From: Haloprofundus halobius
GTDB taxonomy: Archaea > Halobacteriota > Halobacteria > Halobacteriales > Haloferacaceae
DNA: 64,000 bases
Direction of reading: 5' to 3'
Assembly (NCBI RefSeq): GCF_020097835.1
Contig: NZ_CP083668.1
Span: 1-64,000 of the forward strand
Part shown: positions 1 to 64,000 of the stretch, in pieces
Layout: every line of letters begins with the position of its first letter
Position numbering within the stretch: the stretch's first letter is position 1
Made by a program: the position numbers and the translations under genes
The notes under the pieces: model-generated
What the model saw: the letters and a program-made list of their open reading frames with translations, nothing else
What the model was told of the DNA's origin: nothing
Database searches by the model: none

Positions 1-78
1 ACCCTCAGCTGCAGACAGAAATATTTTGTCTAGAAGAGATGATCGTATACGGAACCGATGTAGCGACTATAGGTGCAA

Positions 79-290
79 ACTATAACTATATGCTATACCT
101 ATAGTTCTAAACCAGCTTCGTTCTTTAGAAACAACTAACCGAGTCCGATATTCCACTGCCACAGCTATAACCTATGCCTGGGCTGTATACATCTATACTA
201 TAGTTGTATACTATAGTTACAGTCAATAGTCATATGATGTGGCTACATTGTCTGACTTAGTTTTATATCCAATGTCTACAACTATCGGCT
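79..290. repeat. AT-rich tandem and dispersed repeats upstream of parA (candidate centromere or operator)
   Basis: Two tandem 13-mers, TATACTATAGTTG (194-206) and TATACTATAGTTA (207-219), differ at one base. A third related copy, TATACCTATAGTT, lies at 94-106, and shorter ACTATA/CTATAG pieces are scattered from 79 to 290. They directly precede a ParA gene, where plasmid centromeres and ParA-operon operators are usually found. That role is inference from position. Confidence 0.5.
261..269 (+). promoter_or_regulatory. TATA-like box of parA
   Basis: TTTTATATC ends 25 bases before the ATG at 294, the archaeal TATA-to-start distance. It implies transcription starting at or next to the start codon, so a leaderless mRNA. 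Confidence 0.5.
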
Positions 291-293
291 ATA

Positions 294-1151
294 ATGCTCA
301 CCTATGCGCCAGTCTCTGAGGCCGGTGGTGTCGGGAAAACAACCACCTCAGCGACACTCGCAGCAAGTCACGCACGCGCGGGACACGATGTCCTCGTCAT
401 CGACATGGACACCCAAAACGGGAGTCTCACATACTTCTTCGGCCCAGACTATGACCGCGGCGACCCCGAAGTAGACAACCTCGTCCGCCACCTTGTCGGC
501 CGACCCAAAGGCGACTTCCACGACCTCACTATCGAAGTCGAAGAAGGGATCGACCTCATCCCCTCCCACAACATGCTCGAAGACCTCCACGAATTCCTCC
601 TCAACGAGAAAGACCAAGCCGAGAATTTCGGGGAGTCCTACAGCATGTATCACCAACTCCACCGCGTCCTTCGAGATGCGAATGTACGTGACGAATACGA
701 CGTCATTATCGTTGACTCCGCAGGCAAAGCCGGACCAACACTCTACAACGCACTCGTCGCCGTCCGCAACGTCGTCATCCCATTCGAGGCCACAGCAAAA
801 GGCCAAGAATCGATCGAAGGACTAGACGACCTCGTCGACGGACTAGAACAAAGCATCAACATCGACGTTGGTGTACTTGCGGTAGTCCCAATTGGCTACA
901 AAGACACTCGTGATCAGCGAGAAATCTTGGGTGAACTTCGTGAAAGCGGATTCCCCGTTCCAGTTGTCATCGGAGAGCGTGGCTCCCTGATGGAAGGATG
1001 TTGGAGACAGCAGTGCAGCCCATATACCTATGTCGAGGAACATCGCGACCGAAAACGCGACTACGAACTCGAGACGTTGGAGCAATTCGACGAGCTCGCT
1101 CGCCACCTCGAAAAAGAAGCGGGGCTTGAAACGCCAGAGGTGACCGCGTAA
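294..1151 (+). CDS. parA: ParA/SopA-type partition ATPase
   Basis: Partition ATPase of the ParA/MinD group, expected to dimerise with ATP on nucleoid DNA and move plasmid copies apart. The protein (285 aa) begins with a P-loop, EAGGVGKTT (residues 9-17), followed by VLVIDMDTQNGSL (Walker A' region) and VIIVDSAGKAGPT (Walker B). The classic deviant Walker A is KGGVGKTT; here the signature lysine position is alanine, so the trans-acting lysine is missing while the P-loop lysine is kept. The start at 294 is supported by a TATA-like box 25-33 bases upstream. Its stop overlaps the start of the next gene by one base (TAATG), so the two are one operon. Repeats upstream may be its binding region. The family is clear; the missing lysine leaves the exact ATPase mechanism uncertain. 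Confidence 0.9.
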   Translation: MLTYAPVSEAGGVGKTTTSATLAASHARAGHDVLVIDMDTQNGSLTYFFGPDYDRGDPEVDNLVRHLVGRPKGDFHDLTIEVEEGIDLIPSHNMLEDLHEFLLNEKDQAENFGESYSMYHQLHRVLRDANVRDEYDVIIVDSAGKAGPTLYNALVAVRNVVIPFEATAKGQESIEGLDDLVDGLEQSINIDVGVLAVVPIGYKDTRDQREILGELRESGFPVPVVIGERGSLMEGCWRQQCSPYTYVEEHRDRKRDYELETLEQFDELARHLEKEAGLETPEVTA

Positions 1152-1591
1152 TGGGGCTCAAATCAGGGTCGCGAGATGCTGGTCTCGACGAGTCCGACAA
1201 GGAGGTTGAGCGACCTACTGAGCAGGAGCAGGAAGTTTCTGACGTAGACGTTGAGAAAGAACGCACTGATACTTCTTCTGACGAATCCGAGGAAGTAGAT
1301 TCAGAGTCGACGACTGAGTCTGAATCGGTGTCTCAGCGACCAACGATGGACTCACTGCCATACAAACTGCGCCGAGACAAAGTGAATGAAGGCCGCGAGC
1401 AGGTTCCGTACTTCCTTCGCGAAGAAATCATCGAAGGTGAAGACGAACTCCAAGACACACTTGAAGAGATGCTCGGTGAGAACGTCTACAAATCTGATTA
1501 CCGAGAAGCAGCGATGGTTGCCGCCCAGCGCAATCCAGAACTCATCGCTGAAGTGCTTCGTGAGTGGGGCTACGACCTAGACGCAGTGTGA
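1151..1591 (+). CDS. small acidic partner protein of ParA
   Basis: 146 aa, not matched to a named domain. Residues 1-60 are an Asp/Glu/Ser/Thr-rich, probably disordered tail; residues 65-146 are a compact helical part beginning DSLPYKLRRDKVNEGREQVP, then FLREEII and ending EWGYDL. It starts on the last base of parA and has a good ribosome site (GAGGTGA at 1136-1142), so it is translated with parA. Second genes of parA operons usually encode the centromere-binding protein or adaptor, which is the likely role here. The C-terminal part resembles a broken gene at 55741-56111 of this window (FLREEF, DDGYDL), showing that the family occurs twice on the element. Confidence 0.7.
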   Translation: MGLKSGSRDAGLDESDKEVERPTEQEQEVSDVDVEKERTDTSSDESEEVDSESTTESESVSQRPTMDSLPYKLRRDKVNEGREQVPYFLREEIIEGEDELQDTLEEMLGENVYKSDYREAAMVAAQRNPELIAEVLREWGYDLDAV

Positions 1592-1664
1592 GCTGACTAT
1601 TCCACCTCTCGACGGAATGAGTTCCTACTACATTACGAGCGGATCAGAGCTCGCTACATAGAAA

Positions 1665-1705
1665 TTAACCAACAAACTGAGATTTGACCCAAGCTTGTTG
1701 GTTAA
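1665..1705. repeat. perfect 11-bp inverted repeat TTAACCAACAA / TTGTTGGTTAA
   Basis: Arms at 1665-1675 and 1695-1705 with a 19-base spacer, between the parA operon and the winged-helix gene at 1773. Could be a terminator-like hairpin or an operator for the winged-helix protein. The same TTAACCAACA half-site recurs near the PadR gene (53311-53320). Confidence 0.5.
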
Positions 1706-1772
1706 CATTCACTGGAGCATTGGGGTCAATGACAGAAGTCTTATTACGAATTATCTATAACACATAAATAGG

Positions 1773-2309
1773 ATGTCGAAATCACCTGCCCACTCTGGTC
1801 GGCCACCAATTCAGCAGCTTCAGACGGTAGTTGATCTTCTTGAGACGCCTACTCTTGCCCGGATCTACGTGTACGTCTCACAGAACGGTCCTGTTACTGT
1901 TGCCCAACTCATTGACACCTTGGGTGTTCCGCAAGGAACGGCCTACGACTACGTTCAGAAGCTCGAAGCTGCTGGTATTGTGACCAAAACCCGTGAGCAA
2001 CGACCCTACGAGTACGAAACCGATCCGATCTCGCTTACGCTCTCTACAGACGGCGAAACCCAAACAGTTACGCCAGCGCTCATCGCTGCTGTCGCTCGTC
2101 GCGATGAAGACGAGGACATCAATGTCTACATCGACCGCCACGGTCTCGATGGCCTCGCAGTTGCTCTTGAGTACGCATATGAGTACGTTGACGGCACGGT
2201 CAATAATCGGATTGCAGCCCGTGAACTCGACCTTTCCCCACTTGAGGCCGAGATTATTCTTCAGGCACTCGAACCAGTCGCAAAAGCATACGCCGACCCG
2301 GCTGAATGA
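1773..2309 (+). CDS. winged-helix DNA-binding protein, probable antitoxin/regulator of the PIN gene
   Basis: 178 aa. Residues about 15-75 form a winged helix: LLETPTLARIYVYVSQNGPVTV, then LIDTLGVPQGTAYDYVQKLEAAGIV as the recognition region. The remainder is acidic with predicted helices (LEYAYEYVDGTVNNRIAARELDLSPLEAEIILQ split by short loops). It is translationally coupled to the downstream PIN-domain gene by a 4-base ATGA overlap, the usual arrangement of antitoxin or regulator followed by toxin. The TTAACCAACAA inverted repeat 68 bases upstream is a plausible autoregulatory site. The wHTH call is firm; the antitoxin role is inference from the pairing. Confidence 0.75.
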   Translation: MSKSPAHSGRPPIQQLQTVVDLLETPTLARIYVYVSQNGPVTVAQLIDTLGVPQGTAYDYVQKLEAAGIVTKTREQRPYEYETDPISLTLSTDGETQTVTPALIAAVARRDEDEDINVYIDRHGLDGLAVALEYAYEYVDGTVNNRIAARELDLSPLEAEIILQALEPVAKAYADPAE

Positions 2310-2833
2310 GAACTGTCTATATCGCGGACACTGGTGTATTTGTTCGGTGTGGTGGGCCGGACAAGAACAAATTCCAGCAACTTCGACGAGCGCTTCGACA
2401 AGCTGAAGTTTCACTGCGGATTCCCCAGCGTGTCTACGAAGAACTCGGTGGTGACCCCGCCGCTGAAGAGTATCCCTCCGGAAATATCCCGTATCCTGAT
2501 GGGTTCGAAGAGGGCTGGATTACTGTCGCCGACGACCTCGACTATACGAATTCGACCGTTTCAACTGTCATGGACGATGCGCGCCGATTCATTGCCAACG
2601 AAACTGATCGCAAGGAGGATATCACCGAAAAGGCAGATACAGCACTGGTCGGTCTTGCAGCCCAATTGCTCGATATTGACGAAGCAGACCACGTCGTCTT
2701 GTTGACGACGGACAAGCCAGCTGGTCGCGCAGCGGAAACCTTACTTCCTACCCATGGATTCGCTGATCGTATCGAATACCGGTACGTCAGCGAAGAGTAT
2801 CTGGAGGCTATTACCGCCGAGGAATTTCGATAA
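2306..2833 (+). CDS. PIN-domain ribonuclease-like protein
   Basis: 175 aa. PIN-fold acidic positions are visible: IADTGVFV with Asp8, RVYEEL with Glu46-47, the helix EKADTALVGLAAQ with Asp about 111, and LLTTDKPAGRAAE with Asp about 137. PIN proteins are Mg-dependent single-strand RNA nucleases, often VapC-like toxins. The gene overlaps the preceding winged-helix gene by ATGA. At 175 aa it is longer than a typical 130-aa VapC, so it may be a regulated RNA nuclease rather than a classical toxin. Its stop is followed within 10 bases by a mobile-element relic. Confidence 0.75.
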   Translation: MRTVYIADTGVFVRCGGPDKNKFQQLRRALRQAEVSLRIPQRVYEELGGDPAAEEYPSGNIPYPDGFEEGWITVADDLDYTNSTVSTVMDDARRFIANETDRKEDITEKADTALVGLAAQLLDIDEADHVVLLTTDKPAGRAAETLLPTHGFADRIEYRYVSEEYLEAITAEEFR

Positions 2834-2840
2834 CCCTCTA

Positions 2841-2908
2841 GTGTCTAAAGACACGAAAATCCCGCACGCGTTGGGAATCTCCGCCCTAAGGGTGGGGAGG
2901 AACTCAAC
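2841..2908 (+). mobile_element. probable right-end relic of an IS200/IS605-IS1341 (TnpB) element
   Basis: Three successive hairpins fill 68 bases: GTGTCT-AA-AGACAC (2841-2854), an imperfect TCCCGCACGCGTTGGGA (2859-2875), and CTCC-GCCC-TAA-GGG-GGAG (2880-2900), followed by AACTCAAC. This order resembles the 3' end and omega-RNA scaffold region of haloarchaeal TnpB elements as I know them. No tnpB or tnpA remains next to it. Assignment rests on pattern memory, not on a search. Confidence 0.5.
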
Positions 2909-4193
2909 TGCCCTCTCCGAAGGCTGTATCCAGCTGGTCTCGCATGAACTCTCGTCGGACTCGACGAGACCGTGAGTCGGAAAGATAATTTTGCATAACC
3001 ACTCGCGGATCACTACTACCTTGCTCTGCAGCGATTTCGTCGACGCCTTCGAGAACGCCTTCGAGGACTGCTGTATAGGTATCGTACCAGAAGCGACGAC
3101 AAAGTTGCGGACTCGGGCGCTCACCCTCGATTCGATCAGGAAGGCCTGCCTCCGATGCGAGATTTTGGAACCTGTTTCGAATCGTATCTCGTGTCACATG
3201 TGGTGTTTCACCCTGCGAAGATGGGAATAAGTATCCCGTCCACGTCTCATCTTCCGATAGCTCGTCGATTCGGGAGTCTAGGACGTCCATCCCAAACAGG
3301 AGAGACACTTCGCCGGGTCCGTTCTTGCGGCTCTCGAACGTGATGAAGGGGACATCGTCTTCGGGGACGTCACGATGGAACTGCGAGACATGGAGTGCTG
3401 CGGCCTCACTCGCTCGAAGTCCCCAGCCAGCTAATGCCACCACGAGCAGCTGTTCTCGCGTCGTCCCCGACGCCTGCATAAGCTTCCGAATATGATTCGC
3501 CGAAAGAGAAGGAGTCGGGGAATCTTCTACTTCCCACTTGAATTCGTCGTAGAGGCCGCTCGCAGGGTTCATCGAGGCGACCCGCCGACCGACCAGATGC
3601 TGATACCAGGCGTCGACGATGCGTCGCACACGCTGGAGAGTCTGGGCACTGTACTCGTGTTCGGTTCCCTCGTTCAACCAGTCGAATGCCACATAGCACG
3701 CATCAACGGCTTCGTAGGCTGGATTCTCTCGGTCTCGTTGGATCGGTGTGAGGAGGTCGTCCGTCCCGTTCGCCTCCCCGTAGGCACGGACGTAGAGATT
3801 CAGTCGCGTTCGGAGCGCGTCGACAGACGACGTCGCTAGGCTGTATCGTGATTTCCGCCGGTTGAGGAACTGTTCGAGGGCGTCGATTGTTGTATCGTCC
3901 GTTGTTGCCCATGTGTAGCCTTCTTCATCGTCACCAAGCCCGAGGTCATCGTTCCAAAACTCCCCGAACGAGCGGTCGTGATGGCGACGGAGAGCCGCGA
4001 GAAACGACCGTGCCTCGCGATCCTGAAACCACTGATGGGTCGGTTTCTCGCTCGTCGGATTGATACCCTCTGCTTCGAGGCAGGGGGCAATCTCGTCCCA
4101 GTATAGGTCCGTGAAGTCCTCAAGCGAACACGATGTCCATCGGATGCCGTCGAATGAGGGCATGCGCTCCTGTTCGGTTTCCGAACGGCTCAT
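2904..4193 (-). CDS. tyrosine recombinase/integrase (XerC/D-like), catalytic His replaced
   Basis: 429 aa. Residues 1-230 hold the SAM-like core-binding region; the catalytic domain follows, with Arg260 (GWGLRASE), Lys290 (ESRKNG), the box II segment at 361-367 (SPQLCRR, Arg366) and the nucleophile Tyr403 (MQNYLSD). The histidine of the usual HxxR is Gln363. The enzyme would recombine short attachment or resolution sites, for integration or for resolving plasmid multimers. It is transcribed away from the Argonaute block and ends inside the IS605-like relic. The 600-base region upstream with overlapping hairpins is the natural place to seek its site. Activity with Gln in place of His is possible but unproven. 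Confidence 0.85.
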   Translation of the reverse strand: MSRSETEQERMPSFDGIRWTSCSLEDFTDLYWDEIAPCLEAEGINPTSEKPTHQWFQDREARSFLAALRRHHDRSFGEFWNDDLGLGDDEEGYTWATTDDTTIDALEQFLNRRKSRYSLATSSVDALRTRLNLYVRAYGEANGTDDLLTPIQRDRENPAYEAVDACYVAFDWLNEGTEHEYSAQTLQRVRRIVDAWYQHLVGRRVASMNPASGLYDEFKWEVEDSPTPSLSANHIRKLMQASGTTREQLLVVALAGWGLRASEAAALHVSQFHRDVPEDDVPFITFESRKNGPGEVSLLFGMDVLDSRIDELSEDETWTGYLFPSSQGETPHVTRDTIRNRFQNLASEAGLPDRIEGERPSPQLCRRFWYDTYTAVLEGVLEGVDEIAAEQGSSDPRVVMQNYLSDSRSRRVRREFMRDQLDTAFGEGS

Positions 4194-4333
4194 TGGACGT
4201 TTTCTGGTATTCGGTTGTTCAGATATCGAGCAAGGCGAATTCCTGATAGAAGCCCGCTCGCGGCCTCGTATTGTGATTCTAAGAGTGGCATAGTGGGGAT
4301 GTTCAGGGTTTCAGTTGGATTCCTCATCAGTCT

Positions 4334-4370
4334 GTGGGTTTGGCTGACTGGCAGAGTCTGCCAAACCCAC
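4334..4370. repeat. overlapping inverted repeats in the integrase-Argonaute gap
   Basis: GTGGGTTTGGC (4334-4344) pairs perfectly with GCCAAACCCAC (4360-4370); inside and overlapping, TGGCAGA (4349-4355) pairs with TCTGCCA (4357-4363). The two hairpins are mutually exclusive. The surrounding 4194-4803 has no convincing gene on either strand. Candidate recombinase site or regulatory RNA switch; no direct evidence. Confidence 0.5.
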
Positions 4371-4803
4371 GGTTGTTATGTAAAAAGTCGCTGGGGAAGC
4401 CATACATCGTATACCGCTATACAATTTCTCAGCTCTGGAAGTCCCAGAGTCTCGGAGTTTAGGTTGTGATGCGTGCCTTATTTTCACATCCGATTCATCT
4501 GGGTAGGCTTTCGTCTGGTGATTAGTGGACGGCCACAGTGAATATCGTTCAGAAAGGTCTTCTGAGTGATATAAAATCAGAACCGAAAGAAAGCTCCTCT
4601 TTCACAGCTAGTTCCGGAGAATAGAAGGCACGCATCAAAACCATCCTCCGAGGTTGTGAAGTCCCCTGTATAGCCCAGTCTCCCATAGACTGATTGGTGA
4701 TGGACTGTCTGGTGAGTCTGAAGAATGGCTGACGACTCGATACCGCCGTTTTCAGTCATAATCGACGACCGCCTGGTGTGGCTCAATTGGGTTTGAAATC
4801 GTA

Positions 4804-7047
4804 TTACAGATATGCGGGACCGTGGATGACTCGCCCCGGATCTACGTAGCCCTCTCGAACGTACTTCGCTGCCATATCTGCATACTTGATCGGGACTGGG
4901 AGCCGGGTACTCCGAGCGGGGCTCCCGTAGTGGACCTCCGAGAGCCAGTACGCCTGTCGAGTGATCGTCTCGATGTCCGTAGGTCCGGAATTCTTGATGA
5001 GTCGGAAGGTACGTGGCGTCCCGACGCTGTTGTCATCGTTCGTTTCGGGTTTCCCGAAGGCGTGGAGAATCCCCTGTTCTCGCTCACGGTCGACGAAGCC
5101 GACCCCTTTCTGCGCGATATTGAACCTCGTTCCGTTGAAATTGGCAATGCGAGTCTGGTCTCGCTTCCGTACGCTCACGATGTCGAATTCTGCGTCGAGG
5201 CCGCTGAGTCCATCTCGAATCTCATCGATATCCTCGTGGACCTTGCCATCGCGGAAGATGGTCAGGCGGTTGAGTGGTTCGTCCTGCTCGTCTGCGAAGT
5301 CGTAGATGAGGTCACGGACGAACTGCTCGACCTGGTCTGCGACGAACTTCTCACCGGCTTGTTGTGTCGTCGACTCTGCTGCGAACGTCGATCCATCCCG
5401 CATCACGATGCTCGCACTCGCCCCCGAGTGCTGACCTGTTTGTGAGTCGCGGGTGACGTCCAAGCCCATGAACGCTTGCGTCTCCCCGGGCATATCCTCG
5501 ATTTGCCATGGTGTCCCCCCAGCTTTTGCGACCACAGCGCTCACGATGTTCGTGAATGAGTCGCTCGGAATCTTCTGGGAGGTCATGTTGATCTCCTCGG
5601 CGGTCGATTTTTGGAGCATCTGGGTCGGGATGCCCTGTCGCATCAGCGTCCGCTTGAGTTCGCTGTATGGATCTTCGAATCCATCGAAGTCGTCTACGGC
5701 CCCCTTGTCGGGGACCATCGCGACGACTACATCTGTTTCCTCACGTAACTGCTGGTAGACATCGGTGTACTCAGAAATGCGGCCTAGTTCGTAGGGATAG
5801 CCCGATGTTCCTGCTGGTGCCCCCCACTGTGAGAGCGTCTTCGCGAGAAGTCCGATGAACTGCTTGTAGGTGTCTTCGTAGTGTGTCGGGTAGAGGACGC
5901 CCACCCAGTAGTCCTCCGGTGATTTGAACACACCGTGGTCCTTGAGACCAGTACTCGGCTTTGAAGCATGCGCACCACCACCGTAGACAAGCCGCGATTG
6001 GTTCCCTCGGATATCGAGGTAGTCGAACCCGTGGTTCGTTGGCCCCGGTTCGAACTGCAGGTCGAACCCTGGCAGAGGAGAAAGATCCTCAACAAACGTT
6101 TTCAGGTAGTCAAACCGGGTATCAGGCTTCATCGCCCGTCGTGAGGTGAATAGGTTGTGAAAGTCGTAGTCCTGCTCTTCGACCTGCTCTGTCCGAGGAC
6201 TCAGTTTCAATGCTCGGGGAACCTGGTCACCGGTGAACCCACCGTAGTCGACTTTCACTAATCGCGGATTCGTTTCGATGAGTCGCTGTCGGACGTCTTC
6301 TTCAAGCAGACCCTCGTGGTACTCCGAAATCACTTCTCCGAGCGTATCGGAGCGATCGTTGTACCGGAGGTCACTCCATCCACGGAGGTATCCAGTCGAA
6401 GCATTACCGTAGACTTCTGTATCGTGTTCGACCCGCCACGACGGGAGGTCACTACCCTCTGAGACCATCTTGTCCAGTGACTTCATCGTCACGAGGTTGT
6501 GGCTCGCTTCGACTTGGAGAAGAACCGTTCCATCAGCGGTGATGTGTACTTTCGCAGTGTGTTTCCGCTGAGCTCCAAAGTCGAAGCCATCGCCTCCGAA
6601 CTCGATTTCGCGGCGGATGATTCCTTGGAGGAACTGGAAGGAGTAGAGCGAGTCAGGGATTGCCCGCCGAAGCGAGGACTGAACCAGTCCCTTGATTTGT
6701 TGGCGGTCACGCTCAGTGTCTGGGGTGAGCGTAATCTCGTCGACTTTCTCAGGTTTGACGGTGTGCCCTTTCGCCTGCACTGATCGGGACAACTCGGTCA
6801 ACGAGATGACGTGCATCGTCCCCGAGCTGCCCACGGGCGTTCCGTGTTCTCGGTCAAGCCAGTAGGCCGCAGACTGAGTGAGCGTCTGTGGGTCTGTCGA
6901 CTGATCGCGACCACCGGGGACCGATAGCCGGTAGCGGTTCACCGAGACCTCGGTGAGACGTGAGTCGGCCTTCGAGTGAAAGAGATAGACGCCCGGATCG
7001 ACCGAGGCCTGCGCTTCGACGGGGAGTTCGTTGGATTCCGTGGCCAT
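4804..7047 (-). CDS. ago: long prokaryotic Argonaute, NgAgo-like, catalytically complete
   Basis: 747 aa Argonaute, a guide-directed nucleic-acid endonuclease. The PIWI domain contains the full DEDD set: Asp530 (FMGLDVTRD), Glu566 (QQAGEKFVA), Asp600 (IFRDGKVHED) and Asp724 (IKYADMAAKY); the spacings 36/34/124 resemble those of Thermus Ago. The MID domain shows Gln476 and Lys508 (AVVAKAGGTPW) of the guide 5'-phosphate pocket. The C-terminal half aligns by eye with Natronobacterium gregoryi Ago (GLDV, GEK, HRDG/FRDG, DIETxTRQ, YAD). At 747 aa it is shorter than NgAgo (887 aa), and the N-terminal OB-like extension of NgAgo appears absent. It is the last of four minus-strand genes after the AddB-like, AddA-like and 305-aa genes. 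Host defence or plasmid-copy processing by DNA interference is the likely role. Confidence 0.95.
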   Translation of the reverse strand: MATESNELPVEAQASVDPGVYLFHSKADSRLTEVSVNRYRLSVPGGRDQSTDPQTLTQSAAYWLDREHGTPVGSSGTMHVISLTELSRSVQAKGHTVKPEKVDEITLTPDTERDRQQIKGLVQSSLRRAIPDSLYSFQFLQGIIRREIEFGGDGFDFGAQRKHTAKVHITADGTVLLQVEASHNLVTMKSLDKMVSEGSDLPSWRVEHDTEVYGNASTGYLRGWSDLRYNDRSDTLGEVISEYHEGLLEEDVRQRLIETNPRLVKVDYGGFTGDQVPRALKLSPRTEQVEEQDYDFHNLFTSRRAMKPDTRFDYLKTFVEDLSPLPGFDLQFEPGPTNHGFDYLDIRGNQSRLVYGGGAHASKPSTGLKDHGVFKSPEDYWVGVLYPTHYEDTYKQFIGLLAKTLSQWGAPAGTSGYPYELGRISEYTDVYQQLREETDVVVAMVPDKGAVDDFDGFEDPYSELKRTLMRQGIPTQMLQKSTAEEINMTSQKIPSDSFTNIVSAVVAKAGGTPWQIEDMPGETQAFMGLDVTRDSQTGQHSGASASIVMRDGSTFAAESTTQQAGEKFVADQVEQFVRDLIYDFADEQDEPLNRLTIFRDGKVHEDIDEIRDGLSGLDAEFDIVSVRKRDQTRIANFNGTRFNIAQKGVGFVDREREQGILHAFGKPETNDDNSVGTPRTFRLIKNSGPTDIETITRQAYWLSEVHYGSPARSTRLPVPIKYADMAAKYVREGYVDPGRVIHGPAYL

Positions 7048-7267
7048 CTACTGATTGACAGAAGTGGTTGAATAAGTCGTTTTTCATACTGTACAAGCCA
7101 CCGTCACGACAGACGCAGCTATACTCCCGATTACGTTTGTTGGAGAATTCCCACGTGGGTGTCGTCTGCCTCTACTCAGCACCAACACGTTTTGCAGTAC
7201 GGTTCCCCAGCAGTGGGTGTACAGCGATCGGCTCCAATTAAGAGTCGCACCGATGTCCAGACTGAGA

Positions 7268-10200
7268 TTACGAGGGCGGGAGCATCTCTGTCCGAGCCGA
7301 AATTGCGACTGCGATTTCGGCTTCGATGGTTTCGACCTCTTCGGGCGTCCACTCGTGATACCACGCGTCCCCCAGCGCGGTGAACACGAGCGAGACTTCG
7401 ACTGCCCGGCCCGTCCCCTGTTGATGGAGCGCGGCGGCGTACGCCTTCATCTGATTCGCGTAGTATGCGGCGTCAGTGTCGAGTTTATCGGGAGAAACCT
7501 CGCCGGTCTTGTAATCGATGATATGGTAGGTCTCAGAGGTGACGATCAGGTGGTCGATATATCCAGAGATCTTCCCACAGTCAAACTCCGCGGTGACGTA
7601 GAGTTCATCGTACTGGTGCTCAACCTCATCAGACGTGTGCTCATCGACGTATGCCATCCCTCGTCGGGCGTGGGCGCGAACTCGTTCTTCGGTCGCTGGA
7701 GTAAGTGATTCGTCGACTCCTGCATCGACGAGCGACTGGTCGATAAGACTCGACCAATGCGCTTCCGGTGGGCGGAGCTCGCAGAGTCGATGGACCAACT
7801 CGCCAAAGTGGAGCGCGTCAAGGTCTCCCTCCTCTGCCCGTGGGTCTATCTGGTTCTGAGGCTCGGAAGCAGCTGCGTCAGCACCCGGCGTGTCTTCGGC
7901 GTGCCGATACTCAGGGATATCAGCTTGCGCATCGGGTGCGGTGACGTGGAGTGTCCGGGTCTCCTCGTCGAATTCGAGTACGCCGTAGTCGGCGAGAAGC
8001 GAGGCAAGATCGGTCGCAGAGAGTCGGAATTGTGCCTCAGAGGCTGGGGGGCTCGGCGAGAGCTCGATGACAGGGTCAACATCAGGGTCGGAGGGTGGCT
8101 GCTCAGCTGGGGGCGTCGGAAGTGAGACAGTGTACTCACCGTCACCGTACGAGCGCTGAACGTGGGTTTCCGAACCGAGAGTGGTACAAACGTTGTCCGG
8201 AAGCAGCTCCGGCTGGACCCAGTCACGCCAACTGGAAGCTGACTCTGGGTCAGGCTCTTCGAGATTCGTCATCGTGGGGCCTTCATCTGCATCAGCCAGG
8301 TCGTGTAGCCCACTCAGGAGGAGGTGGTCCCTCGCACGAGTACACGCGACATACAGGACACGCTTCTCCTCGGCGCGCTCCTCGGCCCGGCGTTGCTCGC
8401 GAATCGTCTCGCGAGCGATTGTGTCGACCATGTCGAACGGATCGTTCGGACTGGGCGCTTTCATACCGACGGCGTACTGCTCACCGATTCGCTCGAATTC
8501 GACTTTCCCTCCACCGAGGCTGGCGTCATCTTTGAATTTGCGGCCAATCCCGGGCACGGCGACGAACGGGAACTCCATCCCTTTCGCGTCGTGAATCGTT
8601 AGAATCTGGACACCGTCTCCTGTGGTGTCTGCTTCGCTTTCGCGTCCGCCCAACTCGATGCGGCGTTCGATACGGTTCACGAGCGTCGTGAGACTGTGAA
8701 CGCCGTCATCACTCCAGTCTCGAAGCTGCTCTCGGAACTTCTCGATGTTTGCGACTGCTTGCTGTGGTCGTTCATCGGCGCTCACACTAATCAAGTATCC
8801 AGTGTCTTCGAGGATGCGCGACAGATACGCTGCCCACGACCCATCGAATCCTCTTGATTCGTCGTCGCTTAGGCCGGCCAGTTGTCGCCACTTCTGGAGG
8901 AGACTGTATGCGTCCTCCAGGTCATCATATTCACTCATCGCGAGTGCCTCCCACAGTGGTTCGTCACGACACTTAAGCTGCGCCAGCGTATCGTCGGTGA
9001 GTCCAAACAGTGGCGAGCGAAGCGTAGCGTACAGCGCTCGCTCGTCAGTTGGGTCGGCGAGCGTTCTGAAGAGATTCAACAGCGCTGTGATTTCGGTCGT
9101 GTCGTAGAACCCGGTTCCAGAAGAAACCGAGTATAGAACGTCGGCGTCTTCGAGCGCTCGCTCATACTTTTTGAGATGGGTTCGACTCCGAATGAGAATC
9201 GCGATATCACTGGGCTCAATATCACGGGACGCTGGCACCTCTTCGTCTTCATCCACTTGCTGATCGTTCGGTTCGTCTACAGTGGTGTCATTGGCCTCGT
9301 CGTCTTCACTACTGGTTGAGTAGACTTGGATCGGGTCAGCCAAGACTTGTGAGAGCCGGGCTGCGAGCGCCATCGCTTCAAGTTCTGCGTCGTGTTCTGG
9401 TGTCGCAGTCGCGAACTCCTCATAGTGATCACACCGTGCTGCTCTGAGGTCGGCATCTGTTGGCACTGCGAGATACTCAACGGAGCCGATTTCGTCGGAG
9501 TCGTTGCGAGCGGGCGTCAGTGACTGTGGGGATGCCTCGTACGGCTCACCGTTTTCTTCGAAGACGGCCTCGAATAGCTGGTTGATCGATTCGAGTACTG
9601 TCGGGAGTGTTCGGAAGTTCGTCGAAAGCTGATCATCTTCCGAGTTCCGAGCGTCACGAGAAACCCGTTCGAGTGTCGCAGCAGTCTCGCGGAACTGTGT
9701 GACGTCTGCGTTACGGAAGCGGTAGATGCTCTGTTTGATGTCACCAACGACGAACACGTTTTGGGCATCGAATGTTTCTCGGTCACTGGCCGTCAGGAGC
9801 TTGATGAGATCCCATTGACGTGGATCAGTATCCTGGAACTCGTCGACCATCACATAGGCGAACTGTTCGCGTAGCTCCGCTCGTATGTCGGCGTTCACCG
9901 GATCATCGAGGAACTCGACAGTCATCGAGATGAGGTCAGTGAAGTCGACTGCGTTCTGTCGCTGCTTCCGGTCGCGATACTCATCGGCGATGAGTGAGGT
10001 GAGTGTGGCGAGTGCGTGGACGAACGGGAAGCTATTGGCTTCGACTTCCAAATCCACGTTGACTGCGTGTTCCTCGGGTTGAAGCACCTCGACCAATGTT
10101 TCGAATGCACTGTCGAACTCCGTCTTTCGCGGATGATCACCCCAGCGAGAGGTAGCTCCCGTATAGCTCGCGTACCGTTCGCCATTGCCCTTCGTGAGAT

Positions 10201-11071
10201 GCGTACTGAGCTCCGCAATCGTCGACTGTTTAGCCCGCGACGCAACCCCATCATCGAAACCAGGCTCCAGACAGGCGACAGCACCCTCAGCACGCTTCCA
10301 AGTCTGTCCACCAGTTTCGATATCTGGAGGGTTCTCGACGATTTTACGTAACGTGCTGGCTGCGGTGACGAACTCAGGGTCGGAGAGTCGTTCTGCAGCG
10401 ACGTCTGGGTCGATGGGGTGAAGCGAGGATTCAACGAACGCGAGATATTCCTCTTCGGTCGCGTCTTTCCATCGGTCAGCCCATTCGAGACTCTCTGGAC
10501 GCTCTGCTAAGAGATCAGTGAGGACATCGTGAAGTTGACTTCGTGAAAATCGCCGGGCCAGCGTCTGGGTCGCCTCATGGGTTTCGTACTCTTCGAGAGC
10601 AGTACTAACTGTGTCATGGAGCAGTGCTGTCGACTCGTTTTCGTCGAGTGTCTCAAAGCCTGGGTCGACAGCGTCGATCGTTAGTGCATGTTCACGCAGT
10701 AATCGTGCACAGAACCCGTGGACAGTGTGGATGTAGCCCTGCTCAAGTTCGTCTGCAACCGTCCGCCATGCATCGAACTCGTCGACACCGAGTGAGCCAA
10801 CGCGATTCGTGATTTCCTCACGAACGCTTTCCTCTAGGTCGTTTGCTGCTCGTTCTGTGAATGTCGTCGTGAGAATGTGCTCGGGAAGTAGTTGGGTGCC
10901 ACCACTCCCACCGTCAGTTTGTTCTGCTAACGACCGTTTGACCATCTCTAGATACCGCGCAGTCAACGTGGTGGTCTTGCCCGTCCCTGCACCAGCAGTC
11001 AATGTAACGTTCCGATCGAGCCCATCGACAGCGCGTTGCTGCTCATCGGTTAGGTCCTCGTAGGAGACCAT
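7268..11071 (-). CDS. AddA/RecB-like UvrD-family helicase with C-terminal PD-(D/E)XK nuclease
   Basis: 1267 aa from the ATG at 11071. Superfamily 1 helicase motifs: Q motif LTDEQQRAV, Walker A AGAGTGKTT (Lys32), Walker B/motif II VMVDEFQDTDPRQW, motif VI VLYVACTRARDHL. The C-terminal nuclease has HFGELVHRLCE, GYIDHLI (Asp1173), IIDYKTG (Asp1186, Lys1188) and QMKAYAAAL, the RecB/AddA nuclease signature. The start is chosen at MVSYEDL because it lies one base after the stop of the AddB-like gene; a start 27 bases upstream is possible but would overlap. With its partner it should unwind and degrade double-stranded DNA from ends. Argonaute follows after a 220-base gap. Asp/Glu-rich inserts (residues 600-650) suit a halophile. 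Confidence 0.9.
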   Translation of the reverse strand: MVSYEDLTDEQQRAVDGLDRNVTLTAGAGTGKTTTLTARYLEMVKRSLAEQTDGGSGGTQLLPEHILTTTFTERAANDLEESVREEITNRVGSLGVDEFDAWRTVADELEQGYIHTVHGFCARLLREHALTIDAVDPGFETLDENESTALLHDTVSTALEEYETHEATQTLARRFSRSQLHDVLTDLLAERPESLEWADRWKDATEEEYLAFVESSLHPIDPDVAAERLSDPEFVTAASTLRKIVENPPDIETGGQTWKRAEGAVACLEPGFDDGVASRAKQSTIAELSTHLTKGNGERYASYTGATSRWGDHPRKTEFDSAFETLVEVLQPEEHAVNVDLEVEANSFPFVHALATLTSLIADEYRDRKQRQNAVDFTDLISMTVEFLDDPVNADIRAELREQFAYVMVDEFQDTDPRQWDLIKLLTASDRETFDAQNVFVVGDIKQSIYRFRNADVTQFRETAATLERVSRDARNSEDDQLSTNFRTLPTVLESINQLFEAVFEENGEPYEASPQSLTPARNDSDEIGSVEYLAVPTDADLRAARCDHYEEFATATPEHDAELEAMALAARLSQVLADPIQVYSTSSEDDEANDTTVDEPNDQQVDEDEEVPASRDIEPSDIAILIRSRTHLKKYERALEDADVLYSVSSGTGFYDTTEITALLNLFRTLADPTDERALYATLRSPLFGLTDDTLAQLKCRDEPLWEALAMSEYDDLEDAYSLLQKWRQLAGLSDDESRGFDGSWAAYLSRILEDTGYLISVSADERPQQAVANIEKFREQLRDWSDDGVHSLTTLVNRIERRIELGGRESEADTTGDGVQILTIHDAKGMEFPFVAVPGIGRKFKDDASLGGGKVEFERIGEQYAVGMKAPSPNDPFDMVDTIARETIREQRRAEERAEEKRVLYVACTRARDHLLLSGLHDLADADEGPTMTNLEEPDPESASSWRDWVQPELLPDNVCTTLGSETHVQRSYGDGEYTVSLPTPPAEQPPSDPDVDPVIELSPSPPASEAQFRLSATDLASLLADYGVLEFDEETRTLHVTAPDAQADIPEYRHAEDTPGADAAASEPQNQIDPRAEEGDLDALHFGELVHRLCELRPPEAHWSSLIDQSLVDAGVDESLTPATEERVRAHARRGMAYVDEHTSDEVEHQYDELYVTAEFDCGKISGYIDHLIVTSETYHIIDYKTGEVSPDKLDTDAAYYANQMKAYAAALHQQGTGRAVEVSLVFTALGDAWYHEWTPEEVETIEAEIAVAISARTEMLPPS

Positions 11072-11072
11072 T

Positions 11073-14000
11073 CTACTCCACCTCCACGGCTTCTTCAAGA
11101 TCGATATTTCGCGCTTTCAATGGGATGTAGGCCGAATTTCCAGTGTCGTCTATCGCCTCAATAGTGTCTCTGCGTTGGTGTGAGCGGACGTCACAGACTT
11201 GGGCGTAATCACAGTACCGACATCCAGCGTCCGCTGGGTCAAGCACTGTTGGATGGTACTGTCCATCCGTGATTCCTGTTGCGAGGTCTCCAAGGCGCTG
11301 AGGCGTCGTCTCCTCGATGAATCGACGGAATGCCTCGTGAGTCTCAAAGTGCGGATACGAATACCGCAACAATGGTGACTCGACGTCATCGCTGCCGTAG
11401 TATTCGGCCATCTCCTGTGACGTGAGTAGACTTCGTCGAGAATTCACCGAACTCGGTGGCGACACCTGGTAGTACGCTCCCCCAACGACCTCTACGTCGT
11501 CAAGGGCGTCTTCGGCCATCAACGCGTACAGTTGGAGTTGGAACTTCAGGCCACTCAGGGCATCGCTCTCACTTGGAATTGAGTTCCCAGTTTTGTAATC
11601 TCGAACAACGACCTGTGTGGGGTCGGTCCCAGGGACGGTTTCAACGCGGTCGATGAGGCCATGTATCGGAATGGATCCCTGGGGAGTTTCGACGTTGGTT
11701 GAGTTCTCGCTGATCGGCGTTCCTGCGTCGTATGGATTCCCGATGCGCCCCTCGAACCACGCTGGCCTAGCGGTTGTCTTAGCAGGTTCGTCGAACTCGT
11801 GTTCTAAGAACCGATAGAATAGCCCACGTGCATGTTGGGCGTCATTCTGGGCTTCAGTGGAATGGTAATATGGATTCGTCTCGGGAGATCCTAATCCAGC
11901 CAAGACCGTTCGGAGCCATTGCTGATGGAATGCCGTCTTGCTGTATCCGTCAAAGGTCTCTGTGAGTCTGTCAAGTGCGACCTCAAGCAAGCGTTCTTGT
12001 CGGTCGTCGAACTCACCACCAGGATCAACTGGATCGCCCAGACTGGATTGTAACGAGCGGTAGTAGTGTTCGAGTACGTCGTGGATATAGGAGCCACGAA
12101 GACCAGCATCAGGCTCGCGTGTAATTGGGTCAGGGGCTTTGATACCGAGGACTCGCTGCATGTAGTAGTTGAATCCACAGGCAGCGTATGTTTCGAGACG
12201 GCTCGGACTATATGGTTCACGGGCAGCCACTTCGTGCACATTCGCAACCGTCTCCGTGGTGAGTTGTCCATCGTACGGCGTCAAGTCGGGACTCGCTCGT
12301 GCGGCCGCACATTCTACACCTGCGCGGATTCGTGACTGCTGGTCGCTATCGAACGTTCCAGCATCAACGGCTTGCATAACGAGTTCGTCAGTTCGAGTCT
12401 CGGATGTCCCACCAATTGATCGCTGTACGTCTTCCTGACACCCTGGCTGGGAGTCTACAGTCTCGACAGTTATCTCGGGGAGGTTTACAACCCGTCGAAG
12501 CTCGGTTAGGACATCGGCTTCGACGTACGGCTCACCACTCATGCTTCGCTGGGGAACCGAGAGCTGAATTGACGCTTCACTTCCCAGGAGTGCACCGAAA
12601 TGGTATCGGGCCTCCGCAGTCACATCCAGCTGCTCGAAATCAGGATGTGCATCATAGATCGGCTGGGTGAACGCCATCCGATCGGCATTCGACGGGAAAT
12701 GTGCTGCCGTAACCCCGAGAATGTACAGCTGGTCGAAATCTCGAGCTACTGCCTCGGCGAGTCCACAGACAACAATGGATTGATCGCTGGGACGGCCCGT
12801 TGCCGGAATCGAGATGTCGTAAAGCACTCTTTCGAGACGATCCAGACTATTGCCTAGCGTTAGATCGGCTCTCTTGGCTGTGAGTTTGAGAGTTTCGAGC
12901 ACCCGATTTAGCCTGTCCTGAGCGCTTTTCTCAAGCAATCTAAGTCTCTGTGAGTGATCCTCGGAGAGGGATTCAGTTACTCCGAGTTGCTCGAACAGTG
13001 CATTGAGTGTCTCAGGAAGTGTCTCAAGCGACTCATCAGCAAGTGCTTCGATATTACTGACGAGTAAGTTGACCGCTTCTGCGATGTCATCGTCGGCGTG
13101 TTCGAGCGTCGAGTCAAGTCGAGCAGTCTCAACACGAGCCGCAACGCGACTGAGATGCTGGTAATCCAGCTCGTCGCTGAATCGAGTGCAGTCGACTAGA
13201 GGGTTCGTGAGCAGGTTGAGCACCGAATCAAGGGTCCGAGGTTCGTGGGCGAGTTGACACACCGTTTGGACGAGGTCGCCCGTCGCTGTCTCCGTGAGTG
13301 GAACATCAGTCTGTCTACTCATGGGAAGGTCGTAGGAATCGAATACCTCGCAAACTCGTCGGGCATACTGCACCGGACTTGGTAGAACGACGCCAATATT
13401 TTCCGGTTGGATACCGGATGCGAGTTGGGTTCTGATGCTTCGGGCGACCACCCGAGTCTCCTCGGGAACGGTCTCTGGTCGGATAATGGTGAGATCCAAC
13501 GCTGTTGCCTCAATATCACCGGTTGCTGGCGATTGGCTGGGATGCCGATATAGTGAGCGAACGATTTGTCGGCGGGCGTCGATTGAGTGAGAGTCAGTCT
13601 CGGAGAGATACCGCCGTGAGAAGCCTAACTCATAATATCTCTTGGCGACTCGCTCGACTCCTCGGTCAATACCGGTCGGGGAATCGGAGTCAACTTGCAT
13701 CGGAAGCAGTGCAATTACTGGCCAACATTCTGCAACCGACCTGATGAGCTCAGCCTCCAGTGCGGTGAACTGCGTAAATCCACTAAGCACCACTGCATCA
13801 ACCGCCGGAAACACCTCATCGGGAGTGGATGGCCCTGACACAACTTGATGCATCCGCTCAGATCGATATGTCTCTTGGACGGTCTCAGCGAGAATCTCTG
13901 CTCTAGCGGCCTCGATTTCATCGGCGAGTTCCTCAACATGAGACGCATGGGAAGACAGCCCCTCGTCAGTAAGTCGACTTCGCATCTCATCTGCAGAGAG

Positions 14001-14405
14001 CAATCCAGCAAACTCGAGTTCTGTGAAAAGTGCTTTTGCCTCCTGTACGAGGCCTGAACTAGGGAACCGATCGTTGGTGAAGAGTGGATTAGCGGAGGAG
14101 TCGATACCTTCGACCCCGAGTTCGGCAAGCCGAGACAGCAGTGGTTGATCGATATGGGTGACGGGGCCTTTGTACCGCTCTTGTTCGTACCACTCTGAGA
14201 CCATCCCATCAAGCGTATCGACGCGTATCGCTGCCGACGGTCCGAAGTCTCGCCATCGATCTTTCACCGTCTCTTTTGGATGGTCTCGTGGGGTTAGATA
14301 TAGGAGGCTCTCAGGATGTGTCCCAACATCAGTACTGAGTTCCTCGAACGCCTCAGACTCAAGGGTAGAAAAATCAGAACCAGTAATCAACAGACGGTGA
14401 AACAT
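11073..14405 (-). CDS. AddB-like nuclease subunit with Fe-S cysteine set
   Basis: 1110 aa. The N-terminal two thirds resembles a degenerate UvrD-like helicase without an obvious Walker A, as in AddB and RecC. The C-terminal nuclease has YIHDVLEHYY (His775), HGLIDRVE (Asp919), VVRDYKTGN (Asp936, Lys938) and FQLQLYAL. Cys743 (TYAACGFNYY) together with Cys1062, Cys1065 and Cys1071 (GCRYCDYAQVC) matches the four-cysteine iron-sulfur staple of AddB nucleases. One base separates it from the AddA-like gene, so the two make a heterodimeric helicase-nuclease with two nuclease sites. This kind of enzyme is uncommon in archaea, which mostly use HerA-NurA/Mre11-Rad50, so it probably came by transfer and serves the plasmid rather than the chromosome. 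Confidence 0.85.
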   Translation of the reverse strand: MFHRLLITGSDFSTLESEAFEELSTDVGTHPESLLYLTPRDHPKETVKDRWRDFGPSAAIRVDTLDGMVSEWYEQERYKGPVTHIDQPLLSRLAELGVEGIDSSANPLFTNDRFPSSGLVQEAKALFTELEFAGLLSADEMRSRLTDEGLSSHASHVEELADEIEAARAEILAETVQETYRSERMHQVVSGPSTPDEVFPAVDAVVLSGFTQFTALEAELIRSVAECWPVIALLPMQVDSDSPTGIDRGVERVAKRYYELGFSRRYLSETDSHSIDARRQIVRSLYRHPSQSPATGDIEATALDLTIIRPETVPEETRVVARSIRTQLASGIQPENIGVVLPSPVQYARRVCEVFDSYDLPMSRQTDVPLTETATGDLVQTVCQLAHEPRTLDSVLNLLTNPLVDCTRFSDELDYQHLSRVAARVETARLDSTLEHADDDIAEAVNLLVSNIEALADESLETLPETLNALFEQLGVTESLSEDHSQRLRLLEKSAQDRLNRVLETLKLTAKRADLTLGNSLDRLERVLYDISIPATGRPSDQSIVVCGLAEAVARDFDQLYILGVTAAHFPSNADRMAFTQPIYDAHPDFEQLDVTAEARYHFGALLGSEASIQLSVPQRSMSGEPYVEADVLTELRRVVNLPEITVETVDSQPGCQEDVQRSIGGTSETRTDELVMQAVDAGTFDSDQQSRIRAGVECAAARASPDLTPYDGQLTTETVANVHEVAAREPYSPSRLETYAACGFNYYMQRVLGIKAPDPITREPDAGLRGSYIHDVLEHYYRSLQSSLGDPVDPGGEFDDRQERLLEVALDRLTETFDGYSKTAFHQQWLRTVLAGLGSPETNPYYHSTEAQNDAQHARGLFYRFLEHEFDEPAKTTARPAWFEGRIGNPYDAGTPISENSTNVETPQGSIPIHGLIDRVETVPGTDPTQVVVRDYKTGNSIPSESDALSGLKFQLQLYALMAEDALDDVEVVGGAYYQVSPPSSVNSRRSLLTSQEMAEYYGSDDVESPLLRYSYPHFETHEAFRRFIEETTPQRLGDLATGITDGQYHPTVLDPADAGCRYCDYAQVCDVRSHQRRDTIEAIDDTGNSAYIPLKARNIDLEEAVEVE

Positions 14406-14566
14406 ACTCTCCCGGATACACGTATAGGATATGAAAGTTCGGGAAGAAAGTGATATTAACCATCTTTGGTAGTGTGATTTGATCTAAAACAATACTTACT
14501 GAACCAGTGCATATTAACGCGGTGGGGAACCTGACCACGTATTTGAGTTGTTCATATGCTCTCTGT

Positions 14567-14582
14567 GGGCTTTGGAAAGCCC
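14567..14582 (-). terminator. possible hairpin terminator after the 305-aa gene
   Basis: GGGCTTT (14567-14573) pairs with AAAGCCC (14576-14582), 110 bases past the stop of the minus-strand gene at 14693. It has no clear T-run, so it may instead be a regulatory hairpin in the 287-base gap before the AddB-like gene. Confidence 0.3.
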
Positions 14583-14692
14583 AAGTAACGACTAGAGCAC
14601 CAATTACTCATCCTCATAGATTTCTTCATATGCCCGATTGAGCCTAGTAGCGATCCGCAACTTGCCACCTGCTTGTCTTTCTCTGCGAGTAT

Positions 14693-15610
14693 TCAGATTG
14701 CCTTTCGGACTACATCGTCGAACGCAATTAAAATCTGTTCAGGGACGAACTGTTCGAAGTTGACGCACCCTTCGGCGAATCCAATCGTCACTCGTGGGTG
14801 CAGCGGTTCACCTGTTTTTGGCGAACGAACGTCAGTCCGGAGAGACACGAGGCCGGTAGCTGCATCAAGCTCAGTATCGCCTCGGCGAAGCAGGTCTTCG
14901 ACGATTGAGTCGACGCGAACGTCCGAGATGTTCCCAGACTTGGGTTCCTTCGAGCGGACCTCGATTTCTCGGGTGTTATCGTAGGCGTTCGTATTCTGGA
15001 GTCGAAGGGTCGAATAGCCGTCGACGCAGGCGTCTTCAAACCGGCCTCTGAATCCGTTATCCAGGAACGAAACTCGTGTTACGTCGTCCAGCTCGAAGTA
15101 ACTCTTGAATGCCTGGACGGTCGCATCTGCCGTCCCTTTGTCTGGGGCGCGAACTGCAAGGAGTTGCGTTCTCGGCTTGAACGTTGCGACGGTCGTCGGT
15201 CGGTCTTCCTTCGTGAGGGTCAGTTGGGCCTGTGATCCCGTTTCGGGTACGTTGCAGACGACGAAGATCCGGTCGTGTTCGCTCGTGACGGTCTGGACCT
15301 CTGACCCGTAGACGCCCGGCGAACCGGCGTCGCCGACTCGACCCGTCGCGCCCTCTGGCGACACTTGGTGCAGTCCGTCCACGCGATAGTAGTAGACCGT
15401 GCGGGCACCCGCAAATTGGAGCTGTGACGCAGCTCGTCGCAACTGTATCTGTGAGAGTTCGTTGAGGGCGTCGGCAAAGCTCCGGTCATCCACATCCATC
15501 GAGATACCTGCTGCCTGAAGGACGCGCCGACGAGCCGCTTGTGAGGGAAGACCTTGGATGAGTTCCTGCGGAGAGGCGTCATTCTGCGTTGGATCCAGTG
15601 GGAGGTTCAT
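14693..15610 (-). CDS. uncharacterised 305-aa protein upstream of the AddAB-Argonaute block
   Basis: Not recognised. 305 aa, no transmembrane segment or signal peptide. Residues 15-65 are helical (ELIQGLPSQAARRRVLQ, LNELSQIQLRRAASQL); residues 65-190 look beta-rich with a GDAGSPGVYG turn and IFVVCNVPE; a later segment has RGRFEDACVDGYSTLRL and DVRVDSIVEDLLRRGD. The compartment is cytoplasmic. It lies on the same strand as the AddB-like, AddA-like and Argonaute genes and would be transcribed first, but 287 bases and a hairpin separate it from the AddB-like gene, and 196 bases separate it from the coiled-coil gene before it. It could be an accessory or sensor for either neighbouring system. No function is assigned. 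Confidence 0.75.
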   Translation of the reverse strand: MNLPLDPTQNDASPQELIQGLPSQAARRRVLQAAGISMDVDDRSFADALNELSQIQLRRAASQLQFAGARTVYYYRVDGLHQVSPEGATGRVGDAGSPGVYGSEVQTVTSEHDRIFVVCNVPETGSQAQLTLTKEDRPTTVATFKPRTQLLAVRAPDKGTADATVQAFKSYFELDDVTRVSFLDNGFRGRFEDACVDGYSTLRLQNTNAYDNTREIEVRSKEPKSGNISDVRVDSIVEDLLRRGDTELDAATGLVSLRTDVRSPKTGEPLHPRVTIGFAEGCVNFEQFVPEQILIAFDDVVRKAI

Positions 15611-15806
15611 ACTCCTCGTCTCAGTACCAGTATCTTACAATTTCTCACTTACTGTAGGGTCCAAGGCTGAACCTTGTGAAGAGCTCTTGTACGGGTTTTC
15701 CACGACTTGGAAGGAGTGTAGACAACGATGTTGGAAGGGAACTCCACGGTCTGTTCGCCTTCTGTATCGAATTCTCCTCCATAGAGAACTGGTGTTCTTG
15801 GGGGGG

Positions 15807-16970
15807 TTATTGCTCAGGTTTCACAGTACAATTCCTACATCGAAGCCCGTATTTTATCGATTGAATCGGGTTTCGTTCGTCGAACTCCTCATTGCACGAT
15901 GAACACGGCACGGTGTCCGTGGCCCCGATACCGCTCCCGTATCCGAGAGTTACGGTTCGAGTTAACCCATCTTCAATTAGGTCGAGGTCAATTTCCCCCC
16001 GCTCGTATACGACTTCCGTCAGAGTGAGGGGTGTAATCTGCACGTCAAGGGAATGTCTCTCTCGTATCTCGCGTTGTCGTTTCGGGAACCCCCTGTCACG
16101 GCGGTCTTGCAAATCAGTGAGAGCGGTCTCAATTTTATTGAAGTCCGATTTGAATTCCTTTCGTTTCTTGAGAGCCCGTACGCGAGCATCCTGATCATCC
16201 GAACTAATCGCCTCACTCAGCTCTTCAATCTTAGACGACAGGTTCGAATACTCATCCTCTAGTTCCTGAATCCGTTGCTGTTGCATCTGGCGATACTCCT
16301 CGACTTCCGCATCAGCAGCACGCGAGGCTTCCTGATGGATTTCATCAATTCGGTCTTCGATTCCATCAAGAAGTCGGTCACGAGCCGTATCGAGAAGCTG
16401 CCGAATCTCCATCTCCGCCAGTTGTGGCCGGCCACCGGTGGCTTTCTCCGTATCCGTCGAAGTCGTGTTAAGGAACGTTTCTGCCAACTGCGGCAGGTGC
16501 TCCTCTGAACGCGCGTCTACAGCAACAGCACGGAGGAGTTCCTGTTGATACTCGCTGACGGTTTCAATCCCAACTCGGAACAGAAATACGATTGCTGTAC
16601 GATCATAATACGGAGTAAACTGCACGTCCTGCACTTCGATAGCACCGTCCTGTATCCAATTCGGAACGTTGATTTCCGCACCTACTTCTATCGAAATTTT
16701 CCCCGTCGGACATCGTTCAGCCGCTTCACGGAGTATTCGCTGAAAGAACGCGCTCTCTGGATGCAGAGACTCTGTGTTATTCTCTTCACCTGGACCCTCC
16801 CCACAGATGAGGGTATGACGCCCTGTGGTGAGCTCAGAGTCTGCACCATCAGGAACCGTAACTTTCCAATGGCCCTCATTCTTCTCGATTGAACATCCAA
16901 GAGAGTGGAGGTACCGTTCGGTAAACCACTCTACTGTGGATTGTGTGACGGGGATTGCGGCATCAGTCAT
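15807..16970 (-). CDS. coiled-coil protein with C-terminal zinc ribbon, partner of the SNF2 helicase
   Basis: 387 aa from the ATG at 16970, which overlaps the end of the SNF2 gene by 8 bases (ATGACTGA), so the two are co-translated. Residues 1-170 form a globular beta-rich region; about 180-290 is a long charged coiled coil (DGIEDRIDEIHQEASRAAD, then LEDEYSNLSSKIEELSEAI); the C-terminus carries CSSCNEEF and CRNC, a zinc ribbon. Coiled-coil plus zinc-ribbon proteins next to SNF2 enzymes may act as DNA-binding or scaffolding subunits. The exact family was not recognised. A start at 17057 would add 29 residues overlapping SNF2 codons and is not preferred. Confidence 0.75.
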   Translation of the reverse strand: MTDAAIPVTQSTVEWFTERYLHSLGCSIEKNEGHWKVTVPDGADSELTTGRHTLICGEGPGEENNTESLHPESAFFQRILREAAERCPTGKISIEVGAEINVPNWIQDGAIEVQDVQFTPYYDRTAIVFLFRVGIETVSEYQQELLRAVAVDARSEEHLPQLAETFLNTTSTDTEKATGGRPQLAEMEIRQLLDTARDRLLDGIEDRIDEIHQEASRAADAEVEEYRQMQQQRIQELEDEYSNLSSKIEELSEAISSDDQDARVRALKKRKEFKSDFNKIETALTDLQDRRDRGFPKRQREIRERHSLDVQITPLTLTEVVYERGEIDLDLIEDGLTRTVTLGYGSGIGATDTVPCSSCNEEFDERNPIQSIKYGLRCRNCTVKPEQ

Positions 16971-18717
16971 CGCTGGCCCCCAAATCGAAGCCTTCGAAGA
17001 CGCCGCTGTTGAATTCTTCCAGTTTGCTGGCGAGGTCCCGTTGCTCCTGCAGATCAACTGCCATCGCGTCGAAATCGTTTTCCAAGTCGATTTCGGAGCC
17101 AGCGTTCACGAGACGTTCGAAGATCTCGTCTTCGAAGCTTGTTCCGGACTCTTCTAATCGACTCAGAATCGAACTCAGTTCACCGACACTCTGTTTGAAG
17201 AGGTCTATTTTGTGGTAGAGTCGTTCCAGCACGTATTCTTCGATAGTATCTTTCAGAGCCATATTGAAGATGTACACGTCCCGTTTCTGTCCAATCCGGT
17301 GAACACGCCCGATGCGCTGTTCGACTCGCATTGGGTTCCATGGTAAATCCATGTTCACTAGGATGTTACAGAACTGGAGATTACGCCCCTCGCTCATCGC
17401 GTCGGTCGAAACAAGGATTCCACCCTCTTCTTCAAAATTCTCCACAATCTGTTCCTTCTCACTGCTTGAGTGACCGCCGTGGAATGCATGTACGGTGTAT
17501 CCTTCTGCGGCGAGTCGGTCAAGCACCTGCTCTTGAGTCGCTCGGAACTGGGTAAAGACGATAACCCTGCCCATTTCAACGTTGTCACGAGCCTCTTCGA
17601 CGATTTCCAACAGTCGTTCCTGTTTCGTGACCGTTTCAACCTCTTCGATTAGGTCTAAGATGGTTTCCAGTTCGTCGGCGTGTGTGAGTTCGGATTGTTC
17701 GTAGAGACGCTTCTCGATAGTCTCCTTGAGCGCTGCCGGGCTGCTGACAACCTCCTTCTGAAGAAGCATTAACACCAATTTCTGGCCCTGGTCCTGGCTG
17801 TAGGCACCTTTAACGTACTCAGAGACCGCCCGATATAGCTCGCGTTCCTCGGGTGTTGGCTCAAACGTTCGTGTATCGATGGTGCGATCTGTAAAATCGA
17901 TGTCCGTGTCTTCACGCCGGTTCCGAATCATCACCCTGTTCAGCCGTTCGTGCAGTTCCTCTCGATTCACGAGCGTCTCCTGATTACTGTTCACGAAGTA
18001 GTGGTGGAACACATCCCGCGTGCCGAACAGTCCGGGGCGAAGCAGAGAGACGACGTTATAGAGGTCTGTCAACTCGTTTTGGATTGGCGTTGCCGTTAGG
18101 AAGAATGCGTAGTTGTACGAGAGTCGGTCGATGAGGTCGTAGCGGTCTGTCTCTTCATTCTTGACGTAGTGTGCCTCGTCGAGTACCAGCACGTCCCAGT
18201 CACGGTTGAGAACCGTCTCACGGTGTCTCTCGCTCTTCGCAGTGTCGATGCTCGCAATAATGTAGTCGTGAGCGTCGAAATCTTCAAACTCGTCGTCATA
18301 GTTGCAGACGAAGTCGAGACCAAATTTCTCACGGAGTTCTGCCTGCCACTGTTTGGCCAACTGTGCCGGAGTGAGTACGAGGACGGACTCGTCCGTATCT
18401 CGAAAGTGCATCTCCTTGAGAATCATCCCGACCTCGATGGTCTTTCCGAGTCCGACCTCGTCAGCGAGAAGCGCCTTTCCGTCCATCTCGAAAAGGGCCC
18501 GATACGCGGCGTCCACTTGATGTTCGAGTAGCTTGACCGAGTTCTCGTCCAACTCTTTCAGCGACCGGAGTTCAGAGTCTGGCTGGCCAGCTTGAAGACG
18601 GACGGCCTGCACACTCTGAAGATGATTACCATTGGTAGTCTCCGTAGACAAAGAGTCGAGAAGATTGTCCGCAGACTCATGCGTAACCTCAACATCAACG
18701 AGGTCGTAACTTCTCAT
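16963..18717 (-). CDS. SNF2/HepA-family DNA translocase
   Basis: 584 aa. Complete Swi2/Snf2 ATPase: LLADEVGLGKTIEVGMIL (Walker A, Lys92), LVLDEAHYVKN (DEAH 180-183), FLTATPIQNEL (motif III), VIVFTQFRATQEQVLDRL (motif IV), QRIGRVHRIGQ (motif VI). The start at 18717 (MRSYDLVDVE) is preferred; the frame continues 60 bases upstream without better support. SNF2 enzymes move along double-stranded DNA and recur in defence systems such as DISARM (DrmD). It lies head to head with the COG1483/DUF499-type ATPase across 144 bases, which suggests one functional module with a shared divergent promoter. The C-terminal 100 residues are acidic helices. Confidence 0.9.
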   Translation of the reverse strand: MRSYDLVDVEVTHESADNLLDSLSTETTNGNHLQSVQAVRLQAGQPDSELRSLKELDENSVKLLEHQVDAAYRALFEMDGKALLADEVGLGKTIEVGMILKEMHFRDTDESVLVLTPAQLAKQWQAELREKFGLDFVCNYDDEFEDFDAHDYIIASIDTAKSERHRETVLNRDWDVLVLDEAHYVKNEETDRYDLIDRLSYNYAFFLTATPIQNELTDLYNVVSLLRPGLFGTRDVFHHYFVNSNQETLVNREELHERLNRVMIRNRREDTDIDFTDRTIDTRTFEPTPEERELYRAVSEYVKGAYSQDQGQKLVLMLLQKEVVSSPAALKETIEKRLYEQSELTHADELETILDLIEEVETVTKQERLLEIVEEARDNVEMGRVIVFTQFRATQEQVLDRLAAEGYTVHAFHGGHSSSEKEQIVENFEEEGGILVSTDAMSEGRNLQFCNILVNMDLPWNPMRVEQRIGRVHRIGQKRDVYIFNMALKDTIEEYVLERLYHKIDLFKQSVGELSSILSRLEESGTSFEDEIFERLVNAGSEIDLENDFDAMAVDLQEQRDLASKLEEFNSGVFEGFDLGASDD

Positions 18718-18861
18718 GATCTCGTAGAAACAGGTATGCGTGAAATACGTTTTGCGACCAGTGATTCTAGTCTTCACCGTGACGTTCCCTGCTGTAATTA
18801 AGGGAAATTCGAAGGACCATAGTGTTTATTGGGTGCCACTGAGGTGTGTTCAAGTATTAAG
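18718..18861. promoter_or_regulatory. divergent promoter between SNF2 and the COG1483-type ATPase
   Basis: 144 bases between two divergent starts. A TATA-like GTTTATTG (18824-18831) lies about 31-38 bases before the ATG at 18862, consistent with a very short leader. No operator palindrome was evident. Confidence 0.35.
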
Positions 18862-21800
18862 ATGGCACAGACAGGATCTTTGTCGAATACTCTCGAAGAC
18901 ACGGTCACCCTCAGCCGTGAGCTCCGCGAAGAGGGGCAGATCGACGGGCAAGTAAAGCTCTATAACGTCGACGACGACGACGAATTCGAGTCTGACGCGA
19001 AGCTCTTCTTCGAGCGAACGCTGATGACACAGGGGCTCAGAGAAGCGTTCTCAATTCTTCGTGATTCACTAACTGGTGACGACCCACGGGGAACGCACAT
19101 TCTCTACGGACCGTACGGTAGTGGTAAGTCCCACCAGATGGTGGCGCTGTACCACTGTTTCGACGACCCCGATGCCGCCGGCACGTGGGCCGAGAGTTCA
19201 GTCAAGGGATTCGACGAGGCGCTTCCAGAGTCGGCGACGCCGATTACGGTCGCTATGCAGAACGAGCAGTACGAGTATCTCTGGGAACCGTTCTTCGAGG
19301 CACTCGATTTCAATCCCGGGACGTTCGAGTCAGGTGGCTACCCGGACATGCAGACGATTCAGAAGGCCGTCGGCGACGAGACGGTTGCGTTCTTTGTTGA
19401 CGAGCTGGAGGACTGGTTCGACACGCTCCAAGGTGACCGAAAGAGCGCGAACAAAGCGTTCCTTCAGGCACTTCTCGAATCGACCGCGCTCTCGAACCTC
19501 GAACTCTACACTATCGTCTCCGTCCTCCGTGAGGGGTCCGAGGTTCACGATATTCTGAACCGCGAACAAGCGGTCGAGGTCAACATGAACAACCAGGTGG
19601 ACAAACGGGAAGTCCTTCGACACCGCCTGATTGACTCCGTAGACGAGAACGCTGCCCGTGAGATCGTCAACGGATACTTCGACGCCTATGATCAAGCGGA
19701 GGGCCACGTTAATCTGCCCGACGATTTGCTGTCGGAGATGCACGATCTCTATCCGTTCCATCCCGTGCTCTTGGATGCGCTCGAAACGCGGTACTACGCC
19801 GACGAAGGGAACCAAAACACCCGCGGGATGATTTACCTCTTCTCGAAGGTTCTTCTGGAGATGCGGGATCAGACGGACCTGATCACCCACGGAGATATCG
19901 ATGCCATCGATTTCGAGGACGAGCTGGCAAAAATCAACTACGAACGACTGAACGCCGCCACCGGTGACATCAAGAACCGTATCGACACGGATGACGTCCC
20001 CCATGGTCGCCGCATCCTGAACACCATCCTGCTGTATTCCCTGAAACCCAGCGAGGGCGAAGGCGCAGAGGTTTCAGAGATCGTTATGGGTGCTTACCAG
20101 ACGGGTGACCTCGTCTCCGACGTCGTCCTCAACCTCGAACGGCTGCACGGAGTCGCGTGGCATCTCCACAAACTCAACGGGAAGTACGCTATCCGCGACC
20201 GACAGAACCCGAACGCCCTCATCCGGAACGCAGCTGTAGATGTTTCGGAAACGTCGGCGAAGGCCGAAATCGCGGACTTCATTACCGACATCTTTGGCTC
20301 GAACACGTACCCTGTCGGCTTCCGAACGAACGATCTCCGGGATATCCCTGACGACCGCGACGTGAAGGTCGTCGTGAGGGACAGCCGGTGGACGCAGGAG
20401 GAAGTAAAGAAAGTTATCACGAACGACGGACGTGGACGCGAGTGGCGGAACACGCTCGTATTCGTTCAACCCTCGGGCGACAAAGCCATCGAGTCCGGCA
20501 CACGGTACATCGACAAGGCACGGTATATCGAGGGAGCACGGCAGGTACTCGCGGACGAGTCCCTCGACGACGAGATTCGTACGTCGATACGGGAGATGAA
20601 GGAGCAGGAAGAGAACGAACTCCGTGAAGAGCTTCAGTTGCTCTACGGCGAAGTGCTCGACGGCGACGACCTGCTCAACGAGTTCGATCTCGCAGCCCCG
20701 ATGGACCTCGACGTCTTCGTTCTCGACGAGGCGGAACTCGACGCCTCGAACATTGCGGACTCCGCGGCCGCCGACCCATTCGACCTCCAGTCGCACGTCT
20801 GGGACATCGCCAAGGACCTTCTGAAGCGACGGGGCGAAATTTCTGTGGAGGACATCTACGAGCAGTTCCTCCGTGACCCAGAACTCCCAATTCCCGGCAG
20901 CGCGAACGATGTGTTGAACGCGACGGTCAAGGCGCTTGACGGTAAGCCGGTGCTCGCACGTGACACGGGCGGGTTCCGAGACGACCTCTCCGGAAGCTCG
21001 CTTGATACCGTCATTGTCCGGCAAGACGACGTGAACGTGTGGGGCGTCGATGATGTCGAACAGGAACTCGGCCAGCGCTTCGGGAGTGGAACGACCGCGC
21101 TCGATATCGGTGACTTCGAGCTGGAGCTAGTCGAAGACGGTGAAATATGGATTGACGGCGACAGCCACGACGTCGTGATGCGTGCCATCGGCCGGCTTGC
21201 TCGTGAGGAGCAGTACGTCATCGTGAAGGGGAACGAGATTCTTGAAAAGCCACAGTCTGACGCGACGCTCCGCGATGTCGGCGGTGCGGAGGTCGTCGGT
21301 GTATCATCTCTCGTCGACCGCATCGAGACCCACATCGACGAGGATGGCTACGCGAACCTCGATACGATTCTCGGTGAGATTCGTGCGGATGAAGCGGTGT
21401 TCCTCCCACCGGACGAGACCGAGTCCGTCGCCCGCGAGGCGGTTAACGAATTCCTCATAGACGATTACGTGCTGGAAGCCGGCGGTCGGTACCTTGAGTC
21501 ACTCGGCGACCGTGACCCGACGACGGTGAAGATCGTCCCGACAGTTCCCGACCGAATCGGCGACCAGATTCTGGAGTACATCGAGGACCTGGATCCGGGC
21601 GACCAGTTCACCGTCAACAAGGTCACCGACCGCTTCGACGACAGCGTTACCGAGTACATGGTGCGGACGTTCTTGTTGGAGAATATCGGGAAGGACGAGG
21701 AACCGGAATACGTGGTCAACACGACCGGGTCGGACAAGGCCTCGGACTGGGTGCCCGGCTACCCATTCCGGAAAGCCGACACGGAGGCGGAAACGTGGCG

Positions 21801-22071
21801 CTTCGAGTACAACGGCGACGATGTCGCCGCGATGCGGAGCAAGTGGCGGAACAACCACCAGACGGGGAGCGTCGAATACGGTGATGTCACCTTTATGCTG
21901 CCCGAACGGGAGGGTGTTCCCGGTGCTCTTCAGGGAACCGCCGACGTCGAGCGCACGCAGGTCAGCTTGACGTTGCGGTCCGAGCAGGACTACACGAAAG
22001 TGCAGGACCTGTTCGAGCGGATGCCCGACGAGGCGTCGAGCCTGAAGATCGAAATCAGCTTCCAGAAGTAA
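18862..22071 (+). CDS. large P-loop ATPase of the COG1483/DUF499-BrxC type
   Basis: 1069 aa. Walker A LYGPYGSGKSH (residues 81-91) and Walker B AFFVDELEDWF (176-186), followed by a long helical region and acidic C-terminal winged-helix-like parts. The layout matches COG1483 (DUF499) and BrxC/PglY ATPases, which pair with COG1743 methyltransferases or with PglX in BREX. Such proteins probably assemble on DNA and control methylation or restriction. The start at 18862 (MAQTGSLSNTLEDTV) is chosen over an upstream TTG because it fits the TATA-like box. Codon use is very GC-rich and regular. The related methyltransferase is 4.1 kb downstream, separated by inserted defence genes. Family assignment is by eye. 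Confidence 0.8.
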   Translation: MAQTGSLSNTLEDTVTLSRELREEGQIDGQVKLYNVDDDDEFESDAKLFFERTLMTQGLREAFSILRDSLTGDDPRGTHILYGPYGSGKSHQMVALYHCFDDPDAAGTWAESSVKGFDEALPESATPITVAMQNEQYEYLWEPFFEALDFNPGTFESGGYPDMQTIQKAVGDETVAFFVDELEDWFDTLQGDRKSANKAFLQALLESTALSNLELYTIVSVLREGSEVHDILNREQAVEVNMNNQVDKREVLRHRLIDSVDENAAREIVNGYFDAYDQAEGHVNLPDDLLSEMHDLYPFHPVLLDALETRYYADEGNQNTRGMIYLFSKVLLEMRDQTDLITHGDIDAIDFEDELAKINYERLNAATGDIKNRIDTDDVPHGRRILNTILLYSLKPSEGEGAEVSEIVMGAYQTGDLVSDVVLNLERLHGVAWHLHKLNGKYAIRDRQNPNALIRNAAVDVSETSAKAEIADFITDIFGSNTYPVGFRTNDLRDIPDDRDVKVVVRDSRWTQEEVKKVITNDGRGREWRNTLVFVQPSGDKAIESGTRYIDKARYIEGARQVLADESLDDEIRTSIREMKEQEENELREELQLLYGEVLDGDDLLNEFDLAAPMDLDVFVLDEAELDASNIADSAAADPFDLQSHVWDIAKDLLKRRGEISVEDIYEQFLRDPELPIPGSANDVLNATVKALDGKPVLARDTGGFRDDLSGSSLDTVIVRQDDVNVWGVDDVEQELGQRFGSGTTALDIGDFELELVEDGEIWIDGDSHDVVMRAIGRLAREEQYVIVKGNEILEKPQSDATLRDVGGAEVVGVSSLVDRIETHIDEDGYANLDTILGEIRADEAVFLPPDETESVAREAVNEFLIDDYVLEAGGRYLESLGDRDPTTVKIVPTVPDRIGDQILEYIEDLDPGDQFTVNKVTDRFDDSVTEYMVRTFLLENIGKDEEPEYVVNTTGSDKASDWVPGYPFRKADTEAETWRFEYNGDDVAAMRSKWRNNHQTGSVEYGDVTFMLPEREGVPGALQGTADVERTQVSLTLRSEQDYTKVQDLFERMPDEASSLKIEISFQK

Positions 22072-22218
22072 CCGCTAGGTGCTATAGCCAAGGGGGGCTC
22101 GACCCTGCGAATTGCCGCAATTGTGTTCAATCTCTATACCCCCGGTGTAGTGAGTTAACGGACCCATACATTCTCAATAACCATAGAGTAATTACGTGTT
22201 ACATATTACTCGGCTGGT

Positions 22219-22662
22219 ATGAGTACTGCCAGTGTTTCCTGTACGAAGTGCGGGCAACAATTCGATGTCAAGACGGAATACTTCCAGAAGTTCGGGAGTG
22301 ACCCGTTCTGTCAGGACTGTCTGATCCACACCGAGTGTCAATCCTGTAAACGCGGTCTTCGATTACAGCCATCCCGATACAAGGAATTGGGCGGTGATCC
22401 CGTCGTGTGCACCGACTGTGACCAAGGGATTAGTTCATCAACTACTGCTGGCTCCTCTTCAGGGACTTCCTTCTGGTCTGGGCTGACAATTGGAGAGAAA
22501 ATCGTCTTCCCAATCCTTCTGATCGCGTTTGTTGGGATACTGGGTATCGCGGCTTTTGCTGAGATGAACGGTGGGAGCGTCGAGACGCCACTTCTCTTGC
22601 CGATACTGATTCTGCTGTATTGGACGTACCGCCGTGGGAAGAAGAACCGCTCGAGCAACTGA
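22219..22662 (+). CDS. zinc-ribbon membrane protein
   Basis: 147 aa. Residues 8-75 contain CTKC, CQDC, CQSC and CTDC pairs, two zinc ribbons; after a Ser/Thr linker there are two transmembrane helices (IVFPILLIAFVGILGIAAF and LLLPILILLYW) and a basic tail. It is anchored in the membrane with the zinc domain probably cytoplasmic. It follows the ATPase gene by 147 bases on the same strand and faces the DUF262 gene tail to tail. Similar small zinc-ribbon/TM proteins occur at 59.9-60.7 kb. Function unknown; a membrane-effector role in the island is possible but unsupported. Confidence 0.75.
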   Translation: MSTASVSCTKCGQQFDVKTEYFQKFGSDPFCQDCLIHTECQSCKRGLRLQPSRYKELGGDPVVCTDCDQGISSSTTAGSSSGTSFWSGLTIGEKIVFPILLIAFVGILGIAAFAEMNGGSVETPLLLPILILLYWTYRRGKKNRSSN

Positions 22663-22725
22663 CTACCTTGTTGGAGAAATCTTGGCCGCTATATCACTAC
22701 GGGCAGATGTAGTGTGTTTTTGTCT

Positions 22726-24557
22726 TCACCAGTACTCAGACTCTGGACTCGGCCAGACCTCGCTCGCTTTCTTAGAAAGCCACTCGCCACGTTCGGCAAT
22801 CGTCTCCTCGTTCCACTCGTCAGACCAATTCGTGACCAGGTGCTTGTTCAGACGTAGGACGGTGTGTTCCTGAATCGCTTCACGCTTGTCGTCCCATGCT
22901 GCATTCGAAATAGAAGGGTTCAGCTTGTCGGTGAGAATCGTCAGGTTCCCGATCCGGTTCTTCGCCTCGTCGCGCTCGATTCGTTCGACTTCGGCCGGGC
23001 GTTCATCGGGGAGCGACCAGTGTGTGGACCACTTCTGCGGAAGGATGTGTTCGATCTCTAGGTCCTGCGTGAACTCCACCGTCTCGCTGTAGCCGGTGTT
23101 CCGTAACTCACGTTCGATGGCTGCGAACACCATCTTGAGGCGTCGCTGGTTGATGACGGCCCAGTACTCCATACTGACCATCGAGTCCGTCAGTTTCTCG
23201 TCGCCGGACCAGTAGTCGCTCTCACCCTCTTTACTTCGGAAGAACTCGACGACGACGTCGCCGACGGGCTCGTCGTCTCGCTCCTTGAGTTCGTCCAGTA
23301 GTTCGATGAAGATCTTGTTGTAGTTCTTCGACGTCAGTCTGGAGAGCATCCGACGCATCAGCCAACTCTCGATTGCTTCGACGGCTTTCACGCGCTGCTC
23401 CTTCGGGATGTCCTCGTGGCCGAAGATCCAGAGGAGAACTGGATACGGCGTCGTTGTGTCGAGGATGTCCAGCCGGTGGAAGAAGATTTCCTCCCGAGAC
23501 CCACGGTCTGGCTCGGAGATGGTCTCATAGATGGACGCGTAGTAGTCGATGTCTTTGACGATCTCCTCAACGGAGTTGTCGGTCCTGTCGAGGTATTTCC
23601 GGAACGCCGGGAAGAGCTTCTTCGCTCGGACCTGTTGGCTCATCTCCATCGTGAGCCAGTGCATGATGAACACGTCTATCTTCGGGCGGTCCAGCCGTCC
23701 TTGCGAGACATCGACGCGCCAATCGTCCTCGTCGAACTGCTTCCAGTACTTGTCGTGCAGATCACCGGGGTCGTTGTGTTGAACGGATGCCTCTCGGAAG
23801 AGGTAGTTCTTGATCAGGTCGGCGGCGAGTAGGGGCGTCCCGCGGGCGTTCAGCGTCTCGAAGATCACCTGTGCGTCGTCGTTGGATTCGAGGTCAATGA
23901 CGACGACGCGGAGCAGGTGCCACATCGTCGTGACGAGCGCGTCGAGATGTTCTTCGGGAGATTCTTCCCCGGACTCCGCCCACTCACAGATTTCGTCCCT
24001 GAAGTACCGGAAGCACTCCTCCAGGTTGTCGTCGCCGTCGAGTTCTGCGTGCTCAGACTCAGGGTCAGAGAGCGTCATAACGTCGATGAACGCGTCCTGA
24101 TCGGTTTCGATGGGCCAGACCTTCAGCCGGTCTGTCTCCGTCCTCGTGAGGTCCTTGTCGTTGTACATCAGCTTCTCGACCAAGGACGCCGACCCGTTGT
24201 CGTCGAACTCCATCGCTACGGAATGTGTGGCCGACAACAAGACTTGGAGCGTAATCAGCCGCTGTTGCCCGTCGATAATCTCACGTGTCTCAGCTTTTGC
24301 GTCGGCGTCGATTGCTGGTCGAGGACGATGGCACCCAAGAAATGCGGAGAGGTGTCCTGTTGGGCCTCCTGGCGTTTGAGATCGGTATCCGCATCCGCCT
24401 GTCGGTCCATCAAATCGTTCACGACGAGCTGGAGGTCCTCCCACAGGGGCTGCCAGTGTTCCTCCTCCTTCCACACATACGGCCGCTGGAATCGTGGAAC
24501 GACGTACCGGGTGTCCTTCCGAAAGATATCCTTCAGATCGAGCGTATCCGCTTTCAT
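22726..24557 (-). pseudogene. GmrSD-type DUF262/DUF1524 protein, split by a single-base frameshift
   Basis: Type IV modification-dependent restriction enzyme, about 610 aa if repaired. The N-terminal part reads from the ATG at 24557 (MKADTLDLKDIF, then VPRFQRPYVWKEEE, FLGAIVLDQQ), then the frame is lost near 24313. The rest continues in another frame with DADAKAETREIIDGQQRLITLQ split here as DADAKAE and IIDGQQRLITLQ, through the DUF1524 HNH region (LEIEHILPQKW, NRIGNLTIL) to 22726. One missing base accounts for the break. DUF262 supplies the NTPase-like DGQQRL and DUF1524 the His-Me nuclease. All catalytic motifs survive, so the break is recent, a sequencing error, or a reversible off-switch. 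It neighbours a STAND-like ATPase gene on the same strand. Confidence 0.8.
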
Positions 24558-24621
24558 CGATATCCGAACATTCAGGTGAAGGCCGTAAAAATGGTTCCCA
24601 GACGGAATTACTGTGAGTCCT

Positions 24622-26106
24622 CTATTTTGAAATACTCTCAATCGCGTCTGGGAGAGTCACTGAATTCTGAATTGAGTAACAGTGTTTGAGCCCGTTCTCT
24701 ACGTCTGTTTGTTGTATGTAGTTCAGGTCCTTACAAGCAGAGTACACCGAACTCACCACAGAAGCCGCTTCTTCATTGGTGAGGACCTTCTCAAAGTGGA
24801 GTTTGACATATTCACGCAAGGAATCTATTTCGGGACCCGCGACCTCCTCCTCTGTGCTTTGGTTTATTAGTTCATATAGCCTTGATGAGAACACTGCAAT
24901 CGCAATATATCTGCTCTGACGTTCTCTGGCACCCATTATATCGCCTTGCAGATATTCACGAATTAGGTCGTGCGTTCTGAATGTATGCTTACCAGGAATA
25001 CTCTCTACATCTCTGATAATGGATCGCTCCTTCAGATTCGTCAAGATTTGTCTCGCTTCTGCGACCGTATTCCCCGAGAGATGAGCTGCCAACTTCGCGT
25101 CAAACTGTTCCAAAACACAAACATCCCGCATAAGATCCTCCTCCTGAGGTTCTAAACGGTCTAACAACCGACCTTCCAAATGATTCCGAACTTTCCGATG
25201 GCTTATTGGGAGGTCTCGAATCGCATAGGAGACATCTTCATCCCGAACTGTTTGTAAAAAGAGAACAAGCATAAACGGATGTCCTTTTGTTCTCGTTTTT
25301 ATTTCGTCAATCAATCCCTCCTTTGTCAGATTTGGCCCTTCGAAATTCGTGATCTCGGTCACAAAACTGGCAGTGTTTTTAGTCTGACCGCCATCAGTCT
25401 CTGCTTCTCCAAGATAAGTGCCCGTTTTGTCAAGGAGTTCCTCTATCGCTGCGCTGTCCAGCGGCCCAACCCGCAGATGAGTTACCTGATCTTCGGACTT
25501 GCCGAACTCGTGATCGGATCCGATACACCAGACAATGTTCGCGGGTGACTTCCGTGCAATCTCTCTGAATACCCGACCAAGATCCTGTGAGACTGATTCA
25601 GACAGACGGCGCTCATCAAACTGGTCAATAATAATTACTACTCTCTCATCTGGGCTGGTTTCAAGTACATTAATGAGAAAGTCTACTTCATCAGTAGCAT
25701 TGCTCAGGCTTTCATCTTCTACCGCCCCAGACAGAGCTGCATTGATTATCCGGGCACCAGTACCTACGGCAGGGTCAGCGAACTTTGCAACCTGAACCAA
25801 CGGTTCCGTATTTGCACTCTTGACACGTTCTTTGATTGAATCCCAATTCGAGCTTGGTAATGCCTGATCCCACTTTTCCAAGAGTCGATAAATGAACGCA
25901 GCTTCTGACTTCGGTTCGCCAATATCGTGACGAACGGTACGTACTCCGTCTTCCTGACATTGCTTCTGAAACCGATCCAAGAGTGCCGACTTGCCTGATC
26001 CACTTGGACCGACTAGAACGTGGAAGTCCATAGTGTCGGTTTGTAAACTGTTTCGTAACTTTCCAAGCTCTTCTTTCCGATTGACGAAGGGGACAGAGAT
26101 TGGCAC
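24622..26106 (-). CDS. STAND/ORC-like P-loop ATPase with helical C-terminus
   Basis: 494 aa. Walker A LVGPSGSGKSALL (residues about 31-43), Walker B VVIIIDQFDERR (about 159), a sensor-like WCIGSDHEFG, then a helical and winged-helix region (LTNLKERSIIRDV, THDLIREYLQG) and a TPR-like helical tail. This is the architecture of AAA/STAND NTPases such as KAP, AVAST and archaeal ATPase families that couple sensing to an effector. No nuclease or TIR domain is fused, so the effector would be a partner; the neighbouring DUF262 gene on the same strand (64 bases downstream) is the candidate. Base use is more AT-rich than flanking genes, which suggests separate acquisition. Confidence 0.7.
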   Translation of the reverse strand: MPISVPFVNRKEELGKLRNSLQTDTMDFHVLVGPSGSGKSALLDRFQKQCQEDGVRTVRHDIGEPKSEAAFIYRLLEKWDQALPSSNWDSIKERVKSANTEPLVQVAKFADPAVGTGARIINAALSGAVEDESLSNATDEVDFLINVLETSPDERVVIIIDQFDERRLSESVSQDLGRVFREIARKSPANIVWCIGSDHEFGKSEDQVTHLRVGPLDSAAIEELLDKTGTYLGEAETDGGQTKNTASFVTEITNFEGPNLTKEGLIDEIKTRTKGHPFMLVLFLQTVRDEDVSYAIRDLPISHRKVRNHLEGRLLDRLEPQEEDLMRDVCVLEQFDAKLAAHLSGNTVAEARQILTNLKERSIIRDVESIPGKHTFRTHDLIREYLQGDIMGARERQSRYIAIAVFSSRLYELINQSTEEEVAGPEIDSLREYVKLHFEKVLTNEEAASVVSSVYSACKDLNYIQQTDVENGLKHCYSIQNSVTLPDAIESISK

Positions 26107-26192
26107 AGTTACAACAGGCTTCTGAACGTTGTAGTATAACTGTTGTCGAGATACCCGAATCCTTATGCGGTCAGATTGTGGCGTATCTTTAT

Positions 26193-28862
26193 ATGACGGA
26201 TAGCTCTGGAGGGAAGCAGATCACAGAGCGTCAAACCCTCCCAATCGAGAAGGGATTTCCTATTGAGCGAATAAACGAGATTGCCGAGAAGGAAGGTCGG
26301 GCGAAGATGTACTACCGCCCCATCTACACGATGCACAAGTGGTGGGCGCGACGCCTCGGCTGTGTATTCCGTGCTATATCTCTCTATACACTACTTGACG
26401 ACCCAGAGAAAGTCTCGGTGTTTGAGCCCGGTCACGAGGGAGGAACTCTCGCTGGTTGGGGTGAGGACGCCGATGTTGAGTCAGATTTCGACGTTGCGTC
26501 GCTACTCGAACGTGTGGACATAACCGACCCAGAGAGTCTCTGGGAACTCTATCCGAAGGACGTCTGCGTTGAGGACAAGAAGATCCTCGACCCGTTCATG
26601 GGCGGTGGCACGTCGCTCGTTGAGGCGTCACGCTTCGGCGCGGAAGTTGTCGGCAACGACCTGAACCCAGTCGCGTGGTTCGTCACGAAGAAGGAACTCG
26701 AAGCGGGACAGACCGACGTCGAGGAGCTTGAGGAAGCCTTCGAACAGGTGAAAGAGGACGTCGCCGACGAGATTACGCAGTACTACAAAACGCCTTGTCC
26801 GAACGGTGACCACGACGCTGACGTAATGTACAACTTCTGGGTGAAGGAGTTGGACTGCGTCTCCTGCGGTCATACTGTTCCGCTGTTCAATGATTTCCGG
26901 ATTGCAACCGGAAGATATGCACACGATGATGAGGATGTGGTAGTCTGCCCCGATTGTGATGAGGTAGTCCACGTAGACGACTACAGAGAAGAATCTTCCT
27001 GTGGTAACTGTGGATTTAGATGGATCCCGAAGGAAGGTAATACGAGTCGGGGAGGAAAATATACCTGCACTGAATGTGGCCAAAAGTACGGAATTGTCGA
27101 TGCCATATCAGAGCAAGGTGGATATGACCTCCGTCTATATGCTGTTGAATACTACTGTCCAGTCTGCGATTCTGATGGTAAAGACAAGGACGAGTATAAA
27201 TCGTACAAAGCCGTTACATCGGGTGACATTGAGAAATTAAACCACGCTCGGGAAGAATGGGAAGATCGACGCGAACTCCGTAACTACGTTCCATCTGAAA
27301 AAATCCCAGAAGGTGCAATTACTGCGGCTTCATCCGTGTCCGGAAACGACGTGTTCCAGCATAAATACGAAAACTGGACCGATATGTTCAACCCTCGTCA
27401 ATTATTGGTACTCAGTACGTTACTCCAGTCAATCGAGAAAATCGAGAATGACAATATACGAGAGTTTCTGCTACTCACCTTTTCTGAATCCCTCAACTAT
27501 AACACCATGATGAATGTTTATAATCCAAATTACAACAAGAATACAAATATATTTAAAAACAATTCATTTTCTCCCCCAACCGAACCCATAGAAAACAACC
27601 TATGGGGAACAAAGTTCGGGACTGGTACATTCAGTTCCATGTACGACATGGTAAAGAAAGGTGTTGAGTATGCAGCTGCTCCGACTGAGCGGTATGTGAA
27701 AGATGGAGAGACTATCGAGACAGAGGAATTCTCTACACCAGTTGGAAACAAATCAACACTCCATCAAGGAGATATGCGACATCTTGATTACGAAAATGAA
27801 TTTGATGCTGTTATTACTGACCCACCTTACTACGATAACATCATCTACTCAGAAGTTTCAGATTACTTCTATGTTTGGCAGAAAATTCTGCTGGAGGACA
27901 AGTACGCCGGATTTGACCAAGACAGAACACCCCGCGAAGAGTCGATTGTCACGAATCCATACTTGGAAAAAACCGCGGAAGATTTCGAATCCGAGCTTGG
28001 CCAAGCGTTCTCTGTTATTAAGCGTGCGCTCAAGGAAGACGGATCGCTTGCGTTCACATACCACCACAGCGACTCTGAATCGTGGGGTGAACTCCTCGAA
28101 TCCCTCTGTAACGTCGGGTTTGAGGTAACAGCGACGTATCCAATTAGTGCAGACATTAACAAATTCATCGGTGGCGAAGCCGTCTCATTCGACATCGTCG
28201 TCGTCGCTCGTCCCATTGACGACACCGAGCCTGCCTCGTGGAAATCGCTCCGCCGCGACATTTACCGCACGGCTCGACGCACTCGCCAGCAACTCGAAGA
28301 GAACCGCGACCTCTCCCGCGGCGACATTGGCGTGATGGAGATGGGTGCGTGTTTCCGCGAGTACTCGAAGCACCACGGGAAGGTGCAGCGTGGCGGCGAG
28401 ATTATGTCCGCGAAGGAGGTCGTCGAGGAGATCTACGGCATCATTCAGGAAGCCAGTGACATCGGCGTTGAGGACGTGTTCATCGACCTGCTCGACACGC
28501 CGAATCCCTCGTTCGACGACGTCAACAAGCTCTGCCGCGGGACCAACGCCAAGCCTGAGGAGCTCAAGGAGATGTGCCTGTACAACCAGGACGACGGCTT
28601 CGAACTCGGCACTTGGGACAACGAGAAACGCCAGGCGTACATTCAGGAGCGCGTCAACGGCGACGGCGGCGACCACCTCTCGAACCTGGATAAACTCCAG
28701 TTCCTCCGGTACCGCTACGAGAAGGGCCAGGCGGTCCAGAACTACGTCGAGAAGTGGGACGTCGACGACGACATGCGCGAGCTCGCCGGTCGGCTCGCGG
28801 ACGTGACCGGCGACGACACGTACACGCGTGTGCTGGGTGATCGGGACATTACAAGCTACTGA
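26193..28862 (+). CDS. COG1743/DUF1156 DNA methyltransferase with internal zinc ribbons
   Basis: 889 aa. N-terminal DUF1156 segment (LPIEKGFPIERINEIAEKEG, then YTMHKWWARR), AdoMet motif DPFMGGGTSLVEA (133-145), a zinc-ribbon block (CPNGDH, CVSCGH, CPDCDE, CGNCG, CTECG, CPVCD; residues 202-325) and catalytic DPPYYDN (543-549), typical of N6-adenine or N4-cytosine methylases. It would mark host DNA for the island. The ATG at 26193 fits a short leader better than an upstream start at 26100 that would overlap the STAND gene. The ends of the gene are GC-rich but the middle (about 26880-28110) is clearly AT-richer, so the gene looks mosaic. It pairs by family with the COG1483-type ATPase. Confidence 0.85.
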   Translation: MTDSSGGKQITERQTLPIEKGFPIERINEIAEKEGRAKMYYRPIYTMHKWWARRLGCVFRAISLYTLLDDPEKVSVFEPGHEGGTLAGWGEDADVESDFDVASLLERVDITDPESLWELYPKDVCVEDKKILDPFMGGGTSLVEASRFGAEVVGNDLNPVAWFVTKKELEAGQTDVEELEEAFEQVKEDVADEITQYYKTPCPNGDHDADVMYNFWVKELDCVSCGHTVPLFNDFRIATGRYAHDDEDVVVCPDCDEVVHVDDYREESSCGNCGFRWIPKEGNTSRGGKYTCTECGQKYGIVDAISEQGGYDLRLYAVEYYCPVCDSDGKDKDEYKSYKAVTSGDIEKLNHAREEWEDRRELRNYVPSEKIPEGAITAASSVSGNDVFQHKYENWTDMFNPRQLLVLSTLLQSIEKIENDNIREFLLLTFSESLNYNTMMNVYNPNYNKNTNIFKNNSFSPPTEPIENNLWGTKFGTGTFSSMYDMVKKGVEYAAAPTERYVKDGETIETEEFSTPVGNKSTLHQGDMRHLDYENEFDAVITDPPYYDNIIYSEVSDYFYVWQKILLEDKYAGFDQDRTPREESIVTNPYLEKTAEDFESELGQAFSVIKRALKEDGSLAFTYHHSDSESWGELLESLCNVGFEVTATYPISADINKFIGGEAVSFDIVVVARPIDDTEPASWKSLRRDIYRTARRTRQQLEENRDLSRGDIGVMEMGACFREYSKHHGKVQRGGEIMSAKEVVEEIYGIIQEASDIGVEDVFIDLLDTPNPSFDDVNKLCRGTNAKPEELKEMCLYNQDDGFELGTWDNEKRQAYIQERVNGDGGDHLSNLDKLQFLRYRYEKGQAVQNYVEKWDVDDDMRELAGRLADVTGDDTYTRVLGDRDITSY

Positions 28863-28983
28863 TTACAGGCTTGCCTACGATCTCCTGCGTTTTACGACTG
28901 TAGGATCGACGGCCTACGGTGGTCGTGTCACGGTCATCAAACGGAACGCTCAAGAAACAATGTAGAGTGGTTACGAGTAACCT

Positions 28984-29793
28984 GTGCGTCCATTTCGTGC
29001 TGGCGACGCTGCCTACGAACGATCAATCGCAATTGATGCGAGCACCATCGGAGACATCACTATCACCGTCGCCGTGAGTGCTGATCGTGCCGAGGAGCTG
29101 GCTATTCTGGACAGTATCTACGCTGCGGCCGAGGGATATTCGTTCTTCCCGTTCCGAGACAAATCGCACGACCTGACGTACGAAAACAGTGTTGGATTCT
29201 TCGAAACGGTTATTCAGGACAACAGCCAGTATCTGAAAGCAACTACTCATCTCGGCCAAGACGGGTCTGATTCAGAACGTATTGAAGCAGTCCAATCTGC
29301 AGTTCTCGCTGAACAGGTGGGGTTCGAAGATACGCTTGTGATTCTTGACGGCAACGAGGACAAAGCAGAGCGGTTTGGGCGTGCAATTACGGGGATATCA
29401 GGTGGGTGTCCGCCGATAGCTACCTGTATCCAGTCGGAACTGTATTACCCCACATCCCTGCTCGCCGACCTCTGTGCGAGCCATCTCGCATACGAGATCG
29501 ACCATCCCCGCCATTGTTCTGAGGTGACGCCGTCTGCACCAGTAACCAAAGAGGAATTCAACCATCTCTGGGGACCTGCATATAATGAGATCGTGAATTC
29601 CTCCACCCCAGTGTACACGGAGCCAATCGAGCAGCGGAGGGCCGAAACCGTGCCAACTCGTATGGGCTGTTGGTTCGAGGGTGTGATGGGTGGCGGAGAG
29701 CCAGTCCAGTTTGAATCCTCCGTTCGGCCAATTGCGCAGTATGCCCGAAGAAAGGGGTATGAAGAACTCGCTACCCAACTCTCTGAAGTGTAA
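28984..29793 (+). CDS. uncharacterised 269-aa protein beside the methyltransferase
   Basis: Not recognised. 269 aa from a GTG start; the N-terminus ERSIAIDASTIGDITITVAV could be the first strand of an RNase H-like fold (Asp followed by a short turn and a strand), later segments being FEDTLVILDGNEDKAERFG and SELYYPTSLLADLCASHLAYEI, with HPRHCSEV. That pattern resembles DUF3800-like or archaeal RNase H-type proteins but no full catalytic set could be confirmed. No signal or membrane segment. It lies 121 bases after the methyltransferase and is followed by the orphan tail of another methyltransferase at 30001-30080, so it appears to be cargo exchanged with a methyltransferase gene. Function not assigned. 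Confidence 0.65.
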   Translation: MRPFRAGDAAYERSIAIDASTIGDITITVAVSADRAEELAILDSIYAAAEGYSFFPFRDKSHDLTYENSVGFFETVIQDNSQYLKATTHLGQDGSDSERIEAVQSAVLAEQVGFEDTLVILDGNEDKAERFGRAITGISGGCPPIATCIQSELYYPTSLLADLCASHLAYEIDHPRHCSEVTPSAPVTKEEFNHLWGPAYNEIVNSSTPVYTEPIEQRRAETVPTRMGCWFEGVMGGGEPVQFESSVRPIAQYARRKGYEELATQLSEV

Positions 29794-30000
29794 AAACCAG
29801 GTGCGTTTCCTGCGCCCACGTCCGTCTTCGACGCCTATTGGCTTGCGCCGCCAGGCTTGCGGGCCATGGTCACACAGGCTCCACGCAGCACCTCTGCGCT
29901 CAACTCAAGATACTATACGCCAGCATATAGAACTTTGGATGGCCAATCGACAATTCTTAGAAGACCGTCATCCAGAGAGCCCCCATAGAGATCAGAGTCA

Positions 30001-30080
30001 AACTACGTCGAGAAGTGGCTCGACGACGTGACCGGCGACGACACGTACACGAGGGTGCTCGGCGACCGCAACATCACGAG
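30001..30080 (+). pseudogene. orphan 3' tail of a second COG1743-type methyltransferase
   Basis: This stretch encodes NYVEKW, then VTGDDTYTRVLGDRNIT, nearly the same as the last residues of the methyltransferase at 28740-28855 (NYVEKW, VTGDDTYTRVLGDRDIT) with about 14 codons deleted. Third-position differences show it is a diverged homologue, not a recent copy. The remaining parts of 29794-30212 hold no gene I can support. Confidence 0.8.
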
Positions 30081-30212
30081 GGGGACACGCGATAGTCCAT
30101 GGCGTCTGTATACAGCTACCTTGCTTAGAACAGATGGTCTCACCGCAAATTAGCGTGCAACAGCAGCTTCAGTAGAACGTTCTTGGGAATGAGCCGAGGT
30201 CTCTGCGCAACA

Positions 30213-30410
30213 TCAAAGAGCGCTCAGGATTGCGGCACCAGCAGCAAGCAGCAAACCGAGGAGTAGTGCAGGAACGGCGAGGGCATTGACCATGCCGGCG
30301 ATCCAACTGACGTCACCGCCGTTTCCGCCGATCCAAACGCTAGCAACTATGGCGAAGCCTACGACGATGATGAGCGGGAGTGCGATTAATTCTCTAGGTT
30401 CTGCTGACAT
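30213..30410 (-). CDS. small two-helix membrane protein
   Basis: 65 aa from MSAEPREL at 30410. Two hydrophobic helices (LPLIIVVGFAIVASVWIG and VNALAVPALLLGLLLAAGAAILSAL) joined by a Gly/Asp loop. No family recognised. It is transcribed divergently from the 127-aa gene at 30521 across 110 bases. Small hydrophobic proteins in defence islands can be membrane effectors, but nothing here shows that. Confidence 0.5.
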   Translation of the reverse strand: MSAEPRELIALPLIIVVGFAIVASVWIGGNGGDVSWIAGMVNALAVPALLLGLLLAAGAAILSAL

Positions 30411-30520
30411 ACACTCATACAAGATAGTTCGGTTTGAATACTTTCTCCCCTATTCACCTCGGACCAGTATGTCTAACAGCACAGGTACTTAATGCCGGGC
30501 TGAGAAATCGTTCATAAGAA

Positions 30521-30904
30521 ATGGCAGGTCCTGGTCAAATACCCGGACGGTACAATATCGTCATTAAAGACGAGTACGACACGTTCGATCACCAAATTCC
30601 GTTAGAAGACTTCCTACAGCGTCTCAAGGACGACGATGTCCCAAGTCAAGTGAGTGTCGTTGGGCTGGAAGACGCCTTCGCTAACGGTGACAAGGCAGAC
30701 GAACTTGCCCATGAGATGGATCGGCGAGCGAACGACTTGGAGTACCAGAGCCCCACCGTACAGTTCGTCGTCGAGGGGTCGTTCCACCGGAGTGGAAAGA
30801 CGTACGACCTCCGATACCACGACGAACTTTACTCCCTACAGCAGGTCTTCGGCCCGCAGCTCGAACGGAAAGAGGACGGAAACTGGCTCGTCGCACCGTT
30901 TTAA
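30521..30904 (+). CDS. uncharacterised 127-aa acidic protein
   Basis: Not recognised. 127 aa, soluble, acidic: RYNIVIKDEYDTFDHQIP, a helix LEDFLQRLKDDDVPSQV, and a beta-rich end (VQFVVEGSFHRSGKTYDLRY). Codon use and charge are those of a real haloarchaeal gene. It lies alone on the plus strand and converges with the minus-strand zinc protein of the McrBC operon. No motif suggests a function. Confidence 0.65.
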   Translation: MAGPGQIPGRYNIVIKDEYDTFDHQIPLEDFLQRLKDDDVPSQVSVVGLEDAFANGDKADELAHEMDRRANDLEYQSPTVQFVVEGSFHRSGKTYDLRYHDELYSLQQVFGPQLERKEDGNWLVAPF

Positions 30905-30979
30905 GTATGCGACGACCTGGGCAGAAAGCACCGAATTCAACAAGGAACCAGTAACGGTCTGTTCGGCCAATTGACAGGG

Positions 30980-31618
30980 TCAGTAGTCCACGATCTGTGC
31001 TGGAGTTAATGTGATCGACTCGATTTTTCCCTGCGTGAGTTCCTGTTCGAGGCCGTTCTCACTGGTCAATCGAAGCTTCGCTTCCGGCCCGGTGTTTACT
31101 GCTTCAGCGGACGCTGCATAGTACGTCTTCTTCCCCTCGTCTGTCCAGTACTCGATCTGAAGTTCCCCACCTTCCACGTCGCCGCCCCACTGATGATCGA
31201 CGTAATTCTGCCAGCACTCTTCACAGACGTCGTCAGCCTGGTCATGGAGATCGCCGCTGAACGACCTGGGGTCAAAGGCGATCTCGTAGTGAAGGGGTCG
31301 TCCGCGACAAAGCCGGCGAGCCCCGATGATTGCTCCATCTCCGTCTCGATGAACTCTGACCACGCAACCTCTCATACCGGCGATCCCTTCGTCATCAAGT
31401 TCGACAAACGGTTTATCGAGCCGGTCGCGGCAGTGTTCACACGTTATTGACCCTTCAGTTACGTCTTCTTGGAGTTCGAAGTGCTCACCTTCGAGGGGAA
31501 TTCTCCATTCGTCGCAGAGGCTCGTCCAACCGAACCGCTCACTCGGAGGTTGGTTGTTATCGTAGAAGACATGGGTCAGTCCCTCTGTGGTCGTCCACTG
31601 ATGCGGAGTTTGATACAT
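30980..31618 (-). CDS. zinc-binding protein, third gene of the McrBC operon
   Basis: 212 aa. CEHC (about residues 60-63) and CEEC (about 132-135) plus further Cys/His suggest two zinc knuckles; the C-terminal part is beta-rich and ends SITLTPAQIVDY. It begins 10 bases after the McrC-like stop on the same strand, so it belongs to the mcrB-mcrC transcript. Its N-terminus (YDNNQPPSERFGWTSLCDEWRIP, split by loops) resembles haloarchaeal small zinc proteins. It may recognise modified DNA for a McrBC complex whose B subunit lacks such a domain, which is inference. Confidence 0.7.
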   Translation of the reverse strand: MYQTPHQWTTTEGLTHVFYDNNQPPSERFGWTSLCDEWRIPLEGEHFELQEDVTEGSITCEHCRDRLDKPFVELDDEGIAGMRGCVVRVHRDGDGAIIGARRLCRGRPLHYEIAFDPRSFSGDLHDQADDVCEECWQNYVDHQWGGDVEGGELQIEYWTDEGKKTYYAASAEAVNTGPEAKLRLTSENGLEQELTQGKIESITLTPAQIVDY

Positions 31619-31628
31619 ACTTTTGCAC

Positions 31629-33386
31629 CTATAGGAGCTTCAACGGCCCCTCTTTCTCGACCTCGCCGCTGCCATTCAAGAAGTACAGGTCGATCCATTC
31701 CTGGCCTTGTTCACGACAGAACACCGGAATGCACGTCGTCGTGTGCTCGTAGCGTTGCTCACAACGAGTTTCGACTTGCTCTCTCGTCCAGTCACCGTCC
31801 TGTTCCAGTTCGTATCGATTCCGAACTTCCCAAGAATGTTCGTCGGCAGCGGCCTTGAGGACCCGTAGGGAGAAGTTCCGGACGTCCTTGAACGTGAACG
31901 GTCCACTCATCGATTTCGCCTCGCTCAGATCCGTCTCTTCAACGCCGTCTAAACAGAGTCGGTTATCCGCGACGGCGTGGAAGGCTTCAAGCTCGGTAGA
32001 CTGCTCAACCAGAACGTCGTGCAGATAATCATGGACGACATCGTCGTACGCTTCCAGCGTGAAATTCTCGCTGGGTGAGACGATCTGTAGTTCGGCTCCG
32101 GTCTGAGCGACTTTCCGACGCTTCGGTTCCAGGAGTGGACACAGGAACGCGAGTCGGTTGGAGTGCAGAAGGTATGCGTAGCTAAAGAGCCGCGACCGGG
32201 ACGCCGATTCCTTTACTGGATCGTGACCTTCCGCGTAGTACTTCGAGTCCAAGACGGCGAGCGTTTCGTCGCCCTCCTGCAGCGCGTGGTCTGGTTCGTG
32301 GTAGATCTGTCCCTCACCCTCGAATGGATTCACGGACGGTGACCGAACGGGCATCACGTCGTCGAGGTCGCCGAGGTGGTCGTAGGACTTGATGTACGAG
32401 AGCTCGCGCTCGATGACAACCTGCGAGTACTGCTCGAACAGCGACTCCATGTTCAGGACGTAGTCCACAACCAGCTCTCGTGGACCGTCACGGAGCTGCT
32501 GGCCGAGAGAGGATGACATAATCGCTTTTGCTATGTCGAACGCCTTCTGGTAGTACCGACGCTGCTTCGGTAAATCACTGATAGAGATGCGTCGGTACTC
32601 GTCCATCCGATTCAGTCCGCTCACGACACCCATACTCTCCAGGCGTTCCACTTCCCGGTGAACCTCTGAAAAGATCCGGTCGTAGGCGGGGTGGTCGTTC
32701 TCGTGAGAATTCTGACGGAAGAGTCGAAGGAGTGACTTCCCTGCGTAGTGAAGCAGCGAGTTCGCGGCGTTGTCGTACTCGGTTTCGTTTCGGATCCAGT
32801 GTGGCTCCAGCGTCCCGCGCGCGTGGTTCAAAAGCGTCTGTTCGACGTCAATCTCACCCCGACCGTCGAGACTGTCGAGTCGTCGGATGACCAGATCACG
32901 AATGCATCCCTGTCGATGGATCGTCTCCAGCCCGTCGAGGTAGTTGATTGCCAAGACCACGAACACGTCGTCGAGGTGGATATCATCGGAGAGGAAGTCC
33001 TGAAGCGGAATTCCGTGGTACTCGATGGATCGGTTCTGGTCGTAGACGGCAAGCAGCATGTCAAAGATGTGCTCCCAGTCGATCTTCGGATCTACCTGTA
33101 CTTTCGACGATGGCGTGAGACTTACGACGCCGATGATATCTGTCGCTTCGACATGGAGAACCTCGTTCTCGTCGCCGTCTACGGTGACCGTCACGACCTC
33201 ATACTCTTGGTCGGAGTCGAGTGCCGCCTGACTTTTCGTAAAGACCCCAGGACTCTGCTGCGTGAACGAAGCACGACGAAGTTGGTCGCCGATGGACGAC
33301 GGACAGCCCTCTATTCGAATCTCCCCGCGTTCGGGGACGTTAAAGGTGTCCTGTCCGTACTCGTAGACTTCGTCAACGGTGCTCAT
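31629..33386 (-). CDS. mcrC: McrC-family nuclease subunit
   Basis: 585 aa. McrC-like: N-terminal beta region with IIGVVSLTPSSKVQVDPKI, a helical middle, and a PD-(D/E)XK nuclease with HEPDHAL (Asp366) and VLDSKYYAEG (Asp380, Lys382). In McrBC the C subunit cuts DNA when the AAA+ B ring translocates from modified sites. It overlaps the McrB-like stop by one base (TAATG), so it is co-translated. At 585 aa it is longer than E. coli McrC (about 350 aa), with an extra C-terminal region including VETRCEQRYEHTTT. Type IV restriction of methylated or hydroxymethylated DNA is the expected activity. Confidence 0.85.
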   Translation of the reverse strand: MSTVDEVYEYGQDTFNVPERGEIRIEGCPSSIGDQLRRASFTQQSPGVFTKSQAALDSDQEYEVVTVTVDGDENEVLHVEATDIIGVVSLTPSSKVQVDPKIDWEHIFDMLLAVYDQNRSIEYHGIPLQDFLSDDIHLDDVFVVLAINYLDGLETIHRQGCIRDLVIRRLDSLDGRGEIDVEQTLLNHARGTLEPHWIRNETEYDNAANSLLHYAGKSLLRLFRQNSHENDHPAYDRIFSEVHREVERLESMGVVSGLNRMDEYRRISISDLPKQRRYYQKAFDIAKAIMSSSLGQQLRDGPRELVVDYVLNMESLFEQYSQVVIERELSYIKSYDHLGDLDDVMPVRSPSVNPFEGEGQIYHEPDHALQEGDETLAVLDSKYYAEGHDPVKESASRSRLFSYAYLLHSNRLAFLCPLLEPKRRKVAQTGAELQIVSPSENFTLEAYDDVVHDYLHDVLVEQSTELEAFHAVADNRLCLDGVEETDLSEAKSMSGPFTFKDVRNFSLRVLKAAADEHSWEVRNRYELEQDGDWTREQVETRCEQRYEHTTTCIPVFCREQGQEWIDLYFLNGSGEVEKEGPLKLL

Positions 33387-34618
33387 TACTCGTAGGAGCC
33401 CATCTGGCGGCGTTCCTGTTCGAGCTCTCGTTCGGCGAGTTCAGCCGCCGGTGCGAGATCGAACTCCTCGAACTCACCGTTTAGTGCCCGGTAGTGTTCT
33501 GCGATACGCTCGATCTGCGGGAACGCAGCGGCGTTCAGGAGCCGCGGAACGATGTACGTCCGGAACGCCTGTCCGACTGCATCCGTCTGATCGTATTCAT
33601 ATTCGCCACCCTCCCGACAGCCGACGCCAAGGAAGACGGCGACGTCGCGGTAATGCATCGGGCCGAAGCGCATAATCGACCCTTGCGACGTTGATTCGTG
33701 GCCGTGGTTGATTCCCTGGTAGTCCCGCTCAAATAGGCGGAGAATCTCGCTTTCTCCGAGGTCCGTGTGGTCGGTGACGTGCGTGGTGATCCAGTCTTTG
33801 AACAGCTGTCGGCGCTTGTCCTCCTCGTACTCGTCAAGCTCAACCATTGCGAACCGTCGAGTGATGGCGTTATCGAGTTCATTCACCGTCCGGTCGGACA
33901 TATTCATGGTACAGATAATGTTTACTCGCTTGTCCAGCTCGATGGTCTCGCCCTCATCGGTCTCGAATATCGTCTGGTGAGGGTTCTCAATAGCGGTGTA
34001 CAGCGGACCGAAGATCTTCGAAATATCTGCCCGGGTAATCTCGTCAAGGATGACGCCGTACTCAACGTCAAACTGACGAGCGCGCTGAACGGCCTCAGAA
34101 ACGCAGCCAAGTTTCGTGCGATAACTAAGCGAGTCGCCTGTGTAGTCTGGGCTAATTCCACCGATGATATCCGACGGTGTCCACGAGGGTGTAGCGGTGT
34201 TGAGGGCGTAACCGATACCGGTCTCACGAGCGAGCTGCTTGGCGAAGGTCGTCTTTCCAGTCCCAGTCGGACCGTACAGGACAACCGGCTTACCGGCCTC
34301 AAGTGCAACTTTCGCATTGCGCTCGACGTCGTTCGGAACAAGAATCTCTGCAGGTGTTTCGTCACCACGGAGACTCACGACACGCTTCAGTCGATCGGAC
34401 GCGAGTCGAGATTCCAGAACCGCTCGTCGGACCTGTCCGAGACCGCGCTCACCATCATGGATGACGTCCAGTTTCTCGTCTTCGATGAGAAACTCTAGAA
34501 CATCCTCACTCTCTGCATTCCGAATGCCTTCGACGACATCGTCTGCTACACGGCGAAGAATTCCAATTTCCTCATTCGCATCCTCAAGAGTATAGCTGTT
34601 GTCGGACGAGTCAGTCAT
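33386..34618 (-). CDS. mcrB: McrB-family AAA+ motor
   Basis: 410 aa. Walker A LYGPTGTGKTTFAKQL (116-123 core), Walker B VILDEITRADISKIFG (189-204), then CTMNMSDRTVNELDNAITRRF (236-256), the MNxxDR-type motif and arginine finger of McrB/MoxR ATPases. The N-terminal 100 residues are helical and acidic and do not show a YTH/PUA-type DNA-reading domain, so target recognition probably comes from the third gene or another partner. First gene of the operon mcrB-mcrC-zinc protein. GTP versus ATP use cannot be read from the sequence. Confidence 0.85.
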   Translation of the reverse strand: MTDSSDNSYTLEDANEEIGILRRVADDVVEGIRNAESEDVLEFLIEDEKLDVIHDGERGLGQVRRAVLESRLASDRLKRVVSLRGDETPAEILVPNDVERNAKVALEAGKPVVLYGPTGTGKTTFAKQLARETGIGYALNTATPSWTPSDIIGGISPDYTGDSLSYRTKLGCVSEAVQRARQFDVEYGVILDEITRADISKIFGPLYTAIENPHQTIFETDEGETIELDKRVNIICTMNMSDRTVNELDNAITRRFAMVELDEYEEDKRRQLFKDWITTHVTDHTDLGESEILRLFERDYQGINHGHESTSQGSIMRFGPMHYRDVAVFLGVGCREGGEYEYDQTDAVGQAFRTYIVPRLLNAAAFPQIERIAEHYRALNGEFEEFDLAPAAELAERELEQERRQMGSYE

Positions 34619-34876
34619 TATTCAGTACAGATACACCAGGGCATATAAAATCCCACTCAAAAGTTGGATGACACTGTTTCCGGTCCTTGGTCAATCGGTG
34701 ATGGCATTCACGCCGCGAATAACGGGTTCAGCCCCGTTCACGATAGCCTCGACCATGTCACTCCGTTCCACAGCCGACGTACCCGCCGCTAACAGACACT
34801 TCCCTACACACTACAACACAATCAAATAAGAGTCCTATGAAACGGCGGTGGGATAACCGCGTGAAATATACCCATC

Positions 34877-35353
34877 TTAGACCCTCCGTCCCTCGTGGGC
34901 GTTATTCGCGGCGTGAATCAACGTCTCATCGTTCACACCCTCCAAATTCACAAGCACACGGTTCGAACGGTCGTCACTCGTCTCATACGAGAAGCCTTCG
35001 AGCTTTCCGGCGAGTCGCATGAGGTCATAGCAATGCCCGGGCGATGGATGACCGTCGAAGAGCCACTTGACATCCTTGTACTCCATCTGAGACTTCCCAG
35101 TCTGGCGACTGGCCGCGCGCTCGACGAGCTTCTTGCGAACCCTGTGAACCTTCTGTGACCGCGTGAGTTGCTCGTACGCTACCGACTCAGGGTCAGGAGA
35201 GACGAGTTGCTCAAGTTCAGCCAGCCGCGTACTGAGCCGCTCATTCTCGGCTTCGAGTTCGTCAATCCAATCAAACGCTGCGACACGTGCTCTGTTCAAC
35301 GCTTCAAACCGCGCTTCCAAATCATCGAGCTGTGCTTGGAGAGTCTCGTTCAT
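34877..35353 (-). CDS. coiled-coil plasmid-type protein
   Basis: 158 aa. Residues 1-50 form a heptad-rich coiled coil (LQAQLDDLEARFEALNRARV, ELEAENERLSTRLAELEQL); residues 65-158 are a small basic-to-acidic domain with RSQKVHRVRKKLVERAASRQ and VKWLFDGHPSPGHCYDLM, which could bind DNA. It overlaps the zinc-finger gene before it by ATGA, so three genes (35705 to 34877) form one operon. Similar proteins occur on haloarchaeal plasmids and viruses; the role is not established. Confidence 0.7.
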   Translation of the reverse strand: MNETLQAQLDDLEARFEALNRARVAAFDWIDELEAENERLSTRLAELEQLVSPDPESVAYEQLTRSQKVHRVRKKLVERAASRQTGKSQMEYKDVKWLFDGHPSPGHCYDLMRLAGKLEGFSYETSDDRSNRVLVNLEGVNDETLIHAANNAHEGRRV

Positions 35354-35514
35354 TGATGCTCACCTAAGCAGATCCCCGGTTCTGATGATTCAGGACAGAG
35401 GCCGTCGGCAGAGTGGTGGTCAAGGAATACTCGGCAATCGTGCTCGAGGATGCGTTCTGGGAGTCCGACTGCCCCACAGATCTCGCACTCGGTGAGCTCC
35501 GTTCCGAGACTCAT
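35350..35514 (-). CDS. small C2H2/CxxC zinc-finger protein
   Basis: 54 aa from MSLGTELTE at 35514. CEICGAVGLPERILEHDC is a CxxC...HxC zinc finger. The ATG overlaps the preceding gene by 4 bases and its end overlaps the coiled-coil gene. A degraded relative is seen at 52508-52723 (CSVCLKVGLPKRTRVHDC). Haloarchaeal elements carry many such small zinc fingers, usually thought to be regulators. Confidence 0.7.
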   Translation of the reverse strand: MSLGTELTECEICGAVGLPERILEHDCRVFLDHHSADGLCPESSEPGICLGEHQ

Positions 35515-35705
35515 CCGAGTACACACTCCGACTTGTGGAAGCACGAGACGTCTGTGAGGACGCTACGGTCAGCCGCTTCTGCGTTACAGTGACCACAGCG
35601 GTAGTAGGTTTGGCCGCCCCGTGACTGTGGTTCGCAGAATGGTCCAGTAATCGCTACATCAACTGTGCCGGTGGTTTCAATACCGGCGCTTGCTTCGATA
35701 CTCAT
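35511..35705 (-). CDS. small zinc-finger protein, first gene of a three-gene operon
   Basis: 64 aa. YYRCGHCNAEAADRS and VSCFHKSEC give a CxxC plus CxHx3C zinc site. It starts at 35705 and ends with ATGA overlap onto the next zinc-finger gene. A divergent gene starts at 35886, so the 180 bases between them hold both promoters. Function unknown; likely nucleic-acid or protein binding. Confidence 0.65.
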   Translation of the reverse strand: MSIEASAGIETTGTVDVAITGPFCEPQSRGGQTYYRCGHCNAEAADRSVLTDVSCFHKSECVLG

Positions 35706-35885
35706 GGGTTTTCTAGCACTTCATGAGAACCCAGGTGCGGTGTTCCAGCACCGTACCACACTTTGTGATTACCCTGAGTTCTCACTCTCACATTGGTCTC
35801 CCACCACCTTAGCATTACTGAATACAGAAAGCCTTACCGTATATGGTATTGATATGGTGTTGGACGTATTCGTACCAAATGAAGT

Positions 35886-36113
35886 ATGACGATAGACTCA
35901 CAAGCAAGAAGCATGTCCGAAGGACGCGGTCTTCTAACTGAGAATGAGCGAGAGGCGATCGCTGGCCAGGCCTCTGATTCTTATAGATACAAGACACGCT
36001 CATTCCTCCGAAAGCGCCTTGACAGAGTCGCTGAAGACGTCGAAGTCCTCGCTAAGCATGATCCAGAACTTCTGGATGAACTTCGTGAAGTTGTTTGTGA
36101 AGAAACCGACTGA
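35886..36113 (+). CDS. conserved haloarchaeal 75-aa protein (SEGRGLLTENEREAI family)
   Basis: 75 aa. The core MSEGRGLLTENEREAIAG, then SDSYRYKTRSFLRKRLDRVAEDVEVL, followed by HDPELLDELREVVC, is a short helical family I recognise from many haloarchaeal plasmids and proviruses, function unknown. A TATA-like TTGATATGG (35849-35857) lies about 30 bases before the ATG at 35886, supporting that start; an internal ATG at 35910 is the alternative. The 185 bases after it hold nothing recognisable. Confidence 0.75.
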   Translation: MTIDSQARSMSEGRGLLTENEREAIAGQASDSYRYKTRSFLRKRLDRVAEDVEVLAKHDPELLDELREVVCEETD

Positions 36114-36298
36114 GTGGCTGGAATCATCTCTCCTACGCTTATCCTCAATCTACTCAGATTATTATAGGATTTGACTCAGGACACTTCCCAGCTCATTCTC
36201 TAGCTCAGATGCCTGCAGTATCGTTATCGCACTCTCACCTGTCCGTCTTAATCAGCCGCCTCCTCTGGTCGCCTCTCGAACTACCTATACCAATCTCG

Positions 36299-36493
36299 TT
36301 ACCGATTAGCGTGTTTCTCGAGGAACGCCTCAACGAGGTCGCCATCTGGGTCATACTCAATTTCTGATTCGAGGTTCAACAGCACTTTTGCAGCGAGAAT
36401 ATAGGCCTCCTCCGTCGAAATCCCGTACATCTTCCCCAGCTCTTTCATACTCCCATGAACTCCCTCAGGAATGTCTGCATTGGGCCGAGTCAT
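36299..36493 (-). CDS. small acidic helical protein
   Basis: 64 aa, with VHGSMKELGKMYGISTEEAYILAAKVLL split by short turns and an acidic end. It looks like a small DNA-binding or antitoxin-type helical protein, divergent from the conjugation module across about 125 bases, and so could regulate it. No family recognised. Confidence 0.5.
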   Translation of the reverse strand: MTRPNADIPEGVHGSMKELGKMYGISTEEAYILAAKVLLNLESEIEYDPDGDLVEAFLEKHANR

Positions 36494-36618
36494 TAGCTAA
36501 ACAATAGTGGCCATAACCAGAACAAAAGTCTTCGGGACAGTTAATCCATCAGATATCACAAATGTGGCCGATAGTTTCTAATAACGAAAGATACTATCTT
36601 CGAATAGAATACGACATA

Positions 36619-37080
36619 ATGTCTAGGAAAACAACCCTTAGAATACCTGAAGCGTCTAAAATTGCAAAGCAGACCACACGTTTCACAGCTGGGTCATCAG
36701 TTATGTCAACTTTCTTTCGGCGCACTTGTCACACGGTAGTCGCCTCTGTGGTACTGTTCGCAACTGCGAGTACAACAGTCGCTGCCCAAGAGGGAGTCGG
36801 CAATGGTATCTGTGGGACGCCACTCGCCGACACCATCAACCAAGCAGCCCCACTGGTCGTTGGGACGCTCATGATCGGCGCTGCAATTCTCTCCTACGTC
36901 CTCCACACCGCAGCCGGCTTCCCAAAGGACCCGCAAACAGTCCAGTCATTCAAAAACTGGCGTAACCGCGCTGGTATGAGCGCCGTAACGACGCCACTGT
37001 TTGCCGTCGTTATCGAGATGTTTATCGGATTCACCGGAACCTCTCTCGCAGACTGTGTCAGTCTCGTCCCCTTCTTCTAA
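36619..37080 (+). CDS. VirB2/TrbC-like pilin subunit
   Basis: 153 aa from MSRKTTLRIP at 36619; another ATG at 36703 (MSTFFRRTCHT) would give a 125-aa form. A signal-like helix (VVASVVLFATASTTVAAQ) is followed by a short mature part with two hydrophobic helices (APLVVGTLMIGAAILSYVL and TTPLFAVVIEMFIGF) and paired cysteines (ICGTPLADT, ADCVSL). Size, signal and two-helix layout are those of type IV secretion pilins. First gene of a run of plus-strand conjugation genes to 46873. Confidence 0.65.
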   Translation: MSRKTTLRIPEASKIAKQTTRFTAGSSVMSTFFRRTCHTVVASVVLFATASTTVAAQEGVGNGICGTPLADTINQAAPLVVGTLMIGAAILSYVLHTAAGFPKDPQTVQSFKNWRNRAGMSAVTTPLFAVVIEMFIGFTGTSLADCVSLVPFF

Positions 37081-37108
37081 GGGACGCTACACACCCATTC
37101 ACCACTCT

Positions 37109-38842
37109 ATGACACAGAAACCAGTCCTATCGGTGATATTCGTACTAACACTCATCGTGAGCGCTGGATTCGTCCCCATGCTCGCCGTCGCAGAAACACC
37201 GGCGAACCCACTCCAACTCGGAACACCCAGCGGGCCAACGCCTGATGGTGACGACCAAGGTGGGAATAGCACCACCGACGATGCAGGCTACTGTAGCGGT
37301 ATCGACCCTGTGAGCGGCCAGGTCTGCAATGGCGTCATTGATGCCGTCCGAGCCATCGCACAAGGATTCCTCGAGTTTTCTCGCGACGTCGCTGAATGGG
37401 CCGTTGAATTCCTCGTCTCTCGCCCAGTGCCACTTCAGGACGGTGAGATGGAACTCGTCGACCGTCCCACGAATGCACCGATGGGAACTGCATACGACAT
37501 GTGGTTCACCAAAGGACTCCCCATTGGGCTTGCCCTATGGGGTTTCGCGATGATTCTACTTCGACTCACCACAATCCTGCCAGGTGGGTCAGCTGCAGCA
37601 CACCGGAGCAAGACGCTTCGTCAGAAAGGCTGGTTCGGTTTGTTCTTCATCCTCGCCTCATGGATCTGGGCTGCCGTTGTGCTGCATCTCTCACAGGGAC
37701 TGATTCTCGCGGTCGCCCCCACTGGCGCTGACCTCGTTTCGGACCTCGGGTCAGTCGGAGGGAACGCGACTGCAGCCAGTCTGGGCATCATTCTCGTTTG
37801 GCTCTCATCTGGTGTGCTGTTCCTCTTGATTGCGCTCGTATTCGGCCTCTCGTGGGTGGCGGTGTTTGTCTTCGCCCCCGCACTCCCGATCTTCATTGCC
37901 CTCTCACTGGTCGACTTCGGGCCACTCAGCATCGTCTCGAAAGTCGGAAAGATTGGTCGTGATATGTTTGTCACCGTCGCATTTCTCCCCTTCCCAACAG
38001 CACTCGTATTGGGCTTCGGGTATCCGATCATCAACGCCGCTCGAAGCGCAATGCCTGGAGCGGCATCAATTGTCCCAGGCCTTGGCGTGTATGCACTCTT
38101 GACGCTCTGTCTGTGGGTCATCGCACTCTTATCGCCGATTATGCTGTTCATCGGCATGCGCTCAATGCGGCCGTTTTCAGCAATGGCGGCGGGCGTTCTC
38201 GGTGCCGTCTCCGCAACGAGTTTCACACGTGCATCGAACAAGCTTGGAAACGCCGGAAGTGCAGCGACGAGCGCGGCGAGTTCAGCCGCCTCCAGTCCAC
38301 GTGTAAACCCCCTAAACGGCTCACCGTTCTCCAGCGATAATGCGAGTTCGACCGCCACCGTTGGTACGACAGATACGACTCCGGCTGGTGCACTCGGGAG
38401 TGCCTCGAGTGAACTTGCCCGGAGTGATCACTCAATAACGACAAGTCTGGGTGTTTCAAGTGCGTCGGAGACATCCAGCGCTTCGCGAGAATCAGTCACC
38501 GACTCTCGGATTCCTCCGAGTGTTTCTCTCAACAAGGTCACAACACGATCGGAACTGACTAGCGATCAAAAATATCGAGCTGGGTATTTCAAGTCCAATG
38601 GTGAATTTGAGGGTGTTGGCGGTACTACCTCAGACCGAGATTGGACTCTCAACAAAGGCTACGAACGACTCAACAAGGCATACCCGAACAGAACGCTCTT
38701 GCTTCAGGGTGCTAACAACGACGAGTTTTACGACATCCGTGAAGTCGTAGCGGACGAAAGATACGGTGGTCCATACTCATACGCCCAACAGACCGCAGAG
38801 AGCCGAGAGACGGTCTTCAATACGCGGGGGCAGAACGAATGA
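37109..38842 (+). CDS. VirB6/TrbL-like polytopic channel protein
   Basis: 577 aa from MTQKPVLSVIF at 37109. Signal-like N-terminus (VIFVLTLIVSAGFVPMLAVA), then about six or seven membrane helices between residues 130 and 380 (for example GLALWGFAMILLRL, LGIILVWLSSGVLFLLIAL, VYALLTLCLWVIALLSPIML), and a Ser/Thr/Ala-rich cytoplasmic or exposed tail. This is the layout of VirB6/TrbL inner-membrane channel components of conjugation systems. The stop overlaps the next start by ATGA at 38839. Confidence 0.7.
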   Translation: MTQKPVLSVIFVLTLIVSAGFVPMLAVAETPANPLQLGTPSGPTPDGDDQGGNSTTDDAGYCSGIDPVSGQVCNGVIDAVRAIAQGFLEFSRDVAEWAVEFLVSRPVPLQDGEMELVDRPTNAPMGTAYDMWFTKGLPIGLALWGFAMILLRLTTILPGGSAAAHRSKTLRQKGWFGLFFILASWIWAAVVLHLSQGLILAVAPTGADLVSDLGSVGGNATAASLGIILVWLSSGVLFLLIALVFGLSWVAVFVFAPALPIFIALSLVDFGPLSIVSKVGKIGRDMFVTVAFLPFPTALVLGFGYPIINAARSAMPGAASIVPGLGVYALLTLCLWVIALLSPIMLFIGMRSMRPFSAMAAGVLGAVSATSFTRASNKLGNAGSAATSAASSAASSPRVNPLNGSPFSSDNASSTATVGTTDTTPAGALGSASSELARSDHSITTSLGVSSASETSSASRESVTDSRIPPSVSLNKVTTRSELTSDQKYRAGYFKSNGEFEGVGGTTSDRDWTLNKGYERLNKAYPNRTLLLQGANNDEFYDIREVVADERYGGPYSYAQQTAESRETVFNTRGQNE

Positions 38843-39888
38843 GCCACCGCGACCCCTCACGGCGAATCCTCGATGAGTTCGGAACAAGCGACGAAATCTT
38901 CGGCATTGAGATCGACTACAGCCTCAACGACCTGAAGTTGTTCATCCCCGCTGGGATTGTCTGTGGATTCATTCTCCTTGCGACACCACAGTGGCTCAAT
39001 GTCGGCGGTCTCCTTGCAGCAATTGGACTTCTCCTCGTAACTGCTGCCTTCGTATTCGTCACACCCAGTCACAAATCACCCCACGAGTGGCTAACGGACA
39101 TGATCAAATTCTCCCAAACAGAGCATACCAAAACCGCAGTCGCCGAATCGCCTGCCAAACAGCCCGATTCACTCACCCAAGTAAAACGATTCCTGCCAGT
39201 CTCGAATCTGGTTGAACGCACCGACGGAAACCTCGTTGCTGCACTCCAAGTGAGTCCAGCGAATCTCTCACTCGCAACCGATCAAGAATGGGAAGCGGTG
39301 GCCAACTCCTTCGGGAGTATGCTAAACGCACTGGATTTCGACATACAAATCCATTCAACCGCTCGCCCTGTGGAACCTGAGCGCATTACAGCCGGCTATC
39401 GCGAACGGCTTGACGACCCCGACGTCGTTGAGAACCCCGCCCTCGGAGATATCATCCGTGTCTACCGCGAGAAGTTCCCTGCGGAATTTGTGAGTCGTGG
39501 AACCTGTGTCCGTGAGTATCATATCCTCATCCCAGTGAGCATCCACGAAGTGCAATTGGCCGAGAGAGGAGCTATCTCAAAGCTCAGTACGCTCCCGGTA
39601 ATTGGTGGATGCATTCGAATACTCGGAGCAGAGAGCACACAACTCACCTACGAAGAGATCCGCGAGCGACAGAAAGAGGAAGTAGAACGTCGACTACGGG
39701 CGGTCGAAAGCGGCATCCGCGATTTAGAAGGATGTGAGGTAGAACGAGTCTCAGCTGATGAACTCGCTGCACTGCTCGAAGAGTACTGGAGTGGCGAACG
39801 AACACACTACGGGCCGAGCTCGGGACAACAGAACGAACGCATTCGCTCTGTTCCCATCGTGACCGGCACTAACTCGGGACGATTCTAA
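38839..39888 (+). CDS. VirB3/VirB4-N-like membrane-anchored conjugation protein
   Basis: 349 aa. Two adjacent membrane helices at residues 33-75 (LFIPAGIVCGFILLATPQW, VGGLLAAIGLLLVTAAFVFV), like VirB3 or the PrgI family, followed by a soluble region (RFLPVSNLVERTDGNLVAALQVSPANL) that resembles the N-terminal part of TraC/VirB4, and a C-terminal charged helix. It overlaps the VirB6-like gene and sits 2 bases before the VirB4 ATPase. The two proteins probably make one split VirB3-VirB4 unit. Confidence 0.65.
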   Translation: MSHRDPSRRILDEFGTSDEIFGIEIDYSLNDLKLFIPAGIVCGFILLATPQWLNVGGLLAAIGLLLVTAAFVFVTPSHKSPHEWLTDMIKFSQTEHTKTAVAESPAKQPDSLTQVKRFLPVSNLVERTDGNLVAALQVSPANLSLATDQEWEAVANSFGSMLNALDFDIQIHSTARPVEPERITAGYRERLDDPDVVENPALGDIIRVYREKFPAEFVSRGTCVREYHILIPVSIHEVQLAERGAISKLSTLPVIGGCIRILGAESTQLTYEEIRERQKEEVERRLRAVESGIRDLEGCEVERVSADELAALLEEYWSGERTHYGPSSGQQNERIRSVPIVTGTNSGRF

Positions 39889-39890
39889 CA

Positions 39891-41792
39891 ATGCTGAAAA
39901 CACTCATTGAGCGGTTCACCCGCCTCGAAGCTAACGATACTGAGGAGAATTTCACTCGAGTTCATGCACAGAATGTTGCACCGTCGAGCATCAAGCTTGA
40001 ATCAGAAATCACACAGACAGGTGAGCGTTGGGCGAAGACACTATTCTTCGCTGACTTTCCGGCAGCGGCAACTCCCGGCTTGCTGGATATGCTGACAACA
40101 CATCCGAGCGCCGATATCGACATCTCAATTCACGCTAGCCCCCGCGACTCAGAGCAAGCGATCAACGAGTTCGAGCGAGCGATCACCAATCTCGATGCGA
40201 CGAGACGAGAAAAAGAACTCCGTGGTGGTGCCTCACTCGGCGCAACGCAACGTCGACTCCAAGACCACAAGGAGGTCCTTGCACAGCTCACGGACGGCTC
40301 GCAGCGTGTCTTCGAGGTCGCGGTCTATCTCACGATTCGTGGGAATACGAAAAAGGAGGTCAAAGAGACGACAACCCGGTTGCAATCGGAGTTGATGAAA
40401 CAGCGTCTCGTCACGAAATCTGTCGATTACACCCAAGACAAAGGGCTTGTGAGCAATAGTCCGATTGGGAAAGACACACTTGAGCAGACGACACCAATGC
40501 TTGGGAAGGCTGCTGGTGCACTCTTTCCTTTCTCTGCTGGTACACTCATAGAGGAGAGTGGCGTACTCGTCGGGTTCCATGCGACAACGGACGCCCCAGT
40601 CGTCATGGATCGATTCGACCGCGAGAACGGATACAATATCCTTACCGCAGCGAAGATTGGGTCAGGCAAATCGTTTGGGACGAAGCTGTTGAATTTGCGC
40701 CACCTCGCTAAAGATCCGGATACGATTCTTATCATGATCGACCCGTTAGAGGGTTTCCGGAGTCTCTCTGATGCCCTCGATGGGGAACATATTGTGGTCG
40801 GGGGTACTCGAGGATTGAACCCCTTAGAAATCAAGCAGACACCAGAACGTGTACTCCGGGATGTTCCTGATATCGATCCCTTCAGTCAGCGGTTCAGTAG
40901 CGTCATGGACTTCTTTGATACGTTCTTTGCGCATGTCGGCAATGGGCTGGACAAGAAAGAGCGTGCAGTCCTTGGCACTACTGTTCGGGAAGCGTATCGC
41001 CGTAATGGAATTACATCGGATCCCTCGACACACGGCAATCCGAGCCCGACGATTCGCGATGTAATCGGTATTCTTGCTGAGATTGCCGACGATGCGGAGG
41101 CGTTTCTTGACTCGGTTGATGAGGAGGCAGCTGATCCGACCGAGCTTGAGGTTGAGAAGTGGCAAGAACGCGCTGCCGAGCTTCGGATGGCGATGCGTCC
41201 ATTCATGGGCAATGGTGAGTTCTCAAACCTTGCTGGTGAAACGGAGGTTAGCATCTCCGGTGAGAAGGTCGTCTATCTGGATCTTCAGCAGGGTGAGGCA
41301 GACCGTGAGATTGCGTTGATGATGCAATTGCTCTTCGACAGCGTCTACCAGCGAGCAAAAGAGACGGACAAGCGCGTTATTCTCGCCGTCGACGAGGCCC
41401 ATTACCTCATGGAGCATGAGGGGAGTCTACAATGGCTTGACCGCGCTACACGCCATTCTCGACACTATGATTTGAGCATCCATCTCATCACACAGGAGCT
41501 CAAGGACTTCTTCATCCACCCACGAGCAGAGACCATCGCGAACAATTGCTCGATGAAAATCCTATATCGGCTTCCAGGTCTCTCTGAGGAGAATCGTATG
41601 AAGCTCGGGCTGACGTCTCGCGAGGCAGAGTTCATTCGCAACGCAAAGCCTGGCGATCGTGACCGTGGGTACAGTCATGCGCTCGTCTCGGTAGAGGACG
41701 AAGGAACTTACCCGGTCAAAGTAACCGCATTAGAGGAAGAAGCTCAACTTATTGAGAAACCTGAAACTCAGAAACCCTTAAAGCGGGAGTGA
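39891..41792 (+). CDS. VirB4/TraC-type conjugation ATPase
   Basis: 633 aa. Walker A ILTAAKIGSGKSFGTKLL (GSGKS 257-261), Walker B VILAVDEAHYLMEH, and the VirB4 segment RHSRHYDLSIHLITQ with NNCSMKILYRLPG. It energises pilus assembly and DNA export at the cytoplasmic face of the membrane. The N-terminal 240 residues match the VirB4 N-terminal domain region. It belongs to the coupled run with VirB6-like and membrane genes, starting 2 bases after the preceding stop. Confidence 0.9.
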   Translation: MLKTLIERFTRLEANDTEENFTRVHAQNVAPSSIKLESEITQTGERWAKTLFFADFPAAATPGLLDMLTTHPSADIDISIHASPRDSEQAINEFERAITNLDATRREKELRGGASLGATQRRLQDHKEVLAQLTDGSQRVFEVAVYLTIRGNTKKEVKETTTRLQSELMKQRLVTKSVDYTQDKGLVSNSPIGKDTLEQTTPMLGKAAGALFPFSAGTLIEESGVLVGFHATTDAPVVMDRFDRENGYNILTAAKIGSGKSFGTKLLNLRHLAKDPDTILIMIDPLEGFRSLSDALDGEHIVVGGTRGLNPLEIKQTPERVLRDVPDIDPFSQRFSSVMDFFDTFFAHVGNGLDKKERAVLGTTVREAYRRNGITSDPSTHGNPSPTIRDVIGILAEIADDAEAFLDSVDEEAADPTELEVEKWQERAAELRMAMRPFMGNGEFSNLAGETEVSISGEKVVYLDLQQGEADREIALMMQLLFDSVYQRAKETDKRVILAVDEAHYLMEHEGSLQWLDRATRHSRHYDLSIHLITQELKDFFIHPRAETIANNCSMKILYRLPGLSEENRMKLGLTSREAEFIRNAKPGDRDRGYSHALVSVEDEGTYPVKVTALEEEAQLIEKPETQKPLKRE

Positions 41793-41794
41793 TC

Positions 41795-42847
41795 ATGGCT
41801 GACGAAACCCACCCACCGAACTATGATATGGTGGATATGTTCCACAAGGCCCTCGGCCGTGAGAGCAGCCATTGTGAGGTGTGTGGAAGGGTTGTTGACG
41901 GCAACGATATTGGGGATTTCAATATACTCCTGCTCGATGAAAACGTCTTCACGGCAGAGAATCACGTCGTACTTTGTCGTGACTGTGAGGTACGTGATGA
42001 CTGGAAGGAAGCCGTTCGAAAAAAGCGTGCAGCAGAGCAGCCACAGCCACCAACTTCGATTCGTGGCAAAATCCGATATCTCCCAGAAACCATCCATGAC
42101 TACGTCACCGATCCAACGGCTCGATTCCTCTTTGGACGTCGCCTCGGCGTTCTTGGAGTACTCCTTGGCGGGACACTACTTCTAATTCCCGTCATTGCTG
42201 CAGTCGTTGGCGCTCTCTTCGTCTCTCTAGATACCGGCATGCAATGGTTCGACCAGTCGATTGCAGCGCTCACGGCGATAAGCTCTGTACCGATACGGAC
42301 CCTCGCCTGGTCATCCACCGGCCTGCTTGGTGTTATCTACTTCACTCACATTGCCGAGCGTGAACGCAACGACCCTACGGGCTGGGCCGGCGAGTGGAAT
42401 CCACCGAAGTGGTACGCACTCGCTGTCTACTCCGTCATCGGGCTCTATGGTGCAGTCTCACTCATCCTCGTTGCATTCGGGGACACTCCAGTCGGTCGTC
42501 GCTTCGGAGCCCGAATCTTCTGGGTCCTCGGTTCGCTGGGGATTGCGTACCAAATTAAAGACGCACTTCGATTAGACCTCGTTCGGATGGTCTGGGAGCC
42601 CCGCCGCGAACTCTGGGAATTCCCTGCCCGATACGGATTCATCCTTGCACTCACATCGTTCGTCGTCGGCCCTCCTGCCTCACTTCCATCGTTCATCACT
42701 CCACTGCTGGCCACACTGACACCGACTGTGAGCACCGCTTACATTATCGCTCGATTGCCCCACGACCGGGTATTTCGAGACAAGTGTATCGCCGCACAGG
42801 ACCGCCTACTTGAGATCCTTCGTATTCGGAATAATGACGACAACTGA
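41795..42847 (+). CDS. zinc-knuckle polytopic membrane protein of the conjugation module
   Basis: 350 aa from ATG 41795, 2 bases after the VirB4 stop. The N-terminus carries HCEVCGR and LCRDCEV (a CxxC...CxxC zinc site, HNH-like in spacing but without confirmed catalytic residues). At least five membrane helices follow (VLGVLLGGTLLLIPVIAAVV, LAVYSVIGLYGAVSLILVAF, IFWVLGSLGIAY and others). No named family recognised. Position between VirB4 and the coupling ATPase suggests a membrane subunit of the channel. Confidence 0.65.
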   Translation: MADETHPPNYDMVDMFHKALGRESSHCEVCGRVVDGNDIGDFNILLLDENVFTAENHVVLCRDCEVRDDWKEAVRKKRAAEQPQPPTSIRGKIRYLPETIHDYVTDPTARFLFGRRLGVLGVLLGGTLLLIPVIAAVVGALFVSLDTGMQWFDQSIAALTAISSVPIRTLAWSSTGLLGVIYFTHIAERERNDPTGWAGEWNPPKWYALAVYSVIGLYGAVSLILVAFGDTPVGRRFGARIFWVLGSLGIAYQIKDALRLDLVRMVWEPRRELWEFPARYGFILALTSFVVGPPASLPSFITPLLATLTPTVSTAYIIARLPHDRVFRDKCIAAQDRLLEILRIRNNDDN

Positions 42848-42916
42848 CTCAACTCAACCGCTGCATCGCCCAAAGAACCCCTTGACTGTAGAGTCCGCTC
42901 AGAGAGGTGTTTGTAA

Positions 42917-45900
42917 GTGACTCGTGAATACATTCGGGTGACGCCCACCTCCGAAACAGTCCACACGAGCACGATACCAACTGCAATCGAGAGTCTGCAC
43001 AAACTCACAGCCGAGCAGTCCTCGTTCACACAGCAACTCAATCCCTTACACTCGAATCCACCACCGACGTTCGAGTTCCTCGTCGTGAGCGAAGGCGCTG
43101 AGGAGCCAGTTGAGTTCTACTACGGAGCCGACAAACACCTTGAGACACTTGAGGAACGCCTCACGCGAATCTATCCGTCGTCGTTCGATATCTCGCGTGA
43201 ATCCGTTGATCTCGAATCGAAACTCCTCACAGACGAGGTAACTGAGGAGGAACTGTCACCACGAGGAGTTCAGTGGCACAGTTCGAGCGTTCGCCGCAAG
43301 GATTGGATGATGCTGCTTACTCGAAGTGACACAGAGTCATCGCTCTCTGACGATGGGCCCTTGCTTCCCCTCGTCTCACTCATCGACGAACTCTCCGACG
43401 TCAAGGCACCGGTTGTCTTTCAAGTGCTCTTCCAGCGGAAGCCTGATTGGTCGTCTGCGGCCGAGAATCGGAAGCTCGACCTCCGGAATCAGACGGACAC
43501 GCTCATCGACAAAGCCGTCAGCACCGTCTTCATTGACACGCGTACGCTCGCTGAGAAAGAACAGTCTCTAAGTGACGCTACAAGGCAACGTCTCGATGAA
43601 ATTCGCGCGAAGAACCCGAAACGAACGTTCACCGTTAACCTCCGGGCGGTTGCCGTTCCACCGGCCGAGACTGATGAGGCGGCGATTGATGCACAACTCG
43701 ATGATTTGATGACCGTCTTTGACTCGATTGGTGGAGAGTTCTATGAGGTTGAGCGTGAACGGCTTCGGGACAAGGGACGTAACCATTGCTTCAGTACGCT
43801 GGACCAAGTGCTCAACCGAGAGGTCGTTACGGGCCGGGGTCGAACGACACCAGATTTCGTTTGTAATGGACGAGAACTCATGCAATTCATCACGATTCCC
43901 TCGGGAAGTGAACTCAGCGTTGAGGGTTCGCGCCGAACACGCTCCGAACAAGAGAGCCAGAATTCACTTCCCCTGCCTCACCACGACCACATGTCGAGTC
44001 TTCGCGAGGGAATGGAAATCGGGTATGCTATCGATGAGAACGGCATTCCCGAAGACGAGTCGGTGTGTATTCCGACGTCGTCACTGGTCACACACTATCT
44101 CCGGGCGGCGACGACGGGCGGTGGGAAATCGAAGGCACTACTCAACGACATCCTCTCGGCGTATGCTAACACCAGTGGGCCAGTCATTGTGCTTGACCAC
44201 AAGGGCGACGGCCTCGCGGAAAATTACATGCGTGCACACGGTCGCCGCTTTGGAATGGACGACCTCGAAGAGAACGTGCTGCACTTTACTCTTCCCGATA
44301 TCCTGCCTGGATTCTCCTTTTTTGATCTTCGCCCAGCACTCTCACGTGGCGTCCGGCGGACGGATGCTGTCAAGCGTAAAGCCGACCAGTACAGACAAAT
44401 CCTTGAACTCGTCGTGGGGAAAGACGTCTTTCGACGTGCAGTCACCTCCCCGATTCTCATTGAGTCGCTCATCAAGGCGCTGTTCGACGAGGACTATGGC
44501 CGTGAAAACGGGAGCCACCGCGAAAGTGAGGACTTCTTCGGGCACGAACAACTCGAGCACGCTTCTGATCAACTTGCGGCCGCCGGTCCACCCAACCCGG
44601 ATGAAGCGGCCTTACCGAAAACGACTGATGTCGCTGCCCAGCGCGCACTCCGTCGGAGGATCAACACCGACGCACAGTCGTTCTCAGCAACGCTTGACGG
44701 GCTTAACAACCGTCTTGCATACATTTCGCTGGACGGTAATCTCCAACGAATCTTCGACAACACTGCCCAACAGCTCGATTTGCGAGAAATCCTCGATAGT
44801 GACCAAATCATTCTGTTCGACCTCGGGGGGTTGAGCGACAAAGCAGCGAAACTGCTGACCGGACTCATTCTCGCACTGTTAGAAGACGCTCTCCGGACAC
44901 ACGAAGACGACCTGACGCGCCGTGACGACGATTACGTGGTTAACCTCATGGTTGACGAGGCGGCCTCTGTGGCCGCCTCTGACGTCCTCAACAATATGCT
45001 TGAGAAAGGACGGAGCTTCCGACTCTCGGTGGGGCTGGCGATGCAGTTCCCCGAGCAGATACAAACCGAGGGTGGCCGACGCTTGTATCTCAATCTGCTC
45101 AACAACATCGGGACGTTGCTCGTCGGGAAAATCAAGGTCGACCGCGAGCTCGCGAACGCGATGGCTCACGAGGAGTTAGACCCCGAAGCGTTCGCCAATC
45201 GGATTGGGTCGTTACCTCGGGGTGAATGGATTGCCCAACTCCCGAGTCCGACGTTCGGTGAAACGGGGCCGTACCCGTTCAACGTCAAACCACTCCCCAT
45301 ACCAGCGGGGCATCCAGAGAGCGAGGCACCACTGACGGCGTCCGAAGAACAGCGGTTCCAAGACGCCCTGTCTCGCGTACACGAGCGGACACAGCAGGAG
45401 TTCGGCGTCCCCCGCGATAACAGTCAGCCGACGGCGACAACGCCCGATGAGTTAGGTGAGTTGCTCGATGTCACTACCGATGACCTGGACGTCGCCATCG
45501 CGAAGACCGTCCGAAGCGTACAACTCCGCGAAGGAGTCCGCGACGACAATGAGTGGGTAAGTGTCAAGACAGTTGATGAGACACTGCGAAGGCTGTACGA
45601 GCGAGTCGAAGCCGAGCCACCGGACTATGAGGAACTCACCGAGATTCGCAAACGATCACGACTGCTCGACACCACGGTCGACATCGACGCCGACGAACTC
45701 ATCGTCCGACTCACAGAGGCGGGAGAAACCGAAGCCGAACCCGACACGGGCGACGTACGATCCGCCGGTGGGAGTGACCACGACGAGGCGCTCTTGGAGA
45801 CCGAACAGGCGTTATCACCGCTGGGATTCACCGTCTCGATTCTCACCCAGGATGGGAGTGAGAAACCGGACGCGAGAGCGACACACCCGAGCCTCGAAAC

Positions 45901-46873
45901 GCCGTTCGTAATCGAGGTCGAGACGACAACCCCGAAGAACCCAGCGAAGGTACTCACGAACCTCCAGAAGGCTCAAGCGGAGAGCGCAATTCCGCTCTTT
46001 GTCGTCCAACCGGGTGAGACAGAGACCTACTGGGCCGAGCGACTTGACCGAGTCCTCTCATCTCCGGTTCGTGAGCTCGCAGACGGAGAGACTCGGTTCT
46101 ATACCCATGACGTCCCACTCACGTTCAATGGTGGAGCAACCGAGCACGGAGGCGTAACCGCTGTTCGCCCAGTGAGTGAGAACGACGACTCGAAGCGCTC
46201 TGTATGGGTAAAAGATGGAGACGAGATTGCACTCCGAGATGGCGCTGGGACAGAGCATCTCCGTGTCTCTACGTGGGACGAAGTGACGAAAGATCGCGTG
46301 CCAGCAACCTACAGCTACGATCGGCCGGTCGAAGAGTATCTCGTCTATGAGCGTGGGGAGATTCACGCCTATGAGTCAAAGGATGCGTTTGAGGCAGAGT
46401 GGGTGAAAATCAGCCAGCCGTTCATCCCAGCAGAGGAGTTGACGAATCCGACGTACGGCACAGACAGCTACGCAGTCGTCATTCTTCGTGAGAATGATGA
46501 GCCGGTCGTCTATGATGGAAATTCCACGAAGCCACTCGAAACGCTCCTTACGAGTACCGAACAGTCAGACGCAGCGTCTGAAGAGAGTTCGAATCCAGGC
46601 TGGAAAGATGATTCCGATGCTGTTGTCGAGCAGTTCGTATCCGATTGGATAGTCGAAGAGGAGGGCGGTTCGGTCCCTGCTGCAGACGTCTATTCGACGT
46701 ATGAAACATGGGCCAAACAACACGAGATTACTCCTGATTCACGGAGTTGGTTCAGCCGACGCCTCAGTAATCAGATAGTATTTGAACGGGAGACTGAGCG
46801 CCATGATGGGGAGGCGATTCGGTGCTACAAGGGGATTTCACTCGCAAATCGGAGTGTCGATGATGAATTCTGA
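42917..46873 (+). CDS. VirD4/TraG-like coupling ATPase with extra C-terminal domains
   Basis: 1318 aa from GTG 42917. Residues 1-360 are a helical/beta N-terminal part; Walker A TTGGGKSKALL (GGGKS 401-405); VIVLDHKGDG; Walker B VNLMVDEAASVAASD (about 674-690) with the TraG/HerA-type motif SVGLAMQFPEQI. The C-terminal 450 residues include a beta-rich domain and end in a winged-helix segment (FVSDWIVEEEGGSVPAADVY, then RSWFSRRLSNQIVF) that resembles the C-terminal wHTH of D5/P4-type primases. Ordinary coupling proteins are 500-750 aa, so this is a fusion. It would hand plasmid DNA to the VirB4 channel. The primase gene is 334 bases downstream. Confidence 0.85.
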   Translation: MTREYIRVTPTSETVHTSTIPTAIESLHKLTAEQSSFTQQLNPLHSNPPPTFEFLVVSEGAEEPVEFYYGADKHLETLEERLTRIYPSSFDISRESVDLESKLLTDEVTEEELSPRGVQWHSSSVRRKDWMMLLTRSDTESSLSDDGPLLPLVSLIDELSDVKAPVVFQVLFQRKPDWSSAAENRKLDLRNQTDTLIDKAVSTVFIDTRTLAEKEQSLSDATRQRLDEIRAKNPKRTFTVNLRAVAVPPAETDEAAIDAQLDDLMTVFDSIGGEFYEVERERLRDKGRNHCFSTLDQVLNREVVTGRGRTTPDFVCNGRELMQFITIPSGSELSVEGSRRTRSEQESQNSLPLPHHDHMSSLREGMEIGYAIDENGIPEDESVCIPTSSLVTHYLRAATTGGGKSKALLNDILSAYANTSGPVIVLDHKGDGLAENYMRAHGRRFGMDDLEENVLHFTLPDILPGFSFFDLRPALSRGVRRTDAVKRKADQYRQILELVVGKDVFRRAVTSPILIESLIKALFDEDYGRENGSHRESEDFFGHEQLEHASDQLAAAGPPNPDEAALPKTTDVAAQRALRRRINTDAQSFSATLDGLNNRLAYISLDGNLQRIFDNTAQQLDLREILDSDQIILFDLGGLSDKAAKLLTGLILALLEDALRTHEDDLTRRDDDYVVNLMVDEAASVAASDVLNNMLEKGRSFRLSVGLAMQFPEQIQTEGGRRLYLNLLNNIGTLLVGKIKVDRELANAMAHEELDPEAFANRIGSLPRGEWIAQLPSPTFGETGPYPFNVKPLPIPAGHPESEAPLTASEEQRFQDALSRVHERTQQEFGVPRDNSQPTATTPDELGELLDVTTDDLDVAIAKTVRSVQLREGVRDDNEWVSVKTVDETLRRLYERVEAEPPDYEELTEIRKRSRLLDTTVDIDADELIVRLTEAGETEAEPDTGDVRSAGGSDHDEALLETEQALSPLGFTVSILTQDGSEKPDARATHPSLETPFVIEVETTTPKNPAKVLTNLQKAQAESAIPLFVVQPGETETYWAERLDRVLSSPVRELADGETRFYTHDVPLTFNGGATEHGGVTAVRPVSENDDSKRSVWVKDGDEIALRDGAGTEHLRVSTWDEVTKDRVPATYSYDRPVEEYLVYERGEIHAYESKDAFEAEWVKISQPFIPAEELTNPTYGTDSYAVVILRENDEPVVYDGNSTKPLETLLTSTEQSDAASEESSNPGWKDDSDAVVEQFVSDWIVEEEGGSVPAADVYSTYETWAKQHEITPDSRSWFSRRLSNQIVFERETERHDGEAIRCYKGISLANRSVDDEF

Positions 46874-47210
46874 AATCGGGCAGTGTACGCCTTCAAACGC
46901 CACTGTATCGCATTTCACGATGGCGTTACGGCAACTGGCGATTGCGAGTTTCGAGAATCTTCAAAAACGCAAGACTGCGTGGTGTTACGGCAAAACCGAG
47001 AATGCCGTAACACTGGCCCCTACTCAGGAAAATGCCGTACATGGCGTACACCTGCAACTCAGAAGCTCTATTGTCCATTTAGAGATTCTGTTACGGCAAA
47101 AAGCAACTAGTATAGATGGGGGGTATGCCGGTGCAAGTGAGCGAAGCGAATACGGGGAGATTTTTTCTGGCGCCCGGAGGGGCGCGGCGATGAGTGAGGA
47201 AGGTCAATGA
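46863..47210 (+). CDS. possible small ORF spanning the repeat cluster
   Basis: 115 aa from ATG 46863, overlapping the coupling-ATPase end and the primase start (ATGA at 47207). No family, low-complexity composition, and the frame runs through five copies of a 9-base repeat that looks like a DNA element, so the frame may be fortuitous. Kept because both ends are coupled to neighbours. Confidence 0.25.
   Translation: MNSEIGQCTPSNATVSHFTMALRQLAIASFENLQKRKTAWCYGKTENAVTLAPTQENAVHGVHLQLRSSIVHLEILLRQKATSIDGGYAGASERSEYGEIFSGARRGAAMSEEGQ
46925..47098. repeat. five TTACGGCA repeats: candidate replication origin or operator
   Basis: GTTACGGCA occurs at 46925-46933, 46984-46992 and 47090-47098; the reverse form TGCCGTAA at 47003-47010 and TGCCGTAC at 47033-47040. 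Copies two and three form an 11-base inverted repeat, GTGTTACGGCA (46982-46992) and TGCCGTAACAC (47003-47013). Directly followed by a primase-polymerase gene. Repeats are seen; origin function is inference. Confidence 0.6.
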
Positions 47211-48448
47211 GTGACGAAACTACTAGAAAGTTGATACTGGATGGATTGCCGAATGTGTTGGTTGAGCGAGACCAATGGGTGTGTTGGCGGAGTGAGAAAC
47301 GTGGTGGGAAGTCGACAAAAATTCCGGTTGGGCCTGGAGTAGGTTCGTTCGCGTCGTCGACAGATTCAGAGACCTGGTCGGACTTCGAAACCGCACTCGA
47401 ATATCATCAGCGTGGGCAGGCGGATGGACTCGGATTTGTGTTTACTGACGAGGATCCGATTGTCGGCGTTGACCTCGATGATTGCCGCGATCCAGAGTCC
47501 GGCGAAGTCGACGAGGATGCACAGGATATCATCGAGAGATTGGATTCGTATACCGAAGTATCACCATCGGGGAGTGGGTTTCACGTACTTGTCCAAGGTG
47601 AGTTGCCCGAAGGACGCAACCGACGCGGGAAGATCGAGTGTTATGACAACGCTCGCTTCTTCACGGTGACAGGCGCGCACGTGGATGGGACACCTCAGAC
47701 GGTCAAGCGTAGACAGGACGCATTAGCGGGAATTCATCGAGAGTATATTTCGAGTGCGAGCGAGTCGCAATCGAGAAACAGCCCTGAGACTGTAACAGCC
47801 AGTGAGGATGACAGTTCAGTAGAAGGAGCTGGGCTTTCGGATTCAGGGTTGGTTGAGAAGGCGATGGGTGCATCGAATAGCGCGAAGTTCGAGCGACTCT
47901 GGAACGGGAATACGAGTGGGTATGACAGTAATTCGGAGGCGGATATGGCGTTGTGTTGTCTGTTGGCGTTTTGGAGTGGTGGCGATGAGAATCAGATGGA
48001 CCGACTCTTCCGACAATCAGGGTTGCTACGTGGGAAATGGGACGATGTCCATTACGCAGATGGGTCGACGTATGGAGAAAAGACGATCGAGCGGGCGGTG
48101 CAGACGACGTCTGAGTTCTATACGCCCTCGAAGAAAGAGACGACTAAGTCTGTCTCGGAGCCATCAGAGTCGTCCAGGGCTTCTGAGAGTCGTGATGATG
48201 CATACGTGGGTGAGAAGAATCGGTTGTTGGCAGAACGTGTGGAGACGTTGGAGACACGGACTAAGCGCAAGGACAAGCGGATTGAGTGGCTTGAAGCGGA
48301 GATTCAGAGACTGGAGGCAAGGCTCCAAGATGACGATACTGAGTCAGTGAGCGGAGAGGAGAGCCAACACATGAGTAATGATGGCGAATCAGGATCGGAA
48401 TCGTTGTGGGGGCGAACAAAGCGTCTGTTTCGAACAGACGCCGAGTAA
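47207..48448 (+). CDS. archaeo-eukaryotic-type primase-polymerase (NrS-1-like) with coiled coil
   Basis: 413 aa. AEP-like core at residues 15-185: WVCWRSEKRGGKSTKIPV, then FVFTDEDPIVGVDLDDC (Asp-x-Asp), SPSGSGFHVLV (the sxH motif) and ARFFTVTG. A helix-bundle domain (NSAKFERLWNGNTSGYDSNS, ALCCLLAFWSGGDENQMDRL, GEKTIERAV) follows, as in phage NrS-1 polymerase. The C-terminal 130 residues are a Ser-rich linker and a coiled coil (RVETLETRTKRKDKRIEWLE). There is no helicase domain, unlike D5/P4 fusions. Placed right after the repeat cluster, it is the likely replication protein of the element. Confidence 0.8.
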   Translation: MSDETTRKLILDGLPNVLVERDQWVCWRSEKRGGKSTKIPVGPGVGSFASSTDSETWSDFETALEYHQRGQADGLGFVFTDEDPIVGVDLDDCRDPESGEVDEDAQDIIERLDSYTEVSPSGSGFHVLVQGELPEGRNRRGKIECYDNARFFTVTGAHVDGTPQTVKRRQDALAGIHREYISSASESQSRNSPETVTASEDDSSVEGAGLSDSGLVEKAMGASNSAKFERLWNGNTSGYDSNSEADMALCCLLAFWSGGDENQMDRLFRQSGLLRGKWDDVHYADGSTYGEKTIERAVQTTSEFYTPSKKETTKSVSEPSESSRASESRDDAYVGEKNRLLAERVETLETRTKRKDKRIEWLEAEIQRLEARLQDDDTESVSGEESQHMSNDGESGSESLWGRTKRLFRTDAE

Positions 48449-48501
48449 CACCACGATGGCGCCCACAGACGTTTAAGTTACCACAGCGCAATCGTCTAGC
48501 C

Positions 48502-48753
48502 ATGGCCACGGATCTCACCGAACGGGTGCAAGAAATCGCCGAAGCGCGGGGTATCCCCGAGTCAGAGATCCTCGAACAGGCGTTAGAACGCGGTGTCGAA
48601 GATCTCTGGGTCGACCTTGTCCTCTCGCAATACATAAACGACGAAATCGATCGCGAGACAGCGATTGGTCTCGTCGGCCGTGACCGTGTCAAGCGAGCAG
48701 AGCGTGAATTACAGGCTGTCAAAGACGACGTTCGGTGGGGACTGAATGCGTGA
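48502..48753 (+). CDS. antitoxin of a PIN toxin pair
   Basis: 83 aa from MATDLTERVQ at 48502. It resembles UPF0175-type or ribbon-helix-helix antitoxins: EARGIPESEILEQALERGVEDLW followed by QYINDEIDRETAIGLVG. The stop overlaps the toxin GTG start (GTGA), the usual antitoxin-toxin order. It should bind the PIN protein and the operon promoter. Confidence 0.75.
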   Translation: MATDLTERVQEIAEARGIPESEILEQALERGVEDLWVDLVLSQYINDEIDRETAIGLVGRDRVKRAERELQAVKDDVRWGLNA

Positions 48754-49214
48754 TTCTTGCGGTTGCTGATGCGGGCCCCATCATTCACCTCGACGAGATC
48801 GACGCACTTGCGTTGCTCTCGACCGTCGATAAGCTACTGATTCCACAGACTGTCTACCAAGAACTTGAGGCGGGCACGGTCCCTCCTGCACTCGAATCGA
48901 TTGAGTATGAACTCGTTGAGACTGACACGACCACACTTGACGTCGATTTAGATCCCGGAGAAACAGCTGCACTTGCGGTCGCATCTGAGCGCGCTGCAGT
49001 ACTTTTGACTGACGACCTGGCAGCGCGAGACACCGCGAACGACCATGATGTTGAAGTACATGGTTCGATTGGTGTCCTCGTACTCGCATACTCCCGTGGA
49101 GAACTCAAGAAGACAGAAGCGGCCAAGCTGATGCGGGCACTTCAGACTGAAACGAGTCTGTTCATCACTGACGCTGTCGTCGAGCGTGGTATCTCACTAC
49201 TTGATGAAACGTAG
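48750..49214 (+). CDS. PIN-domain toxin (DUF3368-type)
   Basis: 154 aa from GTG 48750, the start that overlaps the antitoxin stop. VADAGPIIHL (Asp7), QTVYQELEAG (Glu), DPGETAALAVA (Glu/Asp helix) and LLTDDLAARDTA (two Asp) are the acidic residues of a Mg-dependent RNA-cutting PIN fold of the DUF3368 group. With its antitoxin it forms an addiction module near the replication and transfer genes. A longer start at 48735 would overlap the antitoxin more. Confidence 0.8.
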   Translation: MILAVADAGPIIHLDEIDALALLSTVDKLLIPQTVYQELEAGTVPPALESIEYELVETDTTTLDVDLDPGETAALAVASERAAVLLTDDLAARDTANDHDVEVHGSIGVLVLAYSRGELKKTEAAKLMRALQTETSLFITDAVVERGISLLDET

Positions 49215-49431
49215 CGTGAGCCACCACTGGAGCAAGTCTAGCAATAAAGACAAGAGTTCCCTCTCTAGGTCACTGCTATGGCCTCATGCGACTTGTTGGT
49301 GACTTAAGGACTTCAGTATGAGACTAATGATGAGCACTCAAATCATGTACTTGTAGATTTAGCAGTAGTGTCTAAAGTTGATTTACGCAGTCAAAAAGTC
49401 GTTCTTAAAGAATTGGCCCCACTAGATTAGT

Positions 49432-51498
49432 TTAGAGATTCGCTTCTGCATACTGCCAGATCTCACTTGCAGTACTGTTGCCAATCTGATTGAGAGCCGT
49501 GAGATCCGAAACTGACGCCTCTTGGATGTCTCGAAGTGTGGTGTAACCATTGTCAAGAAGACGCTCAGTGATAGCAGGACCAACACCGTCTAGTTCCGAA
49601 AGTACTTCCACCGATTTCACTACTTCATTGTCTTCAGAACCCTTAATAGCGGATGTCGGCTCATTAGCGGACTCTGTCCGGACGATACGGCGAATATCGG
49701 CCTCCGTCCACCGATGATCATTACGAACTGTAGCTAATTCTGCTTCGAGTGCTTTGTTTCTGGCTTCCAAAGCCTCAACCCGCTCTTCAAGGGTTTTCTC
49801 GGGTTTATTATCTGTGTGGTCATTGTGAGGTTTGGTCTCATTCAATTCATTATTTGCAGTAGGCTCATCGTTGGTGTGAGAGTCCTCAGTAGTGCTTCCT
49901 GGTTGCACCGTGATGGCATTTGCAGCCCCTGAACTGTTGTCTACACGTATTAATTTCCCAGCGGTGGAACCATAAACTGGAATCGGGGTTCCCATAGACG
50001 CACGAGTAACTGCGTCTGCGTTAAGCTGGTTTGACAGGTATCCTCGACATTCCTTTTGTGCATCGTTTGGTCCGTGAACGAGGGCAACATGCTTTGCATC
50101 TACTTCCTGTGCGAACTCATAGAGTGTTTGACGAGCACAGTGCCCACTAAACCCTGAAATCGTCTTGACCCATGAGGTTGGGATATTCACCGTCGTATTG
50201 CCATTCTTATCAGATTCTAGCTCAGAATTACGGAATGGAGTCACGGGCAGAGATACAGTAACCTGATTTCCCGATCCATTTTGGAGTACTCGGCCCGGCG
50301 TTCCTTCTGCTTGGTATCCTGTGAAGAAAATTCGTGCTTCGTCATAATGCTCGGCCAAGGCTGTGAGATAGAGTGGTGAAGTTCCACCAGAGAGCATGCC
50401 TGATGGAGCGATGATAATTGGTGCTCGCTCACCGTCGAGAATTGGAATGCGTTCAGAATTATCCTCTGGATACCATGCGCAATCAGGGAGGAATGGTTCG
50501 TTGTCCTGAGCGTTCATCCGCCAGTTGTTGATTGTCTCATCAACGAATTCACCAATGGAGAATGCATGGTAGGCCGCAGTAGCGTCTCGCGCCATTCCAT
50601 CATAGACGACTTCCAACTGGTCTCGGACTTCGTCTGGTTCATGTGGGAACCGTTCTCTAAATACTTGCATGACCTCCTGTGCACGTCCGACTGCGAACGT
50701 CGGGATGAGAACGGGAATGCCCTTTTTGACTGCGCTTATTGTCGCCTGATAGAGTTGGTTTCGTGCCTTCTTCAACGAGCGGTGCTGTTGTCTACCGCCA
50801 TATGTACTTTCTAAGAACAGCGTGTCGGCAGCAGGCGGTGTGTCATAATCAGGGAGATGCGCAGACCGGCCACCGATATCGCCAGAGAAGACTACACGAC
50901 GACCCCCATATTCAATAGCAAGCCAAGCACTCCCGAGGAGGTGTCCGGCACCACCCAGTGTATACGTTATATCTGCGCTCGTGTTGAGACGTCGAAGCTC
51001 GTTTGAGAGTGCGTGTTCGCCATAACGCTGGGGCTTGAACCGTTCAAGTACGTCATGGACATTATTGCGGGTGAATTCCTGTTCACGGCCCTGCTTTTGA
51101 GTCTCTTCTTCGTGGATTTTAATCGAATCGTGTAATAACGTGTGACAGAGTGCTGTAGTGGGCCGTGTCGTGATAATGGGGGCATCTTTTGCAAGAAGGG
51201 CTCGATTTTCGATAACTGGTAGTCCTCCAGAATGATCGATGTGTGCGTGTGTGAGGAACACGGCATCGATTTGGCCTTCTTCAATGCCTCTTAGATTCGG
51301 GAATTGCCCACCACTACCTTGGTTGAGACCACAGTCAACGAGGATATCCAGTTCTGGTGTTTGAACATGGTAACAAGATCGCCCAACTTCCCTTGCACCA
51401 CCACGCGGAGTGACGACTAGCGGCTGGTCGGTAGAGGCAAGGTCACTTGGTGGAACCGATTCTTCATCGTCCGCGTTTTCGTGGATTGTTACGGTCAT
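49432..51498 (-). CDS. beta-CASP metallo-beta-lactamase nuclease with C-terminal helix-hairpin-helix
   Basis: 688 aa. Metallo-beta-lactamase core: GGAREVGRSCY, HAHIDHSGG (84-92), GGAGHLLGSAW, FSGDIGG; beta-CASP motifs LFLESTYGGR, APSGMLSGGTS and GHCARQTL. Archaeal CPSF/RNase J-like enzymes of this class cut or trim RNA, some DNA. A Ser/Thr/Asn-rich linker and coiled coil (ERVEALEARNKALEAEL) lead to two helix-hairpin-helix motifs (LDGVGPAITERLL, LNQIGNSTASEIW) that suggest DNA binding, unusual for RNase J. It overlaps the preceding gene by ATGA. Role on the plasmid unknown. Confidence 0.85.
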   Translation of the reverse strand: MTVTIHENADDEESVPPSDLASTDQPLVVTPRGGAREVGRSCYHVQTPELDILVDCGLNQGSGGQFPNLRGIEEGQIDAVFLTHAHIDHSGGLPVIENRALLAKDAPIITTRPTTALCHTLLHDSIKIHEEETQKQGREQEFTRNNVHDVLERFKPQRYGEHALSNELRRLNTSADITYTLGGAGHLLGSAWLAIEYGGRRVVFSGDIGGRSAHLPDYDTPPAADTLFLESTYGGRQQHRSLKKARNQLYQATISAVKKGIPVLIPTFAVGRAQEVMQVFRERFPHEPDEVRDQLEVVYDGMARDATAAYHAFSIGEFVDETINNWRMNAQDNEPFLPDCAWYPEDNSERIPILDGERAPIIIAPSGMLSGGTSPLYLTALAEHYDEARIFFTGYQAEGTPGRVLQNGSGNQVTVSLPVTPFRNSELESDKNGNTTVNIPTSWVKTISGFSGHCARQTLYEFAQEVDAKHVALVHGPNDAQKECRGYLSNQLNADAVTRASMGTPIPVYGSTAGKLIRVDNSSGAANAITVQPGSTTEDSHTNDEPTANNELNETKPHNDHTDNKPEKTLEERVEALEARNKALEAELATVRNDHRWTEADIRRIVRTESANEPTSAIKGSEDNEVVKSVEVLSELDGVGPAITERLLDNGYTTLRDIQEASVSDLTALNQIGNSTASEIWQYAEANL

Positions 51499-52379
51499 CG
51501 GTTGAGGACTTGATCGGCGTAGAATCGTTCGACGGTGCGAGTCTGACCGACAAAGGTGAGTTCGCGGATAAGGTCAGTCTCTGCGAGAGCTGGGAGGTAC
51601 CGCTCGTATTCGTCCAAGACTGTTTCAAGGGGCCGAGTATCGTCACCTGGTTGTTGAAGCCGTCTTACTTGCCAAATAGCGGGTGTTGCATCGAGTGAGC
51701 CTGATTTCTGTGCTTCTCGTTCAGTGAAATATCGAGCGCGGCCTGCCTGCTGAGTCGTCCCTCTCCCTAGTCGAGAGGGTTTCGCAGTGACCTCATCAAG
51801 TCGTACGAGTTCGAGTGGCGTTCGCGTTTCACCGGGGAGTGCTTCGTCGAGGTCTTCGCGAACGCGATGGGCACTCAGGGAACTATCTTTCTGGAAGTAT
51901 GCGAGTGTCATCTCGGCGTGTTCTTCGTACAAATCAGGTTTGACCGCATGGGCCCCATCGTCGAAGGTGAGATATTGAGGTGGAATCTCGACAACGCAGA
52001 GGCCGGTTAGATAGAGTCGCTGAGGATCGGTTGCAGTTTCTTCTTCGAGATGATCCGCGATTTCCTCTAATCCGTCAATGAATTCAATGGGACTGATTGG
52101 TGTGGCATTTTTTGGTGGGCGTTCGGCTGGATTATCGAAGTAGACGGTTGTTTCGGGGATGTAGGGTGTTTCAGCAGGGATGCGAACTTCCACAGGGTAT
52201 TCTGGTGGTCGATAATCTTGGTATGCGTGGTCGTCTCGACTGGTACGGTCAAGCAGTATTTTCGCACTGACGGGGAATACCGTCGGGGGAAGCGATTCGA
52301 GGATTTCGATTGGGTCTAAGATGCGGAGAATTGCAGCTGATGCTCGGTCAGTCTGTTCGTGTGTGGTTTTCACATCCAT
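51495..52379 (-). CDS. uncharacterised 294-aa protein coupled to the beta-CASP nuclease
   Basis: Not recognised. 294 aa from MDVKTTHEQT at 52379; a TATA-like box (TTTATAATTATT on the minus strand, 52406-52418) lies about 30 bases upstream and favours this start over one at 52436. The middle has PVEVRIPAETPYIPETTVYF, RLYLTGLCVVEIPPQYLTF, the helix EEIADHLEEE, and a C-terminal acidic part. No signal or membrane helix. It shares a 4-base overlap with the nuclease gene, so they act together. The family is unknown to me. Confidence 0.7.
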   Translation of the reverse strand: MDVKTTHEQTDRASAAILRILDPIEILESLPPTVFPVSAKILLDRTSRDDHAYQDYRPPEYPVEVRIPAETPYIPETTVYFDNPAERPPKNATPISPIEFIDGLEEIADHLEEETATDPQRLYLTGLCVVEIPPQYLTFDDGAHAVKPDLYEEHAEMTLAYFQKDSSLSAHRVREDLDEALPGETRTPLELVRLDEVTAKPSRLGRGTTQQAGRARYFTEREAQKSGSLDATPAIWQVRRLQQPGDDTRPLETVLDEYERYLPALAETDLIRELTFVGQTRTVERFYADQVLNR

Positions 52380-52507
52380 GGCAATCGTCAACAGGTCGTT
52401 TACTGAATAATTATAAATCCTGTGGAATCCAGACATACTGTTCTGGCGTTAGCAACGACTATCGACGAAACTGACCTCGAGGATCCACAGCAGACTCCCC
52501 GACTGAC

Positions 52508-52723
52508 GTGCAAGTACATTTGCACGCGGCGCTAGAGTCGTGTGACGACCTCTCGTCGACTCCTCTAGTCAAGTGTTCGGTGTGTCTGAAAGTAGGACTA
52601 CCGAAGCGGACCAGGGTCCACGACTGCCGAGGCTCACCACCTTACCTCATCACTTTGGAAACAGACAAAGCGGTTACTCGGGAAAGACGCAGAGTGACGA
52701 TAATCACGTGGAGTCGCGACTAA
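52508..52723 (+). pseudogene. probable decayed zinc-finger gene
   Basis: CSVCLKVGLPKRTRVHDC is clearly related to the zinc finger CEICGAVGLPERILEHDC of the gene at 35350-35514, including the flanking spacing, but the surrounding sequence has lost similarity and has no good start codon. Upstream in another frame is an acidic piece (ATTIDETDLEDPQQTP) before a stop. A relic of the paired zinc-finger operon is the best explanation. The rest of 52437-52978 has no supported gene. Confidence 0.5.
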
Positions 52724-52978
52724 GTGAGTATTCTCCTGCACTAGAACACGATATCAGTTACATTATCAGCTCCTTCGTAATGGAAAATGGCTAACGCTTT
52801 TGCGGGTATAGGATGTTGGTTTGAGTGTCCACGTAACTAAGCGTGGATAACGTCAGAGGCATCCCAGTCTCCCCCCATCTTCCTCAATTCACTAATCTGG
52901 CGGGATATTGCTATTCTCATAAATATAAAATATCTTGTCATTGCGAAATTCTATATGCAAATTCGTTGGTCATGGCAT

Positions 52979-53260
52979 ATGAACGACTTGAGTGGCTTCC
53001 AACGAGACCTCTTGTACGTGATTTCTGGGTTTGACCAGCCGTCGGGACAAGACGTCAAAAGCGAACTCGAACAGTACGTCGACGGTGAAATCAACCACGG
53101 CCGACTCTACCCAAACCTCGACACCCTCGTCAACAAGGAGTACGTCGAGAAAGGACCACTTGATCGCCGAACAAATTACTATGCGATTACGGAGAAGGGA
53201 CGAGAAGCGCTTCGTGAGCGGCGAGGATGGGAAGACCAATACACGGCGATTGAGGCGTAG
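52979..53260 (+). CDS. PadR-family transcription regulator
   Basis: 93 aa from MNDLSGFQRDLLYVISG. Winged helix with GFDQPSGQDVKSELEQYVDG, NHGRLYPNLDTLVNKEYVEKG and RTNYYAITEKGREAL: the PadR signature. An AT-rich box (AAATATAAAATATC, 52921-52934) lies about 27 bases before an earlier ATG at 52955, so the protein may instead start there with 8 more residues on a leaderless mRNA. The nested inverted repeat 50 bases downstream contains an ACCAACA/TGTTGGT palindrome that could be a target. Confidence 0.85.
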   Translation: MNDLSGFQRDLLYVISGFDQPSGQDVKSELEQYVDGEINHGRLYPNLDTLVNKEYVEKGPLDRRTNYYAITEKGREALRERRGWEDQYTAIEA

Positions 53261-53308
53261 TCTGCTCGAAATCCACTCATAGAATCACCGTCGGCTACCT
53301 ACGGCTTG

Positions 53309-53463
53309 TCTTAACCAACATCTGTTGGTCTTTTCAGGTCACAGCGAGAGACTCACGATGGGCCAGTCTTCCTGACAATCCTGGTCGTTCCAGCAGGAGC
53401 ACTCGGTGTCGCATTATAGTTGAAAAGACCAATGACGGTATAGGGGTTCTTCGTTGGTTAAAG
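53309..53463. repeat. nested inverted repeat, MITE-like or operator region
   Basis: Outer arms CTTAACCAAC (53310-53319) and GTTGGTTAAAG (53453-53463); inner arms TTGGTCTTTTCA (53325-53336) and TGAAAAGACCAA (53421-53432), perfect over 12 bases. Within the left arm, ACCAACA-TC-TGTTGGT (53314-53329) is itself a palindrome. About 155 bases in total, no coding content. Confidence 0.6.
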
Positions 53464-53534
53464 ACCGCACAATTTATAGAAACAAGAGTCATCGTAGATG
53501 GGTTCTGTTGAAATCCGCAAACTGGGACAGAAAT

Positions 53535-53561
53535 CGTGTGCTAAATAGAAAGCGCATATTC
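53535..53561 (+). repeat. dispersed motif, copy A (degenerate)
   Basis: GTGTGCTAAATAGAAAGCGC with following ATATTC resembles the TGCTGCATACAGAGCGCGAA motif found at 56893, 59248 and 62683 (and inverted at 61005). A preceding GGTTCTGTTGAAATCC (53501-53516) looks like an insertion-sequence end. Confidence 0.45.
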
Positions 53562-53781
53562 ACCGCATAAATGATGTGCCAACCACGATGGTAACCCCCA
53601 CAACAGAGAGAACGATTGAGATTATTCCCACCAGTCGTTCGAGCTGGAATTGACCACGAAGAGACGGATGTGCCACCATCGCTGGACCACTTGGCATCGG
53701 GCCGCTGGTCAAGATTACCCCGATGACACCCACTAAGACGAGTGTCCAGCCTACATATCGACCCGCTCTCAGGGAACCCAT
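53560..53781 (-). CDS. small two-helix membrane protein
   Basis: 73 aa. Two hydrophobic helices (YVGWTLVLVGVIGVILTSG and LVGIISIVLSVVGVTIVVGT) around a short loop with HPSLRGQFQLE. No family recognised. It lies between the repeat region and a 220-base stretch (53782-54001) in which I see no gene. Confidence 0.5.
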   Translation of the reverse strand: MGSLRAGRYVGWTLVLVGVIGVILTSGPMPSGPAMVAHPSLRGQFQLERLVGIISIVLSVVGVTIVVGTSFMR

Positions 53782-54001
53782 GTTAGCATCTTGTGACAGG
53801 AGATTATGGTCCTTTTGTCAGTTCTGTATGGCTCCTAAGTTACTAAGACGCTCTAAACAGACCAGATATACCCTTGCAAGAGACATACTCTGTAGTCAAC
53901 ACGGTTTTCACGGCAGTAGCCGGAATGAACGCAAATTGACGAGCTCGTTCATTGCCTCTATTCGCCCCTGTCCTTTGAGTAGTTACAAGAACCACCGGAA
54001 T

Positions 54002-55675
54002 TCAAGTTGTCGAGTATATATACGTAATCGCAAGTAACGCAATCCCAATTACCCAAGGTATCCATTCGTACTCTATCTCCATATTCTCGTTTCCGAGCAG
54101 TTTGCCAAGCATATCTATTAGTGAGAGAATCACACCAGAGATGAGGAAAACTATGCTCCCGAGACCGGTCATGAGACCGACCGCCTCAAAACTGCTCTCA
54201 CCATTGAACGGCCGCTGGATTCTCCTTAAAATGGAGTCAGACGGACCCTCTGATTGTCGTGCTGAATTCGACTCTGATGCTTGTGCGGTTTCGCCTCCGT
54301 TCTTAGTATCATCTTCGCTCTTTCCCTGATGTTTCGCGGTGTTGCTAGATGAGTCCTTTTCGTTAAGAGACGGTGTCTGTGTTGGCTTTTCTGTACTTTG
54401 GCCAGTCTCTGCGTTGGCAGTCGCAGTTATTGACTGCCACTCCGACTGTGACGACAGTTGCTGTTCCCTAATATACTCTCTGACCGTCGAAGCCGATTCC
54501 TTAGCCGTACTGCTCTCGATACTCAGATGACCAACTCGTTCGCGGTCGTAGACGATGAGGGCAGTTCCCTTTAGCCGCGGGTCAAGTTGAGTCGCGTCGA
54601 CGACACGGCCCGTTACTCTGTATTTGCCAGTCTCAGGCTCGACAGGGGTATCCTGTACAGTGTTTGAGACACCTGCGTAGTAGACTAGTTGGTCTGAATT
54701 TTTGGGTGGTGAATCGAAGAGAGTCCCGCTGTGAACGACCCCATCAGTCGGAACGGGAAGACATCCTGTAACTGGGTTTGTAATCGAGGATGGAGCGCAT
54801 TTAGCAGCCGATAGCAAGGTCTCTTGGGTACTTAATGAACTCCCGACTCCGTTTGCGGTGACTGTGACTACTTCTCCGGTGTGGGCAGAGAGTTCATCAA
54901 GATCAGAGACCGTGGTCGATTCCGGCGTAGTCTGACCGATAATGGCAGCTACACTACCGCCTCCACCGCCAACTACTAACATATTGACTGTTGCATTGGC
55001 CGACATCCACCACCGGGTTTGCTGGCTTGCTCGACCGATACTACTCGTGGAGAGGGGAAGACGACCAGTAAGTTCGCTATTCAGTTCATGGTTTTGCTTG
55101 GCAAGGGAGAGGTTCACCGTTGACCACTTCCCCTCCCGACCTGGACTTTTGAATGTACTGAACGAAAATCGCTCTTCGCCGAGTCCGAGAAGTGACTCTT
55201 GGAGTACCACTTCTCCTTCAGTAGCGTCAACCGTATGTGTGAGTTGTGTGACCGACGCAGATACCTGCACAAACTCGTACTGGTACTCCTTAGGGTTCTT
55301 TTCAAGTTCGTCAAGCGGCACTTCCGTTCCTTCTGGATTGACCTTGAGGCTAGTCGCGACGAGCAGACCAAGTCCACCTTCCGGTGGCAGAATCTCGACA
55401 CCATTCAGAGAGGCTTGGCCCACAGCAGGGTCTGAGTTCGATAGCACTACGTACCTCGTTCCGCTGTCGGTAAACAGTAGAGACGCGTGTTGTACGGAAT
55501 CAAAACCATACGATTCGACTATAGATGACGTCTCAGAAACGTAGTTTGCTTCCGCTTGAGCGGAGACGTTCACAATCACTCCTTCGTACGTTGAAGATGA
55601 CTGTGCATGAGCTGATATAGGAACGCCAGATAGAGCCAACGAGAGTATGAGTAGTGAGATGACTAGCTTACGCAT
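54002..55675 (-). CDS. large secreted protein with C-terminal membrane helices
   Basis: 557 aa from MRKLVISLLILSLALSG at 55675, a Sec-type signal peptide (cut after AHA); an upstream start gives 19 unlikely residues. The mature part is beta-rich and extracellular with a Gly patch (VVGGGGGSVAAIIG) and a Ser/Thr/Gln-rich stretch (about 420-500), then two membrane helices (FEAVGLMTGLGSIVFLISGV and IPWVIGIALLAITYIY). Surface protein of unknown role. AT-richer than the backbone genes, so perhaps recently acquired. Confidence 0.7.
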   Translation of the reverse strand: MRKLVISLLILSLALSGVPISAHAQSSSTYEGVIVNVSAQAEANYVSETSSIVESYGFDSVQHASLLFTDSGTRYVVLSNSDPAVGQASLNGVEILPPEGGLGLLVATSLKVNPEGTEVPLDELEKNPKEYQYEFVQVSASVTQLTHTVDATEGEVVLQESLLGLGEERFSFSTFKSPGREGKWSTVNLSLAKQNHELNSELTGRLPLSTSSIGRASQQTRWWMSANATVNMLVVGGGGGSVAAIIGQTTPESTTVSDLDELSAHTGEVVTVTANGVGSSLSTQETLLSAAKCAPSSITNPVTGCLPVPTDGVVHSGTLFDSPPKNSDQLVYYAGVSNTVQDTPVEPETGKYRVTGRVVDATQLDPRLKGTALIVYDRERVGHLSIESSTAKESASTVREYIREQQLSSQSEWQSITATANAETGQSTEKPTQTPSLNEKDSSSNTAKHQGKSEDDTKNGGETAQASESNSARQSEGPSDSILRRIQRPFNGESSFEAVGLMTGLGSIVFLISGVILSLIDMLGKLLGNENMEIEYEWIPWVIGIALLAITYIYSTT

Positions 55676-55740
55676 TCGTGTTGGTTTGAATACTATTATG
55701 TATATATGTTTATTCTTGTTTCGAAGCACCAATACAGGAG

Positions 55741-56111
55741 TTGAACGAACCTGAAAAACTGGAGACGGTCGACGAGGCCGCCGAGGAAGACGTCGTTGAC
55801 GACGACCAGGAGAACACCGCCGACGTCAACGCCACTGACGCGCCGATGCCGGCAAAGCTCTCCCATGACGATTTCTTGTACGTCCTGTGGCGTTCGAAGA
55901 CAAAAGACGACCGGGACATGATTCCGCGGTTCCTACGTGAGGAGTTCATACGCAGCGAGTCCGAGTTCCGCACTGAGGCGGCGAAGGTGCTCGGGAAGGA
56001 CGCCGACGACATCTCGGTATCGACCACCGGACGGCGATGTACCGTGTTGCTCGTGAGCGGCCGTGTGAAGTTGCGAAGAAACTGAAAGACGATGGCTACG
56101 ACCTGCTGTAG
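55741..56111 (+). pseudogene. frameshifted relic of a second ParA-partner gene
   Basis: LNEPEKLETVDEAAEEDVVDD is an acidic leader, followed by LSHDDFLYVLWRSKTKDDRD and IPRFLREEFIRSESEF, then after a frame change near 56030 RTAMYRVARERPCEVAKKLK and DDGYDLL with a stop at 56111. The order matches residues 65-146 of the parA-partner at 1151-1591 (PYFLREEII, REAAMVAAQRNPELI, EWGYDL). One frameshift and a missing ATG show it is broken. No ParA gene is next to it. Confidence 0.7.
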
Positions 56112-56197
56112 CCTGTCATCCGACTTTTCAATCGCGACTCTGGTGTCGATTTTATCGTAACGAGATGTGTTCCAGCGGAAACAGTGGGGTCTCACAA

Positions 56198-56341
56198 TTA
56201 TGGCCCAGCGATCTCGAACTCCGACCCTCCGCAGCGGGGACAGTCCTTTGAGCCAATTGGAACGAGCCTTCCGTCCTGGGTTCGTTGACCGAGGCCATGT
56301 CTACCGCAGGTACGACAGCGGAGGAAGACGCGGTCAACCAT
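56198..56341 (-). CDS. 47-aa zinc-ribbon protein
   Basis: MVDRVFLRCRTCGRHG, a Gly/Gln/Arg stretch, then DCPRCGGSEFEIAGP and a stop: a complete two-knuckle CxxC...CxxC zinc ribbon on the minus strand. Too short for usual ORF filters. Proper start, stop and charge pattern make it credible. Likely a regulatory or RNA-associated small protein; role unknown. Confidence 0.65.
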   Translation of the reverse strand: MVDRVFLRCRTCGRHGLGQRTQDGRLVPIGSKDCPRCGGSEFEIAGP

Positions 56342-56527
56342 GCCGGACTAGTTACGATTCGTGACTAAAGCGCTGATGGCCGAGGGCTGTGAGAATCACT
56401 GTGGACAACTGACTTGTTTACAGTAAACTCACCAACCAGTGAAGTACTACTACCCTCAAGACGCGGCCCGAGACGCTCGGATTTAGTCTCCGACATTGTT
56501 TTGTTACCATCGAGATATTTTTGACAA

Positions 56528-56794
56528 ATGAGCGAGTCAAATGGGAAGAAGAGAACGTCAAACAGGAGTCTTCAGCTGAAAACACTTCAGAGAATTGGTC
56601 TTGTAGTAGGGCTATGTGGGCTCCCCTTGTTTCTCATTGGCGTCGGTACGGCTGTTGATTATCTGTGTTGCCAATCTCACCCTGTTCCTGCCGCTGTTGC
56701 GTTCTCGTTGAAAATCGAGTTTACAGTGGCTGGTATCCTTCTCATGCTCACTGGACCTGGACTCGTTGTGTTACCGCTACTACCGTCTTCGTGA
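56528..56794 (+). CDS. small two-helix membrane protein
   Basis: 88 aa. Basic N-terminus (SNGKKRTSNRSLQLKTLQRI), then helices GLVVGLCGLPLFLIGVGTAV and FTVAGILLMLTGPGLVVLPLL with a CC pair in the loop. No family recognised. It sits alone between relics and a dispersed repeat; could be a cell-envelope or regulatory peptide. Confidence 0.55.
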   Translation: MSESNGKKRTSNRSLQLKTLQRIGLVVGLCGLPLFLIGVGTAVDYLCCQSHPVPAAVAFSLKIEFTVAGILLMLTGPGLVVLPLLPSS

Positions 56795-56892
56795 ATCATC
56801 GGCTTGGCAGTATAATCACGATACTACACGCAGAATCCATCCTCTTTATTCCGCACGAATTATCCGACAGCATATTGGTAGTTCGGTCTATC

Positions 56893-56922
56893 GCTGCTGC
56901 ATACACGGCGCGAATCGGTTAC
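56893..56922 (+). repeat. dispersed motif, copy B
   Basis: GCTGCTGCATACACGGCGCG then AATCGGTTAC. Shares nearly all positions with the copies at 59248 and 62683. Confidence 0.6.
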
Positions 56923-56981
56923 GTTGCCAATCGTCTCCTGACGGGAAAACGGAGTGAGAGATAGAGAGCAAGCACTCACCA

Positions 56982-57440
56982 TCAGGTGCTTGAGCGGACC
57001 ACTCGGGTGAGATGTCTGCGGGCGACGTATTCGGCGGCACCTCCAAGAACGGCAGTCGTGAGCGCATAGACACCGCCAAAAATGTAGAAATCCAGCGGAG
57101 GAATTCCCATCACTGACATAGTTTCCTGAAACGTTTGCCAGCGAAAATAGAGGTGAATTACGAACCACACGGCGACACTGAACGCGGGGACGACTAGCCG
57201 CCGTTCGAGAAACAGGACAGTCGGAACCAGCCCAAGAAGTACAAGTCCCACTACGGTACCGACGAACCAGACGTTCATCGGATACGAATACGAAAGCACC
57301 GCCGCCGGCTCTTGAAACATCGTCGGATACGGCTCACGAGATGCAAACCAGAGCCACACCACAGTAACCAGCAGCAGGTGAGCGACCCCGACTACACCCC
57401 CCATAACCATAGTTCGACGAGAGGGCCGAAGGTGTTGCAT
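56982..57440 (-). CDS. four-helix membrane protein
   Basis: 152 aa from MQHLRPSRRTMVM at 57440. Four membrane helices (GGVVGVAHLLLVTVVWLWF, FVGTVVGLVLLGLVPTVLFL, FSVAVWFVIHLYFRW and IFGGVYALTTAVLGGAAEYV). Basic residues on the short loops fit an integral membrane protein. Family not recognised. Confidence 0.6.
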   Translation of the reverse strand: MQHLRPSRRTMVMGGVVGVAHLLLVTVVWLWFASREPYPTMFQEPAAVLSYSYPMNVWFVGTVVGLVLLGLVPTVLFLERRLVVPAFSVAVWFVIHLYFRWQTFQETMSVMGIPPLDFYIFGGVYALTTAVLGGAAEYVARRHLTRVVRSST

Positions 57441-57648
57441 ACCTCTTCTCCTCAACAAGAAATCATAAACATATGTATGGTCTCAAACGAGGAATACATT
57501 CTCTTGGCCTTGTTTAGATGCGGAGTACCAGTCGATTCTCTTCACTAATGACAATGCAATCAGCCGCTCGGTGTACCCGAGTACTTAGAAAGACAATAAC
57601 GAATTTTCCCTGCGAAAGCTTCACATGTGTTCATAGAACAGAATCTGT

Positions 57649-58110
57649 ATGAAAAGACGTCAGTTTCTCGCCGGAACCGTTCTAACGGCACCCATGGTTT
57701 TGGGCGGATGCCTTGGTAGCGGTCCATCTTGCACAGATGAGGATAGCTGGCCACCGAGTATCCAAGTGGAAGAAGTGGAACTCACACCGGGCGACTCAGA
57801 AGTCTTTGAGATACAGGTAGACGGAATCACGTCATTTCAATTTGATACACGGTTGTATCCATGTGGTACCACGGATGCGCCAGTCAGATTTGGAGATATC
57901 GACACCTCACCAGCGATAGATTCTCAACTTGACTCGTGCCCGCCAATTTGGCTATGGGATGACTGTACACGTGTGACCGTAGATGTGCCGATTCATATTG
58001 CTCCAGATGCCGAAACCGGCACGTACGAATATGGATTCCAAATTGAGGAAGATATTGGCGAACGGAACTCGCAAGACTACCAGTATGCAATCACGGTAAC
58101 TGAGAACTGA
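57649..58110 (+). CDS. Tat-exported lipoprotein
   Basis: 153 aa. MKRRQFLAGTVLTAPMVLGGC has the twin-Arg motif and the lipobox LGGC, so it is exported folded and lipid-anchored outside. The mature part is acidic with CTDEDSWPP, CGTTDAP, CPPIWLWDDC: several cysteines likely pair. Similar short lipoproteins occur at 60837 (broken), 62793 and 63715. Function unknown. Confidence 0.75.
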   Translation: MKRRQFLAGTVLTAPMVLGGCLGSGPSCTDEDSWPPSIQVEEVELTPGDSEVFEIQVDGITSFQFDTRLYPCGTTDAPVRFGDIDTSPAIDSQLDSCPPIWLWDDCTRVTVDVPIHIAPDAETGTYEYGFQIEEDIGERNSQDYQYAITVTEN

Positions 58111-58117
58111 GATATGA

Positions 58118-58135
58118 CTGCCAAGCGCTAGGCAG
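58118..58135 (+). terminator. hairpin after the lipoprotein gene
   Basis: CTGCC-AAGCGCTA-GGCAG directly after the stop at 58110. It also precedes the IS5 relic, so it could be its end rather than a terminator. Confidence 0.3.
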
Positions 58136-58155
58136 CCTGTCTCTCATGACCGAAA

Positions 58156-58950
58156 TCAGGAGGCCAGTTCGATATTTCTCACAGCCGCTTTCAGAACGAG
58201 TTCTCGGAACTGGCCAAACCATGTTCGGGCCCGAAGCGTGTCACCGTATCGCTGCTTGAGCGCAAAGAAGACAGACTCAACCACTGACCGCTGGTGATAG
58301 ATGTCATCGTCATGGCGAGCGTTGTGCGCCATATCAAGCGGATAGAACTCCCGGTGTTTGATTACTGGCCGAACGTCGGCCTCCAGCAGTTCTTCACGTA
58401 GGTCGTCCCAGTCATACCCTTTGTCAGCGGTAACGGTCTCTAACCGGGTGAGATTCCGCGTGAGTACCTGCCGCCCGACTTGGGTGTCGTGTGGCTGCTT
58501 CATCGAACAGTGAATATCCAATACAGTACTGGTTTCGCAGTCTACCAACGCTGTCGTCTTGACCGACCTGAAGGTATAATCTGTCCGATTCGCATAGTGA
58601 CGGCTGGCCGAATGGCGGTCGAAGCCAGTTGCATCGATAGCCTGCACGTCTCCGGTATCGTGAAGATCAGCGGAGAGCCGGAGGAGAGTTCGCCAGACCG
58701 CCATCTTGAGCTGTTGCTTCCGTGCGCAAACTGTCGTGAAGTCCGGCAGCTCGCTCGGTTCAAGATCCAGTTTCTTGACGACCCCATGCATCTCGTGAAG
58801 AACATCAAGAAGCCGTCGATAGGGAAGATCAAGATATTCGCGGAGACCGTTGATCAATCGCCAGAGACAGCGCGTTTCGCCAACGTTACAAGGCGATCTG
58901 TGAAGCGCGAGAGACGAGAGGGCACACTACTTGGGTCTGACTCAGAGGTC
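58156..58950 (-). pseudogene. IS5-family (ISH-type) transposase, N-terminal deletion
   Basis: The body (INGLREYLDLPYRRLLDVLH to NIELAS) has DDE residues: AIDATGFD, TADKGYD, and RSVVESVFFALKQ with Glu. An N-terminal piece (SRLSRFTDRLVTLAKRAVSG) lies just upstream in another frame, ending at a stop before LREYLDL; about 15 codons and the frame were lost. No paired terminal repeats were found. Inactive insertion-sequence relic. Confidence 0.8.
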
Positions 58951-59101
58951 AGTTAGTTCACCGGAGTGAGTCGTTCTCTACAGCGTCTAAACAAGACCCA
59001 TTCTCTCTATTCAGCATATCCCCGTCAAACTATCAAGAATTGAATCGATTCACAAAAGCCGTAGAGCTTCCCTCAAATCTGGCGACACCGATTTTTATTG
59101 G

Positions 59102-59120
59102 CCCCACACGGGGTGTGGGG
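59102..59120. repeat. stem-loop CCCCACAC-GGG-GTGTGGGG
   Basis: Perfect 8-base stem in the 58951-59435 gap, which has no supported gene and also holds one dispersed motif. No T-run downstream on either strand. Confidence 0.5.
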
Positions 59121-59247
59121 CGGCCCAAGCAGTCGCCCGACGCATAAACGATGTCGACCCGCTGGACGCTCGCTTTTTGAACTGATACGCCGAACACAAC
59201 TATTACAGCTCTGAATAGTATTACTAAATTCAGACACATTCTCAGGA

Positions 59248-59278
59248 GCGTGCTGCATACAGAGCGCGAATCGGTCAC
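59248..59278 (+). repeat. dispersed motif, copy C
   Basis: GCGTGCTGCATACAGAGCGC then GAATCGGTCAC. Best-preserved copy; compare 56893 and 62683. Confidence 0.65.
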
Positions 59279-59435
59279 GAGAACTCCCTCGGACTTCGGC
59301 CGTCTGAACCGGTACATACAGGGTCTGTAGCTAACAGACCTATTTGAGAGGGAAGGTACTTTGATGAAGCCGGTTGTGATGTTATATGTTCAGTCGTGCT
59401 AAGAATTGATGTTCTATCGGTAGTGAGTTAACGAC

Positions 59436-59900
59436 ATGTATGTGTCATTCGCTCTTGGAGTGTTAGGTGGTCTTCTCTCTGGTGTTCTTGTATATCTAGT
59501 GCGACAGAAGGTACGAGCAGACAGATTACGGAAAGCGATTGCAATGGAAGTTCGAAACACGCCACTCGATGCTCTTACTACTGGTTTTAAAGGTGAAGTA
59601 GGACTACAAACTCCGATTATCAATTCCAACCTTGATACGATTCATTTGCTCACCGAAGACGAGATCGTCGAGGTAGAGAATTTTCATAGACACATGCAAC
59701 AGGTGCAGGAACACTATGAAGAGGAAGAACAGGACGACGGCAGAAGGAAGATACACATTCCAGCTAAGCTACAGCGTAAGAGCAAGGATTATGCTCGGAA
59801 CACCGCCTTCGAGTTAGAATCCCATATCTGGAATTGGTCAAACCTGTCTTCGAGGATCACGTTCTGGAAGGAGACTAAGAGAGACGACGAGAGGTATTGA
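59436..59900 (+). CDS. single-pass membrane protein with cytoplasmic helix
   Basis: 154 aa. N-terminal membrane helix (FALGVLGGLLSGVLVYLV) followed by basic residues and a long charged helical region (DEIVEVENFHRHMQQVQEHY) and YARNTAFELESHIWNW. Likely anchored with the bulk in the cytoplasm. It converges with the zinc-ribbon genes at 59914. No family recognised. Confidence 0.6.
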   Translation: MYVSFALGVLGGLLSGVLVYLVRQKVRADRLRKAIAMEVRNTPLDALTTGFKGEVGLQTPIINSNLDTIHLLTEDEIVEVENFHRHMQQVQEHYEEEEQDDGRRKIHIPAKLQRKSKDYARNTAFELESHIWNWSNLSSRITFWKETKRDDERY

Positions 59901-59913
59901 GGGCGCTGAATGA

Positions 59914-60303
59914 CTACATTATGTTGAACGTCTTCTCGTCCCCTTCCTCGTAGGGCTTCGTTTTGCCCTTCTTGAGGTTGTAGTGGTGGGAGATGAATTC
60001 CACTGCCAACCAACCTGCCCAGAAACCAGCTGTAACGACCAGAGCAATCACGTCCATAACTGCTCGGAACATTGTACGCCGTCGCCATGCGTCCTCGATG
60101 GACATTACGATATCATAGTCAGCGCCGTCATCAACCGAGGATGTAGAAGAAGTGTCTCTGCTAACGTCCTTGCTCACATCTCTACTGCCCTTACTGGTAG
60201 AACCAGAGCTAGAAGCAGTTGGGTCGGCCCCGATCTCGTGACCACAGTCGGGGCAATAACTCGTTCCCTCGTCTATTTCGTTCCCACAAGATGCACAGTA
60301 CAT
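59914..60303 (-). CDS. zinc-ribbon membrane protein
   Basis: 129 aa. N-terminal double-CxxC zinc ribbon (YCASCGNEIDEG, YCPDCGHEIGAD), Ser-rich linker, and a membrane helix (VIALVVTAGFWAGWLAVEFI). Immediately follows the 146-aa zinc-ribbon protein gene (1-base gap), so they form an operon. Zinc ribbon plus membrane helix is a common but unassigned haloarchaeal layout. Confidence 0.7.
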   Translation of the reverse strand: MYCASCGNEIDEGTSYCPDCGHEIGADPTASSSGSTSKGSRDVSKDVSRDTSSTSSVDDGADYDIVMSIEDAWRRRTMFRAVMDVIALVVTAGFWAGWLAVEFISHHYNLKKGKTKPYEEGDEKTFNIM

Positions 60304-60304
60304 G

Positions 60305-60745
60305 TTATGATAGCACCCCTTTCACTGACCAAGTGCTTCGTTTGTACATCCAGTAAATGTACGCAATCGGCAGGAACGCCACCAGTCCGAATATGATCGA
60401 CATCAGTACGAACTGACCCAAAGTGTACTCCCCAATAGATAGGGTGTAGACGGACGCTATCTCCAAGAACAACCCTACTAAGGAAATAGGGATAGCGATG
60501 ACGACGCCGATCTTTGCCCAGATACTGACTCCTTTCTCTTCAGACTCAGGTTCGGTTTCAATTGTGGGCTCGGGTTCGGTTTCGGGTTCGACAGTCCCGG
60601 TCTCCTCAACTGTGGTTTCTTCCTCATCTGGTTCTGGGGTCGCTTCAACTGCCTCTGTAGATCCGAAATTTAGCTCCTCTCCGCAATCAGGACAGTATGT
60701 AGTGGTAGAACCAACTTCGATTCCACACACTCTACAGTAGGGCAT
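60305..60745 (-). CDS. zinc-ribbon membrane protein
   Basis: 146 aa. N-terminal zinc ribbon (YCRVCGIEVG, YCPDCGEELN), an acidic Glu/Pro/Thr linker, then two membrane helices (IGVVIAIPISLVGLFLEIA and LMSIIFGLVAFLPIAYIYW). First gene of the pair with 59914-60303. Function unknown; perhaps two subunits of one membrane sensor. Confidence 0.7.
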   Translation of the reverse strand: MPYCRVCGIEVGSTTTYCPDCGEELNFGSTEAVEATPEPDEEETTVEETGTVEPETEPEPTIETEPESEEKGVSIWAKIGVVIAIPISLVGLFLEIASVYTLSIGEYTLGQFVLMSIIFGLVAFLPIAYIYWMYKRSTWSVKGVLS

Positions 60746-60836
60746 TATCTGTTAACGGGTTGGCTTAGAAGCATCTTAACTTAAGGGGCTGGAAAAATAT
60801 AAGATGTCTTAAGTAACTGGTTCGTTATAATCTCGT

Positions 60837-60962
60837 ATGGAACGACGACACTTTCTAGCGACCTGTGTTGGAGTATCACCACTCATCGCAGGATGCACGA
60901 GTGATGGAGGATCGCGGCGGTGTGTGGGAAGACATCGACCGTTCGATTCGCAGTCCTACTGA
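60837..60962 (+). pseudogene. truncated Tat lipoprotein
   Basis: MERRHFLATCVGVSPLIAGC is a complete twin-Arg lipoprotein signal and lipobox, but the frame closes after 41 codons. In the next frame RSIRSPTEQEIHIFICE runs on to a stop at 60993, which could be the old C-terminus after an internal deletion. Confidence 0.6.
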
Positions 60963-61004
60963 ACAGGAGATTCATATCTTCATCTGTGAATAGAACCTGT
61001 TTGT

Positions 61005-61036
61005 CGTGCTGACTGCAACCTCTGTATGCAGCAGGC
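61005..61036 (-). repeat. dispersed motif, copy D (inverted, degenerate)
   Basis: Minus-strand reading GCCTGCTGCATACAGAGGTT shares TGCTGCATACAGAG with the other copies. Confidence 0.45.
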
Positions 61037-61119
61037 CTGTTCTCTCAAATTATAGGAATTTCAGCACAAGATCGAGGTTCGGTAAGCAGGCGCACTGACA
61101 CCTCCTATTTTAGTGTTTT

Positions 61120-61600
61120 TCTCCGGCCCGCCCCGCTCGCCGCATTCCGCCCTCCGCGTCACTCGCGACCGACCATTCCGGGCGTGCGGGCGCTCCCCGC
61201 ACCGCGAGCGCCCGTTCCGGGCTAAAGTAAATCTGGTCTCGACGCCAGCATTAAGCGCGTTTTCGGTTGCGCCCCTCGCGGGCTTTCGCGTTCCAGCGCT
61301 TTGGGCCGTTCCGCGCGGCGAGCCACACCACGGCTCGCCGTGCTCACGACCGTCGCCCTGGACACGGACCCGCAGTCCGGGCCGGACGCGAGAAACGGCT
61401 TAAAGCTGGACGCTTGCTCCGGGCGGGTCAGCGCGCGGCGCTGGTTAGGTGGCCTCCCATGGGCGCTCTCGCTCGCGCCCCAGGGGGCGCTCACGAAGGC
61501 GCGAGCGAGAGCGCAGAGACGGGTCTGTCGGGTGACGTTGTGAGAAGTCCGCGATGTTGAGCCATCGCGGTGTCGGGCGCGTGAGCGCCTTCGGATCAGT
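61120..61600. repeat. GC-rich hairpin array upstream of the RPA-like gene
   Basis: No supported gene. Perfect stems: GGGCGCTC/GAGCGCCC (61188-61195, 61206-61213), CGGCGAGCC/GGCTCGCCG (61316-61324, 61332-61340) and the 17-base GCGCTCTCGCTCGCGCC/GGCGCGAGCGAGAGCGC (61463-61479, 61498-61514). GC content is far above the flanking sequence. Candidate structured leader RNA or single-strand origin. Confidence 0.65.
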
Positions 61601-61608
61601 GAGATCCA

Positions 61609-62505
61609 ATGTCAAGTAGCAACGCAACCAGTAATGTAGTTTCGGTCGATGAACAGGCGTTCGAGAAACAAAACGAAGCCGCGGTTGACGAGGACGGCTT
61701 CGAGGTCGTCGATGAGACACCGGAATTCAGAGCGACGGTGCAGATGGAAGTGCAAGCGAAGGTGGATGCAAACCACCCGGACGGAATCGTCGACACTAGC
61801 GATGAGCGCATCTACGGGGCGACCCTCGAACAGGAAGAGCGTATTCGGGGCCGTGAAGCGGAGTTGGAGCGCATCAGTGCAAGAGCGACGTTCGGAACGC
61901 AGGACGGGCGAGAGAAGCGGTCGCGAGTTGTGGCGGCGACACAGAATGTGGAGCGACGGACAGAGTTTCAGAAGCGAGCGGCGAGTGTGGACCCGTGGGC
62001 AGACCCGGAGCGAGACGATCCGCGTGAAGAACTGACGCAGGAGCAGTTGGCGGCGGTGAACACGCAGGCGATGCGATTGAGTGAGAAACTTGATGGTTGG
62101 TCGCGAGCGGCGATTGGTCGGCGGCTGGGTGAAGTTGTAGCCGGTGGAACAGACATGATGAGCGCAGTCGTCGGGGTATTCGAGGAGTTACAGACGGCGC
62201 CAGGGCAAGTAGTTCCCATTGGAAAGATTGAGGATGTCAATCGCAAGGAGGTCAGCATCGAAGGACGCGTTGAGACACTGTGGGAGCCCTCGCATCCGAG
62301 TATCAGTCAGGTAGGTCTCATTGCCGACGACAGTGGACAAACTCGAGTGACGGTTTGGAAGGCGTCGGATGCACCGCTGATGGATGAAGGCGAGCAGGTG
62401 CGCATCGATGGTGCTGCGCGAAACTGGTACGAAGGCCGTGTCTCACTGGCCGTGACCGGGTGGTCGAGTCTCACCTTCCCCGAGCGCGGTCGGTGGTGGG
62501 AATAG
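61609..62505 (+). CDS. RPA-like OB-fold single-strand DNA-binding protein
   Basis: 298 aa. Residues 1-190 are acidic and helical (AVDEDGFEVVDETPEF, QEERIRGREAELERI), the C-terminal 100 are an OB fold: VVPIGKIEDVNRKEVSIEGR, then GLIADDSGQTRVTVWK, EQVRIDGAARNWYEGRVSLAV. Strand pattern and spacing fit the RPA/SSB-type proteins carried by haloarchaeal plasmids. Probably coats single-stranded DNA during plasmid replication or transfer. Preceded by the hairpin array and followed by a terminator-like stem with a T-run. Confidence 0.8.
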   Translation: MSSSNATSNVVSVDEQAFEKQNEAAVDEDGFEVVDETPEFRATVQMEVQAKVDANHPDGIVDTSDERIYGATLEQEERIRGREAELERISARATFGTQDGREKRSRVVAATQNVERRTEFQKRAASVDPWADPERDDPREELTQEQLAAVNTQAMRLSEKLDGWSRAAIGRRLGEVVAGGTDMMSAVVGVFEELQTAPGQVVPIGKIEDVNRKEVSIEGRVETLWEPSHPSISQVGLIADDSGQTRVTVWKASDAPLMDEGEQVRIDGAARNWYEGRVSLAVTGWSSLTFPERGRWWE

Positions 62506-62529
62506 CCGGTCGGTGCGGCCTTCTTTTTT
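62505..62529 (+). terminator. terminator of the RPA-like gene
   Basis: GCCG-GTCGGTG-CGGC stem immediately after the stop, followed by TTCTTTTTT. The T-rich end is the archaeal termination signal. Confidence 0.5.
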
Positions 62530-62582
62530 GCTAGGTGCCCGCTCGCCCGCTTCCCGCCACCCCACCCAACCTCCACGTTCCG

Positions 62583-62600
62583 GGCGGCTCACGAGCCGCC
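62583..62600. repeat. stem GGCGGCTC/GAGCCGCC
   Basis: Perfect 8-base stem with a 2-base loop in the gap 62506-62792, which has no supported gene. Part of the same GC-rich context as the leader. Confidence 0.5.
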
Positions 62601-62682
62601 GGGCTTTCGCTATCGTTTGGTGATGAGTTCGCTCCGTGTGGACGGTCTTGGATTGATATCGGTTGGTGATAGGTTTCTGCGG

Positions 62683-62713
62683 GCGTGCTGAATACAGAGC
62701 GCGAGTCGGCTAC
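62683..62713 (+). repeat. dispersed motif, copy E
   Basis: GCGTGCTGAATACAGAGCGC then GAGTCGGCTAC. Compare 56893 and 59248. Confidence 0.6.
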
Positions 62714-62792
62714 TGGTCAGTAGTGGTCTGGCGAGGAATCAGATTGGTAGATACAGACAAAATATTTACCAATGCAATAGTTTCTCAAAATC

Positions 62793-63356
62793 ATGGATAG
62801 ACGACAATTCTGCCGCGGTGCAACTACTGTTCTGGCAGTTAGTATCTCCGCAGGCTGTTCCACGACCACCAATTCTTCCCCCACCACAACGGAGTCCCCG
62901 GCCAGCGAAGGAGCAGATAGAGTCACTCCGACAGCCTCTCCGACTCCCGACCACCTTCCGAACGTCCCAAAACCAACCAGTAACTGCCAGGTAAGTGAAC
63001 TACCTGACGCAACCTATCCATCTCTGCCTTCCTCGGTTTCAGAGTCAAGTGTGGTGAACTATTCACTTGAATTTGAGAAGGCGTACTCTTCGGCAACCGT
63101 GGAGAACGAGCGGGAGGTCACCTTCAGCGGCTTCGATGGATGGGATACCAAGGTCATGCAGAGGACGAAAGCAGGGTTTGTCGTCCGAGTGTGGGTGAGC
63201 TTAGACTTCACGAAGGAAGGCGGTAGCACGCCAGTCGCCGGGAGCGAGGAGTTCTACGGGTGGTATTACGTTACGGATGACTTCGCCGTTCACGCACCCG
63301 GAGATTCGTCGGACTCGATTCCTTCGGCTGGGTGGGAAACGGTCGCTTGTAAATAG
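62793..63356 (+). CDS. lipoprotein with Tat-type signal
   Basis: 187 aa. MDRRQFCRGATTVLAVSISAGC carries the twin-Arg and lipobox, followed by a Ser/Thr/Pro linker (about 23-60) and a beta-rich domain (VVNYSLEFEKAYSS, VTFSGFDGWDTKVMQ, VVRVWVSLDFTKEGG). Exported and lipid-anchored. The same layout appears at 63715. Function unknown. Confidence 0.75.
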   Translation: MDRRQFCRGATTVLAVSISAGCSTTTNSSPTTTESPASEGADRVTPTASPTPDHLPNVPKPTSNCQVSELPDATYPSLPSSVSESSVVNYSLEFEKAYSSATVENEREVTFSGFDGWDTKVMQRTKAGFVVRVWVSLDFTKEGGSTPVAGSEEFYGWYYVTDDFAVHAPGDSSDSIPSAGWETVACK

Positions 63357-63714
63357 GCACGCTCTTCCTATCGGTCTGTTCAACTCATCCAGTATTAAAA
63401 AAGGACGCGGCTTGCTACATACACCCTCTGTATCTCGCACAGTATTTCTGACTGATTCTTGGTAGTTCGTAGAGATGTTATTGAATAGAGGGCGCATGTG
63501 CATCAACTGCTCGCCCGAACGTATTTGTCGATTCATTATCCTAATCGAACTATGGCTGCCCCTGAGAACTTGCGTTCCGAAAACCAGCAATTGCTCTTCA
63601 TCAGTGGGAGTTCGGCCTTGATACCTGACTATTAGCACTGATATCGACTAAATTCACGTTTCAACAGACAATCACACTTATTGTACCGACGACCAACTTC
63701 AGAATGTAATTTCG
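63357..63714. other. gene-poor gap
   Basis: 358 bases with no supported gene on either strand. A frame of 145 codons runs on the minus strand across the lipoprotein end but lacks any recognisable feature and looks like antisense noise. Confidence 0.5.
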
Positions 63715-64000
63715 ATGTTTACCCGTCGCAAGGCCCTCCAGGCTATCGGTTGCAGTGTTTTACTTACTGCCTCAGGCTGTGGCTCAAACACCTCAACTCG
63801 AGAATCTCCACCCAAAGCCACAACAGCACAGCGAATCAGCCAGACATCAGAGCCATCCCACTCAACACGATCACCGACTGCAGAGAAACCAACCCAAGAG
63901 AGCCCAACCTCTCGTACACCGACACCAACACCAACATCAGAGCCAGAGCCAGAGCCGAACTGTCCTCCTTCAACTCTCGCAACGGAGAACGGTGTCTGGA
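63715..64000 (+). CDS. lipoprotein, partial (runs off the window)
   Basis: First 95 residues of a gene that continues past the end. MFTRRKALQAIGCSVLLTASGC is a Tat-type lipoprotein signal, followed by a long Ser/Thr/Pro/Glu-rich linker (PTPTPTSEPEPEPNCPPS). It resembles the lipoprotein at 62793. Nothing more can be said without the C-terminus. Confidence 0.7.
   Translation, partial: MFTRRKALQAIGCSVLLTASGCGSNTSTRESPPKATTAQRISQTSEPSHSTRSPTAEKPTQESPTSRTPTPTPTSEPEPEPNCPPSTLATENGVW

What the first reader, a model, noticed from the sequence alone, without database searches (positions are those of the whole stretch)
4804..15610. Catalytic Argonaute in line with an AddAB-like helicase-nuclease and an unknown 305-aa gene
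Seen: four minus-strand genes in a row; Argonaute with Asp530, Glu566, Asp600, Asp724; helicase-nuclease and nuclease subunits with RecB-type DYKTG motifs, 1 base apart. Known: RecBCD/AddAB end-processing produces DNA that bacterial Argonautes can load, and the two cooperate in experiments. Inference: this element brings its own processor to generate guides from, or destroy, invading DNA. I know of no named system with exactly this set.
Basis: partly seen in the sequence, partly recalled or inferred. Interest (0 to 1): 0.85.

Follow-up and report, generated by a model that had tools for sequence, protein, structure and literature searches.

The report
Argonaute cassette with AddAB DNA-end processor
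On a salt-loving archaeon's plasmid, a DNA-cutting Argonaute defence protein travels as one block with a two-part machine that unwinds and chews DNA ends, and related Argonautes keep similar but different machines beside them, which suggests these proteins depend on a dedicated partner to make their guides or destroy their targets.

Summary
Window 4804-14405 (-) encodes a long Argonaute with an intact DEDD tetrad and a complete AddAB-type helicase-nuclease (one active motor, two RecB-family nucleases, Fe-S cysteines, helicase-dead AddB). The linkage is real. In Halomarina oriensis, assigned to another family, DNA homology covers exactly Ago-AddA-AddB (4805-14447) and stops at both edges. AddA lies within 0.5 kb of Ago in 4/19 genomes holding both, against 0/118 for three other defence genes; at 20 kb the excess vanishes. 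Ago-adjacent AddA falls in at least three places of its tree, so the pairing arose repeatedly. All ten Agos of the window's clade have a helicase/nuclease end-processing module nearby, of four kinds (AddAB, MrfAB-like, RecB/DEAD, Rad50-NurA-HerA-PLD). The 305-aa gene does not belong: it lies outside the cassette and its homologues track the neighbouring DUF1156/SNF2/DUF499 (Hma-like) system. AddAB's closest Ago-free relatives also sit in that system, so AddAB is a plug-in shared by defence systems. Best reading: Ago plus a dedicated DNA-end processor that trims ends into guides and/or degrades cut targets. Cooperation, and its direction, is inferred. A related pair (Ago+PLD, APAP) is known; I found no published Ago-AddAB cassette.

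The parts
4804..7047 (-). Long, catalytic-type prokaryotic Argonaute (747 aa), DEDD tetrad D530/E566/D600/D724, MID motif Y461-K465-Q476-K508
   Evidence: closest solved structures 6qzk (Protein argonaute) 1.1e-38 and CpAgo 2.1e-35
7048..7267 (-). 220-bp intergenic gap; BRE/TATA-like GAAAAACGACTTATT about 29 bp before the Ago ATG, nearly unchanged in H. oriensis
   Evidence: read by eye; archaeal promoter not scored by a tool
7268..11071 (-). AddA-like subunit: SF1A helicase (Walker A GAGTGKT at 40, DEFQD 419, GDIKQ 452) plus C-terminal RecB-family nuclease (DYKTG 1195)
   Evidence: (B. subtilis AddA 3u44_A 9.1e-48)
11073..14405 (-). AddB-like subunit: no Walker A (no GKT/GKS), RecB-family nuclease (H775, D919, D936/K938, Q956, Y960) and Fe-S cysteines C743, C1062, C1065, C1071
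4805..14447 (-). Cassette: the only DNA block shared with Halomarina oriensis (81% overall; 91-98% up to about 8480, then mostly 61-81%)
14693..15610 (-). 305-aa protein, unknown family; outside the cassette; belongs with the neighbouring Hma-like system
   Evidence: (no hits)

Best explanation
The three genes AddB-AddA-Ago form a mobile defence cassette. AddAB loads on double-stranded DNA ends of invading plasmid or viral DNA, unwinds it with the AddA motor and cuts both strands with its two nucleases. The short 5'-phosphorylated single strands so released are loaded by Argonaute as guides. Guided Argonaute then cuts matching single-stranded or replicating DNA, and the new ends are again substrate for AddAB (a feed-forward loop). 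Shown: gene content, intact active sites, cassette boundaries, repeated independent pairing, and the swapping of AddAB for other end processors in close Ago relatives. Inferred: that the proteins cooperate, and the direction (guide making versus clean-up of cut DNA, or both).
For: Cassette homology with H. oriensis starts at the Ago stop and ends 42 bp before AddB, with unrelated flanks; the 91-98% identical stretch covers Ago plus the AddA C-terminal region, so these moved together. AddA within 0.5 kb of Ago in 4/19 genomes with both, versus 0/36, 0/36 and 0/46 for DUF1156, McrC and GmrSD; within 5 kb 6/19 versus 4/118. Co-occurrence 19 genomes against about 11 expected, OR 2.3, p=0.007. At least three separate Ago-adjacent AddA lineages; one clade rejected. 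All ten Agos of the window clade have an end-processing module of one of four kinds nearby. Thirteen more Agos share a compact PLD-led gene run with an AddA homologue and, where checked, an AddB-type nuclease. Active sites intact. Published: Agos load DNA from RecBCD-processed ends; TtAgo co-precipitates with AddAB (PMC10269773).
Against: Most AddAB-bearing genomes (67 of 86) have no Ago; within 20 kb Ago is not clearly more enriched near AddAB than other defence genes. The window's AddAB has Ago-free relatives placed directly behind SNF2-CC416 or beside P305 of the Hma-like system. Ago has a possible own promoter, and in G033 and G391 AddAB is convergent to Ago, so co-transcription is not general. 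[quoted passage not shown] No expression or biochemical data.
Confidence: 0.55

Rival explanations
1. AddAB belongs functionally to the neighbouring Hma-like (SNF2 helicase / coiled-coil / P305 / DUF499 / DUF1156 methylase) restriction-type system, degrading DNA after restriction, and Ago sits next to it as a passenger in a defence island.
For: In G048 (L120) and G196 (L123) the order is SNF2-CC416-AddB-AddA on one strand; in L118, L122 and L124 P305 and DUF1156 lie beside or near AddB; none of these loci has Ago. In the window SNF2-CC416-P305-AddB-AddA-Ago are all on the minus strand. AddAB lies within 20 kb of DUF1156 in 15/36 genomes.
Against: H. oriensis, G033, G391, G013 and G418 carry Ago+AddAB with no SNF2, CC416, P305, DUF499 or DUF1156 in the fetched about 20 kb, and the conserved DNA block excludes those genes.
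Confidence: 0.2
2. AddAB works downstream only: Ago makes its own guides by guide-free chopping and AddAB merely destroys the linear products (or repairs self-damage).
For: PMC10269773 states RecBCD is not required for smDNA biogenesis with CbAgo but changes the pattern; PMC10164581 reports that Ago cuts trigger RecBCD processing.
Against: Does not by itself explain why haloarchaeal Agos sit next to so many alternative end processors, although it is compatible with it.
Confidence: 0.2
3. Independent genes clustered in a plasmid defence island; no functional link.
For: AddAB is commonly in defence islands; at 20 kb there is no clear Ago-specific enrichment.
Against: Direct adjacency is Ago-specific; repeated independent pairing; exact cassette edges; analogous modules near 39/51 Agos versus 5/40 control defence loci (with the caveat that the families were defined from Ago loci).
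Confidence: 0.15

Closest known systems
APAP system (haloarchaeal long-A Ago + phospholipase-D protein AgaP; PMC11442185)
   Same: Catalytic haloarchaeal long Ago with a DNA-degrading partner gene; several Ago-PLD loci here sit in a gene run with an AddA homologue and an AddB-type nuclease
   Different: No PLD gene at this locus; here the partner is a full AddAB; window-clade Agos are 743-782 aa versus 838-951 aa for most others
Clostridium butyricum Ago (CbAgo) acting with host RecBCD (experiments cited in PMC10269773 and PMC10164581)
   Same: Closest solved Argonaute (6qzk; naming from memory); DNA-end processor shapes guides and processes Ago cuts
   Different: There the processor is the host's housekeeping enzyme; here it is encoded beside Ago on a plasmid and moves with it
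Bacterial AddAB (B. subtilis 3u44/3u4q)
   Same: AddA helicase plus nuclease; AddB nuclease and Fe-S cysteine spacing C..C.....C
   Different: Scores far below the equivalog cut-offs; AddB lacks Walker A; accessory, in 86 of 391 genomes searched
pAgo operons with UvrD/PD-(D/E)XK orthogroup og_6 (Ryazansky 2018, PMC6299218)
   Same: A UvrD-type protein with a PD-(D/E)XK motif in pAgo operons was recorded there
   Different: No AddAB complex, cassette or haloarchaeal module swapping described in the passages found

Membership tests
Long-A (catalytic) prokaryotic Argonaute | Piwi domain with complete DEDX tetrad | tested here: met
   D530, E566, D600, D724 invariant in 15 sequences; Piwi 4.8e-23
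Long-A (catalytic) prokaryotic Argonaute | MID and preceding N/PAZ region present (full length) | tested here: met
   747 aa; phmmer alignment to 6qzk over 157-736; PADLOC pAgo profile over 12-747
AddAB helicase-nuclease | AddA: active SF1A helicase motifs plus RecB-family nuclease | tested here: met
   motifs at 40, 419, 452, 1195; 3u44_A 9.1e-48
AddAB helicase-nuclease | AddB: helicase-dead, C-terminal nuclease, four Fe-S cysteines | tested here: met
   no GKT/GKS; DYKTG 936; C743/C1062/C1065/C1071 invariant in 12 sequences
AddAB helicase-nuclease | Score above the NCBIfam equivalog cut-off | tested here: not met
   AddA 335 of 707 bits, AddB 52 of 486 bits: a divergent family, hence 'AddAB-type'
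AddAB helicase-nuclease | Chi-like recognition | not testable with these tools
   needs biochemistry
APAP (Ago-PLD) | PLD gene (AgaP) beside Ago | tested here: not met
   no PLD hit in window 1-16000
Hma-like system (for the 305-aa gene) | Genetic linkage to DUF1156 / SNF2 / DUF499 genes | tested here: met
   homologues near DUF1156 in G013, G048, G160, G196, G135 and G356

The most novel reading that the evidence does not exclude
Haloarchaeal Argonautes form a class of modular systems in which Ago is paired with an interchangeable DNA-end-processing engine (AddAB, split AddAB, MrfAB-like, Rad50-NurA-HerA, RecB/DEAD) that acts as a dedicated DNA 'dicer' making its guides.
Probability: 0.3. Interest if true: 0.85.

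Novelty: new variant of a known kind. Interest (0 to 1): 0.62.

Why it matters
How catalytic prokaryotic Argonautes obtain their DNA guides is a long-open question; in tested bacteria the host's RecBCD/AddAB only influences the pool. A natural cassette in which Ago carries its own AddAB, and close relatives in which AddAB is swapped for other end processors, makes the question directly testable by deleting one module at a time. It also suggests that partner genes are needed for haloarchaeal Agos to work, which bears on attempts to use them as tools.

Tried and rejected
AlphaFold models of the 305-aa protein and of the 686-aa 'UvrDs' protein failed (pLDDT 45 and 36), so no fold search was made. 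The hypothesis that UvrDs is the N-terminal half of a split AddB is not established: hhalign gave no match and profile hits to B. subtilis AddB and UvrD1 are weak (E 0.004 and 0.002); only the PDDEXK and AddA parts of the split set are supported. The 305-aa gene as a system member was rejected. No Ago or AddB relatives found in viral contigs. Split AddAB as a core gene was rejected: its AddA part was found in 8/46 genomes. The sigma-70 promoter scan was not used because it does not fit archaea. Literature: no paper holds Argonaute + AddAB + haloarchaea; none of the papers retrieved for Argonaute with NurA/HerA was seen to report such operons (titles, abstract starts and a few passages read).

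Full report
What is there. The Argonaute is 747 aa with a DEDD tetrad that is invariant in 15 haloarchaeal Agos. Its closest solved relatives are 6qzk 'Protein argonaute' (which I know from memory as CbAgo) and CpAgo. AddA has helicase motifs and a RecB-family nuclease, and is closest to B. subtilis AddA. AddB has the nuclease, four invariant cysteines with the AddB spacing, and no Walker A. Both subunits score well below the NCBIfam AddAB cut-offs, so this is a divergent AddAB-type family, found in 86 of 391 genomes of the class, often on plasmids.

Cassette. The DNA match is a single block, window 4805-14447, which is Ago, AddA and AddB plus 42 bp; flanks are unrelated and the 305-aa gene is outside. 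Identity is 91-98% up to about 8480 (in AddA) and mostly 61-81% beyond, which indicates recombination inside AddA with Ago and the AddA C-terminal region exchanged together.

Is it more than defence-island clustering? In 19 genomes that hold both, AddA is within 0.5 kb of Ago in 4, within 5 kb in 6 and within 20 kb in 9. For DUF1156, McrC and GmrSD in AddA-bearing genomes the 0.5-kb counts are 0/36, 0/36 and 0/46; the 5-kb counts 1, 2 and 1; the 20-kb counts 15, 6 and 11. So AddAB is a general island gene, but direct adjacency is particular to Ago. Numbers are small and window/H. oriensis are one event; the DUF1156 distance is measured from a domain near one end of its gene, so the 5-kb figure is the fairer one. 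In the AddA tree the five Ago-adjacent AddAs need at least three placements and one clade is rejected. G033 and G391 have AddAB convergent to Ago, while window, H. oriensis and G418 have all three genes on one strand.

The wider pattern. Maps of 51 Ago loci, families and the Ago tree show that all ten Agos of the window's clade have an end-processing module in the mapped region, of four kinds: AddAB (5), MrfA-like helicase with RNase_H_2 protein (3), RecB/DEAD protein (1), Rad50-NurA-like-HerA-PLD (1). Most are directly adjacent; in G013 the AddAB is 5 kb away. The NurA label is by position and size only; it had no Pfam or PDB hit. Thirteen other Agos sit in a PLD-led run with an AddA homologue (hhalign probability 100) and an AddB-type nuclease (96). 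Over all loci 39/51 carry such a module within about 9 kb versus 5/40 control defence loci. That control is biased, because families were defined from Ago loci, and the 51 are not independent.

The 305-aa gene. Homologues lie beside DUF1156 genes or on the same plasmids as SNF2/CC416/DUF499. It most likely belongs to the adjacent Hma-like system (PADLOC HmaA/HmaC hits). AddAB's own closest Ago-free relatives also sit there, directly after SNF2-CC416 in two genomes. AddAB thus looks like a plug-in end processor used by at least two kinds of defence system; the window holds both partners side by side.

Mechanism. Established: RecBCD processing shapes the small DNAs loaded by bacterial Agos, TtAgo co-precipitates with AddAB, but RecBCD is reported not to be required for CbAgo guide formation (PMC10269773); Ago cuts trigger RecBCD (PMC10164581); a haloarchaeal Ago system needs its partner nuclease, AgaP, to restrict a plasmid (PMC11442185). 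Inference: here AddAB is the dedicated partner, supplying short single strands as guides and degrading cut DNA. The gap before Ago has a conserved promoter-like element, so separate transcription is possible.

Limits. No expression data; the literature search covers open-licence papers only; two structure predictions failed; trees are quick ones. From memory and unverified: Methanocaldococcus jannaschii Ago lies next to Rad50/Mre11, which would fit the pattern.

Noticed in passing
window 14693-28862: Hma-like defence island next to the cassette: P305, coiled-coil CC416, SNF2 helicase, DUF499, GmrSD, AAA, DUF1156 methylase; P305 homologues track this system
   Followed up: partly
window about 8480: Sharp identity step inside AddA between the window and H. 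oriensis: recombination joining Ago plus the AddA C-terminal region to a different AddA/AddB part
   Followed up: partly
L103-L117 (mainly): A DUF2797 family gene lies near Ago at 14 loci of the divergent haloarchaeal Ago clade, mostly directly upstream and often overlapping by 4 bp (translational coupling)
   Followed up: no
L077-L101 (24 loci): An AAA/DUF4143 ATPase gene near Ago at 24 loci, divergently transcribed from Ago in most, with a gap of about 255-260 bp in many: possible shared control region
   Followed up: no
L111, L113, L114, L115: MrfB-like exonuclease (RNase_H_2) and MrfA-like helicase genes directly downstream of Ago with 8-12 bp gaps
   Followed up: partly
window 2904-4193; L070, L071: XerA-like tyrosine recombinase of one family near three Agos of the window clade
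   Followed up: no
G000:C4:82560-85964: The window's genome also holds an AddA homologue of the split-AddAB kind on another contig; Ago was found only on C3
   Followed up: no
window 31629-34618 and 36562-48448: McrBC-type pair, then a TrbL/TraG/HerA-like conjugation block and a primase-like gene: a conjugative-type plasmid
   Followed up: no
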